Assembly (NCBI GenBank): GCA_014871385.1
Contig: CM026428.1
Location: 10,372,583 to 10,436,582 of the forward strand
Direction of reading: 5' to 3'
DNA from: Ceratodon purpureus
Taxonomy: Eukaryota > Streptophyta > Bryopsida > Pseudoditrichales > Ditrichaceae
Length of the DNA stretch: 64,000 nucleotides
The notes below the pieces were generated by a model. That model searched no databases, was not told where the DNA came from, and worked only from the letters and a program-made list of their open reading frames with translations. A program made the position numbers and the translations under genes. Below are positions 1 to 64,000 of the stretch, one piece after another; position 1 is the stretch's first letter; each line of letters starts with the position of its first letter.

Positions 1-568
1 GCAGAAATGTCACTTTGCATTATGTTTGTTGCTTCTATTCGACCTAGGCTTACCCTCTGCATACAGAGTTGCTTGAAAGTATTCGATGGAGAATGAGTAT
101 GTTCGGACGAGAACTGGAAATAAGTTGATAGCATGATTTCACGGAATCGTGACTGTAATATACCTTAGGGCAGATGATTGCGTTGGACTAGTGCTACTGC
201 CCAAACTTGTGAATTAAAATGTCTTCCTCAGAGGGCTTTGATAACTTGGAGGGATCGGTAATTAAGCCTGTCTTGAATTTACATGAATGCTGTGAAGATG
301 GCTTTGGTGTGGAGTTGAATGCATTAATAAGAAGTAAATGAAGATTGTTTGCCATGATGGATGTGCTATGGTCCCTGATTGTTTCGACATCAAGGTTGTT
401 ACTTGTCATGGCTAATCGCACTCCAGCGCCCAGCTTGCAAGAGATTGGGTGGAAAATGACCTTGAGTAGCGATTGCTTGCCGAGCCGACACACAAGTATT
501 CAGGGAGAAGTCACCTGATTCAAGGGGTTTAAGTGAGATATAACCTAATGACGGTAATTTGAGCGGAC
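1..568. other. No gene recognised; upstream flank of the first gene
   Basis: No coding sequence, RNA gene or repeat is recognisable here. Only short shadow ORFs occur. The last part probably supplies the promoter and 5' UTR of the plus-strand gene that starts at 569; no clear TATA box was found. Confidence 0.4.
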
Positions 569-2575
569 ATGGAAGAATACCTTCAAAAGTTGGTGATCAT
601 TCTTCCCGCAACAGCCATAGCCATGGGAGGGTTCGTCTTGGTGGTGTTGATCTATTCACGGAGCCGAAGCAAAGGCTCTGAATCAAATCTTCCAGTTCCA
701 CAGCGCTCTGTCTCCACTCAAGTCGATGAGTCCCTGCAGGTCTGTGATTCTGTCTGTTTGCACAAATGTAGTTGTCATTGCACAGGCATGTGAGTAATTC
801 ATGGGGGACGCTGCCACTGGTATATGAATGATAAGACCTAGGAATTGATAAGCTTATGCACGATGTTAAAGGTTAGAAAATTTTCAATTTCATGGAAAAT
901 GTACCGCAGATTAATCGAGAGATTCGCAACAAGCTAATACAGGAGGCGATGGAAAGTGTGAAAGCCATTTTGTCAGAAGAGTTTCGAAAAAAGCAAGCCA
1001 CCAAGATTTCACAAGAGGAGTTCAATAACCTGTACAGAAAGCAGAGAGGTTTAGATTCTGGAGATCCTATGGATGCCAAGCAGATGGAATCCGCATACAG
1101 GATTCCAGGCGTTGCATCTCTGGTTTGTGCTCCAATACAAACCCACGATTCAGCTTCACTGAGAAAGACAGACTCCTTCGCGACACTCTGGGTTGAAGAA
1201 CTGCAAAAATCTGGAGATGGTGATTCTATTCCAAACACTGAGAGAGAAAGTGAATCACCTGAAAAGGAGCTAGCACTGGAGGAATTGCCAATGCCACCAC
1301 CACCACCACAACATTCCGAAGTGATACCCTACGTAGACTTCTCCGGCACGGAACTCGAACCTGCAAGCACAGACTGCATCACGACGCAATTAGGGATAAT
1401 CGAGGCCACGGATACGAATGAGGTGAAGTCACCTAATGAGTTGAAACTAATGCACGACCTTGAACTCTATTTGCTCAACTCTTCATCAAATCTGTACCGG
1501 TCAATGATGGCATTGTCAATGGCTCAAAACTCCGGGGAAGAGACCACATTGAATAGAAATGCAGATCTCCCCATGATGCCTGACTTCGATTACCAGGAAC
1601 ATAGCGCAAGAATCTATGGTTCGGTGGCAAGCTCAAGCACAAGCAGGGATGTGCCACAGATGTTGAAAGGAGGAGCACCAACAGCTGTAGGCGACTTCGA
1701 GTGGCGGCTTGATATTGAGGCAAAAGATGTTGAATCACCTCCTACTACTCCTGTGCGGCGTCGACCACCCTCGCATCTGTGTCGTGGCGTCCAATTCAAG
1801 TATGAAGACCATCCACCGGCTTTGAGCATCATCGAGCTTGACCCAGAACTGGGTTATGGATGGCGAGGGCCCGACTGGAAGGAAAAATACGGGAAACACC
1901 ACATTTACAGTGAACGTAAAGGTTGGTATGGATTAATCATAATCAAACTCATGGTCTCTCATGCCACAATATTACTTCGTCTAAGTATCGACCAAACCCT
2001 AAAATTCCTGTTTTCTGGCTCCTCGAAGTTTGATTAAACACGCCCGGTTTGAGCTCATGGCATGTGGCTGGGCAATGTATTTTGCAGGTCCTAGCATCTA
2101 CCGTAAACCTAAACTGCACTTGGCCTCGGACCCTGGCGTGTCGGCATACTACAAATCCGAGGGGTTGAAAGCAAAAAGGAAGTGGGATACCATTAAGAAC
2201 AGGTATAGAGAAGAAAGGATTAGAGCTATTCTAAGGGCGGAATTACAATTAGACATTCATGCTTCAGCGGAATGGAGGAGACACCTCAGAATGACTTACT
2301 CCGATTCAAGCAGCCTGTCTGGATCAGACCAGCCAGTCCGAAGCCGAGGTGTGGCCGGGGAGCAAGATGCAACAAACCAGGCCGATGATCCCAACAGGAT
2401 TAAGTCCATGTTGACATCATCGTCCTCATCTCTAGAAAGTTATGAGTCTTTGGAGAGAGTCCGGATGCAACTAAACAACAACCCCGAATGCAAGATGGAG
2501 CACTACCATTGCAAAGTCTTTCCTTCATCAGATCAAGGAAGTAGCAGGTCAAGTATCGGTAGTCCTGTTGGGTAA
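569..2575 (+). CDS. Spliced gene, putative single-pass membrane protein of unknown function
   Basis: Three exons fit one reading frame: 569-739, 910-1921 and 2088-2575, about 556 residues. Intron 1 (GTCTGT...CCGCAG) is phase 0. Intron 2 (GTTGGT...TTGCAG) is phase 1 and re-forms a Gly codon. The N-terminus has a hydrophobic stretch at about residues 8-29 (LVIILPATAIAMGGF onward) followed by a basic SRSRSK patch, which looks like a signal anchor or single membrane segment. The rest is hydrophilic and probably cytosolic, with a charged helical part just after the first junction, a five-proline run near residue 185, an Arg/Lys-rich stretch early in exon 3 and a Ser-rich tail. I recognise no enzyme or transposon domain, so this may be a host gene. 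The ATG at 892 is in frame with exon 2 and could be an alternative start if intron 1 is wrong. Confidence 0.5.
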
Positions 2576-3857
2576 ATATCCTTGAATTTCAGGGAAGTCA
2601 TTCAATATAGCTCTCAGTTTCAGAAAGGAAAAGTGGGGCAATTCTGTCAGCATCGCAGAAGTCGGTGTGTTGCAAAAGAGAACTGCTAATTGCTACGTCG
2701 GAAGTCGGTCATGCACATGACCACTTCAATCTGATGTATAAACAGTTCTACAAACGCCAACTTCACGAAGCCCGGCTGAAAGTAAAGCTCAATCGATAAC
2801 GCTTCATCCAGGTTTTAATCGATCTTCCTCGCATTATGATCCTTTCAGTGAAGCTTCTGCGGCCTGCCACTACAAGCGTTGGCGGTTTTTTCCATCGACG
2901 GGGCTTGGCCATTTCCAGTTTTCTCCAGGCTAGGTAATGGTATTGTGGTGGGTATCAGCCCTTCCGAGGAATCGCCCAATGACTGGTGTTCCCGCTGCAT
3001 TTCAGTGGACTGTTTTGGACTGTAGTCGCTTACTCACTATAAATTTCACCCATCCGTTACTCCGGTATCTTCAATTCTTGTGATCTCAACGTCTTAGTTA
3101 CGGTAAAGTGGTTTTTTCCCCCTACATGTAAATGCTTGGGGATGTGTCATTGCGGATTTTTTTTCCGAGGCTCAGCGACGGTAAATTACGAGACTTCTAT
3201 TTCTGGGTTTTGGTGAGTGGGATGTTTCGGTTTTCACCGGCGCTGTTTCCGCATGCTCGTAATACTACATTCGCTGAGGTGAACTTTTCTGACGGTGGAA
3301 ATTTGTTACCTATTGCAAGTGTAATTCGAGAGGGTCAGGCAGAAGATGTTAGCCATGAACAAGTAAAAGTAAGGGTGACTCACGTAATTTTTTACTTCAT
3401 CAAGTCTTCGGAAGTCTGAGTATTACATGCTTCCCTAATTGATCACACTGTATCTGAAATTACAGATTTAGACAGATAGAGTTCACCATTCCGCAAAAAC
3501 AGTTGAGCACGAGGTTGTCACAGAATGTTTAAGTTTATGGCAACATCCAGCTCTCAAAATTAGTGCTCCATCGAATGGAGTCTACTTACATGCTGTTCTG
3601 TTTAGTAGACTAGGGAGCCATTCACTTCGGAGAACTAAATCCGAAGTATGGTCTACAACACTTTCAATACCTATGTACAGTACTAATTTCCTAAACAACT
3701 CGACGATGTGATGGGCTACCATCCGGTATTAGGGACCTCAACGAACTGTTAGTGAGCGCACTAGAGCACTGCACGCTTGCTTCGCAAAAAAAAAAAAAAA
3801 CAGAATCCTCGTACTCCATGTCCTGTACGCTTCTGGATGATGGCTGCCGAAGTTGCC
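2576..3857. other. Intergenic region, no supported gene
   Basis: Contains the 3' flank of the first gene and an isolated 95-codon ORF at 3132-3419 with no recognisable domain. A 14-base A run lies near 3787. No repeat family seen elsewhere in the window was noticed here. Confidence 0.35.
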
Positions 3858-5859
3858 TCATAGATGGGCGTGCCGGGCGTCTACTTCAAAGGGGAATTCG
3901 CAGGCTTCATTGTCGCAGTGACACACAAGCCCAGCATTCTGAAATGCGGTTCGGCTCGATATGTCGTTTTTTCCCATCTCCTTCACAAGATCCGCCACTG
4001 TCCTATCGAAGTTTTCCTCCCAATATGCAGTGATTCTCTTTAGAGGGCGCAGTTTTGCCTTGCTGTGTTCCACCAAGTCACGATGCCCCTTTGCAAGGTC
4101 CAACGCCCTCACGCACTCATTGTCTGCGTCGATCTTCTCTTGAAGTGCCTGTTCCTCCCTACGTCGGTCGTGCAGCAAGAGCTCCGGATCTGTGTCATCC
4201 CCTCGCAATTTCTTCGTCACCCTCACCTCTGGCACATAAGTCCATTTCTTGTGCTCCGCTCTCATCTCCCTCATCCGAAGGGCCTGTTCTGTTTTTCGGA
4301 GTACGCCCTCCTTCTCTTCCAGTTCCTTGGTCTGCAACAGTATAGCATCCTTTGCCCTAACGATGAATCGCATCACCGATAGCCTGCATGCCTTTACAGC
4401 CGTGGGACAGTTGCTTGGAGACAGGGATTCTGCAACAAGTACATTACGGCCGCGTTTGGTTTAGCAATGGACTCACTTGAAGAAAAATAAAAAATAAATG
4501 TAAAGACAATGTTTCGGTACCATTTACACCCATTACGAAGGATGCTTCGGTAGACAGAGCACTTTATTTTTAATACAACAGTGAACTACATCAGCTACAC
4601 TATACCGTCTTGTCACGGTATTGATTACCTTCTCCTTTGTCCTCTACTTTCACGCCCCAACGATATCCATCCTCGACTTTCACTCGTGCCAGTGTCTGGA
4701 TCTGCACCTTCTCCGAGTTATCCATCACTCTCACTACAGAACACAGATATGGATACGACATTAGTACATGGCTTTTTCAGAATTATGGTGCAGGAAAAGT
4801 TCCAGTTTGATTGGTACGTGAGGGTTTAGGGTCATACAGTGTTGCGCATCTTCCACCCGGACCATCGCTGCCTCGGGGACGCCAATTACTGGGTGATCTG
4901 CGACGTCACCGGTAGGCACTGTCAACGTGCAAGACGCGGAGGGATTGACCCTCACATTCGGCAGCTCAACAGCCAGGCTCTCTGTCTGAGTAGCGGCATC
5001 CCGTGTCGTTCCTCGGATTAGCATGTGTCCAGCTTCACCTACACACACCAACAACGTATTGTGCCTTAGTTTAATCGTGGCTCCTCTCCGAGCGCATTCT
5101 ATACATTAAAGCAGATTGTACTCAGTACATTGGTTAGATGATCTCACCAGGTGGACTGACCGTCGCCGCTGCTGTCTTTACCACGCTTGGAATGCTGATC
5201 CGCGCCTCGGTGGTCCCTAAAATTTCTTTCTTAGGGAGGCTCACATCACGCCCTACAATGACGTTAATCGGCCAGTCGTCCGCGCTCCCCTCCTCTTCAT
5301 CGCCACCCTCTCCGTCAACCTCGTGTCCCGGCCACTTCGAGGGGTCCGTGCGCTGTTTTCGCTCTTCCATTGTTTCGAAGATGAACGGCGCTCCTCCTTT
5401 GCAAAGCAGTGTCGGCGAGTCGCTGGTGCCTCCAAGATGAGCGACATCTCCGGTGCCCCTGTGGGTCATCTTTCGAGCATACCCCGCCCAGTCAACAGGG
5501 ATTCCCTTGCGCTCTGCAAGCAATCCTCTACCGAAGTGGTAAGGCAGAGCATCTACAGATCCGATCGGTCGCTGAAAGACCCGCTGGTAAAGGAATCGGA
5601 TGCGCCTCACCATTTTCGGGGAAACTGCGCGCTTGTAGCTGCCACCGCGGTTGGTTTTTTTGGGCCCCCAGAACGCCTCATACTCCTCCCGGGACACTTG
5701 CTCCTCCCGAAGGGTTGTCCCTGGTATGAAGCCGATAGCGTTGAGTCCCATTATCACGCGGAACCACCACAACAAGCCCGGGCTTATGTCCTCCGTGGTT
5801 GGCTTGTTTGTCTCCTCTCCGGCCGTCTCCCTTCTTCGCTTCCCTCGTGTCGCCACCAT
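3858..5859 (-). CDS. Spliced gene of unknown function with coiled coil and Cys/His-rich tail
   Basis: Three coding blocks on the minus strand appear to be one gene. Exon 1 runs from an ATG at 5859 (context ccATGGTGGCG) to 5148. A 109-bp intron at 5039-5147 (GTGAGA...TGTAG) joins it in frame, re-forming a Gly codon, to exon 2 (5038 to about 4830). The last block ends at the stop at 3858; a plausible acceptor is TTGTTGCAG near 4430, but I could not fix the exon 2 donor. The N-terminus is basic (RGKRRRE), the middle is acidic (DGEGGDEEEGSADD), and the last exon has a heptad-like charged helix (KELEEKEGVLRKTEQALRMR) and ends with a Cys/His cluster (CHCDNEACEF...). No family is recognised. The charged coil plus Cys/His tail would suit a nucleic-acid-associated accessory protein, but that is only inference. 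Confidence 0.45.
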
Positions 5860-6376
5860 CTCTGATTTCGAAGTGTTACAGCCGACGCCACACCAACACG
5901 CAATGGTACCCTGCGAGTGACAAGCGTAATCAGCATCAGACCACTCATGTAAGACACACTTAACTCACACAATGCAACACGTAAAACAGTGTAACCTCAT
6001 AACCCAATGGAAGCCCGGGTTGGAGTGATACCGTAGCCGTGAAATTGAACGTCTTCGAGGATGCACAACAGTACGCCCACCAACCCCAGCAGTCGTGAAC
6101 AGAATCTGAACTTCGGAGCGCTCCGTGGCGAGAACAATCCAAGCGCAACCTCGGAGACGAGGAACAATAAGTGGAGAATGCGAGAGCTTTCGGCGCCCCT
6201 GCCCGAAACTTATACCATTCAGGTGAGTCCATTACCATCTTTTTGCACCCTGTTCCACCCCTACGTGAACCCTCATCCGTCATCTACTTTTTCCATGCAG
6301 CATGGGGGTGGATAGGGACAGTAGCCACATATCACATGACGGCGGGTGGGTGCCGACTACTTGGAAATGACAGGTC
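5860..6376. other. Upstream flank of the minus-strand gene, host side of the copia insertion
   Basis: No supported coding sequence. It probably contains the promoter and 5' UTR of the minus-strand gene that starts at 5859. The copia element then splits this flank from its continuation at 12,285. Confidence 0.35.
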
Positions 6377-6381
6377 CCTCC
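6377..6381. repeat. Target-site duplication, left copy (CCTCC)
   Basis: CCTCC immediately precedes the 5' LTR and is repeated immediately after the 3' LTR at 12280-12284. A 5-bp duplication is typical of Ty1-copia integration and fixes both element ends. Confidence 0.9.
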
Positions 6382-6576
6382 TGTTGACATTTTTCCAGTT
6401 AACACTCCGTTCATCCACAACTCCTCATCCCTGTAGATAACCAACCTCGTACTGGTTAGTTAGATTACGGCAGTATTAATTTTAGAATTAGGACAATGTA
6501 TAAATTGATGTGTCCCCCTGGACACTCTCTCTCTCAATTCAATTATTACATCGCTGCATCTGCAGCAATTTCATCA
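6382..6576 (+). repeat. 5' LTR of the copia element
   Basis: Starts TGTTGACA and ends TTTCATCA; 195 bp. A TATAAAT at 6499-6505 is a likely core promoter. It matches the 3' LTR at 12085-12279 without a difference that I can see. Confidence 0.95.
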
Positions 6577-6588
6577 TGGTATCAGAGC
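6577..6588 (+). promoter_or_regulatory. Primer-binding site (initiator tRNA-Met type)
   Basis: TGGTATCAGAGC directly after the 5' LTR is the classic plant copia primer-binding site, complementary to the 3' end of initiator methionine tRNA. Confidence 0.9.
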
Positions 6589-6682
6589 CTCAGCTCTTTT
6601 AGCTAGGATCCTTATCCACCCTTCATTCTACTTTCTATTCTTTCTCTCTCCCCTCCTTATCATTCTATCCTATCTTGTCAGT

Positions 6683-9600
6683 ATGGAATCTGCTCTCTCA
6701 GGCAGAGAGATTCCTGAGACAACAAAGCTTCAGGGTGCCTCAAACTACGCAATATGGGCGTATAAGATCCGGACCTTGCTACAAGGAGAGAAGCTATGGC
6801 ATGTGGTCTCACCTACTGCACAACCCAGTTCCCCTGCGTCATCATCCGGTACTGCCACTTCCGAGGTCTCTGGCGAAGTTGAGTCCACACCGACGGGAGC
6901 GCGCACCACCGCCCCTGCATCGACAGCTTCGCCTCCAGCAGCTACTCCTGCTACCGCACCCAACCTCGAGGATCAGAAATACAAGGCAACAAGGATCATC
7001 ATTCCTACTGTAAGAGACTCGATTCTACCTCATGTTATGAATATGACTGACCCTAGGAGAATATGGATAAAGCTAAGAGACTTATACGAATCTAGCTCCA
7101 TGAATCGACGCCTTAGTCTAAAGTCTCAACTCTACAGTCTCAAGATGACTGAGAAAACCAGTTTAGAGTCTCACCTTGCTTCGATTAGTACTCTGGTTGG
7201 ACAACTTGCCAATATCGGGGTCCTTATCCCTGATGAGGAGTTGGTAGATAGGGTCTTAACCAGTCTACCGTCCAGCTGGAATGTCTTCCGGCAGATGATC
7301 TCTGGCAGAGAACGATCTCCCACATTTGACGAGCTTGAGAGCCTGCTCCTGCAAGAAGACGGCGTGAGAACCAGAGACCGAGAACGCGACGACGGAGAGG
7401 TTGACATTCTATTTGCAGGACAAGATCGAGGTGAAAGGAACTTCTCACGACGAGCCTTCAATCCGAGAAACAGGGGTAGAAGTTTCAACACTTACCGTGG
7501 AGGACATAGCTCAACTGGTCCACGGCCTGGCACATTCCATTCAGGACAGCGTTTCTCTCAAGGCACTCGCCCTCCATTTCGCTCTGGTCCCACCCGGGAC
7601 TCAAGTGAAAACTCGAGTTTCTGCCACGTTTGCGGTAGTCCCTACCACTGGGCAGACAAGTGCGAAGTCAGAATCCTTAGAGAGAAGATTCGGGAGCTTG
7701 AATTAAGCTCCGCCTCCAGCGCGCCTCGATGGCGGCCCAATCACACCATCAACCTGTCAGAGCAACAAGAGACATCTGATCAGAAAGCCACAGAAGAAGC
7801 AGCTCTTGCCGAAGTCTTCGAAGTATGCGCAGCTGAGGTGAAGAAACACAACAACACCGACGGATGGTATTTAGATAGTGGAGCTACTGCTCACGTAACA
7901 GGCAATCCAGAATTGCTCTCTCACATGGAGAAAGCACCTACGTCTACTGTCACCACAGCTGGTGGAAACTCTCTTCCCATTTCGGGAAAGGGAAGTGCCA
8001 CAGTACAAAACAATAAAGCAATTGACAATGTTTACTACGTACCTGGTATGGTGAAAAACCTCTTGTCCGTAGGTAGATTTGCCGATTCTGGATACTTCAG
8101 CTTGTTCGGACCACGACATTGCTGGATCTTCTCCGCAACAGCTCCACATCGAGTTCTCTACACAGGCAGCAGACAATTCGGTAATAGTCTATACAGACTT
8201 GACACTTCCATCACCGGAAACCGACAACAACTAGCAAGCAATCACTCAGTCAACATTGCTAGCACAGAAACAACAAGACTATGGCACAAGCGAGCAGCTC
8301 ACCTTAATTTTCAGTCTCTCTACAAGCTGTCACACCAAGAGATGGCAACAGGCATACCGCAACTTCCGCTTCTACGTCCCGACTGTGAAGCTTGTATTCT
8401 CGGTAAACACCATCGGCACCCCATTCCGAAGGTTAGCCTTACACCTACATCAAGGATACTTCAGTTGGTTCATTCAGACCTTTGTGGGCCTCTTCCTACA
8501 TCCCTATCAGGCTCAAATTACATTTTGACATTCATAGATGATTACTCTAGGCATTCCTGGGTTTATTTCTTGAACCGAAAGAGTGAAACTTTTGACACAT
8601 TCAAACAGTTCAAAATCATGGTGGAAAAAGAGACAGGTCAGAAAATTTCCTGCTTGCGTACTGATCGTGGAGGCGAGTACCAATCTCTGGAGTTTATTCA
8701 TTTCTGCAAACAACACGGCATTAGAAGACATCTTACAGCAGCTAGGACTCCACATCAAAACGGAATATCAGAAAGAAAAAACCGCTACCTTTGCGAAACG
8801 ATGAGGACTCTACTGTTCAGTTCGAAGCTTCCAACTTACCTCTGGGAAGAGGCAGTGCGCACCGCCAACTACATCTCGAATAGAGTACCTCACCGCGCCC
8901 TGCACAAGGTCACCCCCATTCAGCTTTATACCAAGCAGGTACCAAATCTCTCTCACTTAAGAGTTTTCGGGTGTACTGCTTTCATCCACCTGCAGAATAC
9001 TAAGAAGTTAGAACCTAAAGCAATCAAAACCATTCTGGTAGGATATGACACGCAATCTAAAGCATACAGATGCTTTGATTACAACTCTAGAAAAATTATT
9101 ATTTCCAGAGATGTTCACTTCTTAGAGTCACAGGTAGGAATTCCGAACCAGACAGACAAACCATCACCTGACGATGACATCCTCAGGCAATTCTTGGAGC
9201 ACAATTCCCTCACTCCTGAACCTGTGACAGCCCCCATAGAAATTTCACCACAACCTGCGCAGGAAACAATACATATCCAACATCAGCCTATATCTCAATT
9301 AGAAAATTCTCAGAGTGATTTAGACTCACCACAACCAATTGCACAAGAGATATCTTCCACAAGAAATCCAGATCCAATACATATTCCCCCTAGGCGATCT
9401 TCTCGTTTCAGAAAGCAATCTGTCAGGTTAGACGACTACATACTTACAGTTTCACCTGATGATTTAGATATCACCATGTCACAAGCCCTGCAAGATTTAC
9501 CATCAGACAATATTGGGTTAGAAGAGGCGCTGCTTGACCCTAAATGGAAGGCTGCTATGGTAGACGAACTAGAATCCATCAAGAAAAATAAAACATGGAC

Positions 9601-11110
9601 ATTAGTTCCTTTGCCTCCAGGGAAGAAACCAATTACCGCAAGGTGGGTCTATAAAACCAAACCTGGAGTCAATGGTCTTCCCCCTAGACAGAAAGCGCGA
9701 CTAGTAGCCAGGGGGTATGAACAGAAACTTGGAATCGACTTTGATGAAGTCTTCGCCCCTGTGGTCAAATGGTCAACAATAAGATCCTTGGCAGCAACAG
9801 CTGCGACCAAGGGCCACCAAATCCACCATCTGGACGTCAAAACAGCTTTCTTGTACGGTCACCTGAAGGAGGAAGTCTTCATGGAGCAGCCTCCCGGATT
9901 TGTTGCACCTGGACAGGAACACCTAGTGTGCAGGTTAGAAAAATCGCTATATGGTTTAAAACAATCCCCCCGCATGTGGTACGAAAGAATAGATACATTT
10001 CTGCGATCAATAGGAATGACCCGCAGCAACAGCGACTACAACTTATATCACATAGGGACAGGTGACAATAAAACCATCCTAGTAGTCTATGTTGATGATC
10101 TTTTTGTCACGGGGGGGGATGAGACAAGTATTCTCTGGTTGAAACAGAAATTAAAAGACGAATTTGATATCACAGACCTAGGACTGGTTACTAAATACCT
10201 CGGCATCCAGTTTATAACCTCACCCCATGGGATCTTTCTCACACAATACCAATACGCTATCGATATGTTGGTTGAATTCGGCTTTGAAAATTCAAGAACT
10301 GAGCATGTTCCCCTACCAGCTGGACTTACTCTATCTACAGACATGAACTCCGAACCAGTAGATCAACACGACTATTGCAGAAAAGTGGGAAAACTTATCT
10401 TCCTCACGACAACGCGCCCCGACTTGTCCTTTGCTGTAAGCTCAGTCTCAAGGTTTATGTCAAAGCCTCAGCTTCCTCATCTAGAAGCAGTTCACCATAT
10501 TCTAAGGTATGTCCACAAAACAGCTGATTTCGGTCTCCTGTATAAGAGAAACCATAACACACAGATACAAGGTTATTCTGACGCAGACTGGGCCTCTTGT
10601 CCCGAGAGTCGAAGATCAACAAGCGGCTACTGCTTCCTCATGTCTGGTGCTGCGATTACCTGGCAATCAAAACGCCAACCTACAGTAGCAAAATCATCCA
10701 CGGAGTCAGAGTACATGAGCCTCTCAAGTGCAGCAGCCGAAGCTACTTGGTTACGGCGACTGCTCATAGAAACAGGTGTATTTTTTCCCACTAAGACTCC
10801 TCCTATTCATCTAACCTCAGACAGTCTAGAAATTAGGTCAAACCTAACATCCTCTACTCCAACCATTCACTGTGACAATCAGTCAGCCATAAAACTAGCA
10901 AAAAATCCAGTTTTTCATGCTCGCACCAAGCACATAGAAGTACACCATCACTTCGTTAGAGAAAAGATAGAATCCGGTGAAGTAAAATTGGATTATATTT
11001 CCACAGATTCACAAACTGCGGACATCTTTACAAAAAACTTAGCTAGGCAGAAGTTCGAACTACACAGGTCACAGCTGGGGCTTACCAGCTTGTCCATATT
11101 TTCCCCCTAA
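6683..11110 (+). CDS. Copia Gag-Pol polyprotein
   Basis: One 1475-codon ORF in Ty1-copia order. Gag ends with a CCHC zinc knuckle (CHVCGSPYHWADKC, near residues 314-327). The aspartic protease motif DSGATAH is near residue 398. Integrase follows, with HSDLCGPL, FIDDYSRHSWVYFL and RTDRGGEY and the GISERKNR region (about 595-700). Reverse transcriptase has YVDDLFVTG near 1136. RNase H has YSDADWASCPESRRSTSGY near 1297 and KSSTESEYMSLS near 1337. Integrase before RT is diagnostic of Copia rather than Gypsy. The protein is expected to be made as one precursor and to form virus-like particles in the cytoplasm. The element looks whole. Confidence 0.95.
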   Translation: MESALSGREIPETTKLQGASNYAIWAYKIRTLLQGEKLWHVVSPTAQPSSPASSSGTATSEVSGEVESTPTGARTTAPASTASPPAATPATAPNLEDQKYKATRIIIPTVRDSILPHVMNMTDPRRIWIKLRDLYESSSMNRRLSLKSQLYSLKMTEKTSLESHLASISTLVGQLANIGVLIPDEELVDRVLTSLPSSWNVFRQMISGRERSPTFDELESLLLQEDGVRTRDRERDDGEVDILFAGQDRGERNFSRRAFNPRNRGRSFNTYRGGHSSTGPRPGTFHSGQRFSQGTRPPFRSGPTRDSSENSSFCHVCGSPYHWADKCEVRILREKIRELELSSASSAPRWRPNHTINLSEQQETSDQKATEEAALAEVFEVCAAEVKKHNNTDGWYLDSGATAHVTGNPELLSHMEKAPTSTVTTAGGNSLPISGKGSATVQNNKAIDNVYYVPGMVKNLLSVGRFADSGYFSLFGPRHCWIFSATAPHRVLYTGSRQFGNSLYRLDTSITGNRQQLASNHSVNIASTETTRLWHKRAAHLNFQSLYKLSHQEMATGIPQLPLLRPDCEACILGKHHRHPIPKVSLTPTSRILQLVHSDLCGPLPTSLSGSNYILTFIDDYSRHSWVYFLNRKSETFDTFKQFKIMVEKETGQKISCLRTDRGGEYQSLEFIHFCKQHGIRRHLTAARTPHQNGISERKNRYLCETMRTLLFSSKLPTYLWEEAVRTANYISNRVPHRALHKVTPIQLYTKQVPNLSHLRVFGCTAFIHLQNTKKLEPKAIKTILVGYDTQSKAYRCFDYNSRKIIISRDVHFLESQVGIPNQTDKPSPDDDILRQFLEHNSLTPEPVTAPIEISPQPAQETIHIQHQPISQLENSQSDLDSPQPIAQEISSTRNPDPIHIPPRRSSRFRKQSVRLDDYILTVSPDDLDITMSQALQDLPSDNIGLEEALLDPKWKAAMVDELESIKKNKTWTLVPLPPGKKPITARWVYKTKPGVNGLPPRQKARLVARGYEQKLGIDFDEVFAPVVKWSTIRSLAATAATKGHQIHHLDVKTAFLYGHLKEEVFMEQPPGFVAPGQEHLVCRLEKSLYGLKQSPRMWYERIDTFLRSIGMTRSNSDYNLYHIGTGDNKTILVVYVDDLFVTGGDETSILWLKQKLKDEFDITDLGLVTKYLGIQFITSPHGIFLTQYQYAIDMLVEFGFENSRTEHVPLPAGLTLSTDMNSEPVDQHDYCRKVGKLIFLTTTRPDLSFAVSSVSRFMSKPQLPHLEAVHHILRYVHKTADFGLLYKRNHNTQIQGYSDADWASCPESRRSTSGYCFLMSGAAITWQSKRQPTVAKSSTESEYMSLSSAAAEATWLRRLLIETGVFFPTKTPPIHLTSDSLEIRSNLTSSTPTIHCDNQSAIKLAKNPVFHARTKHIEVHHHFVREKIESGEVKLDYISTDSQTADIFTKNLARQKFELHRSQLGLTSLSIFSP

Positions 11111-11159
11111 GCCTTTACTCTTTACTCTATACTCCGTTGCCTAACTGCTCAGCCTCTGC

Positions 11160-11516
11160 TTACTGCTCCTCGAGATAGCGTACTGCGTCACTATACACCT
11201 GAAAGCCCTTGAACTCAGCACCTGAGAAATACTTGACTACCGCCTCACACTCCTTCCAAGTAGTATATAAGCCTGGTTTCGCTCCCTTCCTAACAGCGTA
11301 GAATTTCTTTCCTTGCATTCCTCGAGTAGACTTCTTAAATTCAGCAACAAGTGCAGGGCACGGGTCGAACCAGAAAGGGTCACAATTTGGACAGATACCC
11401 TTGGGTGGCGTAGCGCAAGCGACACAGTGTGGACCAGCAGTGTGCTCAATCTCCTGCTTCACCTCCCGAAGTTCACCCCCTGATTCAAACACGTCAACCA
11501 CGGTACTTAGTTTCAT
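11160..11516 (-). CDS. Antisense ORF in copia element with RNase H1/viroplasmin-like hybrid-binding domain
   Basis: The minus-strand ORF encodes about 118 residues from the ATG at 11516. Its C-terminal half (KKFYAVRKGAKPGLYTTW, KECEAVVKYFSGAEFKGF) matches the pattern of the small domain shared by eukaryotic RNase H1 N-termini and caulimovirus viroplasmin (Pfam Cauli_VI): Y-AV-KG-KPGIY-TW-EC-V--F-GA-FK-F. That domain binds RNA-DNA hybrids or double-stranded RNA. A CxxC pair (CVAC, CPNC) precedes it. Upstream, between about 11,560 and 11,990 on the same strand, are open stretches with GT/AG-like borders, so this could be the last exon of a short captured gene read opposite to the retrotransposon. 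No RNase H catalytic domain follows. Whether it is expressed is unknown. Confidence 0.6.
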   Translation of the reverse strand: MKLSTVVDVFESGGELREVKQEIEHTAGPHCVACATPPKGICPNCDPFWFDPCPALVAEFKKSTRGMQGKKFYAVRKGAKPGLYTTWKECEAVVKYFSGAEFKGFQVYSDAVRYLEEQ

Positions 11517-11531
11517 ACCTAAATTAAACAC

Positions 11532-12074
11532 TTCTTGATGTCCAGTTTCTCCAAGCTAACCAATTGTAAAACCCTAACCATAGCATTAGACCTACCCAGA
11601 AATAAAATCCTAAGACGCTAGACCATAGACCCTGTAGAAGAAACCCAACAGCGGAAACCTCCGAAAAGACAACAACCCACAAAACCCTAGTACCTCGAAA
11701 CCCTTACCTCCACGTCCATCGACTTCAACAGCATTGTCGGACTCACGTCTCCGGCGAATCACAGCAGCATCAACAGTTTCGAACAACGACACGAAGACTT
11801 GCTTGAGAAGAAAGACAATCGCCCGGAGACACGCCCAAGCGGCATCACTCTGCAACACAAAAGCATCGCTCAGCAACCACTTCTCCAGACGACGCACGAC
11901 AACAGTTTCTAATCAATAAACAGTTCCGACTTGCTCACCAGAGTCGCCCTGTTGTCCATCGCAGCTGTACGCAACCTTCTTCTCGGAACGTGTGTACAAG
12001 TGTGTACCCCCGCAGAAACTTACAAGTGTATGTACAGACATAAAAAATGAATTAGGGATACGAGCTTATCAGCT
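11532..12074 (-). other. Copia 3' region upstream of the antisense ORF
   Basis: This is non-polyprotein sequence between pol and the 3' LTR. On the minus strand it has an ATG near 11,964 followed soon by GTGAGC, an open stretch around 11,740-11,850 bounded by a TTGCAG and a GTGAGT, and an AG just before the hybrid-binding ORF. This would fit a captured host gene fragment with its introns, kept because antisense introns are not spliced from the element's genomic RNA. Confidence 0.35.
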
Positions 12075-12077
12075 CGC

Positions 12078-12084
12078 GAGGGGG
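12078..12084 (+). promoter_or_regulatory. Polypurine tract of the copia element
   Basis: GAGGGGG lies immediately before the 3' LTR, the expected position for the plus-strand primer. Confidence 0.75.
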
Positions 12085-12279
12085 TGTTGACATTTTTCCA
12101 GTTAACACTCCGTTCATCCACAACTCCTCATCCCTGTAGATAACCAACCTCGTACTGGTTAGTTAGATTACGGCAGTATTAATTTTAGAATTAGGACAAT
12201 GTATAAATTGATGTGTCCCCCTGGACACTCTCTCTCTCAATTCAATTATTACATCGCTGCATCTGCAGCAATTTCATCA
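12085..12279 (+). repeat. 3' LTR of the copia element
   Basis: 195 bp, TG...CA ends, identical as read to the 5' LTR at 6382-6576. It is followed by the right copy of the CCTCC target duplication at 12280-12284. Confidence 0.95.
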
Positions 12280-12284
12280 CCTCC

Positions 12285-15200
12285 TCACCCGCGATGGGAG
12301 ACATCTCAGTGCCTCTCGATTTGCCCACTGTCCAGTAAGGGAGAGCCACGTTCTCAAGTGCTATGGTGATTATTTGGGAGCACACCACCCATCCGTCCTG
12401 TCAAACGCAGACATGGGCTCCCACAATCGCTTTTTTTGACGTTCGATGGTGGTACATCAGAATAATCATAACTCTCCATGATGATGACGGGCCGACTCCA
12501 TCAATCTCATATGCCATCCATCCCATGTACTGGCCCATCCACATTAATAAACAGTGCACATGCGTCTAGATCCCCTCATTCTTTTCACTGTCCTGCACGT
12601 ACTTGTATGCCATCATGTTACACTTAGCAATCCAGTACATAGGAGTTATGATAAATAAATCTACTTGAATGATAGTAGCAGATTCTGATAACCCTTTCTT
12701 TCTAACTGTTCCACCAAAAGTCCATCACCCTTCATGTTTTAGAAGTACACTGAGATGAAGCCTTTTGAACCTCTCTATTTAGATTGGAATTTGAGAGGGG
12801 TAGAAAGACTTATCTCTTGCACGCTTAGCTCTGTACAGTATGTCCCCTGGTATAACCCCCCGTATAGCTCCTTTTACCTGGAAGACCAATTGTAATACTA
12901 TCATCCAGTTAAATTATTTCTGGTTCCCCTTCATTTAAAACAACGACACACCTTTATACCACCCCCACACCCCCCCCCCCCCCACACATCCCCAACGCTC
13001 AGTAATGTGCTGCAACGGAATATTATCTTGTACTACATTCGTTTGTTCCCCATCTCTATAACGCTGCCAAAGTCAACAAGAACAGCTTAAATTATAAGAA
13101 AATGAATCACCCATCACAGAAGAACTCGGAAGATATATAGTAGATAAGCCTCTTACAGTCCACTACCTAATCATAATAATTGCACCAAATCTCCCTATTT
13201 TTTGCAAGTACTAATAACTGTTTGCCTCTATAACTTTTCAATGAAGTGGACATTCAGAGATGTCACATCTCTGGCAAACTCTTTTAAAAAATGGAAAAAA
13301 CGCAATCATCCCAAAGAATTTGGAATGGTACTATACAGTGACCAGCCAAACATAATCCCAATGACACGGACGTCTAATTCTTTGCTCTGATTATATTAAA
13401 TTATCCAACTATGTTGGATTAACCTGAATTAATTCAATTATGACGTGTGCCATACATAATTGCAAAATCAAACAAACTTTGACTAAGCATACGTACCTGT
13501 TTGTAAATAGCTTCTCCCTGGGGATTCCACGATCCCTTGTACAGTCAGTGATACATCTGCAAACACAACTTCACCATAACCGCTACAACCCCTCCTTGTC
13601 ACTACATCCACATGTTCGGAAAAGCAGATAAATGACATTTCAGCATACACACCGCCTCAAATATGAAAGTGGCGATATACATGATTCGATCCTGCTCATA
13701 AGCATACTTAGAGTAAAACCACGCTTGCGGTGGAGATTCCCATGTTTATATTCATGCCCGGACATAACGACTGATGAGTACTGTATATCTCTCATTCATG
13801 ATGCCCACTACTGTGCACTTTAAGAGGTGGGACTGGTGCTCTCCTACGCTCTTCACCACACGACTGTACTCGGTGTCCACAGAGAAGGCCGCCCACACAT
13901 GAGTACTGGACTTTCTATGAGTGACACTAAGTCCCAAATGCGGATACACTCAAGGATCTCATCTGCCATATACACTCCTTTCAGCCATTAACAATCTTGG
14001 ACCTCGGCATGCGCACATCCAGCTTGGTAGTACCCTACCGTTCTTCCAACGGCAGGTGCAACGTAACCGTTGCTTGCGGATGGCAAAGTCTAAGCCAACT
14101 GCGCGCTTCATCACCAGTGGACAAGTGCATGCCGATCTTTTGCTTCCCCACTTCCGACGAATACATTCCACGCACGTACAACGGCAAGGAACCTTAGAAG
14201 TCGAACTGCATTGTGTAATCTGCTTAGCAATCAGAGCATGAAGGCAGAAGCAATCAGTATAGGAACTCAGTCACAACATAACTGTCGCTCACCACGGTCA
14301 ATATCTACACAGTACAGACTGCTTTGAAGTACTCCAAAGAATACTCTACTGGCGGGGACTCTATGTATGTTCGAAATCTAACACTTAAGAAAGAACAGAG
14401 AGGCCGAAACTGCTTGAAATCATGTGGACGCTTCTTGAAATCATGTCGACACTTCAAGTGCATAAATAGCTCACCGGTGATGTGTTGTCGCTTGTCAACA
14501 AGTCCCCAGTGGTGTTGACTACTTCGTCCGTCGATATACTTACATCTTCCCCCTCCTCCATTGTGGAACGAGTTCTACAGCGTCTGTGAGAGGACCAAAG
14601 GAAAATGATTTCAAAATACGTATGCTGTCACTACGGTGAATAGATGTGTTGAAGTCACAAAAGCAAACCATATGTCACCGAAGCCGTCATGACCGGACGT
14701 TCTCTGTGACCTTGGGAGGGAATGGAGCCATACCTTTTCCGTTTGCTCTCGAGCGACACAGTCGGATTGTGTCAAAAGTTCAATCTCGCTCCCCCCCATC
14801 ATGTCGATGCAGTATTCTCGAGATAGCAAATGCCCTTTGTTACGCCGAAATTCATTCAGCAACTTAAAGTCTTTGTCGGAAACTTTCCACTTATGTCGCT
14901 ATGGACTGCCAGTTGTGCCGTCTCTTTCGGTCATTAGCAGTAACGTTCGGGGCAGCGCTGACCTGCGCAGACGTCGCTTATCTGTCGTCATCCTACAGCC
15001 AGTAAACAGTGATGGAGTTAGTGAACACACGTAGCTCCAGGCATATGGCCGTTCTGGTCAATATTTCAGTATATATACAGTCTCGAATTACACTCTATTA
15101 TGTTTAAAGTTTATTACTAAGTTGTTACCCCCGTATCCTTGAAAGTAAGACAATCCACATTAACATTGGACGATGTCCATAACCGCAACATAATACCTCT

Positions 15201-15576
15201 CAGTAATGATATTGCTCGTTATAAAATAAAAACGGGCCTCGTCTCCCCTTAACCATTCGGTACACCCGAGGAAGCCCAATCAGAGTGAACAGACACGCTT
15301 AGGGATTCATCATCGCTAGGCATGTCAGAGTTTTCACCATTAGACTTACAGTTAACAAGACCTTCTTAACTCTAACTGAATTACAGCATACGTGAAGGAT
15401 CCCACAGTAGATCCCAATCTCATACTCTTCATCCTTGATCATATTCCTACATCCTCTTAGTAAAGGTGTATTCTAGACCACAACAGGAGACTGCGAACAA
15501 CATGGACCGTAGAACAAGCCCGCATCTTTTGCTGTGCTATCGCAAGGCTGACTTACGGCATGTAATGGCTGCACTT
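12285..15576. other. Intergenic, no supported gene
   Basis: Only short ORFs without recognisable domains. A C-rich run lies near 12,965-12,985. The right part probably includes the 3' non-coding end of the CACTA transposon whose coding region ends at 15577. I could not identify a CACTA terminus with a matching partner. Confidence 0.35.
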
Positions 15577-18500
15577 CTAAAGCATGGCCGGGTAAAAGAG
15601 CAGTGTGTCCATTGGTTCTTCTGTTTCCTCGGCCTCGTCTTCATCGTCACCTTCCTCCTCGAATTCGTCCACGTGTTCCATGTCATGGATTGGTTCAGTT
15701 GCGTCCCGGTTTTCCACATCTGCATCCGCCATGTGGACCTCATCCACCGGGACTTCAACACCGTCTTCAGATGCACCACTTGGAGTTGCATTACTCCCGA
15801 TGCCCGACTGTTCCTCCGACGTCAAGGAGGATGCGAGGCCTGATGCACCAATTACACCGTCGTTGTTGTCACGCTCGTTACGCCTGGATCTAGGCTCCTT
15901 CTGGATCACAATGCGCCATGAGGGATCCTCTCCATCGGGTGCAAAAAACACCTATCACGCATGAACAACGTCAGTAAGGAGCACAGATAGACATGGACTG
16001 ACATGAGCGTAATGCGTCGTTATCGCCGGGACACTGCACTCCGTGCACACGTGACCTAATACAACAGAAATACTTTACCTGCGAGGCATGCTCAGGCATA
16101 ATATAAGGATCGGCAGTGCCCCTCTGGAATGCGTCACGCTTGATGAGCCAGAACCCATGTTCATCACGCCTCATGGTTCGGTTTCCTGCAATGTTGGGCT
16201 TGATCCACGAGCAACTCAAGACATTCACCTGCAAGACATTGTAGTCTACTTGGATAATTTTACGGATGATCCCAACATATTCCAAGTCCGCTACGACGGG
16301 TCTTCTCTCTGACGTCGACCCCCTGCAAACTGTTGTAGCTATGCATGCGACTCCCGAGTCGAATGTTTTAAAAACATTGCCCACAGTCGGATCCTCCGCT
16401 CTATAGTGATTTCCGTATGCATATAGGCTTGGATGTTCAGCTACAATTTGCTTCGGTAGATGCGCTAAGTGTCTCAGCTCCGGGCTGACCACCTCCCCAC
16501 CGGAAAGCATGGCGTCGACTTTCGCATCAAGCCATGCAGCGAAAGGAATGTACGCTCTATTCCTGACCGTTGACTCATGCGCGGTACGTGCAATATCATA
16601 TTCCCTGGCCAAACAATAGAGAACATACTCTGAATGACGGATAAGATGAGACAAGAGAATTAAGGCGACGAAACAGAATCTGTCGTTGGTGGTAGAGCAA
16701 CACATATGTAACTATGAAGATTTATCATTGTGCTGTATTAGGTTAAGGACCTTACCTGCGCAGATCCTCGGTCACCTCATGGTTATTGATGACGAAGTCG
16801 TGGATCCTTCGTAACTCGAGGTCGGTCAGCTCTCTATATGTGGGTGCTCCCTCGAGTACTTCACCATGGTTCTTAGGTACGTCTTCAGGGTCCCAGATTC
16901 GCTTCCATCCAGGGTAGAGAGAAAGGTGTTCCGCCATAAAGCCCAATGCCTCGGCATACATGTAGCCAGTTGCTATGGAGGCTTCGGGTTTAGCTCTATT
17001 CCTGACGTACTTCTTGAGAACGTAAAGATATCGCTCGGCACCGTAGCACCATCGGGAATGAACAGGACCAAGCCAGTCCAGCTCTTCCACGAGGTGTAAG
17101 AGGAGATGAGGCATGATATCGAAGAAGGCGGGAGGAAACCAGATTTCAAGGAGACACATGGTCTCAGCGACGTACTCCTGCAATGACTGCATTTCGCTCG
17201 GGTCGATGGTTTTTTGGCAGATCAGTTTGAAGCAGTGGCCGAGTCTTATCACCGCGTCCGCAGCTCCTGGATGCAACAGACCGCGAATGCACGCCGATAG
17301 TATGTCGTGCAGGATGATGTGGTGATCATGACTTTTCGGTCCGTTTAGCTTCCTGTCAGACAAGTGCTTTAGCATAGATGAACTATACCCGGTTGGCACC
17401 TTAATGGAGCCGACCCGTTTCAAAAAAGTGGACACGTCGTTGGGTTTTAGGGAGTATGGCGGCTGCGGCTTCAGATAGTCTTCTCTTCCCGGACGAGGAC
17501 GGAGATGCAAGTTTTGGCGAATCCCGACGTCCTCCATGTCTTTCCGTACAGCAATGCTACCTTTATCCCCCATGATGAAGCCGAGTATGGAAGCCGAAAT
17601 GTTTTTCTCCACATGCATCACATCGATGGTATGGCGGATGTGGAGGCTCTGTAGAGGCCAATAAGAACAATTACTAAAACATGAAAGCAACATTCCAGCA
17701 TATTCAAGAAGAGGTAGTTGGTAATATTCTACCCATGTTAACGATAACACCTCCGTTAAAGTACGTAAGATAATATCTAAAACGATATTCCGGTTATACA
17801 CATTATGTAAAAATAAAAGGCAGTCAATAAAAAAAAATGATTTGACTTGGACGTAAGGCTCCTAACAAATTAATTGAGATGAAATGCCACAATGGTTCAT
17901 TGCAAACCCGTTCAGCAATCACGCGTTCGTTTGGAAGGCAAAGCTGGTGGTGCTTACCGCCCAATAGGGAAGACGGTACAGGATAGATTGCCTCTTGATT
18001 CCCGTCGACCGAACGGGGTCTCCTTAGGAGCTTGGGACCCCCCCCTTCGTCCAACCATCGCTGCCGGAGATCTGCGAAGGCCAACACTTCCTCTCCAGTG
18101 ACTCTCGGTGCTGCACCTCGGAACTCGCAGCGCCCCCGGAAGTCAACAGTGTTCACTCGCAGAGGGTGATCATTTCTCAGGTGACGACGAGCCTGGTCTT
18201 CGTAGATGTTTTTTTTTAAAAAACGAGATCTCCGAGAGACAGTTGCAGGACCGCACACAGGACATCCTAGGTAACCTTTAGTTACACACCCAGCGACCAT
18301 GCCATAGGCCGGGAAATCATGAACACAGAAAATGATCATTACTTTGAGGAGGAAGAACTCTTGACCACGGTAAGCAGCGGCATCACGCACAACAACACCC
18401 TCGAACCATAATTTCTCTAGTTCCTCAACCAATGGTTCGATCAAGGTGTCGAAGTCATCGCCTGTCGGACTACGTGGTCCAGGGATTAAAATGGACAGCA

Positions 18501-19955
18501 TGATAAAATACCGCTTGGTTGTCAGCCAAGGAGGTATGTTATAATTCATCAACGTCACAGGCCAGGTTGAATAGACACTTCGTTTTTCGCTGAAGGGGTT
18601 CATCCCATCGGTTGCTAGTGCTAGAAAGAGACGTCGAGGATCTGAGCAAAAATCTGGCCACTTGAGCTTGATGTCTTCCATATGCTTGGACTGTGATACG
18701 TGGCGAACCTTCCCATCGTCCATTTCCTGCTGAGCAATCCACGTCATGGCCGCAGCGAGTACGAGGCTCCTATACATCCTGATCAATCTGGGAATCAGCG
18801 GAAAGTGTCGCAAAATTTTTTGAGATACCCATGACCGTCCATGTCTCCGACGCCTCATACTACCGCAGCTGGGACACAGCAAGTGATCACGGAATACTCC
18901 TCGGAATAACACACAGTTGTTGGGACAGATGTCAATATTGTGGAATTCGAGGCCCATCTTCTGCAACAATTGAGAGGCTGAGTACTCTGAGTCGGGGAGG
19001 GTGTTCGGTTGCGGGAGTAGTACCCTATGGAGGAGTGCAAATGACTGGTCTGTTTGAACATTCGTCGAGTTGTTCGTGCGGTGATGGTTCAGCAGAAGTA
19101 CCACTGCCTTCAACATAGTGAGAGGCGAACCATTGTATAAGGGGACTCTAGCGGCCTCGTGTATCCTCTCCATCTCCTCCAGTGTTCTCTGGTCGGGTGC
19201 ATCTGGATCCCCCCATGGCATGTCGTCTTCGTCAACCCCGTCATAGTCTGGGTCCTCGTTCTCAGAAACATCAGCGTCAGAGTCATACCCCTCTTGATGC
19301 TCTTCGAATGGTCTGTCGACTCCTCCTTCGTGTTCCCTTAGATTAGCAATATTCCCCCTTGCATTATCCTCCCTTGCATTTGCCTGATTCGCTGCATCGT
19401 CTCGAATGTAGTCAGCTGTGCCGAATGCCTCTTGAAGTACCTCTACGACATCCACATCTGCTGCGTCGGGATCCTGTACCGCCTCGCTCTGTCGGCCAGC
19501 GATCTCCCCAAACTCTCTTTGAATATGAGCCTCCCATTCCTCGTCTGATTCGTCCGGTTCCACACCCTGACACAGGAAATAAAATTCGAAGCCTTAAACG
19601 ACGTGGAAAAACAGGTCACCGGTTCCCATGAAGAAGAAAAGTAGGTATCGTTTGTTAGAAAATTCAATGGACCTTGTAAACATTGTACCGAGTAAAAGAA
19701 TGCCCGATCACAGCCATGAGGCCAGAAATGCATAGAAATAATGACATTAGGGCTTACCAAAGATATTCCCCGCTGCCATGGGTGATAACCAAACCACCGG
19801 ACATGCCTCTTCACCGTCCTATGGCAGTATAGGGTTCGCAATCCACGATTACACACTTGACAGGGGCAAAGGATTCTCTTATCGGGTAGTGTAAGGGAGA
19901 TAGCTATCTCCCTCTGAAGGGAGTTTCCGATCGCGCGCTTGCTGCCGTTGAGCAT
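15577..19955 (-). CDS. CACTA (En/Spm) TNP2-type transposase, five exons
   Basis: Exons 19955-19758, 19566-17908, 17648-16756, 16679-16079 and 15951-15577 join in one frame of 1242 codons. Introns 1 and 4 are convincing (GTAAGC...GTCAG; GTAAAG...GATAG). Introns 2 (donor GTTTGC) and 3 (76 bp) are tentative. Exon 1 has the Transpos_assoc zinc-binding segment (CPCQVCNRG...H..V..H). Exon 2 is the Transposase_21 core with a CPSCG pair, ALATDGMNPF, VHDFPAYG and GCPVCG. Exon 3 has IRHTIDVMHVEKN and the DUF4218-like part (PHLLLHLVEELDWLGPVH). Exon 4 is DUF4216-like (SSWIKPNIAGNRTMRRDEHG). The exon 4/5 junction gives the familiar HASQ-VFFAPD...DPSW context. The C-terminus is very acidic. Coding looks complete, so the element may be young. 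It would act in the nucleus on CACTA ends. Confidence 0.85.
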
Positions 19956-21000
19956 GGGAAATGGGCAGACGCCCTAGGGGACGGCGGCGAGGAATACTGA
20001 CTGAACCTGAATCAAGCGATGGACGAAAAATTCCGAGAGGTTAGTTTTTTCGCAATACCACGGCTAAGGAGTTTTAGATCGGTCGGAGGGAAGGGATGCC
20101 AAGGTACACATACTTCAGAATTGAACAAGGGCTGAAACCTGGACTGCGGGGAGTCTAACTTTTGCGACGACACTCCCTAGAAGGAGACGGCTTCTGCTAC
20201 GACCCAGTCAAATGAATACTCAGAACACAAGACATTGCAATAAAACCTAGACCATTGCAATAAAAAAACTTACAGAACGTCGTGCGGAAGCACTTACCTC
20301 GTTTACAAGAATACTACACCCCGTAGCCAAGAGCATGCGTGAAGCGTGGAAGACAAGACGACCCACAATTTCATTCTCTACGGATTTGACGACAAGGGGA
20401 GATGGGGTTTTGGGAGGATGAGAGACTTACGGAGGGAGGGGCTAGGGCGGTTTAGACTATTCGTTCTCCAGTAGTGGGAACACCGAACAACTCTCTCATC
20501 GAATTCCAGCGCGGCCCGGAAGAAAGAACTGCAACGACTAATCTTAACGAATGCCGGGAGGGGTATATAGATGATCACACGACACAGGGATAAACATGCC
20601 TCTTTCGTTGGTGGGCTAAGTTAAGACTGTAATCAATGACCAACTTAGATACTACAAGGGGTTGCTTGAAATAAGCTCAAATCGTTTTCAATTTAATAGT
20701 TGAGACCGTAAAAACTACAGCTTACTTACGGCGCATAGATATAAGGAATACAGAAAGTTAAACCCTAAACAAGAGACTACAAGACGGCGATAGGAGTCTG
20801 TATCTGCGTGAGTGGAGGGTGACCTGTTACCATGGAATCTGAATTAGGACCGCCAGATCGACGTTGCCCATTACCGCGACTCCAGTCCCAATGGACTTAG
20901 GTACGTCACCGGCGGGGGACGTCACTAAAGTGCGAGCCTTGAGCGGTGAGCGGTAACTTTGCGGATATTTTGATGTATTTGGGAATTTAGAGCGATATGG
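15577..21000 (-). mobile_element. CACTA DNA transposon, ends not resolved
   Basis: Inferred from the intact TNP2-type gene. The 5' non-coding side extends at least to about 20,980, where a motif shared with the second CACTA-type locus at 45.26 kb occurs. CACTAACG on the minus strand near 21,150 is a possible terminus, but I found no matching end and target duplication on the other side, so the boundaries are approximate. Confidence 0.5.
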
Positions 21001-21803
21001 TTATGGTATTTTATGGATTAACAATTTTTTGGGTTTTGAAATTTCTAAATTTAGTTCGTAATGGGACCTATTACCGTGGACAGTCTCAGCAAAATTAATA
21101 CTTGGCCTGATCTATGGCCGTGGAAATTATTGTATTACGGTTTTCGGGTGCGTTAGTGGCCTCCACTCGTGGATTCCTGTTATAGAGACTGGTCAGCCGG
21201 GTCTTTTTATAAGGACGGCCGTGAGGTAACACTGTAGCGCTGAATTTCTCTTCAGTGTGTCGTGAGCCACGGAGGTAGGGGATGAACGTCAGCCAACAGC
21301 CACTGCCGATGATTCCAACCCAAGCAAGCGTCGAAAACTGGAGGACTCAGAATTCTCACTTTGCGCACGAACAAAAAGATTAGACCATACATGTGCAACA
21401 TATCATACAAAAGTATGCACGTTCTGCAAAGTACAACAGAACAAGTGGTAGTTTATCCCATTCATGGACCTATGACAAAGGTGGGTCAGTAGTACACCTC
21501 CCCTTCAGTAAGAGTTCTCTCGGTTTAGGGAGTCTGGAAAAGGATTGTTCGGGCCTAGGCACACATATGTGACTTCCTCCCAGACCCTTTTACATGGACC
21601 TCTTTAGGAATTACACAGTTCTTTAAATGACTTGCAAAATGGTTCTTAACAGCGCTTAAGAAAAATAAGGGCGTGATTCACAAGAATGGGAACAACGGTT
21701 TACAGTGCAAGTGGAAATTTGTGGTAGTGGCCCTTTTAGTCTCACTACTTCGTCATCCAGATGAATTCAGGCGATACATGTGTGAATAACGAATCAGATA
21801 TCA
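19956..21803. other. CACTA 5' non-coding region and intergenic spacer
   Basis: No supported coding sequence. At 20,925-20,985 the sequence reads, on the minus strand, CATCAAAATATCCGCAAA then TTACCGCTCACCGCTCAAGG; this block recurs on the plus strand at 45,258-45,315. The rest is AT-rich with no recognised feature. Confidence 0.4.
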
Positions 21804-24800
21804 CTACTTCTCCAGGTGCTTCAAAAGGCCACTCTCTAGGACTCGCTTGACTTCGTTGAAGCTAAAACTAGCTGCATGAATGAATGTATCCGACTCCGAA
21901 TCAAGACCGCAAACTACACTGAGAAGGTAGTACAAATGCTTACAATTAGCCCATTGACCCCGCTTCCCAAGTGCCGTCATTGCCATCTCCTTGAAGTTTG
22001 GGCAAGTGCAGGCAGGGTGCTGCGAAATGGTCAGGTAGTATTGTTGTACCTTTGGAGGCTTCCCAGAATCCAATGTGACAATGCATCCCAGGGCTGGGGC
22101 AGGCAGCATGCAAAGCTTGCTGACCTTCGCGTTCAACGATAAGGCAGAGGCACAATTATTGCTATGCTTGGTCGACGGGGCCTTCTTGTTCCGTCGGATG
22201 AGCTTCCCTGATCGCCGGGTAGGGAACTCATCCGGGTATGCCGGCGTAGGGTAGGCGGAGAGGTCCACTGCCGCGGCCCGGTCTTGGAAGAGTCTTCTTG
22301 GTGACATCTCCTTCAGTTGAGGGAGTCTGAAGCCGGCATTCTCTAGAGAGAGGATCTCTTTCTTCGTCAACTTCGTCCCAATCTTCACAGGCCACACCTC
22401 AGGTACCTTTGGCACCGATAGTACCCACTTCCGCTTGCTACCCTTGACGCACCTGTCAATGTCGTCATTGCAGAAAAAGAACTGATGAGTCTCTATTCTG
22501 TCCTTCTGGTAGTTCTTCATGGGGCCTGTGTATGTCGGCGCAGCCGTGCTCTTCCCGTGCTGCACAATTCGTGCCACGCATTTCTTCTTAGTCACAGCGT
22601 GTTGGGCGAAGCAAGCCTTAGCGGACGTCTTAGGAAGTCGTGCAATGTGCCACTCGGAAGGGTTGCAGGCGGTCTCTTCAACTGAAGTGACGTGATGGTA
22701 CTCGACTGGAGGTGGACAGTGCTCAGGGTGGAGGTCGGCTTCGTCCGCTTCAGTGCTTGTAGGAGAGTCTGCTAATACCACCATCGGAGGGTAGTCGCTC
22801 TCCAGACGTGCAGCTCTAGTCTGGACACGAGGTCTTGACACGGTGATCTTGTCTGGCCTATGAGACTCTCGTTCATCTCCGAAGGCAACATCAGGTTTTC
22901 GTTTTAGTGAGACACAGACCTCCTCCCCTTCGAGATGCGGGTCCCTTGTGCACCACTCGCCCGCTCCTGGCATGTTCATAATCGCTTCATGTAGGACCTT
23001 CGGGTTCCCTGTCCTCGCTGCAGATCTCTGTGCACGTCGGAGGCTGAGCTCTTCTTTTGACGGACCTTTCCCGGGACGCTCCCCCTTCAAGAACTGGAAG
23101 TAGGCAACGCATTGCATGAACGCCCTTACAAAGTCGTCGACAGCTGCAACGTACAAGTCGCTGCCCCGATCTCCAGACTGCTGCTTCCACCTGTTGTGAA
23201 TTGATTCAGCAAGATTGCACGACGGCATTTCCGCCAGCTCTTCCTCAGTGTGATTCTGCGCACATTAGGGGTTAGGTTAGGGTTTAGGGTCCAATTACTG
23301 ACTGCGAAGCAAAAACAGTGCCACCAGCAAGAGTCCTCGTCACCGAGGCCAATTGCCAAGCGCTGCAAGGCTGCTGCATTGGGCGCTAACTCAAGGCATG
23401 GAGCAACATGAAAGACCAGACTGAGTACCCCCAGCAAGAGTCCTCGGCACCGAGGCAAATTGCCAAGGGCTGCAAGGCTGCTGCATTGGGCGCTTAGTCA
23501 AGGCATGGAGCATCATGAAAGACCAGACTCAGTACCCCCAGCAAGAGTCCTCGGCACCGAGGCAAATTGCCAAGGGCTGCAAGGCTGCTGCATTGGGCGC
23601 TTAGTCAAGGCATGGAGCATCATGAAAGACCAGACTCAGTACCCCCAGCAAGAGTCCTCGGCACCGAGGCCAATAGCCAAGGGCTGCAAGGCTGCTGGAT
23701 TCGGCGGTAGGTCATGCCTCGGAGGATCAGAAATGAGCAGATTCTGTACTCCCACCTAGAGTACTCGGCACCGAGGGCTGAAAGGGTGCTGCACTGGACG
23801 CTAGGGCATCGGAAGGAGCATCACGAGAGAGCAGATTCTTTACCTTCACCAAGTCACCTAAGATGCGATAGACACCTGAAAGGCCGAGAGATAGCTTACC
23901 AGTTCCATGAAGCCTCCCCACTGCCGATAGCGATGGTGCCAGAACGAGAGCCACGTCTCCATGTTGGAGAGCCCTTTTCTAGTTGCAGCGCCGGATGACA
24001 TCCACCATGCTCGGATTGCCAAGAATTTTGTTTCAGCTTCGGCCAGTGTCGTCGCATTCTTGTACTGTTGGCAGAGTTTGATATGTTGTGCTCGGAGGTC
24101 CTGTCGAATGTTTGCGTTTGTATGTTGCTCCAAAGACTGCCTCCAATGAAATAGGCATGTCCTCTCCCTGTCAACCATCCTCTCGGAGGCGTTACCGCTC
24201 CCATAGATAATTCGAACTGCGTTCCAATTCGCTTGGGCACCGTCTGCCATGAAGCCCTTAAAGTTAACTCTCGCGACCCCGTGAGTCTCCATGATGGCAT
24301 TCAAATTCTTCCACAGCACGGACTGGGCTGCCGTGTCCTCCGACTGCATGTCGCACGCAGCGATTGTCATTATCCGACAGTAAGTTGGGTCGTAGACGTG
24401 GCAGGCCATCGTTACCCAGTCCCTTACTCGCCTCACGTGGTCAAACATGATCCACGCATCCTCCAAGTCACCGCCTGTCTGCATACGCTTAACTAGATCG
24501 ACTCCAGAACCCGGCCCTACCTCAGACATCTTGAAGACATACACCTTTGCCGCATCATCGCCTTGCCCCGGGAACATGTTATTCTGGATAAACTTCCAGT
24601 TGCTGAACCCCCGCAGCATCCTGATGCCATCCATAGTCCCAAAGCGCCTAACATTCTTGAACGACGTAATGCAATTTCGGATGTTTGGAGAAGAGAGGTG
24701 CTTACAGCGGTCGAATATTGGTTCGAGCTCCTCCAATTCAAGAATCTTCTGCGGTTCACCTTCCTTGGCCAGAAGTAACGGGCCCAGCAGCTCCTTCGCA

Positions 24801-26014
24801 GTTTCGAGGACGATTGCGGAGGGTGTGGCGGAGGGAGTGCGCTCCACCTGCTCCCTGATCAAATTCTCCGTGTGTTCGACGAAGTCACGGTTCTCGCCAG
24901 ACTTCACTGGATGATTGTGAGTTCCGAAGTGAACGCACGCTCTCGTCATGTGAGGTCCTGCAGTGACATAGTAAATCTTGGCAGGACAAAGTGCAACGCA
25001 GGTAGGCGGCGTACTGCAAGATTTACAGACCACGGTGGAACTCTGCGGCGGCTTTGACCCAACTTCAAACAGTTTCTCAGATTTCCCATCCCATTCAGTC
25101 TCGTTCAGTACCGAAGTCCTATTATCACGTGTAAGATACTCACATTTGACATTGTCACAGCGCAGATGGCCAAGGCACGACGAAGAACGGAATGTCAGCT
25201 TGAGGTCGTTCTGAATATTCGAAGTCGCTGTTCGAGTCCAAGGGTGTCCGTCGTATTTCCTATCCATTCCCCGTAACTGCTTTGCGCCGGAGTGATGGCC
25301 GTCAGCACCTAGGGGTGGGAACTCAAAAATGACATCGCCATTGTACTGAGGAGGAAGGTACTCAACTTCCTGCATTCTAATTGCATCAAAATTGATGCGA
25401 GACAGAACACTCTTTGACCTTTTACGAGCGCTAAGCTTCATGAGGCACTGGACGACACTGTTTGAAGGGGAGACTGCCGGGATAGACGGAGGGGAGACTG
25501 CAGGGGTACATGGAACGGATGACTTCAGGGAGGTTACTACTATTGCAGGAATCTCATCTGCAGTTGGCAATGTCGTGTCCTTCACCTCAGGGAGTACTGT
25601 CGTCTCAAGTACGTTTTCACTATCAGAATCACTCAACTCAAAGATGGTTTGAAGTCCTGGCTCGGTCTTCACTTTCCTCAACGGCGGATCAGAATTGATG
25701 CAAACTGTTGTGGACGATCGGGGGGTAAGCAATTCAGTAGAAGCACCTAAGACAGACTCCGTAATTCCGTAGACTCTGTACTTCCCTGGTTTAAGCAACC
25801 AAAACGTCCCAAACTCCTTCTGGGTAGATAACTGACCCACTGCATGCGAAAGTTCGCCACTGATGTCGTCAAATATCTCCTCCTCTACATGAAGTGATTC
25901 CTCTCTGTACTGGAAGCGAAGACTCAGAGTGGTAGAACTGATCATAGCACACCCATCTACACCCAAAGGAAACGTAATCGGAACAGAATGCGAATCTGCA
26001 CGAAGGTAAGCCAT
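21804..26014 (-). CDS. Mutator-like (MULE) transposase, two exons
   Basis: Exon 1 runs 26014-23900 and exon 2 23255-21804, separated by a 644-bp phase-0 intron (GTAAGC...GCGCAG), giving about 1188 residues. The N-terminal half has a Cys/His cluster ending in GTHNHPV, in the style of WRKY/GCM1 zinc fingers found in many MULE transposases. The DDE core shows IMFDHVRRVRDW, then FMADGAQANWNAV and CLFHWRQSLEQH. The catalytic Glu is probably in CNLAESIHN, created just after the splice junction. A SWIM-type finger (HPACTCPNF...CKHLYYLL) is near the C-terminus. Order zinc finger - DDE - SWIM is typical of MULEs. The intron holds about five copies of the minisatellite found in the methyltransferase-like gene. 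No stop or frame break was seen. An upstream start is possible if the ORF at 26412-26867 is a 5' exon. Confidence 0.8.
23262..23292 (-). repeat. Interstitial telomere-like repeat at an intron 3' end
   Basis: Plus strand reads TTAGGGGTTAGG and then TTAGGGTTTAGGG, a short mix of TTTAGGG-type plant telomere units. On the coding (minus) strand it becomes CCCTAAACCCTAAC... directly ahead of the GCGCAG acceptor, supplying pyrimidines and CTAAC branch-point-like motifs. Confidence 0.7.
23300..23860 (-). repeat. Minisatellite array (~107-bp units) in the MULE intron
   Basis: About five tandem copies. On the minus (gene-sense) strand the core is GCAGCCCTTGGCAA...GCCTCGGTGCCGAGGACTC, the same core as the arrays at 28.6-39.0 kb and in the same orientation relative to transcription. 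Units nearest 23,700-23,860 are more diverged. Confidence 0.9.
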
Positions 26015-26411
26015 ACTGTGAACACGAAGAGCGAGATGTGAAAAAAGCAAACACGGCGGAGGAGATGATCACAGAATATTACGTACCCTTCTCGCTGCGA
26101 CATTCTTCTAAACTCACACAAGAGTACATGATTCAGGAGACGGTTAACATTAAGACGTATAGTTAGGATAATTTCTGGAGCGAATAACCTTATATGAACT
26201 AATTAATCATGGATTAGTACAGGTCCAGAGAACATGCCCGCCCTAATATTCATTGTCATATAGGCTGGGATATTACAGGCATGAGTGGAAGATGACGGCC
26301 ACTTTTAGTACTAATAGATTTTTTATTACAATGAAACGCTTTCATTACAGCAGAACCATTCCGATCACATTCAGGTACACGTACTCCAAGGTCTTTAATC
26401 CCACTACTCTG

Positions 26412-26867
26412 TTAAACTCGACGAATGTGTTTTCTGGACGGCTCCCTCGCATCGTAGTCTTTGATACTGTCTTCAAGAAGCCCATGAGTGCTAATTGCAG
26501 TCCAGCAGCCTCTACTTTGGAGCTTACGTCCTTTCGGACGAGGGGTGCTTCTTAAAAGACATCTGGAGTAGGTCCCCGGTTTGATGTTTCCAACTTTGGC
26601 GTACGCATGGGCTGCACTAATAACGTCGCACACAGCCCGTTCTCCTTCTACCGTGGTTGCTGTGGCCGATTGGACACAGCCCTCGGCGTCCACAATCATG
26701 ACATGAACGGAAGCAACTTGGGTGGGTGGCTCCTTGGAGTCTGGCAAGCTGCAATCTGGAACTGGATCAAAGGGACCCTGAAAATCGTCTAAGGACACCT
26801 CATACTCTCCCACTACCTGTGAATCTAGAAATATACGAGAAGGGGACATGAGCGGTTCTGCCTCCAT
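26412..26867 (-). CDS. Small unknown ORF between the MULE and the methyltransferase-like gene
   Basis: 151 codons from an ATG at 26867, with a TATA-type box 74 bp upstream. No domain recognised. The segment ending VGNIKPGTYSR loosely parallels the MULE N-terminus (FWLLKPGKYRV) and the stretches before them are similarly spaced, so it could be a 5' exon or a duplicated N-terminal module. I found no donor in phase with the acceptor just before 26014, so it is kept separate. Confidence 0.4.
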   Translation of the reverse strand: MEAEPLMSPSRIFLDSQVVGEYEVSLDDFQGPFDPVPDCSLPDSKEPPTQVASVHVMIVDAEGCVQSATATTVEGERAVCDVISAAHAYAKVGNIKPGTYSRCLLRSTPRPKGRKLQSRGCWTAISTHGLLEDSIKDYDAREPSRKHIRRV

Positions 26868-26940
26868 CTCCAGTGAAGCCTCTACTAAGATAATCTCAGT
26901 GTGGAAATGCGTCTGGAAATGGAGGAGCCAGTGACATTTC

Positions 26941-26947
26941 TTATATA
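26941..26947 (-). promoter_or_regulatory. TATA box, minus-strand direction
   Basis: TATATAA on the minus strand, 74 bp upstream of the ATG at 26867. Together with the plus-strand box at 27253 it suggests divergent promoters about 310 bp apart. Confidence 0.5.
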
Positions 26948-27252
26948 GGAGTACAATGAACGCAGCCTCGGCTCATGTTAAAACACGTGTCTAGGAGGGC
27001 TATATTAATGCAAAGAATGAATCAGGGACGGCGCAGTCTTCGCATGGTTGTTTACATGCAGTTAATACGTGACAGTATGAAAGGTGAACTAACTTGTGCT
27101 GCAGAACAAATGCTACGTCCTGGTGAGTAGATATTGGAATATTATCAGGTAACTAAATTCATGTATTCCACGTACAGCCAACGGCGGCTCATTCATTAAG
27201 ACAACTATTAGCGTCCAAATATCTTATGGAGGGCCCAAATGTCAGTGAGAAC

Positions 27253-27259
27253 TATAAAT
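27253..27259 (+). promoter_or_regulatory. TATA box of the methyltransferase-like gene
   Basis: TATAAAT in the context gagaacTATAAATcgagg, 132 bp upstream of the ATG at 27391; transcription would start near 27,285. Confidence 0.55.
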
Positions 27260-27390
27260 CGAGGTCTAGCTCATAATGACACGCTTTAAGACATTTTAAA
27301 GAATCAACATATTATGGGGTTCATAGATCCCTCGTCAGCTATTTTTTCAAGCCATTACGTAATGCTTCGGATGGCCCATTAGAATCAGAG

Positions 27391-30300
27391 ATGATCACAC
27401 GATCTGCTTCGAAGGCGCAGGCAGAGTTATCCAGGTCTGTACAGAAACGGAGGCGTCTTCGGAGGAAGAGGAGGTTAGCGGCTCCGGAGGTCACTGAATC
27501 CCCGTACAATTTGCGTTCAGCGATGGGGAAGAAGGGAGGGAATTCTAGTCAGGCCGTCGGAGGACAAACTAGACGGCCTGCCGCTTCGATTGGACGAGAC
27601 GATGTTTCACCGCGAACTCTGAACTATGTGGAAGAGGACGGAACGCCCATCCAGAATCCTCGCAGTAAGGTATGCTCCAATTCAATGGGAACCATGCATA
27701 CGCTTGTCAACTTCGTTCTCTGGTAGACAATAAAAATCACTGTCCTCATGAGTATGGGTTACTTCAGAGTTGTCAAGTACATAGTCATCGAGTAGGCTGT
27801 AGTTTAGGAATTGAGGGTTTAGTGCGGGACGTTTCCTGCGGACGAAAAGGCCTATTACTCATGTGATTAAAATGTTGACAGATTGAACGATGTTTGAGCC
27901 GTATGAATTCATTTTTTGCGTTCTAGCCATATTATTTACGTACTGAGAAATTGCAAAGAGCGAATCCTTAATAATAGTTCGTTGGCGGTAATATCGGGGT
28001 CGGTACCGACTGAGGCAAGTTCTCCTTGCAATAGCGTAGGGGGCCGATTCAGACCGCAGCATATACGACGGACGGGTCTAGGTTAAGAGAGAGGGGGCGC
28101 ATGCAGCCTCGCAACGACATCCTACGTAGTATTCTGCGTTCCTTGTGATTTTGGTGTCCCTTCTGTTCGTCTTCCATTCCCCTGCACTGCAGACCTCATT
28201 GAGCATTTAGTTATTACTACAGCTCCTGGAGCAGATCGAAGTCGAGGACGACATGGAGGAAGAATCAGTCGACCGGAGTATGCGAGCACCAGTAAAGCTG
28301 AAGCCCAGCAACCATATTCAGGTGACGACTTCATATGTTATTATGTTCTGCATTATATACGTCTTCCTTTAGCTTGTTGATGCCATCCATTTCGAGTAAT
28401 TGGAGCTTCTGGTTAGTACAGCATTAGGTCTCGCGAGGATACCTAATATCCAGGGTTTTCTGAGAGAATACAAATTTCGATGTCGCAGCCTCAAACCGGT
28501 GCGGGAAGCAGTACCAGCGACAGCGGTGGTCCTTTCATCGCGACCAGAGGAGGCAACGTCATGATCGCAACACCCTCAAACAATCAGGTATGAGCTGATG
28601 CTTGGGCTCCAACTCCGATCGGGTCATGTCGTAATATCACTCCATTTCAAGCAGCGTCGTAGCCCACGGCATAATGCCTCGGTTTAGGGTACACCCGCTG
28701 CGGCTCCCAGTCTGGTGGTTTTATGTTGATTTGTAAGTTGTATTGTGTGCCCTTCTCGCATCCCCGCAGCCCTCGGCATAATGCCTCGGCGCCCAGGACT
28801 TGTGCCGGAGGCGCCAAGTGTAGGCTTCTTCTGTTGATTTGTAAGTTGCATTGTGTGCCCCCCTAGCAGCCTCGCAGCCCTTGGCATGAAGCCTCGGTGC
28901 CGAGGACTTATGCTGGGGGCTCCAATTTTGGTCTTGTTATGTTGATTTGTAAGTTGCATTGTGTGCCCCTTCAGCAGCCTCGCGGCCCTTGGCATGAAGC
29001 CTCTGTGCCGAGGACTTATGCTGGGGGCTCCAACTCTGGTCTTGTTATGTTGATTTGTAAGTTGCGTTGTGTGCCCCCCTAGCAACCTCGCAGCCCTTGG
29101 CATGAAGCCTCGGTGCCGAGGACTTATGCTGGGGGCTCCAATTTTGGTCCTTCTTTGTACATTTTAAAGTTGCATTGTGTGCCCCCCTAGCAGCCTCGCA
29201 GCCCTTGGCTTCATGCCTCGGTGCCGAGGACTTATGCTGGGGGCTCCAATTTTGGTCTTGTTATGTTGATTTGTAAGTTGCATTGTGTGCCCCCCTAGCA
29301 GCCTCGCAGCCCTTGGCATGAAGCCTCGGTGCCGAGGACTTATGCTCGGGGCTCCTGCTCTGGTCTTGTTATGTTGATTTGTAAGTTGCATTGTGTGCCC
29401 CCCTAGCAGCCTCGCAGCCCTTGGCATGAAGCCTCGGTGCCGAGGACTTATGCTGGGGGCTCCAACTCTGGTCTTGTTATTTTGATTTGTAAGTTGCATT
29501 GTGTGCCCCCCTAGCAGCCTCGCAGCCCTTGGCATGAAGCCTCGGTGCCGAGGACTTATGCTGGGGGCTCCAATTTTGGTCTTGTTATGTTGATTTGTAA
29601 GTTGCATTGTGTGCCCCCCTAGCAGCCTCGCAGCCCTTGGCATGAAGCCTCGGTGCCGAGGACTTATGCTGGGGGCTCCAACTCTGGTCTTGTTATGTTG
29701 ATTTGTAGGTTGCGTTGTGTGCCCCCCTAGCAGCCTCGCAGCCCTTGGCATGAAGCCTCGGTGCCGAGGACTTATGCTCGGGGCTCCTGCTCTGGTCTTG
29801 TTATGTTGATTTGTAAGTTGCATTGTGTGCCCCCCTAGCAGCCTCGCAGCCCTTGGCATGAAGCCTCGGTGCCGAGGACTTATGCTGGGGGCTCCAATTT
29901 TGGTCTTTTTATGTTGATTTGTAAGTTGCATTGTGTGCCCCCCTAGCAGCCTCGCAGCCCTTGGCATGAAGCCTCGGTGCCGAGGACTTATGCTGGGGGC
30001 TCCAATTTTGGTCCTTCTTTGTACATTTGTAAGTTGCATTCTGTGCCCCTCTAGCAGCCTCGCAGCCCTTGGCTTCATGCCTCGGTGCCGAGGACTTATG
30101 CTGGGGGCTCCTGCTCTGGTCTTGTTATGTTGATTTGTAAGTTGCATTGTGTGCCCCTTCAGCAGCCTCGCAGCCCTTGGCATCAAGCCTCGGTGCCGAG
30201 GACTTATGCTGGGGGCTCCAACTCTGGTCTTGTTATGTTGATTTGTAAGTTGCGTTGTGTGCCCCCCTAGCAGCCTCCCAGCCCTTGGCATGAAGCCTCG

Positions 30301-33300
30301 GTGCCGAGGACTTATGCTGGGGGCTCCTGCTCTGGTCTTGTTATGTTGATTTGTAAGTTGCATTGTGTGTCCCCCTAGCAGCCTCGCAGCCCTTGGCATG
30401 AAGCCTCGGTGCCGAGGACTTATGCTGGGGGCTCCTGCTCTGGTCTTGTTATGTTGATTTGTAAGTTGCATTGTGTGTCCCCCTAGCAGCCTCGCAGCCC
30501 TTGGCATGAAGCCTCGGTGCCGAGGACTTATGCTGGGGGCTCCAATTTTGGTCTTGTTATGTTTATTTGTAAGTTGCATTGTGTGCCCCTTGAGCAGCCT
30601 CGCAGGCCTTGGCATGAAGCCTCGGTGCCGAGGACTTATGCTGGGGGCTCCAACTCTGGTCTTGTTATGTTGATTTGTAATTTGCGTTGTGTGCCCCTTG
30701 AGCAGCCTCGCAGCCCTTCGCATGAAGCCTCGGTGCCGAGGACTTACGCTGTGGGCTCCTCCTCTGGTCTTTTAGTGTTGATCAGTCCTCCTTAGGGAAC
30801 TAAGACTGACCAATATATGTTGTTTCTCATTTGGAACAGGTGCCACGAAAAGGTGGTCCAGTAACCATGAGCGGAGGAGAGGATGACGTCGACGCAACAC
30901 CAAGCAACAATCAGGTACGACCATCGTCTTGTTATGTTGATTTGTAAGTTGCATTGTAAGCCCCCCTAGCAGCCTCGCAGCCCTTGGCATGAAGCCTCGG
31001 TGCCGAGGACTTATGCTGGGGGCTCCAATTTTGGTCTTGTTATGTTGATTTGTAAGTTGCATTGTGTGCCCCCCTAGCAACCTCGCAGCCCTTGGCATGA
31101 AGCCTCGGTGCCGAGGACTTATGCTGGGGGCTCCAATTTTGGTCCTTCTTTGTACATTTTAAAGTTGCATTGTGTGCCCCCCTAGCAGCCTCGCAGCCCT
31201 TGGCTTCATGCCTCGGTGCCGAGGACTTATGCTGGGGGCTCCAATTTTGGTCTTGTTATGTTGATTTGTAAGTTGCATTGTGTGCCCCCCTAGCAGCCTC
31301 GCAGCCCTTGGCATGAAGCCTCGGTGCCGAGGACTTATGCTGGGGGCTCCAAATTTGGTTCTTCTTTGTACATTTTAAAGTTGCATTGTGTGCCCCCCTA
31401 GCAGCCTCGCAGCCCTTGGCATGAAGCCTCGGTGCCGAGGACTTATGCTGGGGGCTCCAATTTTGGTCTTGTTATGTTGATTTGTAAGTTGCATTGTGTG
31501 CCCCCCTAGCAGCCTCGCAGCCCTTGGCATGAAGCCTCGGTGCCGAGGACTTATGCTGGGGGCTCCAATTTTGGTCTTCTTATGTTGATTTATAAGTTGC
31601 ATTGTGTGCCCCTTCAGCAGCCTCGCAGCCCTTGGCTTCATGCCTCGGTGCCGAGGACTTATGCTGGGGGCTCCAACTCTGGTCTTGTTATTTTGATTTG
31701 TAAGTTGCATTGTGTGCCCCCCTAGCAGCCTCGCAGCCCTTGGCATGAAGCCTCGGTGCCGAGGACTTATGCTGGGGGCTCCAATTTCGGTCCTTCTTTG
31801 TACATTTTAAAGTTGCATTCTGTGCCCCTCTAGCAGCCTCGCAGCCCTTGGCTTCATGCCTCGGTGCCGAGGACTTATGCTGGGGGCTCCTGCTCTGGTC
31901 TTGTTATGTTGATTTGTAAGTTGCATTGTGTGCCCCCCTAGCAGCCTCGCAGCCCTTGGCATGAAGCCTCGGTGCCGAGGACTTATGCTGGGGGCTCCAA
32001 CTCTGGTCTTGTTATTTTGATTTGTAAGTTGCATTGTGTGCCCCCCTAGCAGCCTCGCAGGCCTTGGCATGAAGCCTCGGTGCCGAGGACTTATGCTGGG
32101 GGCTCCAACTCTGGTCCTGTTATTTTGATTTGTAAGTTGCATTGTGTGCCCCCCTAGCAGCCTCGCAGCCCTTGGCATGAAGCCTCGGTGCCGAGGACTT
32201 ATGCTGGGGGCTCCAATTTTGGTCCTTCTTTGTACATTTTAAAGTTGCATTCTGTGCCCCTCTAGCAGCCTCGCAGCCCTTGGCTTCATGCCTCGGTGCC
32301 GAGGACTTATGCTGGGGGCTCCTGCTCTGGTCTTGTTATGTTGATTTGTAAGTTGCATTGTGTGCCCCTTGAGCAGCCTCGCAGCCCTTGGCATGAAGCC
32401 TCGGTGCCGAGGACTTATGCTGGGGGCTCCAATTTTGGTCTTGTTATGTTGATTTGTAAGTTGCATTGTGTGCCCCCCTAGCAGCCTCGCAGCTCTTGGC
32501 TTCATGCCTCGGTGCCGAGGACTTATGCTGGGGGCTCCTGCTCTGGTCTTGTTATGTTGATTTGTAAGTTGCATTGTATGCTTCTTGAGCAGCCTCGCAG
32601 CCCTTGGCGTAATGCCTCGGTGCCGAGGACTCCCGCTGGGGCCTCCAGTTTTGGTCCTCTTATGTTCGTTTTAAAGGTGCATTGTGTCTGTGGTCTCCAT
32701 CGTTTTAAAGTTTTATTGTGTACATGGTCTCCATTTTCCAGGCTGATGGCGGGATGGATGCTCCCCAGTTTGAAGAGGACACGCCAGGAAACACCGAAAA
32801 GGACGAGGACTCGGTTGATGATGACGACGCTTTCACTGGAGATCTAGACGAGATTCGATCTCGCCAGAAGCTTAACTCTGTCACTACTATTTCGAGTCTG
32901 AGAGTGAAGCCTTTTGCTTATTCACGTATAGACATTCCTCTCTGCAGAATGCAGCCAATGCCTATTGTGCGCCCGATGATGCAGTGCGACCTGTCGAAAC
33001 TGGAAGAGGAGTTCTCGCACGGGTACCGGGAGGGGGCATCTGTGTTTTACGTGTCAATTACAGATGAAGGAGGTAGGACTAGGGAAGTTTCGGCTGCTGA
33101 TAAGGCCAGATGGGGCCCTATCTGGAACAAGAAGAACGATCAGTTTAATGATTTCTTGCTATCGATCCCGGAGCTTGCAGGATATGCAGATCTAATGTTC
33201 TTTGTTTGTGACGGTAATCATCGTTGTCAAGCATGGTTAAACCATATTGAGCGCCTACACAAGGCCGATGAATCGTGGCATTACCTTGTGGACTCTATCC

Positions 33301-36300
33301 TTCTGGACACAAAGGGTAGAATCGGGTTAGTCATGCAGGTCATGCACAACATCAGCAAGTAAGTTTCCTAAAGTCTTAATCGTGGTTATCTTTCCATTAT
33401 TACGATTCCTTCTGTATTTCATGTTAGTACATTAAATCTGGTTCTGTTGTACCTGTACCAGGCATACCGAGGACAGTCATGTGAAGACGAACGATGTTCA
33501 CACCCTTTTCAGAGTTCAAAAGTACGGCCTCATGCCCTTCGAGCAATTTAAGGAGCTGTTGTCCCCCTCGGATGTAAAGAGATGCAGGAAAACAAAGCAC
33601 GGAACGTGGTACACATTACCTGTGAATGTATTCACTAGTTTCATTTACCAGGTACACCATGAGATTCAACATCTCTAATTGTTTTATAAATTTCCCTCCG
33701 TATGTGCCGACGAGCAATGCTGGGGGCTCCAACTGTGGTCACAGCATGTCGTTTTTACTCTCAGTGTTAGAGCCCTGTGAAGCAGCCTCGCAGCCCTTGG
33801 CTTAACGCCTCGGTGCCGACGAGCAATGCTGGGGGCTCCAACTGTGGTCACAGCATGTCGTTTTTACTCTCAGTGTTAGAGCCCTGTGAAGCAGCCTCGC
33901 AGCCCTTGGCTTATTGCCTCGGTGCCGTCGAGCAATGCTGGGGGCACCAACTGTGGTCACAGCATATCGTGTTTACTCTCTGTGTTAGAGCCCTGTGAAG
34001 CAGCCTCGCATCCCATGGCCTATTGCCTCGGTGCGGAGGACTTATGCTGGGGGCACCAACTCTGCTCAGTGCATGTCTTCTGTCTTCTCAGTACTCGAGC
34101 CCTTTGAAGCAACCTCGCAGCCCTTGGCTTAATGCCTCGGTGCCGAGGTCAAATGCTCGGGGCTCCAATGCTGGTCACTGCATGTATGTCGTTTCCTCAG
34201 TTCTAGAGCCCTTGGCTTCATGCTTGGCAGCCCTTGCCATAATGCGTTGTTGCCGAGGACTAATGCTTGGGGCACTACCTCTGATTACTGCATTCCGTTT
34301 TTTTGGTGAGTATTGCCAAATCCCCACTTCTCGCTATGATTCGTTCTATCATAATTTGACATGTTTCTCGCTTGGTGCAGCATGAGATCAGCAGAGCAGC
34401 AGACGAGGGGCTACGTGCTTACCTCGAGAATGCTGAGGGTGACGTCGCCGAGAAAGATAAAGCAGCTGCAATGAAGTTGGCGGCTGCAAAGAAGACCGAG
34501 AACTTGATAAAGAAAATGAACAAGTTAACAGCGGTCGCTAACCCGGACCTAACACCAGGTTTCTTGAAAGAGGTATTGTTTCCATTTCTCCGGACTACCA
34601 TACATCATGCTCCACCGATCTATCGAATAAGAACACCACTGATTATGCCATACTGATCTTGGTTCGGGGTCTGCCAATTCAGATTGAGCGGCACTACTCG
34701 TTGAACGGCTCCACGGGCGCCGAGTTGAATCTTGAAAAGCTGCAACTGATAGCAACGGTGAAGGCTTCTTCAACCGCCAAGATCAGATGGCTCGAGTTAT
34801 TCAACTCCTCTATAGCCACAAGAGAGGCCCGGTGCCTACCACCTAAACCATGCAACGAGCAGAGGCTCACCCATTGGCTGGGAAGGGCATGCTTCTGGGC
34901 AGCAGTGAGTCATATCTCTCCACTACACTGTAATGCTATGCTGTATTTCTGTTTCGATCCTATTGTTAACTTCTGCTTACTTAATTAAATTACGTATGCC
35001 TGGTCGATCTTTCAGTTGAGTGAGGAAGCATCCACTTCTCTGGACGACATTCTCCGCTCGGACCGACCTCCAATCAACATGAACGTCTCAACAGAGCCCA
35101 TGGGTTTGGAGACCTACGTAGAGGATTGCAGAATGAAGCTATTTGACCATGCCTTCTTGTCGTACTTCAAAGGTACTGACGCCTTCACCAAGTCAACCGA
35201 CTTCAAGGATTTCAAGGGGTCCGACTTAGTGGTTCGAAGAGTCCTTTACAGGTAATTCTCTTATCTTCACTTAGTTTACTATGAGCATCCTCTTGAAGCA
35301 ACCTCGCAGCCCTTGGCATAATGCCTCGGTGCCGAGGACAGTTGCTGAGGGCTCCAGCTCTGGTCAGTGCATGTAGTTCTTCATGTTTATTCTAGAGCCC
35401 TGTGAAGCAACCTCGCAGCCCCTGGCATAATGCCTCGGTGCCGAGGGCTCCTGCTGAGGGCTCCAACTGTGATGAGTGCATCATGTTCTTCTTGCTGCTC
35501 TGGGGCCCACTGAAGCAACCTCGCAGCCCTTGGCATAATGCCTCGGTGCCGAGGACAGTTGCTGAGGGCTCCAGCTCTGGTCAGTGCATGTAGTTCTTCA
35601 TGTTTATTCTAGAGCCCTGTGAAGCAACCTCGCAGCCCCTGGCAAAATGCCTCGGTGCCGAGGGCTCCTGCTGAGGGCTCCAACTGTGATGAGTGCATCA
35701 TGTTCTTCTTGCTGCTCTGGGGCCCACTGAAGCAACCTCGCAGCCCTTGGCATAATGCCTCGGTGCCGAGGACAGTTGCTGAGGGCTCCAGCTCTGGTCA
35801 GTGCATGTAGTTCTTCATGTTTATTCTAGAGCCCTGTGAAGCAACCTCGCAGCCCCTGGCAAAATGCCTCGGTGCCGAGGGCTCCTGCTGAGGGCTCCAA
35901 CTGTGATGAGTGCATCATGTTCTTCTTGCTGCTCTGGGGCCCACTGAAGCAACCTCGCAGCCCTTGGCATAATGCCTCGGTGCCGAGGACAGTTGCTGAG
36001 GGCTCCAGCTCTGGTCAGTGCATGTAGTTCTTCATGTTTATCCTAGAGCCCTGTGAAGCAACCTCGCAGCCCCTGGCATAATGCCTCGGTGCCGAGGGCT
36101 CCTGCTGAGGGCTCCAACTGTGATGAGTGCATCATGTTCTTCTTGCTGCTCTGGGGCCCACTGAAGCAACCTCGCAGCCCCTGGCATAATGCCTCGGTGC
36201 CGAGGGCTCCTGCTGAGGGCTCCAACTGTGATGAGTGCATCATGTTCTTCTTGCTGCTCTGGGGCCCATTGAAGCAACCTCGCAGCCCTTGGCATAATGC

Positions 36301-39300
36301 CTCGGTGCCGAGGACCCATGCTCAGGGCACCAGCTCAGTGCATGTAGTTCTTCTTGTTTGTTCTAGAGCGCTTTCTAGCTACCTCGCTGCCCTAGGTACA
36401 ATGCCTCGGTGCCAATGACTACTGCTGGTTCAGGCTGTAACTTACATGTTGGTCGTACGTAATGCAGGTACTTCAAGTACGAGCTACTGGCGAAAGGGGC
36501 AATCTTAAAGGATGATCTTCCGATATTTCTTCAGGCTTGGGTTGATCGCTCCAGTCCCAGTTGCATGTTTTCTGCTGCTCAGCAACGAACCTGGACCACA
36601 TCGCATCTTAGCGCCGGTGCGTGGTACCTAGATTGCCTATCCAGCTTCACCCCATCGTTTGAAGTTGAGCTCAGGAAGTCGAGAGACTCCGTAGGTGAAT
36701 CTGGGGCTGAGATGCAAGATCTTCTCGGGATCGAAGACGAGGCAGAGAGAGCAAAGGCCTTGAAGCGCCGCGTTGAGGAGGATCGCAGGAAGGCACAGAA
36801 GATCAAGGAGGCCGAGGAGAAGGCGCTTCAGAGGGAGGAGGAGAAGCAGCAGAAGGCCGCGGAGAAGAGTTCGAAGAAAGGCAAGAGGAAAGTGAAGTCT
36901 CCCGGCGGGGATGTTGTAAAAAGTCCTATAAGCAATTCGGGATCACAGGCACCTCCGAACTCAAGGGGCACAAAGCGCAATGTGGACTCTACGTACGAAG
37001 AAGCTCTCACTCAGGTCCCTAACATTAATGTAGGTGAGGAGGAGGGGAGCAACAACCGCGAGCTCATCATCAATTCCTCACTGAAGGATGTCCTGGCGGG
37101 GTCCTCTAATAACTTCACCCAAGCCTACCTCGACATCAAGAGCTTCCTGCTGAAGGTACTTTCCAACGTGCAATTGATTTCATCCAGGATACTGTAACCG
37201 TGCGCATGAAAATGTGGCCACGGGGTGCTATTTCGTTGTAGTCGTAAGTTAGAGTGATTTCGGCTTTGACTCCTTATTGAGGAGTACTTTGCTTGATATT
37301 GTGCAGCAGTCGGAAGGGAGATCCCTGCGCTTCAGGGGCGAGCCGAGGGTGCATCCGTTTGTTGACCTCATCATTGCGGACATTCCTGAGGGTCTGCCGG
37401 TCCCTGGAGTTTCCGATCCTCCCACATCCATCCCCTCATGGAATATTGACACCGATAACTGCTTGCAGCCCATTTTCGATTTCGCCGACAACCATTTACA
37501 TGATGATGGGGCCGTCATATTATTCCACCCCTTTCGTGCCTCAACAAAGGGTGAGATCTTCGGGTACTGCGACGCCTTTGAGTTTGAAGTTCGGGAAGAG
37601 TGGTGGGGGACGAATAAGCTTCACCTCACATCTCCCATCAATCCTACACTGACGGTAAGCTCACTTCTGGGTCACCCCTAGTACAGTTTGTCATTGGTAT
37701 ATCTTCAGCCCATTGAAGCAACCTCGCAGCCCCTGGCATAATGCCTCGGTGCCGAGGGCTCCTGCTGAGGGCTCCAACTGTGATGAGTGCATCATGTTCT
37801 TCTTGCGGCTCTGGGGCCCATTGAAGCAACCTCGCAGCCCTTGGCATTATGCCTCGGTGCCGAGGACAGTTGCTGAGGGCTCCAGCTCTGGTCAGTGCAT
37901 GTAGTTCTTCATGTTTATTCTAGAGCCCTGTGAAGCAACCTCGCAGCCCCTGGCAAAACGCCTCGGTGCCGAGGGCTCCTGCTGAGGGCTCCAACTGTGA
38001 TGAGTGCATCATGTTCTTCTTGCTGCTCTGGGGCCCACTGAAGCAACCTCGCAGCCCTTGGCATAATGCCTCGGTGCCGAGGACAGTTGCTGAGGGCTCC
38101 AGCTCTGGTCAGTGCATGTAGTTCTTCATGTTTATTCTAGAGCCCTGTGAAGCAACCTCGCAGCCCCTGGCAAAATGCCTCGGTGCCGAGGGCTCCTGCT
38201 GAGGGCTCCAACTGTGATGAGTGCATCATGTTCTTCTTGCTGCTCTGGGGCCCACTGAAGCAACCTCGCAGCCCTTGGCATAATGCCTCGGTGCCGAGGA
38301 CAGTTGCTGAGGGCTCCAGCTCTGGTCAGTGCATGTAGTTCTTCATGTTTATTCTAGAGCCCTGTGAAGCAACCTCGCAGCCCCTGGCATTATGCCTCGG
38401 TGCCGAGGGCTCCTGCTGAGGGCTCCAACTGTGATGAGTGCATCATGGTCTTCTTGGTGCTCTGGGGCCCATTGAAGCAACCTCGCAGCCCCTGGCAAAA
38501 TGCCTCGGTGCCGAGGACAGTTGCTGAGGGCTCCAGCTCTGGTCAGTGCATGTAGTTCTTCATGTTTGTTCTAGAGCCCTGTGAAGCAACCTCGCAGCCC
38601 CTGGCATAATGCCTCGGTGCCGAGGGCTCCTGCTGAGGGCTCCAACTGTGATGAGTGCATCATGTTCTTCTTGCTGCTCTGGGGCCCATTGAAGCAACCT
38701 CGCAGCCCTTGGCATTATGCCTCGGTGCCGAGGACAGTTGCTGAGGGCTCCAGCTCTGGTCAGTGCATGTAGTTCTTCATGTTTATCCTAGAGCCCTGTG
38801 AAGCAACCTCGCAGCCCCTGGCATAATGCCTCGGTGCCGAGGGCTCCTGCTGAGGGCTCCAACTGTGATGAGTGCATCATGTTCTTCTTGCTGCTCTGGA
38901 GCCCATTGAAGCAACCTCGCAGCCCTTGGCATAATGCCTCGGTGCCGAGGACCGTTGCTGAGGGCTCCAGCTCTGGTCAGTGCATGTAGTTCTTCATGTT
39001 TGTTCTAGAGCCCTGTGAAGCAACCATTGTTCTTCCTTGTTTTACAGACAATGAAGTTCGGGATTCTACTGGCTGTGAGGAGCTTCAAGTCCGGCGGCCG
39101 CAAATCCCGGTTCTCATTTCGCGAGGTGCCTGCACTGGAGCGCCTTGGATACGATGTTGGTCGGGATGATGTCCTGCAAAACCACGTTTCCCGTGGCACC
39201 CAGCTCATGAATGCCTCAAGGCCCTGGCGCGGCCCTCGCGAGAAGTCCGTTCCTCTTCTGCAGATGCTCATCGAGGCCACGACCGACCCTGGAAGTGTGG

Positions 39301-40040
39301 TTCTTGACTGCACGACCTCGACTGGTAAGCTACAGTCCTCTACGTTATAGTTCTCAGTTTCCATTTTCCAGGTATCCTCAGTAACGACCTTGCTCTCCCT
39401 CTCAGGTTCCTCAATTCATGCATGCCGACATGCTGATCGGCATATTGTTGGATTGGAGGCCGACCAGGAGATCTTCGCAGCTGTATTGAAACCTCTCATT
39501 CGAACTACTGCTGCCCCGAACGTTACTACCGCAAGACTGGTCACTAGTGAGGATCCCGATGGAGAAGTCAATGTGACAAAGGTTGCAAAGAGGTCCCGGT
39601 TCACTACGTGAGTTTAGAAACTTGTTTTCTAATGTTACGTACTCTTTATAATATGATTTGCTCTGGACTGGATTTATGAACATTGTGCCATTTATATTTG
39701 CAGATGCGGCATTCTGAGCACTTCAATGAATCTTCCTTTTTTTTGTCATCCACATTTTTTCCCAAGCCCCCCAAAGTCATGGCATCTTCCCAGTTACGCG
39801 AACGATGCAGCTATTCAACTAGCTCGTGGCAACCACCGTACCTTTCAGTCCAGAAACCCCCCTAGTAGGACTCTGGAATTCATCGATAGCGAAGCCCTTG
39901 AGTCGGATGGTGAGGCTGTTTCTGATGGTGGAGCTTCCTTCAGTAGTTCCTCGAGTATCACCTCCTCCTCATCCGAGCATACAGACTCGAGCGTCACTTT
40001 GTTCAGTACAGATCCTAGCGACTCCAATCATCTGATGTAG
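27391..40040 (+). CDS. 14-exon gene: nuclear coiled-coil protein with N4/N6 DNA methyltransferase-like C-terminus
   Basis: Exons 27391-27669, 28223-28321, 28489-28587, 30840-30914, 32742-33358, 33462-33651, 34381-34572, 34683-34904, 35016-35251, 36468-37155, 37307-37654, 39048-39324, 39406-39607 and 39704-40040. All introns are GT-AG, phases match and the total is 1287 codons. The N-terminus is very basic (RRRLRRKRR), a likely nuclear signal. A Glu/Lys coiled coil (AERAKALKRRVEEDRRKAQK) is near residues 750-815. Exons 11-13 look like a permuted beta-class DNA amino-methyltransferase: motif IV-like VDLIIADIPEG (usual DPPY) near 918-930, then PLLQMLIEATTDPGSVVLD-CTTSTG (usual DPFxGSGTT) and HIVGLEADQEIF near 1090-1132. 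The altered catalytic motifs suggest a DNA- or SAM-binding pseudo-enzyme or a very divergent enzyme. The tail is Ser-rich. Five introns hold minisatellite arrays. It lies head to head with the MULE transposase. Confidence 0.65.
28655..30775 (+). repeat. Minisatellite array, intron 3 (~20 units of 108 bp)
   Basis: The unit has the core GCAGCCCTTGGCATGAAG, then CCTCGGTGCCGAGG, then ATGCTGGGGGCTCC, then TTGTTATGTTGATTTGTAAG and a C-rich stretch ending CTAG. The period is 108 bp, a multiple of three, so antisense frames stay open. Inner units are nearly identical and the first two (28.66-28.80 kb) are diverged, as expected for a homogenised array. Confidence 0.95.
30945..32700 (+). repeat. Minisatellite array, intron 4 (~16 units of 108 bp)
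   Basis: Same unit and orientation as intron 3, with several alternating subtypes (…CTTCTTTGTACATTTTAAAG variant versus TTGTTATGTTGATTTGTAAG variant; ATGAAGCC versus TTCATGCC). The last unit near 32,600 is diverged. Confidence 0.95.
33705..34300 (+). repeat. Minisatellite array, intron 6 (~5 diverged units)
   Basis: Units of about 109 bp with the same core, GCAGCCCTTGGCTTA then GCCTCGGTGCCG, but a different linker (CAGCATGTCGTTTTTACTCT, AGAGCCCTGTGAAGC). Divergence increases toward the 3' end. Confidence 0.9.
35290..36430 (+). repeat. Minisatellite array, intron 9 (dimeric 217-bp higher-order repeat)
   Basis: About ten monomers arranged as alternating types A (CCCCTGGCA...GAGGGCTCCTGCTGAGGGCTCC) and B (CCCTTGGCA...GAGGACAGTTGCTGAGGGC) repeating every 217 bp. 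The dimers are nearly identical to those in intron 11. Confidence 0.95.
37710..39025 (+). repeat. Minisatellite array, intron 11 (dimeric 217-bp higher-order repeat)
   Basis: About twelve monomers, six A-B dimers of 217 bp, nearly identical to the intron 9 dimers and in the same orientation. The array ends just before the exon 12 acceptor (TTGTTTTACAG). Confidence 0.95.
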
Positions 40041-40750
40041 GAACCCAGTCACGTGATTAGCCTTCTGTTGAGTTAGTCTACACGGTATTTGTATTTGCTT
40101 TCCAAGTAATGAACATTCACGACTATATATTTATACAATACGGTGGCCCATAAGCAACTACGCTGCAAAGGGCCCTAGCACATGGCAAAGCAGATGATAA
40201 AATCACCACATGATAAAATTAGCACTTTCTAAAATTACTGTGATGGAGTGCTGCACGGTCGCTTCAATTCGCTCCATTACGAACGACAAACATACATCCG
40301 TTGACCAGACTGTGAGCCCCTGAAAGGAGAGTTTCGCACCGAGGCATTGCCATGTGAGCCACGGTTGCTTCATTGGGCTCCAGTAACAACTGTAACAAAT
40401 CATGAATTCACCAGAGTCACGGACCCAATGAAGTCTGCTCGGGGCCGAGGCATTGTGCCAAGGGCTGCGACGTTGATCCAGAGGGCCCTAGCGAAGGGAT
40501 AAAAGTAAAAACAATGACCATAATGAGATGGCATAAGGGATTCTGATTTCAGTGGAGGAGATGGCATAAGGGGTTACATATGGATGTTAAGTTCAGGTTA
40601 CACGATGCGAATATGACCGGTAAATTATCAACTTTTATTGACTTCCTTGGTAATACTTCAGAAACTTACAGATATCCTTCAGGAATAACATTACCCTGTT
40701 CGACTCCAAACAGTGCAACCACTCAATATTCCTAGCTGAAGTGAGCCTAA
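40041..40750. repeat. Non-coding spacer with two isolated minisatellite-like units (reverse orientation)
   Basis: Downstream flank of the methyltransferase-like gene. At about 40,330-40,395 (CGCACCGAGGCATTGCC) and 40,435-40,490 (GGGGCCGAGGCATTGTGCC, AAGGGCTGCGA) are single diverged copies of the minisatellite core in the opposite orientation to the arrays. No gene otherwise. Confidence 0.55.
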
Positions 40751-41404
40751 CTAGCCTAGATTTACGAGGGTCAACCCTGAGTATTGCGATAAAGCCCCTG
40801 TGATTGAGTTAGTGGATACCCAAGACAGACCCGCTCTGCTCCAATTCGTCACTGTTCTACTCATGTTGCTAGGTCCAATGAGGGAGTCTACGACTGAGAA
40901 AACCATAAGGTTTGCGTAGTCATCGTGGAGGTACTTTTCTTTCCAGAAATCTGCACGCAAAAATGTTGGACCATGAGGCATACTCGGCTGCGTAAATGCC
41001 AGGACAATAGTATTCTGGTCAGGGACGGTTCCTCCGCGTCCTAAACCGAGCACTTGCGCCGCTCCGGTGTCTTCTGCCTCCGGAATAAGTATTCCTCCTG
41101 TCATCGCCTCCTTGAATCCAAGCCCGTACTCCCAAACCATAAGCATCATGCATTTCATGTTCGGAGGGAGATTACTACTTTTATCACTATCTAAAGCAGA
41201 ATGAACTGACGACGGGAAGATCTTCAGCAGCCATGTCTTATGATACTGGTACCACTGTTCCGGAGACTTGTATGGATAGTACCGGATGTTGGAATCCGCC
41301 CGCCTTCTACGTATAACTATATCTCCAACCTGCGGTTCAAGCATGGTCCCAAGGTTGAGCAAGAACTGTGTTCCAGAGTGGAGGCTAAACATGAGAGGAG
41401 ACAT
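40751..41404 (-). CDS. Unknown protein, 217 residues, convergent to the methyltransferase-like gene
   Basis: A single ORF from an ATG at 41404 to a stop at 40751, about 710 bp from the end of the convergent plus-strand gene. It has a basic stretch (VIRRRRADSN) and many Trp/Tyr residues, without a recognisable motif. A TATATA-containing sequence at 41,498-41,506 lies about 95 bp upstream and could serve as its TATA region. It may be a third gene of the same element, or host. Confidence 0.4.
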   Translation of the reverse strand: MSPLMFSLHSGTQFLLNLGTMLEPQVGDIVIRRRRADSNIRYYPYKSPEQWYQYHKTWLLKIFPSSVHSALDSDKSSNLPPNMKCMMLMVWEYGLGFKEAMTGGILIPEAEDTGAAQVLGLGRGGTVPDQNTIVLAFTQPSMPHGPTFLRADFWKEKYLHDDYANLMVFSVVDSLIGPSNMSRTVTNWSRAGLSWVSTNSITGALSQYSGLTLVNLG

Positions 41405-41976
41405 AGTTAGGAGGCAGAAAATGATGATATACTATCCGCCTTAGAATGAAATGAGCATTCAGGTCTTTTGAGTCAAGCATGTTCTTCTCGCACCTGATAT
41501 ATAAAGCACGCTGCCGTCAACGTGACGCCTCGTTGTCGCCGGCATTTCCTTGATATTCACGTTTCTCTATCCAGGTTTCTGACTGTAATTCCTCATACAT
41601 TATGATACACAGCCTCCAAGTCTAGTCTCCGGCGGGCAGATTGTGGGTGGTCCGGTGCATTATTCGATACACATGATATGGAGCCGGCGCCAGCACGGCA
41701 GATTTAAGTTTCACACGAAAATGTCAGTTCTTGATACTCCAGCACGAAACAGTACAGTTCAGATGGCCTTTGACAGGGGCAAGCCCGGAATTATCTTTGT
41801 TTTGATTTTGCCCATGTATGGTTAAGATTGTAAGCGAATAGTTAATGAAAGACGTATGAGCTCAAATAGCACAGTCTACGCTGATTCGTTAACATTAAAA
41901 AAATGGAATTCACAGAGACTTAGAAAATCATGAATACATTTGATTAACTCGATTATTATATTAAGAGTACCCTAAA
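41405..41976. other. AT-rich spacer, no supported gene
   Basis: Holds TATATAAAG at 41,498-41,506 and a 60-codon plus-strand ORF at 41643-41825 with no domain. Nothing else recognised. Confidence 0.3.
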
Positions 41977-42340
41977 CCGTATTACGCATCTTCTGCTATG
42001 TTACATTTTAACTGAAGCCACATAATCATTTAATTTATTATATTCTTTTCTTTCTTTCACGCTTATTGGTTTTCCCCTTCTTCGTAAATGTTATTAAACA
42101 TATTCCATTTCTTTCTGGAATTGTTTTTCTCGTCATGCTTATTTGATTTGTATTTTAATTAGCTTTCTTTTTTATTTTAAATGGTATACGACTTATTTGT
42201 TGTTTTTATTTTGGGAGACGAAACCCACTAAGCCATATCCTAAGTTCGAATCACCGAATGTCCATTCTCACAGGCCTGCCCTTTAATTTAAGTTCGTTCT
42301 CTAAGATGAAGTTGGTCAATTATATCCAAGCAGTCTTGAC
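41977..42340 (+). repeat. AT-rich repeat, partial copy 1
   Basis: Begins CCGTATTACGCATCTTCTGC and runs to CAGTCTTGAC, then gives way directly to a second copy. It is a shortened tandem copy of the 674-bp repeat that follows. Confidence 0.8.
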
Positions 42341-42341
42341 A

Positions 42342-43015
42342 CCGTATTACGCATCTTGTGCTATGTTACATTTTAACTGAAGTCACATAATCATTTAATT
42401 TATTACATTCTTTTCTTTCTTTCATGCTTATTCTTTTTCCCCTTCTTCGTACATGTTATTAAACTTATTCCATTTCTTTCTGAAATTGTTTTTCCCTTCA
42501 TGGTCTATAACTTGATTTTTATTTTAATTCCCTTTCTTTTTTATTTTGAATGGTATACGACTTATTTGTTGTTTTTTTTTTGGGAGACGAAACCCACTAA
42601 GCCATATCCTAAGTTCGAATCACGAAATGTCCATTTTCACAGGCCTGCCCTTTAATTCAAGTTCGTTCTCTAAGATGAAGTTGGTCAATTATATCCAAGC
42701 AGTCTTGACATCAAGTAATGTTATTTGCAAGCACAGTAATTTTTTATATTTTTAACCCATGCAGTCACACTAACTAATGCAGTCAGAGTAATTATTTATA
42801 TTTTTAACCCATGCAGTCACACTAATTAATGCAATCACAGTAATTTCTGCTTCAAGTACGCAGCACTTATCCGGCTGTCGAGACCGCAGCACTTCAAACT
42901 GTTTTGACGAAATTATTAACCACATTATTAACTCCCAAACCACATTATTAACTCGCAAAGCAAAGCACATTATCCCATAAGCATTGTAAACCCTGGATTT
43001 CACTTCGATATAACC
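42342..43015 (+). repeat. AT-rich repeat, copy 2 (674 bp)
   Basis: Runs from CCGTATTACGCATCTTGTG to ACTTCGATATAACC. It is nearly identical to 44006-44678. It contains a B-box-like AAGTTCGAATCAC, two or three ~48-bp internal repeats around ATTTTTAACCCATGCAGTCA, and no coding capacity. Confidence 0.85.
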
Positions 43016-43049
43016 AATGCCACGTAGAACACAATGTAAAAGGACCAGA

Positions 43050-43240
43050 GTTCGAGCCCCCAGCGGGAGTCCTCGGACCGGGGCCTTATGCCAAGGGCTG
43101 CGAGGTTGCTTACAAATCAACATAAAAAGACCAGAGTTCGAGCCCCTAGTGGGAGTCCTCGGCACCGAGGCATGATGCCAAGGGCTGCGAGGCTTGCTAG
43201 AGGGGCACACAATGCAACTTACAAATCAATGCAGCGAGTA
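43050..43240 (-). repeat. Two isolated minisatellite-type units
   Basis: Two monomers read as GAGTTCGAGCCCC...GTCCTCGGcACCGAGGC...GCCAAGGGCTGCGAGG on the plus strand, i.e. reverse orientation relative to the intronic arrays. Here the linker has a B-box-like GAGTTCGAGCCCC. Confidence 0.75.
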
Positions 43241-43244
43241 TGCC

Positions 43245-43470
43245 TGAAAGGGCTCTGGTTCGAATCCCATTAACTACAATAAAATCTGCAGTTGCTTCGC
43301 AGTCTTTTTCTCTCTCTTTTCGCCTAGACCCTAGAAATGTTGTTTTACCTTCTGAATCTATGTATCCAGTGGTCCACATTACCTATTTTCTACTATGTTA
43401 TGTTTTAACTCAAGTCACCTACTGATTTACTTTATTATATTAAGAATACCTTTAAGCAACCATTTTGTTG
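43245..43470 (+). repeat. SINE-like segment with tRNA B-box motif, copy 1
   Basis: GGCTCTGGTTCGAATCCCAT contains a perfect pol III B box (GGTTCGAATCC). It is followed by TGCAGTTGCTTCGCAGTC, TTTTTCTCTCTC and a ~170-bp body that recurs at 43,750-44,000. No convincing A box was found at the usual distance, so the SINE assignment is tentative. Confidence 0.45.
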
Positions 43471-43680
43471 CTAAAATGGAAGATTAGAGCGAGATTGTTC
43501 ATAGAGACTGTGGTTCTTATAGGAGCCCCTTTCTAGAGACTTAACACTTATCAATTCGTAAATTACAAAAGCCGCTTTGTAGAGACTTATCAGTTATCAA
43601 TTCGTAAATGTAAGAAGTAACTAATTAAAATCTAAACTATTCTGTGTTCCTCTTGAACTGAGAAGAACAACGTCATGCAC
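43471..43680. other. AT-rich spacer
   Basis: Contains a short internal duplication of TTCGTAAATTACAA-type sequence with ACTTATCA around 43,540-43,610. No gene. Confidence 0.3.
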
Positions 43681-43684
43681 TGAC

Positions 43685-44004
43685 CAGAGTTGGAGTCCCC
43701 CAGCATTGGTCCTTGGCACCGAGGCATTATTTGAAGGGCAGCGAGGTTGCTTCAAAGGGCTCTGGTTCGAATCCCACTAACAACACACAGTAAGCAGTTT
43801 CATATCCCCCACCAGGGGTCCCTACCAAAAAAACCTGCAGTTGCTTCGCAGTCTTTTTCTCTCTCTTTTCGCGTAGACTCTAAGAATGTTGTTTTACTTC
43901 CTAAATCTATGTATCGACTGCAAGATATTACCTATTTTCTTCTATGTTACATTCTAACTTAAGGTACATAATCACTTCGATTATTATATTAAGAGTACCC
44001 TAAA
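43685..44004 (+). repeat. Minisatellite-type unit fused to SINE-like segment, copy 2
   Basis: A single diverged minisatellite unit (CCAGAGTTGGAGTCCCCCAG, TTGGCACCGAGGCATTAT, GGGCAGCGAGGTTGC) runs straight into GGCTCTGGTTCGAATCCCAC and the same body as 43,245-43,470. The body ends at the start of the third AT-rich repeat copy. Confidence 0.55.
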
Positions 44005-44005
44005 C

Positions 44006-44678
44006 CGTATTACGCATCTTGTGCTATGTTACATTTTAACTGAAGTCACATAATCATTTAATTTATTACATTCTTCTCTTTCTTTCATGCTTATTCTCTT
44101 TCCCCTTCTTCGTACATGTTATTAAACTTATTCCATTTCTTTCTGAAATTGTTTTTCCCTTCATGGTCTATAACTTGATTTTTATTTTAATTCCCTTTCT
44201 TTTTTATTTTGAATGGTATACGACTTATTTGTTGTTTTTTTTTGGGAAAACAAAACCCACTAAGCCATATCCTAAGTTCGAATCACAAAATGTCCATTCT
44301 CACAGGCCTGCCCTTTAATTCAAGTTCGTTCTCTAAGATGAAGTTCGTCAATTATATCCAAGCAGTCTTGACATCAAGTAATCTTATTTGCAAGCACAGT
44401 AATTTTTTATATTTTTAACCCATGCAGTCACAGTAACTAATGCAGTCAGAGTAATTATTTATATTTTTAACCCATGCAGTCACACTAATTAATGCAATCA
44501 CAGTAATTTCTGCTTCAAGTACGCAGCACTTATCCGGCTGTCGAGACCGCAGCACTTCAAACTGTTTTGACGAAATTATTAACCACATTATTAACTCCCA
44601 AACCACATTATTAACTCGCAAAGCAAAGCACATTATCCCATAAGCATTGTAAACCCTGGATTTCACTTCGATATAACC
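44006..44678 (+). repeat. AT-rich repeat, copy 3 (673 bp)
   Basis: Near-identical partner of 42342-43015, from CCGTATTACGCATCTTGTG to TTCGATATAACC. Confidence 0.85.
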
Positions 44679-45706
44679 GAACCTGCAACATTATAATTTC
44701 GTCACTTGGGCAGTGGCTTCGGTGTGTTATACTTCCCGAGAGAAAACAATGGACGTCGTACCTCGCAAAGGGTAATCGCCGGGGCCATTCCCAAACTGAC
44801 ATAAACAAATTCAAATCGGATAAAACAAAAAATCTGAAAAAAGAAAATCTGCAGTTGCTGAGCAGTCTTTTTATCTCTCTTTCTACCTAGACCTTATAAT
44901 TATAATAGACTCAACGACTAAATTGAAATCCATTCTATTAATGGAGACAATTCCAAGTAGTCTAATAGTGGTCAAGAATTTATCCTTTGTCTCTCTTACA
45001 TGGCTATACTTTATATTGATATTAGACTTACTTTATATTGATAATAGACTTAGATACTAAGCAAAGGATAAGACTGTATTCATAAAAAATTCCTGAATAA
45101 TCTGATAGTCTTCATTACCTAAATCTGTATCCATGCATGCACGGGAATAGGCACGCACGGTGATAGGTGTTTTTAAGGTCATGCTTTTTGAAAATAAAAA
45201 TAAAAATAAAACCAACATGCTGCAGTTATAGAGTGTGAGAAACTTCACCAAAAACATCAAAATATCCGCAAACTTACCGCTCACCGCTCTCCGCTCACCG
45301 CTCAAGGCTCGCAGAATAGCATTTCCCCACCGGCGGGGACGGACGTAGTGAGGCCATGCAAGAGAACAATCTGATAGGAGAGCTGACCTCCTCACCATAT
45401 CCCCATTCACGCTAGAGCCGTCTCATGTACTTACCTTAGAGTCTGGATCGACTGTGACTGCGCACGTCTTGTTCAACATCGTTGAGGTACGTCTGGGACG
45501 GACTGAAGAGTAGGCCCACTGCGGGTCTCTTAGAACCGCATGGGCCTTGGTCGCTCCTGGTTCAGTTCAGAAGCCAAGAGAGTCGAAACGAAGATTGTAC
45601 ATGCGCCTTGTCATGTTTGAGTCAGTGTAGTAAGAAATCGCCTTGATGATCATACTAACCCCTTCCCATGTAGACATATTGCAGGACTGTTAACGTTACG
45701 GTGATC
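44679..45706. other. Non-coding; 5' region of the second CACTA-type gene
   Basis: Includes another partial copy of the TGCAGTTGCT...CAGTCTTTTTATCTCTC block near 44,850. At 45,258-45,315 it has CATCAAAATATCCGCAAA, CTTACCGCTCACCGCTC and CGCTCAAGGCTCGCA, the same block as the 5' side of the TNP2-type transposon. An intron-like TTGCAG precedes the ATG at 45707. Confidence 0.45.
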
Positions 45707-47312
45707 ATGGATGCGCGAGCCTGCACGGGTGATGGAACCATGCACACGAGCATTCACTCTACTGGCCAGTTGCCGCAGGAACTGTTATCTCATCCTGTAT
45801 TGCAACAGATGTTCGAGTTTTACTCCGTCGCCCAGCGCACACAGCATGACCCTGCCCGTACGGCACAAGTCGCACACAATGTCAGTGTCACTCATGATAA
45901 GGGAAAGGGAGTGGCAGACCCAACCCCTTATGCACCCGCGGGATCAATGGGCACACCAAGCCGTTGGGGCTCCACTTCACGCTCCGCCGGTGTGCACATT
46001 ATTGGAAGCAGTACTCCCACTCCGCCGAAGAGCAGAGCCACCGCAACGGGCAGCCATTGCATGTCCGGCGTTGATGTAGCTGGAGGGTCTCGGCGAGATC
46101 CAATCACGTCCACCGCAGGCACATCCGAAGCTGCAACATCTGCTCATCCGCCCATCCAGAGCAGCACTCCAAGGATGGACGCACCACCCATGTTCCCGGC
46201 GGGAGTATTCACGGCTACCGCTGTACCGTTCCGAAGTCCAGGATCCTCCTCTTCTCCGAACGAGAGGAGGAACCTCATGCGACGTCAGAGGTCGGAGTAT
46301 CTGAGACGAACACGCAACAGCCATGGGCTAATAGGGAGGACGCATATCCCGACTGACGCCGAAGGTAACGTTACCGCCTTGAAATCCATTTTGAATAGAG
46401 CAATACGTGATATTGCTGGCAAAGTCCTCGACGTGAGCGTCAAAGAGTTTAGCAATCATCCTAGCATTTCATTCGAACTCATAGAACATGATCTCAGCAA
46501 TCAGTTTACATTTGACCCTCCACTCCGTGAGGGCTATGTAAGGGAGTACCTGCAGGAGGCCCTCAGCTGGACGCGCTACCAATGGCGCTGCTATTGGAGG
46601 AAGCACGGGGGTCGTCATCCGCAGTGCCCGGCGAAGCGCTTCCCTGCTCTTGTGGCTCAATGGACCACGGACGAAGCAGACGTGGAGAGTCAGAGGATGA
46701 GGGCGATGCGAGCCCAGAGGAATACTCGGAGGGCAGGAGATGCCCCAGTCGAAAGACCGGAGCACACCAACGATATGGGAGAGGCTGCTGCACTTGGAGG
46801 CGGCGTCGAGGCTTCGGTAAGAGTCGAATCGATGGAAACCGGCACCACAGTAGAAAATAGGAACACGATAATGTCGTTTTCGAAAAAAGATAGCATGCAA
46901 AACTGGTGTGTTACTGAACGTGGCATCTAGGTTAAAAGGGTTAGTAAAGTTCCATATTCTTCTGACCGTTATTTAATCACCATCAGTGAATGCTGACGCG
47001 GAAACTCGCAATGCATGTACAGAGAGCACAGCGCGAGAACCCTTTCAGGATTCGTCGTATTGACTTGCCAATCGAGGAAGCCATTCCCGCCCCTCGTAGC
47101 CCCGAACGCGCCGTCAGCGTAAGCATGGCAAGAGAGTCAGGTTTTCAAGCAACTTCGACGGCACCACTGAGTCCGCAGTCGCCCTCAGTCGTCGCGGAAC
47201 CAATGTCTCAGGAAACGAACCATGACTCTCTCCCGCACCTCATCCAGTCTCTACAGAGCGAACTTCGGGACGTCGTTGTGGAACTGCATCGGACCAAAGC
47301 AAAGCTAGCTGC
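45707..47312 (+). CDS. Transposase_24 (Ptta/En/Spm-type) CACTA-associated protein, interrupted at its 3' end
   Basis: Exon 1 is 45707-46816 (donor GTAAGA, phase 0). A second exon can start at 47023 after TGCATGTACAG, in frame. The N-terminal half is Ser/Pro/Thr-rich. The central domain has LREGYVREYLQEALSWTRY, QWRCYWRKHGGRHP, LVAQWTTDEADVESQRMRAM and AQRN, the spacing and Trp/Arg pattern of Transposase_24, usually the second gene of plant CACTA elements. The second exon ends in a heptad-like helix (LPHLIQSLQSELRDVVVEL). At 47,313 the sequence switches abruptly to a hAT-type terminus, so the original C-terminus is separated or lost. Its 5' flank shares a motif with the TNP2 element, so both loci belong to related CACTA elements. 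Confidence 0.65.
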
Positions 47313-47396
47313 CAGGGTTGTCACGGTCGTCCGGGACGCTCGGGACGTGGGGACGTCCGCGGACGTCCGCCAGCGCCAGGGGACGTCCTGTGACTT
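47313..47396 (+). repeat. Left hAT-type terminus with GACGTCC subterminal motifs
   Basis: CAGGGTTGT followed by GGGACGTGGGGACGTCC, GCGGACGTCC and GGGGACGTCC. CAGGG-type ends and clustered short subterminal repeats, where the transposase binds, are usual for hAT elements. Confidence 0.65.
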
Positions 47397-47419
47397 AGAA
47401 AAAAAAAATCACCCGCATA

Positions 47420-47441
47420 GGTTTCACCCCGGGGTGAAACC
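47420..47441. repeat. 22-bp perfect palindrome
   Basis: Arms GGTTTCACCCC and GGGGTGAAACC meet with no spacer, 107 bp inside the left terminus. A related ACCCC-TCC-GGGGT repeat lies at about the same depth inside the right terminus (63,835-63,850). Confidence 0.9.
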
Positions 47442-47477
47442 ACATCTTCTACGCGGCGGAGGGGTTGCGGGGGAGGG

Positions 47478-47795
47478 TGCGGCCGTCGCCGCGGTGGGGG
47501 GGGCCGTCCCCGGCGACGGCCCCTTGCCGTCGCCGCGGTGGGGGGGGCCGTCCCCGGCGACGGCCCCTTGCCGTCGCCGCGGTGGGGGGGGCCGTCCCCG
47601 GCGACGGCCCCTTGCCGTCGCCGCGGTGGGGGGGGGCCGTCCCCGGCGACGGCCCCTTGCCGTCGCCGCGGTGGGGGGGCCGTCCCCGGCGACGGCCCCT
47701 TGCCGTCGCCGCGGTGGGGGGGGGGGCCGTCCCCGGCGACGGCCCCTTGCCGTCGCCGCGGTGGGGGGGGCCGTCCCCGGCGACGGCCCCTTCGA
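47478..47795 (+). repeat. GC minisatellite, seven ~44-bp units with variable G runs
   Basis: The unit is CCGTCGCCGCGGTG(n)CCGTCCCCGGCGACGGCCCCTTG, seven times, and differs almost only in the length of the G run (7 to 11). It is part of the GC island upstream of the hAT transposase gene. Confidence 0.95.
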
Positions 47796-47881
47796 CGGCC
47801 GTGACAGTCCATGATCGGACGGCCCCTCGTTGACTTACGGCCTCGACGGCCGTCCTCCGTTGATTTTTAGGGCTTACCCCT

Positions 47882-47928
47882 TGGCATTTCAGGGAATGAG
47901 TATAAAAGACCCCTCCTGAAAGTTGCCA
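47882..47928 (+). promoter_or_regulatory. TATA box inside an inverted repeat (hAT gene promoter)
   Basis: TATAAAAG at 47901-47908 lies between the arms TGGCATTTCAGG (47882-47893) and CCTGAAAGTTGCCA (47915-47928), which pair with a 2-base bulge. It is about 210 bp upstream of the ATG at 48113 and just downstream of the GC minisatellite. Confidence 0.6.
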
Positions 47929-48112
47929 TTACACTTCTGAATTGTACTCCATGTGCTACTAGTTCCACTAATATACGTGTGTATCTGTTGCATGGTGAAC
48001 GGCGGCGTTCAGAAGTGTGTTGAATTGGAGCTTCTTCGGAGGCTCTAGTTCTCTTGAGGACGTGGTACCCCGATTTTTTGAAGTTTTTCCGGGCGATCTA
48101 TCAAGTGCACCA

Positions 48113-51097
48113 ATGGCGTCTAAAAGTTACTCCCCATGGTATACCGAAGTCCATATGAGCGATGCGGAGAAGAAGAAGACTGAGATGGTTCAATGTATGC
48201 TATGCAAGAACACTTTCGCAAAGAGGATTGAGCGGATGCTCAGTCATTTGGGCTATGACAAAGTTCTAGGGGTACGGACTAGTGGAGTAGGTCGTTGCAC
48301 TAATTTGTCACCCGCTATATTGTCCTTGTTCAAGAATTGCGGTGGCAAATTCCCTAACGACTCCAGAATATTCATGTCGGAGCAGAGTACTTCCCCGGTG
48401 ACTCGTGGCAATATATCCCCGAGAGTGAATACTCCCATGGATGTGGACTCATGCGCTGGATCCCGGGTTTCTACTCCGAAGAATGAACCCGTTTTAATTG
48501 GTGAGGGTGTACCTTTCATTTCCACTTTTTCGGGGGAAGGTAGTGGTCCGTTTCCTCCTTTGAAGGCAAAGAGGCAATCTACCCTTCAAGAGGGCTTCGA
48601 AGAGACTCAGAGGCGGGAATGCGACAAAGCATGGGCCACATTTTTTTACGAGAACAGTATCTCGTTTAACGTGGCTCAGAGTGCCTCTTTCAAGGACGCG
48701 GTGTTGAAGACGTCCAACATGAAGAGATCATACACACCTCCATCTTACCACCATCTCCGAACAAATTTACTAGCCCAAGCAAGGACTGATTTGGAGACTT
48801 CCTTGAATGATAGGATTTTTTCAAGTGTTAGGAAGTACGGGGGAACGTTGGCCCTGGATGGGTGGACTTCTGTAAGCAGTCGCCCTCTAATAAACGCAAT
48901 GCTGGTATCTCCAGCTGGTGAGTTATTCTTGGGAGCCGTTGACACGAGTGGGAAAGAGAAGGATGCTGTTTTCGTAGCAACCGTCATTGAGAAGTTTATC
49001 CAACAAGTTGGAGAACAGAACATCATTCAAGTATGCTACGATAATGCTCCAGTGATGCTTAATGCCGGAAAGTTGGTCCAAGCACTCTATCCATCCATAT
49101 TTGTCCAAGGATGTGCTGCCCATGCGATGGACCTTTTGTTGGAGGATTGGAGTAAGATGAAGTGGGTGAAGGAGCTCCTAGATCGGGCTAAGAACTTGGT
49201 TAAGTTCATAAAGATAAGGCAAATGCCACTCTCGGTATTTCGAAAGCACGAGGCAAAACTTAGCTTGCTGATGCCTGGTCAGACTAGGTTTGCATCGCAC
49301 TACATTATGATTTCGCGTCTACTGAAGGTTCGAGGAGCATTGGAGCAGAGCGTTGTGGATCCTGACTGGAGAAACTACGAAACGAAGAAGACCTTATCTG
49401 CCCGTGACAAAGCGAAGATCTCACGCGATGTTAAGAGGGTTGTCTTGGATGACGTTTTCTGGGAGCAATGTGCAAACTTCAAGTGGATGACGAGTCCCGT
49501 TGTATATGCCCTACGAGAGTTTGATGCGAAGGAATCGGCATTGGGTAAAGCCTACGTTGTTCTCCGCAACCTTGAGAAGCATGTTCTCTCTTTACGCCAT
49601 GAGCCCTTCAAACTAGACTCAGACAATGCTGATTACTGCGAGGACTCATTTTACGAGCGTAAAGCCATGATTAAATCACCCTTACAGTGTGCTGCTGCGC
49701 TTCTAAACCCTTATCTTATTGACGATGAGGACCTTCGCAATGATACTGATGCAATGGCATCGGCGAAGGAGGTCTTGTTGTCGATGGCTCCTTCGACACT
49801 GAAGGAAGTGGTCATAGAAGAGTTCTTTGCATTTCGTGAAGCTTATCCTCCGTTTCGTGACGTACGTGAATCCTCTAAGTCACAACTGCCGCCTTCTGGT
49901 TGGTGGGATATATACGGATCCGCTGGTAAATTCATTTCCGCAATTGCAAAAAGGATTTTAGCTCAGCCCCTGTCTTCTTCTTCATGCGAGCGGAATTGGA
50001 GTAGCTACTCCTTTGTCCACGACAGGAAGCGAAACCGTTTACTTCCGGAGAGGGCTAATGACCTCGTGTTTGTGTATACAAATTCCAAGATAATTTCCCA
50101 GTCCAAGTTGAGTGCCTTAGGCAGGTTCTACGGGGAGTTGGAGGGGAAGGAGGATCCGAAGGCCGTGGAAACCGAGGATGTTGACTACTCTAGTGAGTCT
50201 GATGTTGATCTACCCTTCGATGATCTATCAATTGACCCCCCCATCGAGGCCCCAGTCGACGACCTCGAGGTGTCTCCGAAAGGAAAATCCCGTTGTTCTC
50301 CTGCGCCAATGGAGCGTGCTTTCGAGTATGATGATGTCGAAGAAGAAGGTACCAACGAGGAGGATACGATTCCTCTTTCCTCTTTTTTGAATGGAGACGG
50401 TTTATTAAACAGTGATAAGATTCTCCGGGGAGGATCCTCTCATACTACCGTGGATTTGGTCATACCAAAGAAAGAGGGAGACCCCACCATTGATACTTCT
50501 AAGGTTGTTTCTCCAAACTTCAACCGCCTCAAGGACGATATGGTTCCACCCACTACAAAGGAGGATGTGCCCGTACCCGTATCGGGTGCATCTCGCACAT
50601 TGTTTGGAACTGCAAAGACTAGGGTCCAAGTTGGCGGGTTCGAATCGTCCACGAGGTTGGTTGAGTTGTCTAAAAAAATGAAGGCAGATGCTAAGGCTGC
50701 TGAAGTAGCGGAGAAATGTAGGAAGAGATTGGTCCGAACCCGACAAGCGGACCCGGGCCTCCTCTCTACTGATGACGGACTTCCAATTGGGAATCTCTTT
50801 GGGCCGAAGTTGGCTTTGGGAAAACCGGACATATTTCCTGAGAAACCCCCTGCTAGAGCCACGTCCAAGCGAAAGGCTGTAGACAAGACTCAGAAGGTGT
50901 TGGCTTTCAATCCTGGTAGGCCAAAAACTCCTTTGGATGACCCGAATGGCCCAAAGAAATTCCTGAACCCATTCGAGTCAAAGAAGAAGAGTAAGGCGAG
51001 GGTGAAGAAGGTACGCGAGAGCGATGGCGATGACGAATACGATTCTTCCGGTCCTAGTGGGGCCGAAGTGAAGGACGACAGCGATTATGTGGCCTAA
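48113..51097 (+). CDS. hAT transposase, 994 residues, with C-terminal extension
   Basis: One intronless ORF; the ATG at 48113 (MASKSYSPWY) is the first in frame. A BED-type zinc finger (CMLCKNTFAKRIERMLSH) is near residues 28-45. The DDE core shows LALDGWTS near 248, VCYDNAPVM and CAAHAMDLLLEDWSKMKW near 308-345. The hATC dimerisation region has SSSSCERNWSSYSFVHDRKR near 620-640, with the expected Glu. The last 300 residues are an acidic then Lys-rich, low-complexity extension not usual for the family; their role is unknown. All three catalytic positions are present and the frame is open, so it looks functional. It would act in the nucleus on CAGGG-type ends. The gene is convergent with the RING gene, with 460 bp between the stops. 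Confidence 0.9.
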   Translation: MASKSYSPWYTEVHMSDAEKKKTEMVQCMLCKNTFAKRIERMLSHLGYDKVLGVRTSGVGRCTNLSPAILSLFKNCGGKFPNDSRIFMSEQSTSPVTRGNISPRVNTPMDVDSCAGSRVSTPKNEPVLIGEGVPFISTFSGEGSGPFPPLKAKRQSTLQEGFEETQRRECDKAWATFFYENSISFNVAQSASFKDAVLKTSNMKRSYTPPSYHHLRTNLLAQARTDLETSLNDRIFSSVRKYGGTLALDGWTSVSSRPLINAMLVSPAGELFLGAVDTSGKEKDAVFVATVIEKFIQQVGEQNIIQVCYDNAPVMLNAGKLVQALYPSIFVQGCAAHAMDLLLEDWSKMKWVKELLDRAKNLVKFIKIRQMPLSVFRKHEAKLSLLMPGQTRFASHYIMISRLLKVRGALEQSVVDPDWRNYETKKTLSARDKAKISRDVKRVVLDDVFWEQCANFKWMTSPVVYALREFDAKESALGKAYVVLRNLEKHVLSLRHEPFKLDSDNADYCEDSFYERKAMIKSPLQCAAALLNPYLIDDEDLRNDTDAMASAKEVLLSMAPSTLKEVVIEEFFAFREAYPPFRDVRESSKSQLPPSGWWDIYGSAGKFISAIAKRILAQPLSSSSCERNWSSYSFVHDRKRNRLLPERANDLVFVYTNSKIISQSKLSALGRFYGELEGKEDPKAVETEDVDYSSESDVDLPFDDLSIDPPIEAPVDDLEVSPKGKSRCSPAPMERAFEYDDVEEEGTNEEDTIPLSSFLNGDGLLNSDKILRGGSSHTTVDLVIPKKEGDPTIDTSKVVSPNFNRLKDDMVPPTTKEDVPVPVSGASRTLFGTAKTRVQVGGFESSTRLVELSKKMKADAKAAEVAEKCRKRLVRTRQADPGLLSTDDGLPIGNLFGPKLALGKPDIFPEKPPARATSKRKAVDKTQKVLAFNPGRPKTPLDDPNGPKKFLNPFESKKKSKARVKKVRESDGDDEYDSSGPSGAEVKDDSDYVA

Positions 51098-51559
51098 TTG
51101 GGCACGATAGTTAGAAGGCGGCATTTCCAGTGCACCACCCTAGAATGCCACTCTTTTATGAATGTCCATTTCTAGAAACCATTATCATATTATATCTCAT
51201 TTAAGCGGTGGTGCTTGCCTCTTCAATATTGTCCTCCACATTGTGTACTTATTTTTACTTTGATTGTACTTCTCGCAATTTCTTTCTCGTAATGAATGTA
51301 CACAATCTACATATGAAGTTCGATGCATCTAAGTACTAACAATTCTTTCCACACAAATGCAACTCCGATAAAACATAAATGAAATTGTATTAAAACCAAA
51401 GGTAATTTTTGCAAGTACATATAGAAGTAGTGTAAAGTCCATACACCGGGCTCCGCAACCAATATATATATATATACTGCTCTAAATACGACTATCACCC
51501 AGTGTATTGTCACATTAACCGTAGTAATGCGGGTACCATGTCCAACGTAAATACTCTAC
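51098..51559. other. Shared 3' spacer between convergent hAT and RING genes
   Basis: AT-rich; must hold the 3' UTRs and polyadenylation signals of both genes (for example AATGAATGT near 51,290). A short TA run lies near 51,463. Confidence 0.4.
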
Positions 51560-54500
51560 TCAACGTCCATTGTTTGCATTTGACCTCCGAGTCTGGCGTC
51601 GCTGGCTTGGATGTGTAATCGTACCCCCCGATCGATATTCTTCTTCCACGCGATCCAAAGAACGACGATTATCTTCCCCCCATTCGGGATCGTCTTCATA
51701 AGGGTTGTCTCGATTGCGCTTCTTGGAATTCTTCCCGTTCCACAACTCCTTTGCCTTGTCAATCTTGGCTACTGTTTCTTGCACAATCTTCTCAATCCTA
51801 TTGCGTGACCAACGAGAGGAATTATCCTCCGCACGAAGTGCCCTCCTCCAGTCGTTAACTATTTTATGAAGAGCATCGTCAAACTTCTTAGTGATCACCC
51901 AGTAGTCTAGGTCCGAATATTTGAAGGATTCCTCTGTAAAAGTGCGACGATGCTGAATGGCTTCTTCTAGTTTGGCCAATACAAGTGCCCTACCAACCGG
52001 GGTTCTGTCATACATCTTGTACTCATCAAGTTGGCCATAGTCCCGTTCTACTTCTCTTCTCTTACCGTCGGCATCTACCACAACTTCCGGTTTTGGAAAC
52101 CGGAAGAAGCGATTGCGATGTATACTCCAATGTCCACCGAAGTTCCTACAAAAAAATTCTCGGTCCTTGGCATCCGGAATTTCACTTGCCCTCATCTCCA
52201 CCTCATGGTCGTGTGTCATCCATGAAAAATCGTCCATTCCGGCATCGTTAGCCGTAGATAGTTGGTGAGTCATTGTCTCCGGGTTCCAAGCCAGTGATTT
52301 GCCCCAATCATAATAATTCAGCTCTTTCTTAGGTAGTTGGTCTAGTGGTAAATTCCACCGATCAAACTCATGCCCAGGCGGCATCACGTGTTGTAGTCCC
52401 AGCATCTCGTAAAAACGTGAACTAATTGGGGAGCGACACATAACACACTGTTTGTTGTTTAAAGCAGCCTTCGCGATGCAGGTTATGTGGAACTTGTGAT
52501 TACAATTTCCCATCTCAAAGGCCCCTTCCGGCCCAAAATATTGTTGACAGATGGGACACGTTTCCTTCGAATATTCCTCCGACGGTTTGCGGGTATGGAT
52601 AACCACACGTTTCGATTCATCCAAATGAGATGATAGTACATCGTACGGCATCCACCCCTCCTCGACCTCTAGCGCCCAGTCAATGACCCCTTCTTTATTT
52701 TTGGAACTATGTAATGTGCGCTCCATCATTTCTCCTACATCGCGCCATATCGTGATTTTTGTAGCATCCTCGCCGCCCTTGGCTGCTGCCTCGTTATACT
52801 TCTGTAAAGATGATTGGATAGCTTCTTCGACATCCATAGAAGTAATTGCACATTTCTTCATATCCTGTTGTGCTCTAGAGACTATTGTCTCCTTATCTCG
52901 TAGTTTGTGGACCCAACCAAGCCATGATAATGCCCTTATGGAAGATGGTGTATCATCTACCATCCTTATGGTGGTCTTCAGCCTTTCCAGTTCCGTACGG
53001 GCCTCGTCTCTTTCCCTTCTAGCCACCTCCAAATCCCGTAAAATAATGTCTAATTCTATTGAATCATCCATTGGCCCTTTTCCTCTATCCTCATGTCCTG
53101 GTGTTGCTTGGCTAGAGCCAATGTCCAATGGAACTGGACCAGATGTCATTTTAGACTTCTGAGATGCCATCCCTTGTGTGGCCCCATCTCCACTTTTATT
53201 TGAAAATTTAGAAAGGCCAAGGTCATCGGAATCCTCACCATCGCTCAGTACTTCAATGATACGATCCTTTCCTTCCACCTTCACCACTTCCTTCTTCACC
53301 GTAGGCTTCACTTCTTTTGTTTTGTTTTTCTCCTTCTCTACCGGGTGGTAGATTTTGCACTCTTCCAATTGTGCAAAAAAACTCATCTTCACATGGTCCA
53401 ACCTTCTTGTCAAACTCTTGATTTGTTCCGTTGCATCCATTAAATCCTTACTCAGAGCCACGTTCTCTTCGCCTAACTTCACACGGTCTTCCAGAAGAGG
53501 CTTAATGGAAGATGCCAAAGTGTCAAAGCCAAGGGCACCCTGTATCATGCCCGGAGTGATACTTCCAAATGCATGAGCCATATTTATGAGATCTGGTGCC
53601 ATAGCGCCTAATACGGAAGCCCCTTCTTTCAGGGTGTGTGCAATCTTCAACACATTATGAATTTGTTGCACTTCCTCCGTGGTTCTTGTTGCAGCGTCTC
53701 CCTCTGTGGTATTCTCTAAGCCCCCACGCTGTTCATCAGAGGACACCTCCGTCAATTTGGTGCTAAAATCTAGTAACTCCTTCAATGATTCATTGTTTGG
53801 CATCGACTTCACCAGCTCCATAATCTCCGAAATGGAATGAACTGCATCCTTTGTGCTATCCTCTTTGGTAGGCACTTGTACTATTGCCAAGGAACTTGGA
53901 CCATCATCCACTGAACGAGAGTTGGAGCATCCGGCTTCCGCAGCCGTAAGATGTGTTGAGCAGTCATTGTCCACCTCCACTTCCACCTCATCTACGGCTG
54001 CCTTGCCCTTTGTATCGTTGGAAGATTTCACCGTGATTTCCAGGTCTGCTCTAGGAATAGTAGTGGCATTAGTTTCTGTGGCAACGGGGAACATCGTAGC
54101 GATCACATTGGCAATGGCAACGGGCTTCTTTTCCTCTGGACGATGCGGAGTGTCATTCTGTACTTTTTTTACTTCATTCTTCGGAAAGCTCTTTAGATGT
54201 GGCCACTGCCGCTTTCGGAACTCCGCTACAACCTTCTGTGCTTGCAAAGGATCGATCAGATATAAATCCGGAATGTCTGTTACCATCCATCCAATTTGCA
54301 ACGGCCTGTCTTTCGTAGTGGGGTACGTACACCAACTAATCTTCCGCTTCAATATTAGCTCCGCATATACCATACTACAAATGGTATAATTGAAATGGCC
54401 TTTGCTGGGCTTCCGTTGCCCAAACATAGTAGTCCAGACTTCATATGCCCGATGCAAGAAATGGTCATCCATGCATAACCAGGGCTTGCAACTAAAAGTC

Positions 54501-54730
54501 CGTGTGTTCATCTCGTGTTCTTCTCGGGGCCATAACTTGTCAATGTGATACATCTTCACATACTTCTTGCACTCCTTGAAAGTCCAGAAAATCTCCCCTA
54601 CAGATTCCCAGCCTTCTTCAGCTACAATGTTTTTGTTGTCTAGGATCTCCCAAGAAAAGTTGTGGCACATTCCCTTCGGCCTGTTCCTCTTCCCGGTTCC
54701 TCCAATCTCATCATGTTCCGGATCCGCCAT
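51560..54730 (-). CDS. RING-H2 coiled-coil protein, putative accessory gene of the hAT-like element
   Basis: A single 1056-codon ORF from the ATG at 54730. The N-terminal domain (about 35-165) has FKECKKYVKMYHIDKLW, HRAYEVWTTMFG and MVYAELILKRKISW, and is shared with the plus-strand gene at 58.8 kb. The middle is long, acidic and helical, with several coiled-coil-like parts. Near residues 722-765 is a RING finger, CPICQQYFGPEGAF...CNHKFHITC...CVMCRSP, which suggests an E3 ubiquitin ligase. The C-terminus is charged and basic. No frame break. Its position, convergent with the transposase inside the same block and with the same kind of promoter, suggests an element gene rather than host cargo. 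Its target is unknown. Confidence 0.7.
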   Translation of the reverse strand: MADPEHDEIGGTGKRNRPKGMCHNFSWEILDNKNIVAEEGWESVGEIFWTFKECKKYVKMYHIDKLWPREEHEMNTRTFSCKPWLCMDDHFLHRAYEVWTTMFGQRKPSKGHFNYTICSMVYAELILKRKISWCTYPTTKDRPLQIGWMVTDIPDLYLIDPLQAQKVVAEFRKRQWPHLKSFPKNEVKKVQNDTPHRPEEKKPVAIANVIATMFPVATETNATTIPRADLEITVKSSNDTKGKAAVDEVEVEVDNDCSTHLTAAEAGCSNSRSVDDGPSSLAIVQVPTKEDSTKDAVHSISEIMELVKSMPNNESLKELLDFSTKLTEVSSDEQRGGLENTTEGDAATRTTEEVQQIHNVLKIAHTLKEGASVLGAMAPDLINMAHAFGSITPGMIQGALGFDTLASSIKPLLEDRVKLGEENVALSKDLMDATEQIKSLTRRLDHVKMSFFAQLEECKIYHPVEKEKNKTKEVKPTVKKEVVKVEGKDRIIEVLSDGEDSDDLGLSKFSNKSGDGATQGMASQKSKMTSGPVPLDIGSSQATPGHEDRGKGPMDDSIELDIILRDLEVARRERDEARTELERLKTTIRMVDDTPSSIRALSWLGWVHKLRDKETIVSRAQQDMKKCAITSMDVEEAIQSSLQKYNEAAAKGGEDATKITIWRDVGEMMERTLHSSKNKEGVIDWALEVEEGWMPYDVLSSHLDESKRVVIHTRKPSEEYSKETCPICQQYFGPEGAFEMGNCNHKFHITCIAKAALNNKQCVMCRSPISSRFYEMLGLQHVMPPGHEFDRWNLPLDQLPKKELNYYDWGKSLAWNPETMTHQLSTANDAGMDDFSWMTHDHEVEMRASEIPDAKDREFFCRNFGGHWSIHRNRFFRFPKPEVVVDADGKRREVERDYGQLDEYKMYDRTPVGRALVLAKLEEAIQHRRTFTEESFKYSDLDYWVITKKFDDALHKIVNDWRRALRAEDNSSRWSRNRIEKIVQETVAKIDKAKELWNGKNSKKRNRDNPYEDDPEWGEDNRRSLDRVEEEYRSGGTITHPSQRRQTRRSNANNGR

Positions 54731-54959
54731 AGTAACCTCGTTTTAAACAAAAACGATATGGTTTTGTTTTAAAGAAAACAATGAGTTGATAAATGACGTT
54801 TACAAAATAACGAATACAGAAAATTCAAAAACTCCCCCCCCCCACAATAAAAAGGGACCCCCATCTCCTCACCCCCACGTACCAACAAGCCCCCAAGTGA
54901 ATTGGGAAACTGTAGCAATAGGAGAAAGACTATTGAGGAGAGTGAAGTGAGGAAGTGGG

Positions 54960-55515
54960 GGACGGCCGTCGCCATATATGGCGACGGCCCCCAACCCTAC
55001 GGCCGTCCCCCCGAGCCTAGTGCCGTCGCCCCCCGATCCTACGGCCGCGGCCAATGGCCGTCGTCCCGAACCTGACGACGGCCGTTGGGGGACGTCGGGT
55101 CGGGGGCCACGGCGACGGCCGCGGAGGCCCGTGCCTCCGCGGCCGTCCGATCGGGCCGTGTCCTCGGCGACGGCCGTCCGATGAAGGCCGTCGCCGAGGG
55201 GACGGCCTTGGAGACGGCCCCCGAGGGGGCGGCTTGCGGCCCTCCGATCGCGGCCGTCCCCGCGACCGTCGCCGTCCGATGGCGGCCGACCGCACGGGGA
55301 CGGCCGCGTAGACGGCCTTGGAGACGGCCGCGGGGACGGCACCGTCGGCGACAGCCTGCGGCCGTCCGATCGGGGCCGTCTCCAAGGCGACGGCCGTTCG
55401 ATCACGGCCGCGATCGAAGGGCCGTCCCCGCGGACGGGCCCTCGCGGAGACGGCCCACGGCCGTGGAAACGGCCCCCGACCGTGGGGACGAGGCCGTCGC
55501 GGCCGCGGGAAATTT
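54960..55515. repeat. GC island of GGCCGTC words upstream of the RING gene
   Basis: About 550 bp built mainly from GGCCGTC and GACGGCC words in irregular order, in sharp contrast to AT-rich sequence on both sides. ORFs through it are compositional. Confidence 0.85.
54964..54989 (-). promoter_or_regulatory. 26-bp perfect palindrome centred on ATATAT (RING gene promoter)
   Basis: Arms GGCCGTCGCC and GGCGACGGCC flank ATATAT with no mismatch, about 235 bp upstream of the ATG at 54730 and at the gene-proximal edge of the GC island. Confidence 0.55.
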
Positions 55516-57710
55516 CCCTCCCCCCCCCTTTTTTAAAATACAAATGAAAAAAACATATAATGCTACATCTTCCGACCACATATTACACTAAACCTGTTAA
55601 TTTCTTTCACCAATTAAAATGAGAACAGCAGTTAATGTAAACACGAATTAAAATACTTCATGGTATGCAAAGCATCTAAATTCTTCAACGAGTCATTATT
55701 CCGTACGCTCCACTGAAGTTAATGTATGTGTCATTTATTCGAATCATTATTTCTGTTGTTTCTATCGTACGCATTTCAAGGTGGTCTATCATCGCACTCC
55801 AAAAGTTCCTCGCAGAAATCGAACTCATCTAAACTTGTTTCAGAAATTGTAATCTAAATAGTTCTCCGTGGACCGTCTTCTTATTCTCCGCTTTGAATTT
55901 TTGTTTTTTTAAATACATAAGTGCTTCTATTATACTTTCATTAAACGTCTTCATATTATCAATTTAATTCGAGTTACCATCTCTTTATATACTTTTAACG
56001 TTCCTCCCTCTATACAATTTCCACTTTCGAATATTGTTTTCATTTACCTCTTCTTTATTTTACTCTATGTTTAAACTTTATTCCCCTCTAGTTTATGCCC
56101 TTTTTTTAACGTCTAATTTGTCTAATTTAGAACTTCAACCCTCGAAGCTCCTTAAATGTCATTTCGTGAATTTCTTCCTTTCATATCGTTTTGAACGTTC
56201 GTATTTCGATTTATTTCCTCCATGACCCATGTTAAAGTATATTTTACTAATTCGACCACTATTCCACCATTTTACTTGTTAAATTCTCTCATTCGTGCTT
56301 GTTAAATTCTCTCGTTGTGTCATTAGTAAGTGTTTACTTTTGTACGTATGTACTATACATTGTACAAGTTAGAATCCCATTCCATATTTATATTTACGTT
56401 AAAGTGTATATGAATAAACATATATTTGTATAGAGTATAATGTAAATGTATTACCTAATTTATTTATTTTATTTCATATAAGTTGCAAGGTACAACTCAA
56501 TTCTGGGCGTTGGAAACTAGAATTGTTTCTAAAAACAATGATTTCAATTATAGTCGTTCACAAATTGGCAATATTCAGTGACGGTTGAATGTTTTCTGTT
56601 TTAATTTTGTTTTTTACTATTATCCCTTCCTCATCTCATAATGTGAGCTAGTGATTTTTTATTTTATTTTTAATGATAACACAGTACTACGGTATGGAAG
56701 TTTGTAAAATAAAAGACATTAAAGAGGAAGGAGAGTCTTTATATTTCAAATAACTCTAAACCAGCCATGAGAAATTAGAATTGGACCATTTGTTATGAAA
56801 ACAATGATTTGAGTTTTATTCATCCGATGAATTGCATAATCCCAAGGGAATTGAATGTTTGTTTTGGTTTATTTCATTTTATTATTATCTCCAGTTTCTC
56901 TCATAATCTAAACTACTATTTATGTTTTTATTTTTGATTCTACCATAATACTAAAGAACGAGAGTATGTAAAATTAAAGAAATAAAACTAGGGTAAATCA
57001 TTCCATTAAAAATTAGAGTCAAAGAATCTATATAAATATTTTCATTGTATACCACTAATCGAGAAGAAATTGGATCTATATTTCTAAGAGATTACCCTAA
57101 ACCGTAAACCGGTGAAATATAAATGCAAATCTCTTAACCATTTAAACGTAAGGTGCACCGCATCCAAAACCAAGTGTGTACATCAATTAATGCGTTGAAT
57201 TACTTCTAGTGCATTCTCTCCGCAATGTTCCTCTTATCATATTGTTGTTGACATTTACTCTTTTGATTCGTTAGTATAAAATGTTAATTCATTACCGTAT
57301 GCTAAAACATGAGTACCTTCGTTTCTTTAAATGACAATTGGTAAAAACTGTTTTAGTGTACCCACAATGTCTACGGTTCTTTCCATTCGATAGGATATAT
57401 ATTCTTCTTCATAAACGTGTTCACATTATTTGTAGATCCTAGGGGGTTATCCACCCCCAAAGAACCAAAATATCACATAGTTCATTGGATCCCAATTTCA
57501 AACGTCGACCCCACCTCCCCGATCACAGGATCTTCAGGACATTCCCCACAATATCCGGGATATGTCTGAATTTTTCCATTTGTAGGAGATATGCTGTCCA
57601 AACAATCCCAAGTGGGATTGTTTGGAACAAGAAGGAGGGGGGAGAGTAGGGGAGGAGAGGGGGGGAGGAGAGGAGAGAAAACACAAGGGGAGGGGAGTTC
57701 CTTCGACCCC
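55516..57710. other. AT-rich spacer between the two gene pairs
   Basis: About 2 kb with many T/A runs and no ORF with a recognisable product. No CAGGG-type terminus was found here, which would be expected if two complete elements lay side by side. Confidence 0.45.
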
Positions 57711-57714
57711 CCCC

Positions 57715-58430
57715 CCACACGGCCGTCCCCGGGGACGGCCACGGCCGACCCCGCGTGGACGGCCGTCGGCCACGGCCGTCGGATCTTCTCCGACGAGAAG
57801 ATCCTACGGCTGCGGACGACGGCCGTCCACGCGGGGACGGCCGCGGCCGACCCTGCGTGGACGGCCTTGGCCGACTCCGCGGTCGCAGCCCCCCGACCCC
57901 GGGGTCGGCCGCGGCCGTCCCCGCGGGGTCGGACAAGGCCGTCCCCGCGTGGACGGCCGTCGCCGACCCCGCGGTCGGAAGGTCCGTCCGCGTGGACGGC
58001 CCTCGCCGACCGCGTGGACGGCCGTGGCCGACCGCGGGGTGGAGCACGGCCGTCCCCGCGGGGTCGGCCGTCCCCGCGGGGTCGGACAAGGCCGTCCCCG
58101 GGGACGGCCACGGCCCACCCCGCGGTCGGAAGGGCCGTCGGCGTGGTCGGCCGTGGCCGACCACGCCGCTGCAGCCTCCGACCGCGGGGTGGAGCACGGC
58201 CGTCCCCGCGGTGGGCCGCGGCCGACCCCGGGGACGCCCGTCGACGTGGTCGGCCGTCCCGACCGCGGGGCGGCGGTCCACCGACGCACCCTTTGGGGAG
58301 CGGTCGCGGCCGCACGACCGGTCGCGTCCGCGATCGTGGACGGCCGCGACCGCTCCCGCGACGGACCAGTTACGGCCGTTGGATTCTCCATTCCCCGAGA
58401 TCCAACGGCCGTAGGGGGGCCGTCGTTTGA
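57715..58430. repeat. GC island of GGCCGTC/CCGCGG words upstream of the plus-strand gene at 58.8 kb
   Basis: Irregular array of CGGCCGTCC, CCGCGTGGACGG and CCCCGCGGTCGG words. All six frames contain Arg/Pro/Gly-rich ORFs, which reflect composition and not coding. Confidence 0.85.
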
Positions 58431-58453
58431 CCTAACTGGCTGCCTAGGGGTTC

Positions 58454-58476
58454 GGGCCAGCATAAATGGCTGGCCC
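58454..58476 (+). promoter_or_regulatory. TATA-like box in an inverted repeat (promoter of the 58.8-kb gene)
   Basis: Arms GGGCCAGC (58454-58461) and GCTGGCCC (58469-58476) are perfect and enclose ATAAATG. The site is at the gene-side edge of the GC island. Confidence 0.5.
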
Positions 58477-58812
58477 TTCTTCCTTTTTCTTCACTTGGGT
58501 GCTCGTGCTACATGTGCTGGATTTACTTCAGCTCAGTTGCGTTCCTCCAAGCTTTTACTACTTCCCCACGGGTTATCGTGGGATTGTGTTTAGGGTTGTC
58601 CGCACCGTTTGTTGGTTATTATGAAACCAACAGTATAGTGCTTCATACGTACGGTTTTTTTGGCAGGAGTTCTGGGTTTTGTTTTAGTCCTTATGCACTA
58701 GATATATACGAGATTAAATCAACTTTTATACGGTGGGGAGAAGTTACAGGCATTGTTACGAGGTTGGTACGATACACGGTATTCACAGCTACTCGCTTAC
58801 CGGACTTTCGCC

Positions 58813-60317
58813 ATGCCTCGTAACGACCGGGGAGGACCCTCCACTCCTAAAAGGAAACACCCCTTGGATCCATACGCTACGAATGACCCTGATTGTGTAG
58901 CAGAGATTGGATGGGAGGGGGAACCATCACCATGGCGGATGGTAACTTGCAAGGAATATGTCAAGATGAAGCACCTCATGAAGTTGATCCTAGTACATCT
59001 ACGTACCGAGGCTGCGGAGAAACAAGCAACACGGGGAGAAATCAGGATCGACAATTGTGAAAGTAATCATTTCAAAATTCGATACAACGAGGTTTTTCGA
59101 GCAGCACGAATCCAGAACTCCCGACCCTCATATCATGTTGTATTCGAATATGGCAATGGTGTGGGCGGAGATAGTCTTACATAAGAGGGTTGACTGGACC
59201 ACAGTCTCGGGCCTGAGGACAGATAGAATGAACAGAGACAGCATGGATCTTGTAACAGACTGGAGTGGACATAGCGATTGTCCCCCATTACATATTTCAA
59301 ACCGTCGGAGTCCACCGGCACAAGATGCAGGAATACAAACTCTAGCCATCGAATATAATGATGAGGAACAGGAGAGACGTCGTTTAAGCTATGATGATGA
59401 AGACAACTATCGAGGGCGTCGCTCAAACGAAAATCCAAGGAATCGCAGAGGGCATCGTGCCAGAGAGTCATCACGTACCAACCATGAGGAGTATGGACAA
59501 AGCTCTGCCCACGGGGGACACCGTTCGCTAGATCGTCAGGACATGGGACCCCACGAACAAGGCTATGGCCACGGGGAACCGGAAGGAGCTGATTTACCCT
59601 TTGACTTTGCGGATAGCACGTATGGACCCTATGGGGGACGACCGTGGCCAGATTATGCAACGGGATCAAGATACTTTAGTAACTATGACGACGGCTGGTC
59701 GGAAATACCGAGTCCTCCAAGGAGTGCTAGTCCGCGCCATCGAACACCTCCGAGAGAGGTACCCTCACGGTTATTCCCCAGATCGCGAAGAAGATACGCA
59801 GAGACTGGGACGTGATGATTACGCAACTCCCCCTCCATACCGCGGATATGGTGGTCATGGTACTCCATCTGCCCTATTTGCAGAAGATGATTACAGATCA
59901 TCTTCGCGGACTCCGCCTGGAATATTTCCTCCACCTCTAGGTTATCACACCGACGGTACTGATCACAATAGCGGGGACAACCGCAACGTACTTCATCGCG
60001 ATGACAGAGTACCACCTCCTCCTTTTGGATACCCTCCCGGTCGAGTTGTAAGAGATAGCTATTTTGAGGAAGAACTAGAGTTGGAGCGAAGAAGGCAAAA
60101 TTACGTACTACAGATGGAGAATCATGCGTTTCACCTTAGACGGGATAATCGAAGATTGATGGAGGAGAGAGAGAGACTTCTGAGAGCCTCCACAAATTCA
60201 GCAAGGCACGGGCCACAAGAAACGTACGATCGGGGAGGTCCAAGCGAACTCCCCAATGATGGGAACTATTATCATCCATATGACTACAATGGATTAGGGT
60301 GGAGGGGAGACTATTAG
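58813..60317 (+). pseudogene. Diverged relative of the RING protein's N-terminal domain, frame-disrupted
   Basis: From MPRNDRGG at 58813 the first frame reads to about 59,130 and carries TCKEYVKMKHLMKLI and NHFKIRYNEVFRAARI. The similarity then continues in a second frame (MVWAEIVLHKRVDW, compare MVYAELILKRKISW of the RING gene). A second frame change near 59,780 leads into a third frame that ends at 60317 in a charged helix (FEEELELERRRQNYVLQMEN). The two shifts could be mutations or unrecognised short introns; I saw no good splice sites. The middle is rich in Arg, Asp, Tyr and Gly. No RING finger follows, so this is either a truncated paralogue or a separate member of the family. Confidence 0.55.
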
Positions 60318-61184
60318 AATGGGGTGCATGGTAGTACTTTCTACAGCATCGGAGCGTACCGAGACTTTAATGTGGACTTCGCATATTACAAATTTACAAC
60401 GGAAAGTAAAGATGCAAGCATAGTATGTACGTAGTTTGCAGTTTTGTAGATGGAGGTTTAAAATGTACGGACTCAAGAATACAGGCACGTGCCACATTTT
60501 GCAAGTAGAATAGATATAATTAGTGTTTTAGAGTGTAGTTGTGTTGTCTTTTATATTGTAGTTGTCTTAACATTTGAAAGGAATTTACCTTTTTAATATT
60601 CTTGTAGCCGTATTCGAAGTGCACATTACTATCAATATCACTATTTTTAAAATGACAACTTCCTATTGACATGGGTTACGAGTCTACGGCTTACGAGCAC
60701 TAGAATATAATGAATCTCAAGACAAGTATGCAAAATAATTTTCAATTATTTTTTGGGCTAAATTAATAAGAATATCGTGAATGATATTTTTTGATGGATG
60801 CATATTTATATCTAAGGTATTTGTTTGTACAGGGGATTATGAGCAATCACGTTTTGCGGCCCTTACGCTTTCGTCTTCACGAAAAGAACTTGAGTATACG
60901 CTTGCCAATATTTGTAAGAATAAAAATTACAAAGCATAAGCTGCATAACGGTTACAATTCACATATCGCATAATTTTCATAATTAGAATTGAGAGTATCG
61001 ACTTTTAGCTAGATGTGTGGAGCCAATCCGTTTTCCTCATAATACAAGGGGTAGAAATAGACCAATCTTAGTACAGAGACCATATTTGAACCAAATGCAA
61101 GTAAACTTTATAAACAAAATATTGACCGGTGTACAAAAATTGAGATTCCAACATCTCATAATAATATAGAGTTGTAAATATGGA
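60318..61184. other. Shared 3' spacer between convergent genes
   Basis: AT-rich, no recognisable coding sequence; holds the 3' ends of the converging transcription units. Confidence 0.4.
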
Positions 61185-62758
61185 CTATTCACTAGTAAGA
61201 GCTATGCCCGCCGTCCGGGTAACAAAAAAAAACATTATGCTTTTATAGGAATACGGAAAGGTAGATATGTAACTCCATATCAGTAACCCTCGCGATAGTG
61301 CTCGATGGGTAGTGGGCCAGTTGTGTGTATCTCTGAAACGGTTAATAAGATGTCCGAGTCCACCAATCGTTCCTCTGTTGTTTTGGCAAACTCTCTCAAG
61401 GTAACTTTCGAAAACCATTGCGAGTTCTCCGATATTCTGGAAATGGCGTGTTTCTACTGGCTCGGCTTCGTGGTATGCCGTGCACATGTTGCCCCTGTTG
61501 ATCTTCGCCGCTATCTTCGCAGCTGCGAAATCCTCCGATGCAACCGTCAAATCTGGAATGATTTGAATATCTTGGTTTTCCTTGTGTACGTATACCACGC
61601 GAGGATCCACCCAGTATCGCCTCCTCATAGTCCTCCTCCTTCTGATGGACACTCTCAAAAACCCAAGGCGACCTTCTGTTCTCTAGTGTCTTCGTCATCA
61701 AGCCCCAATCACAAACCCCAATGTAGATCTTGGACTCATCTTCCGGAAAGTGAAGTAGGATGTTGTCCGGTGACAAGTCATTGTGGAGGTAACCGTATTT
61801 GTGTACGGCATCTATGATGTTACACAATGCCCAAGCAAGCTCTGTACGCTTACTTCGGAAAAGTTGGAGACGCTTCCCTAGAATCGGACTGTCCTCTGCA
61901 TTCTCTCTGAAGATGTAGTCGATGGGGAGGTCACCCGGGGCCTCGTTGTCTCTCTGTAGCATGGCTCGAAGGGTCCCACCGTTCCACCAGTACATGAATC
62001 CCACATGTTCCAACTGATGAATGGCCTGGAAGCGGATGACACCAGGATGGGGAATCCTTATCGCAAGAGATTCATTGTTGTGGTCCACACGTGCCAAATC
62101 CGGCCCTCATAGACCAATTGAGCGGCCGTTTCTCAGCAAACTCCCAGTACGGTGGGATTTCCGGGTTTCCCTCGATACGAACCCTACGTATGGTAGCATA
62201 ACCACCTCTCTGGACTTCCTTGTCCAAGTAATAGAAAACTGCAAAGTCTGCCAAGATAGTCAAATGCCGTTTACGTAAGTCAGCCGCCGTCTCCATCCCA
62301 ATCGGAGAATTCCACCAAGTAATAGACGCCCGTCGATGCTTTCTTGAGCTATGGGGCGCCATTAGTCTCGTGAAGCAATCTGCCTTTGCAATAGTATCCT
62401 TGAAGGCCTCAACTCCTCCCCTTTGCGCCCTTGCATACTTAGTAATAACCCTCTTTAGCATTCCATAACGCATCGTGTGCACGTTGTGACACGAATGATC
62501 GTAACCGGGCTTCTGTGTATCCGAATGCCAGCACGGATCCATCAAACGATTCCTAATCTTTGTCTCCATCTCTACTTGAATTTCTGGGCCCATCTTCCTC
62601 ATACCGAACGTAACGACTATATCAATGAAACAAGGGTATTCTCCTGGTAAAATTCCACGATGAATGCCACAATATTAATCCTTGCAACGTAAGCTCGGCA
62701 TGTCATCGAAATTTGTTCGCCCATTCCCCCACATTCTCTGCTTCTTGTTCTTCGACAT
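61185..62758 (-). pseudogene. Kinase-like gene, decayed
   Basis: A likely start is the ATG at 62758 (MSKNKKQRMWGN). In the same frame there is a stop near 62,675, after which the frame is open to about 62,095. It includes a glycine-rich-loop-like RGGYATIRRVRI. The catalytic part continues in another frame: GYLHNDLSPDNILLHF near 61,752-61,786, the HxDxxxxN loop of protein kinases, and IGVCDWGLM near 61,700 in place of DFG. A further frame change near 61,625 leads to the C-terminal part. One stop and two frame changes suggest a pseudogene, unless short introns were missed. The glycine loop and HND...N loop support a kinase-fold protein; the subfamily is not recognised. It occupies the position that the transposase holds in the left-hand gene pair. 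Confidence 0.55.
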
Positions 62759-63022
62759 CGTGGAAAGCCTTCAAGGCTTCAAGAAATCGTAACCGCAACT
62801 CCAAAGAACACCCTCAATTCCCACAATGATTAATAAGAGCAATTCAAATCCAAAGGGTTTTGAAAAAAAACCGTTTTAAAAATTCGAAAAGTCCCCCCCC
62901 CCCCCCCCAAATGAAGGACCCCTTCCTCCCGGTGAGAACGACCAACGGAGAAGGATCAAGTCCCCCACCAGTAGCAATCAGCCTCACTCGAAAAGGGAGA
63001 AAAAAGGTAAAAAATGAAGAGG
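62759..63022. other. 5' region of the kinase-like gene with a long C run
   Basis: Contains a run of about 19 C near 62,897-62,915 and no additional coding sequence. Confidence 0.4.
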
Positions 63023-63048
63023 CGGCTTCCCTTATATAGGGGAAGCCG
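63023..63048 (-). promoter_or_regulatory. TATA box in an inverted repeat (kinase-like gene promoter)
   Basis: Arms CGGCTTCCC (63023-63031) and GGGAAGCCG (63040-63048) are perfect and enclose TTATATAG; on the minus strand the loop reads CTATATAA. The site is about 270 bp upstream of the ATG at 62758 and borders the GC island. Confidence 0.55.
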
Positions 63049-63049
63049 A

Positions 63050-63790
63050 CCTCGCGGCCGTCCCCACGGCCGTCCCCACGGCCGTCCCCGCGGCCGTCCG
63101 ATCTACGCCCCCGCGGCCGTCCGATCGGGCGCGACTCCGCCCGAAGGCGCCGGCCGTCCGATCGGACGGCCGCGTCGGGCGATGGCGCCGCGTGGCCGTC
63201 CGACCGACGCGGCCGTCTCCGCGGTCGGCCCCGTCTGCACGCGGTCGGCCACGCGGACGGCCGTGTCTCCCCGCGGTCGCCCACGCGGACGGCCGCGGGA
63301 TCGGACGGCCCTCCGCGGCGGCCATGGTCGGCCGCGGAGGGCCGTCCGATCCAGTGGCCGTCCCCGCGGCCGACCGCGGAGACGGCCGCCCGATCGGACG
63401 GCCCACCCAGGCCGACCATGGCTGCCGCGGGCCGTCCGATCCCGCGGCCGTCGCCGTTGCCGACCGCGGGGACGGCCACGGGGACGGCCGCGGGATCGGA
63501 CGGCCCGCGGTCGGCCGCGCCGATCGAGCGGTCCCCGATGGCAGGCGTCGGGATCGATCCGGGCCGTCGGATCCCGCGGCCGTCCCCGAGGCCGTCCCCG
63601 CGGTCGGCCGCGGCGACGGCCGTGGGATCCGACGGCCCTGGAGGGCCGCCCACATCCGACGGCCCGCGATGTGCCAGCACGGCCGCATCTTGGCCGTCGG
63701 ATCGACGTGCGGCCGTCCGCAACGACCCCGCGGCCGTCTCCGCGGCCGTCCCCGCGGCCGTCCCGCGAACGGACGGCCGAGATGAGGCGT
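63050..63790. repeat. GC island of GGCCGTCC words near the right terminus
   Basis: About 740 bp of GGCCGTCC, CCGCGGCCG and CGGACGGCC words, partly as short tandem runs such as three copies of CCGTCCCCACGG near 63,060. ORFs across it are compositional. Confidence 0.85.
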
Positions 63791-63874
63791 GGTGGCGGGA
63801 TCGGCCGATCGGACGGCTGGGGAATGTTTTTACCCCTCCGGGGTCGCAAAATTATTACCGCGGCGTAATTCTCG

Positions 63875-63966
63875 AGCGTCGGAGACGCCACGTCCGGGAC
63901 GGGGGACGTCCGGGTCGGACGTCTTGACGTCCGGAGCCGGGTCGGACGTCTATTTGAACAACCCTG
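63875..63966 (-). repeat. Right hAT-type terminus with GACGTCC subterminal motifs
   Basis: Ends ACAACCCTG at 63966, the inverted match of the left CAGGGTTGT. Within 90 bp there are ACGTCCGGGACG, GGACGTCCGG, CGGACGTC and TGACGTCCGG words. Sequence after 63,966 is outside the block. Confidence 0.6.
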
Positions 63967-64000
63967 GTCTACTACCATGCGTAGAATGATGCCTCCTTGG

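Follow-up and report, generated by a model that had tools for sequence, protein, structure and literature searches.

The 14-exon gene found in a 64,000-nucleotide window of the Ceratodon purpureus genome belongs, as accessory gene, to a large, recently mobile DNA transposon (Table 1), and its predicted product ends in a methyltransferase-like domain that has an altered catalytic motif and is under purifying selection. The right end of the element is common to 17 other copies and the left end to 14, at 99-100% identity, and a perfect 10-bp target-site duplication was found in 11 of the 11 insertions tested. Full-length copies span 22.5 to 30.5 kb (n=13), and at least 151 matches to exon 5 of the accessory gene occur across the 362-Mb genome, falling into three deep clades (A, B and C). 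The gene is carried by a 24-kb transposon in many copies and is not a rare single eukaryotic gene. The element ends carry GAGCGGTGAGCGG, a repeat other than the one in the introns, and a Pfam search with the 226-aa ORF that may be a third gene of the element gave no match.

Table 1. Positions of the transposon, its genes and its repeats in the window
Feature	Position	Strand	Remarks
DNA transposon holding the 14-exon gene	20917-45327	.	24,411 bp; sharp ends common to other copies
Left target-site duplication CACCGGCGGG	20907-20916	.	10 bp
Right target-site duplication CACCGGCGGG	45328-45337	.	10 bp
Left terminal inverted repeat	20917-20982	+	about 66 bp; outermost 15 bp match poorly
Right terminal inverted repeat	45248-45327	-	about 80 bp; 14-bp duplication inside
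Presumed transposase gene	21804-26972	-	ORFs 26972-26412, 26068-23858, 23264-21804; splice model approximate
Palindrome repeats between transposase ORFs 2 and 3	23335-23776	.	period about 107 bp; presumably intron
Accessory gene, 14 exons, 1286 aa	27391-40040	+	splice model checked; exons 27391-27669, 28223-28321, 28489-28587, 30840-30914, 32742-33358, 33462-33651, 34381-34572, 34683-34904, 35016-35251, 36468-37155, 37307-37654, 39048-39324, 39406-39607, 39704-40040
Lone TCGGTACCGA site in intron 1, outside arrays	28000-28009	.	site count
Intron 3, 108-bp array	28588-30839	+	19 core palindromes
Intron 4, 108-bp array	30915-32741	+	16 core palindromes
Exon 5, conserved module with CDGNHR motif	32742-33358	+	ParB/DndB/DUF1015-like by motif only
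Intron 6, 109-bp array	33652-34380	+	4 core palindromes
Intron 9, 108/217-bp array	35252-36467	+	11 core palindromes
Exon 10, basic, coiled-coil-like linker	36468-37155	+	by eye; dN/dS 0.068 vs L067
Exon 11, motif IV region, IIADIPEG	37307-37654	+	sequence, alignment
Intron 11, 108/217-bp array	37655-39047	+	12 core palindromes
Exon 12, motif X-like RGPREKS and first half of motif I (LDCTTST)	39048-39324	+	Pfam, PDB profile, alignment
Exon 13, remainder of motif I and next strand (HIVGLEADQE)	39406-39607	+	Pfam, alignment
ORF, 226 aa, possible third gene of the element	40751-41431	-	region conserved in other copies

The accessory gene is a regular partner of the presumed transposase gene. When all 149 listed transposase matches were set against 147 of the 150 listed exon-5 matches (three clade B matches were dropped), a divergent transposase lay within 15 kb of 85 of the 147 accessory copies and within 50 kb of 108 of them, while 200 random placements at 15 kb gave a mean of 1.4 pairings and a maximum of 4. 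Conversely, among the matches listed, a divergent accessory gene was present within 50 kb in 101 of the 112 closest transposase matches, and 5 of the 37 lower ones were linked to listed clade A genes. The presumed transposase itself matched no Pfam family, and a PDB profile search with it returned one chance-level match. Its sequence shows a CxC...CxH pattern together with a CLFH motif, which we take to be a MULE-type likeness. A Mutator assignment was rejected, as none of the 150 PF10551 matches reported in the genome falls in the element and hhalign of the transposase with local MULEs gave a probability of 0.1%; in these two respects the element differs from MULEs, with which it shares short terminal inverted repeats and the length of its target-site duplication, reported as 8-11 bp for MULEs (PMC6446971).

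The exon model proposed in the initial annotation was confirmed in its form: all 13 introns are GT-AG, the frame is kept, and the 3861 nt correspond to 1286 codons plus a stop. The accompanying claim that such a model is unlikely to be chance stands for exons 5-14, which were found again in the relative L091 as ten tblastn pieces (L091 protein 55-70% identical), mostly stopping at or near the predicted exon ends, with the exon 10 piece overrunning, and for exons 10-12, which are under purifying selection. Exons 1-4 lack such support; they (aa 1-184) were not recovered in the L091 stretch, which starts no more than about 1.6 kb ahead of exon 5. As read from its sequence, the accessory protein has three parts: an N-terminal module with the DGNHR motif, a central region that includes a basic coiled-coil-like linker, and a fold of the beta-class amino-methyltransferase type.

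The exon 5 module may be linked to ParB and DndB by motif only, together with sub-threshold matches. The G, N, H and R of DGNHR are invariant in 20 of 20 aligned members, and the GxxR-type DGNHR is presumably a signature of the ParB group. Profile searches of these members gave DndB in 6 of 20 (best E 0.008) and DUF1015 in 3 of 20 (best E 0.047), and E2F_TDP in 5 of 20 (best E 0.039), so that unrelated families score like DndB and DUF1015. hhalign of the module with phage N15 ParB gave a probability of 0.4%, the PDB held no meaningful match by phmmer or by profile, PHROGs gave no match, NCBIfam only weak unrelated matches, and phages 8 records at E up to 10, all of unrelated genes; a single-sequence AlphaFold model of exon 5 had a pLDDT of 35.5, too low to be of use. 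Prokaryotic ParB-methylase fusions are reported, such as Bacillus cereus Bce_0392 (PMC5512222), and the moss protein would likewise join a ParB-type module to an amino-methyltransferase if the DGNHR module were ParB-like; unlike in Bce_0392, hhalign did not detect its module as ParB, and about 570 residues separate DGNHR from DIPE.

At the other end of the protein, the strings on which the initial annotation had based a beta-class N4/N6 methyltransferase-like domain (IIADIPEG, GSVVLDCTTSTG and HIVGLEADQE) are present, and the assignment held. PF01555 matches the window protein at E 8e-7 (29.6 bits against a curated cut-off of 26.7), a clade B relative at E 1.3e-9 (residues 7-226 of 252 on profile positions 2-219 of 221) and 9 of 9 members of the paralogue alignment A2 at E up to 1; hhalign with a phage methyltransferase gave E 1.5e-9 over 193 columns, and a PDB profile search matches DpnA. 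Judged by this homology, the C-terminal domain is a true relative of N6_N4_Mtase (PF01555). With DpnA (5hek, 5hfj), CcrM (6pbd) and PF01555 it shares, besides the profile homology, the permuted beta order, also noted initially, in which motif IV stands ahead of motifs X and I, as well as the DDG strand and the D and late G of motif I. Motif X of beta-class amino-methyltransferases is HP.QKP, which the moss RGP[HR]EKS resembles. Unlike DpnA and CcrM, the window protein has DIPE for DPPY in motif IV and DCTTSTG in place of the SAM-binding motif DPFxGSGTT, which it lacks; the moss family has a conserved V.G....[IV]P.WN segment that follows motif IV and reads PVPG in clades A and C, and the moss gene is eukaryotic, spliced and transposon-borne.

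The altered motifs are kept among relatives, a check that the initial annotation had proposed. All 30 of the clade A exon-11 loci retrieved read DIPE, and across 9 sequences from the three clades, with identity down to 31%, four features do not vary: D-x-P of motif IV, DDG, RG..EK and D....TG. Motif IV reads DIPE or DLPE in clade A (DIPE in the window, DLPE in L091), DQP[FY] or DTPF in clade B and, at four loci, DVPE in clade C, and the catalytic motif [DNS]PP[YFW] was not found in the window, the 30 close clade A loci, L091 or the four clade C loci. The position of the catalytic aromatic residue is E in A and C members; clade B keeps the aromatic residue (DQPF, DQPY, DTPF), and methylation may therefore persist in part of the family. 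Strong purifying selection acts on the altered domain, with dN/dS between the window and L067 of 0.068 in exon 10, 0.059 in exon 11 and 0.069 in exon 12. One counter-example, the L064 pair, has a dN/dS of 0.90 in exon 11, from 1 synonymous and 3 non-synonymous changes. In a further set of comparisons, from which exon 13 was dropped because it was out of frame, most pairs are saturated at synonymous sites.

Five introns of the accessory gene hold 108-bp repeats built around CCTCGGTGCCGAGG. Allowing up to 2 mismatches, there are 67 forward core palindromes in the element against 1 in the remaining window; 62 of the 67 lie in introns 3, 4, 6, 9 and 11 and none in the accessory gene exons, and ten permuted cores had no match in the element. 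Between arrays, the core is kept at 22-23 of 25 positions and the spacer at 20-24 of 48, in units aligned with the palindrome in register, which favours the centre. TCGGNNCCGA has 64 sites in the element against 0.34 expected (counts within an array are not independent, since the copies are tandem) and none in the 14 exons, and it is the sole palindrome of 256 such with at least 2 sites in each of five subfamily representatives. It also occurs, in differing sequence contexts, in the A88, A77 and clade C representatives, with no site in the clade C locus L095; the L091 subfamily has no 108-bp arrays and instead shows a two-copy repeat and scattered sites. The background covered is small, with 0 sites both in 39.6 kb of the window (0.6 expected) and in 13 kb of MULE loci (0.01 expected).

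Nine clade B loci (39.4 kb, of which about 3 kb is counted twice because L006 lies nearly all inside L089) carry 6 TCGGNNCCGA sites against 0.18 expected and a maximum of 2 in 200 simulations, and five of these are independent, since L004 and L005 share one homologous site. L001, which overlaps L090 and has no TCGGNNCCGA site, was excluded from this count. No clade B locus has arrays or more than 2 sites, and 4 of the 9 lack the palindrome altogether. Expected numbers were derived from mononucleotide shuffles in the comparison of 256 palindromes and from first-order Markov sequences in the second count. The arrays that fill the long introns had been missed by the initial annotation, as had the transposon setting and the exon 5 module, and the ORF pattern suggests that further GC-rich repeats are present in the window.

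By analogy with VANC proteins, we tentatively favour, as plausible if short of probable, that the methyltransferase fold has been turned mainly into a sequence-specific DNA binder acting on the element's own arrays with an anti-silencing effect. The fold would have changed from an enzyme to a (mainly) DNA-binding part recognising TCGGNNCCGA palindromes, and the element would have multiplied TCGGNNCCGA as tandem arrays in the introns of the accessory gene and, seemingly, of the transposase gene. Such arrays would concentrate the accessory protein on element DNA, where it would keep that DNA expressible against host silencing, as VANC does on VANDAL motif arrays. Palindrome binding by the accessory protein, loss of methylation and the anti-silencing outcome are all steps that we infer, and the palindrome may instead be a target of the transposase or of a host factor, or have no binding protein at all. 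VANC21 is reported to bind a 9-bp motif that tandem repeat formation has spread into arrays in VANDAL21 non-coding DNA, introns included, and to induce loss of DNA methylation (PMC5735166). The moss element resembles the VANDAL elements of Arabidopsis, as reported there, in being a DNA transposon of a plant that carries an accessory gene and, in introns and further non-coding DNA, short motifs in tandem arrays that differ from family to family (PMC5735166). The likeness of the arrays is one of analogy and not of homology; unlike VANDAL, it is 24 kb long, its motif is palindromic, its accessory protein is methyltransferase-like, and its anti-silencing is proposed by analogy.

The accessory protein could instead be an unusual but working methyltransferase that marks element DNA, at TCGGNNCCGA or at other sites, by methylating the amino group of adenine or cytosine or some other substrate, with the E of clades A and C changing the chemistry. 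This we consider rather unlikely, although clade B keeps D-x-P-F/Y, the motif X-like stretch and D....TG are invariant, the TCGGNNCCGA palindrome is shaped like a methyltransferase target, and the second position of motif IV varies in some related amino-methyltransferases (NLPY, NIPY). Against it, DIPE, DLPE and DVPE are without the aromatic residue, which in motif IV stacks on the flipped base, motif I retains little of DPFxGSGTT, and the clades differ at catalytic positions while the remainder of the domain is constrained. It is also unlikely that the protein assists the transposase in locating or synapsing element DNA, or regulates the number of copies, with the palindromes as internal sites of a transposition complex: the accessory gene is divergently paired with the presumed transposase gene and palindromes also lie between the transposase ORFs, but the sites cluster in the accessory introns, away from the terminal repeats, and the ends bear GAGCGGTGAGCGG instead. 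Less credible is the possibility that the arrays are passive minisatellites growing in the long introns of a minisatellite-rich genome, with the accessory protein unrelated to them. The other GC-rich repeats seemingly in the window and the range of copy lengths, as expected from array length change, would suit such growth, but the core and not the spacer is kept across arrays and subfamilies, and the same 10-bp palindrome recurs in differing contexts in three clades. Lastly, the view that one host gene of the moss was domesticated for a role in chromatin or DNA binding, which is near the initial idea and in keeping with the strong purifying selection and many introns, is refuted for the window copy and hardly credible in general, because the 24-kb unit moves whole, with target-site duplications in every insertion tested, and exon 5 has so many matches.

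As to the origin of the domain, a tblastn search of phages for the clade B domain found 257 records (E up to 1), none of which reached 60% identity, and among the best 15 of the 257 most annotated ones are called methyltransferases. One clade B protein had no pattern match in viral contigs, alignments A1 and A2 had 140 and 11 there with 0 relatives confirmed by tblastn, and A1 had 46 in genome contigs with 0 confirmed. Taking the sequence-specific binder further, it is possible, if doubtful, that a plant DNA transposon took up a bacterial-type methyltransferase, which (in clades A and C) lost its catalytic aromatic residue and turned into a reader of specific sequence, and that TCGGNNCCGA, amplified in the element's own introns, would serve as a private self-recognition code per clade (TG, CT or AT centres) evading host silencing. 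The 4mC system of a bdelloid rotifer is linked to transposon control. N4-methylcytosine (4mC) has been reported there as an epigenetic mark (PMC8885841), and in both cases a bacterial-type amino-methyl system is found in a eukaryote; the moss gene is, in contrast, transposon-owned and altered in its catalytic motif.

Anti-silencing accessory genes in DNA transposons are already known from VANDAL, and a search of open-licence literature found no description of an element such as this one. The present family, whose near-identical copies keep open frames, regularly pairs a methyltransferase-fold protein with a presumed transposase and offers a candidate DNA site in three deep clades; with TCGGNNCCGA as that site, the idea is directly testable by binding assays. 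The N6_N4_Mtase matches examined in this genome are a transposon gene family and should not be taken as evidence of host 6mA/4mC machinery. If the accessory protein reads TCGGNNCCGA, it would be a modification enzyme turned self-recognition factor in a eukaryotic transposon.

With the DNA of the two flanks as queries, the genome yielded 17 other copies that stop at position 45327 or at most 10 bases away and 14 others that start at 20917 or at most 9 bases away, all with 99-100% identity; these copy numbers are lower bounds, since 18 of 780 candidates at the right end and 15 of 2645 at the left were scored. The window insertion is bordered by a 10-bp target-site duplication, CACCGGCGGG, and a perfect 10-bp duplication of its own was found around the same ends in each of ten other copies checked, drawn from the 13 with both ends listed (22.5 to 30.5 kb long). 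Each terminus carries an imperfect inverted repeat, some 66 bp long on the left and 80 bp on the right. These ends and duplications show the reported gene to be a component of a DNA transposon that has moved recently.

The 24-kb element and other features of the window
Feature	Position	Strand	Description
Copia-like frame	6509-11110	+	1533-aa open frame, copia-type gag-pol polyprotein-like by eye
CACTA-like element	16752-19593	-	Adjoins the 24-kb element; domain matches Transposase_21 (E 2.5e-60), DUF4218 (E 1.6e-30)
24-kb element	20917-45327		DNA transposon
Presumed transposase gene	21804-26972	opposite to reported gene	Spliced; MFDH...FMADGAQ...CLFH stretch and CxC...CxH pattern, assumed to be transposase features
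Reported (accessory) gene	27391-40040	+	14 exons
hAT-type transposase frame	47999-51097	+	1032 aa; DUF659, Dimer_Tnp_hAT
RING-finger frame	51560-54742	-	1060 aa; zf-RING_2 (E 1.9e-7); could be another transposon accessory gene
GC-rich stretches	47300-47930, 54870-55590, 57480-58490, 62840-63930		Several frames open on both strands, translations rich in R/G/P; apparently repeats unlike the 108-bp arrays in kind

Rebuilding the reported gene from the window gave exactly the 14-exon structure of the initial annotation, with 13 introns, all GT-AG, and a coding length of 3861 bases (1286 amino acids and a stop). Ten tblastn pieces recovered exons 5-14 in L091, a relative 55-70% identical, which lends independent support to the predicted splicing of exons 5-14, not of exons 1-4. 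In the 362.5-Mb genome, exon 5 had at least 151 matches at E ≤0.001 and the methyltransferase exons 205, a count in which one copy may appear twice, while searches with two clade B members gave 160 and 158. Three deep clades were distinguished. Clade A, to which the window copy belongs, contains groups near 99, 88, 77 and 69% identity; exon 5 of clade B is about 45% identical; in clade C, frames reach about 590 aa and include the middle of the protein and most of its methyltransferase part, and the methyltransferase domain is 30-38% identical to that of clade B. Among the listed exon-5 matches with internal stop codons, 19 of 25 lie on one 110.5-Mb contig, presumably a sex chromosome (for Ceratodon purpureus, the genome is given as 360 Mb and the U and V chromosomes as more than 100 Mb each; PMC8000587).

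Twenty aligned exon-5 members have in common IPLCRM....VRP...F..GYR.G...Y, [DE]GNHR..AW and an MH.IN stretch; DGNHR resembles the ParB/DndB group signature. Pfam matches of this module were weak (DndB in 6/20 members, best E 0.008; DUF1015 in 3/20, best 0.047), with unrelated families scoring nearly equal, and a ParB/DndB relation is a lead. DndB is assigned to the ParB superfamily (PMC10853773), and ParB-methylase fusions are described from bacteria (PMC5512222).

The C-terminal domain is methyltransferase-like in all three clades. Residues 1078-1133 of the window protein match Pfam N6_N4_Mtase (PF01555; 29.6 bits, cut-off 26.7), and in a clade B member the match spans nearly the whole domain (E 1.3e-9). 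Furthermore, a PDB profile search with a nine-sequence, three-clade alignment retrieved DpnA (E 1.8e-9) and CcrM (E 1.5e-7, positions 5-222 of 233), and comparison of that alignment with a phage methyltransferase gave a match of 193 columns (E 1.5e-9). At motif IV, the window and 30/30 retrieved close copies have DIPE, L091 has DLPE, clade C has DVPE and clade B has DQPF, DQPY or DTPF. Motif I is D-x-[STNA]-[AT]-[SA]-T-G at the loci where the search pattern located it, and all nine aligned sequences share the motif IV D and P, DDG, RG..EK and D....TG. The altered catalytic motifs proposed by the initial annotation are therefore real and conserved. Between the window and a member of the 88% group, dN/dS was 0.068, 0.059 and 0.069 in exons 10, 11 and 12 (dS 0.36-0.52), a substitution pattern indicating that the altered domain is kept by protein-level selection; closer copies differ by few changes (dN/dS 0 to 0.90, the latter on four changes). 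Ordinary amino-methylation is unlikely in clades A and C, where the aromatic residue of motif IV has been lost; clade B retains it and could be active. An active methyltransferase that marks the element's DNA is, in our ranking, the foremost of the alternatives, if an improbable one.

Among the 147 listed copies of the accessory gene, 85 are divergently paired with a transposase relative within 15 kb and 108 within 50 kb; random placement at 15 kb gave 1.4 such pairs on average and never more than 4. Conversely, 101 of the 112 closest transposase matches listed were paired with an accessory gene within 50 kb. The accessory protein might be a transposition cofactor, a reading that we rate as unlikely and place second among the alternatives. 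MULEs are described with target-site duplications of 8-11 bp (PMC6446971), a range that includes the 10 bp seen here. Assignment of the transposase to the MULEs was not supported: its ORFs matched no Pfam model even at E 10, a MULE model search of the genome listed 150 places, none inside this element, and profile comparison with local MULEs was negative. A piece of the protein searched separately matched Smr alone in Pfam (E 0.2). A second group of transposase relatives (66-68% identity), many with 700-730-aa frames, occurs on many contigs, mostly away from listed clade A accessory genes (5 of the 37 lower matches listed were linked).

Introns 3, 4, 6, 9 and 11 are mostly occupied by 108-109-bp repeats that share a core of about 60 bp centred on CCTCGGTGCCGAGG. 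With at most two mismatches on the forward strand, the element holds 67 core copies, 62 of them in these five introns and none in the gene's exons, against one in the 39.6 kb of window beyond it; with ten permuted cores, the element had no match and the DNA outside it two single ones. Arrays of different introns, and those of the 88% group, have the core in common and the spacer less so (22-23/25 central positions kept vs 20-24/48 spacer positions). In relatives without this core, the ten-base palindrome recurs in different surroundings: as TCGGCTCCGA and in three further forms in L091, as TCGGATCCGA in introns and flanks of clade C, and as TTCGGTRCCGAA or a near variant in clade B. When all 256 palindromes of that form are compared, TCGGNNCCGA alone has at least two sites in every one of five representatives of subfamilies (runner-up, 2/5). 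Nine clade B loci (39.4 kb) contain 6 sites in 5/9 loci, one pair being homologous, where 0.18 would be expected and none of 200 simulations exceeded 2. No sites were found in the clade C locus L095, nor in MULE loci (13 kb, 0.01 expected) or the rest of the window (0.6 expected), the last two being weak controls. At L092 745-1030, beside a clade C gene, TCGGATCCGA is embedded in a longer palindrome, AAACGGCTCTCGGATCCGAGAGCCGTTT. That the arrays are passive repeats is a third alternative, which we rate lower still.

Accessory-carrying transposons and anti-silencing proteins are already known; among the papers listed by our literature searches, none describes a methyltransferase, altered but conserved, that serves as accessory of a plant transposon of 24 kb and is linked to a three-clade palindrome. 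In Arabidopsis, VANC21 is reported to bind a motif of nine bases, which builds up through tandem repeats in non-coding sequence and introns, and to cause local loss of DNA methylation (PMC5735166). The present element resembles the VANC/VANDAL pair in its protein under strong selection and its intron-multiplied short palindromes with clade-specific variants. In the model that we rate highest, though with limited confidence, the accessory protein may have exchanged catalysis for an anti-silencing role: the methyltransferase fold would recognise and bind TCGGNNCCGA, while the DGNHR module, together with the basic coiled coil, would work on the surrounding chromatin or DNA.
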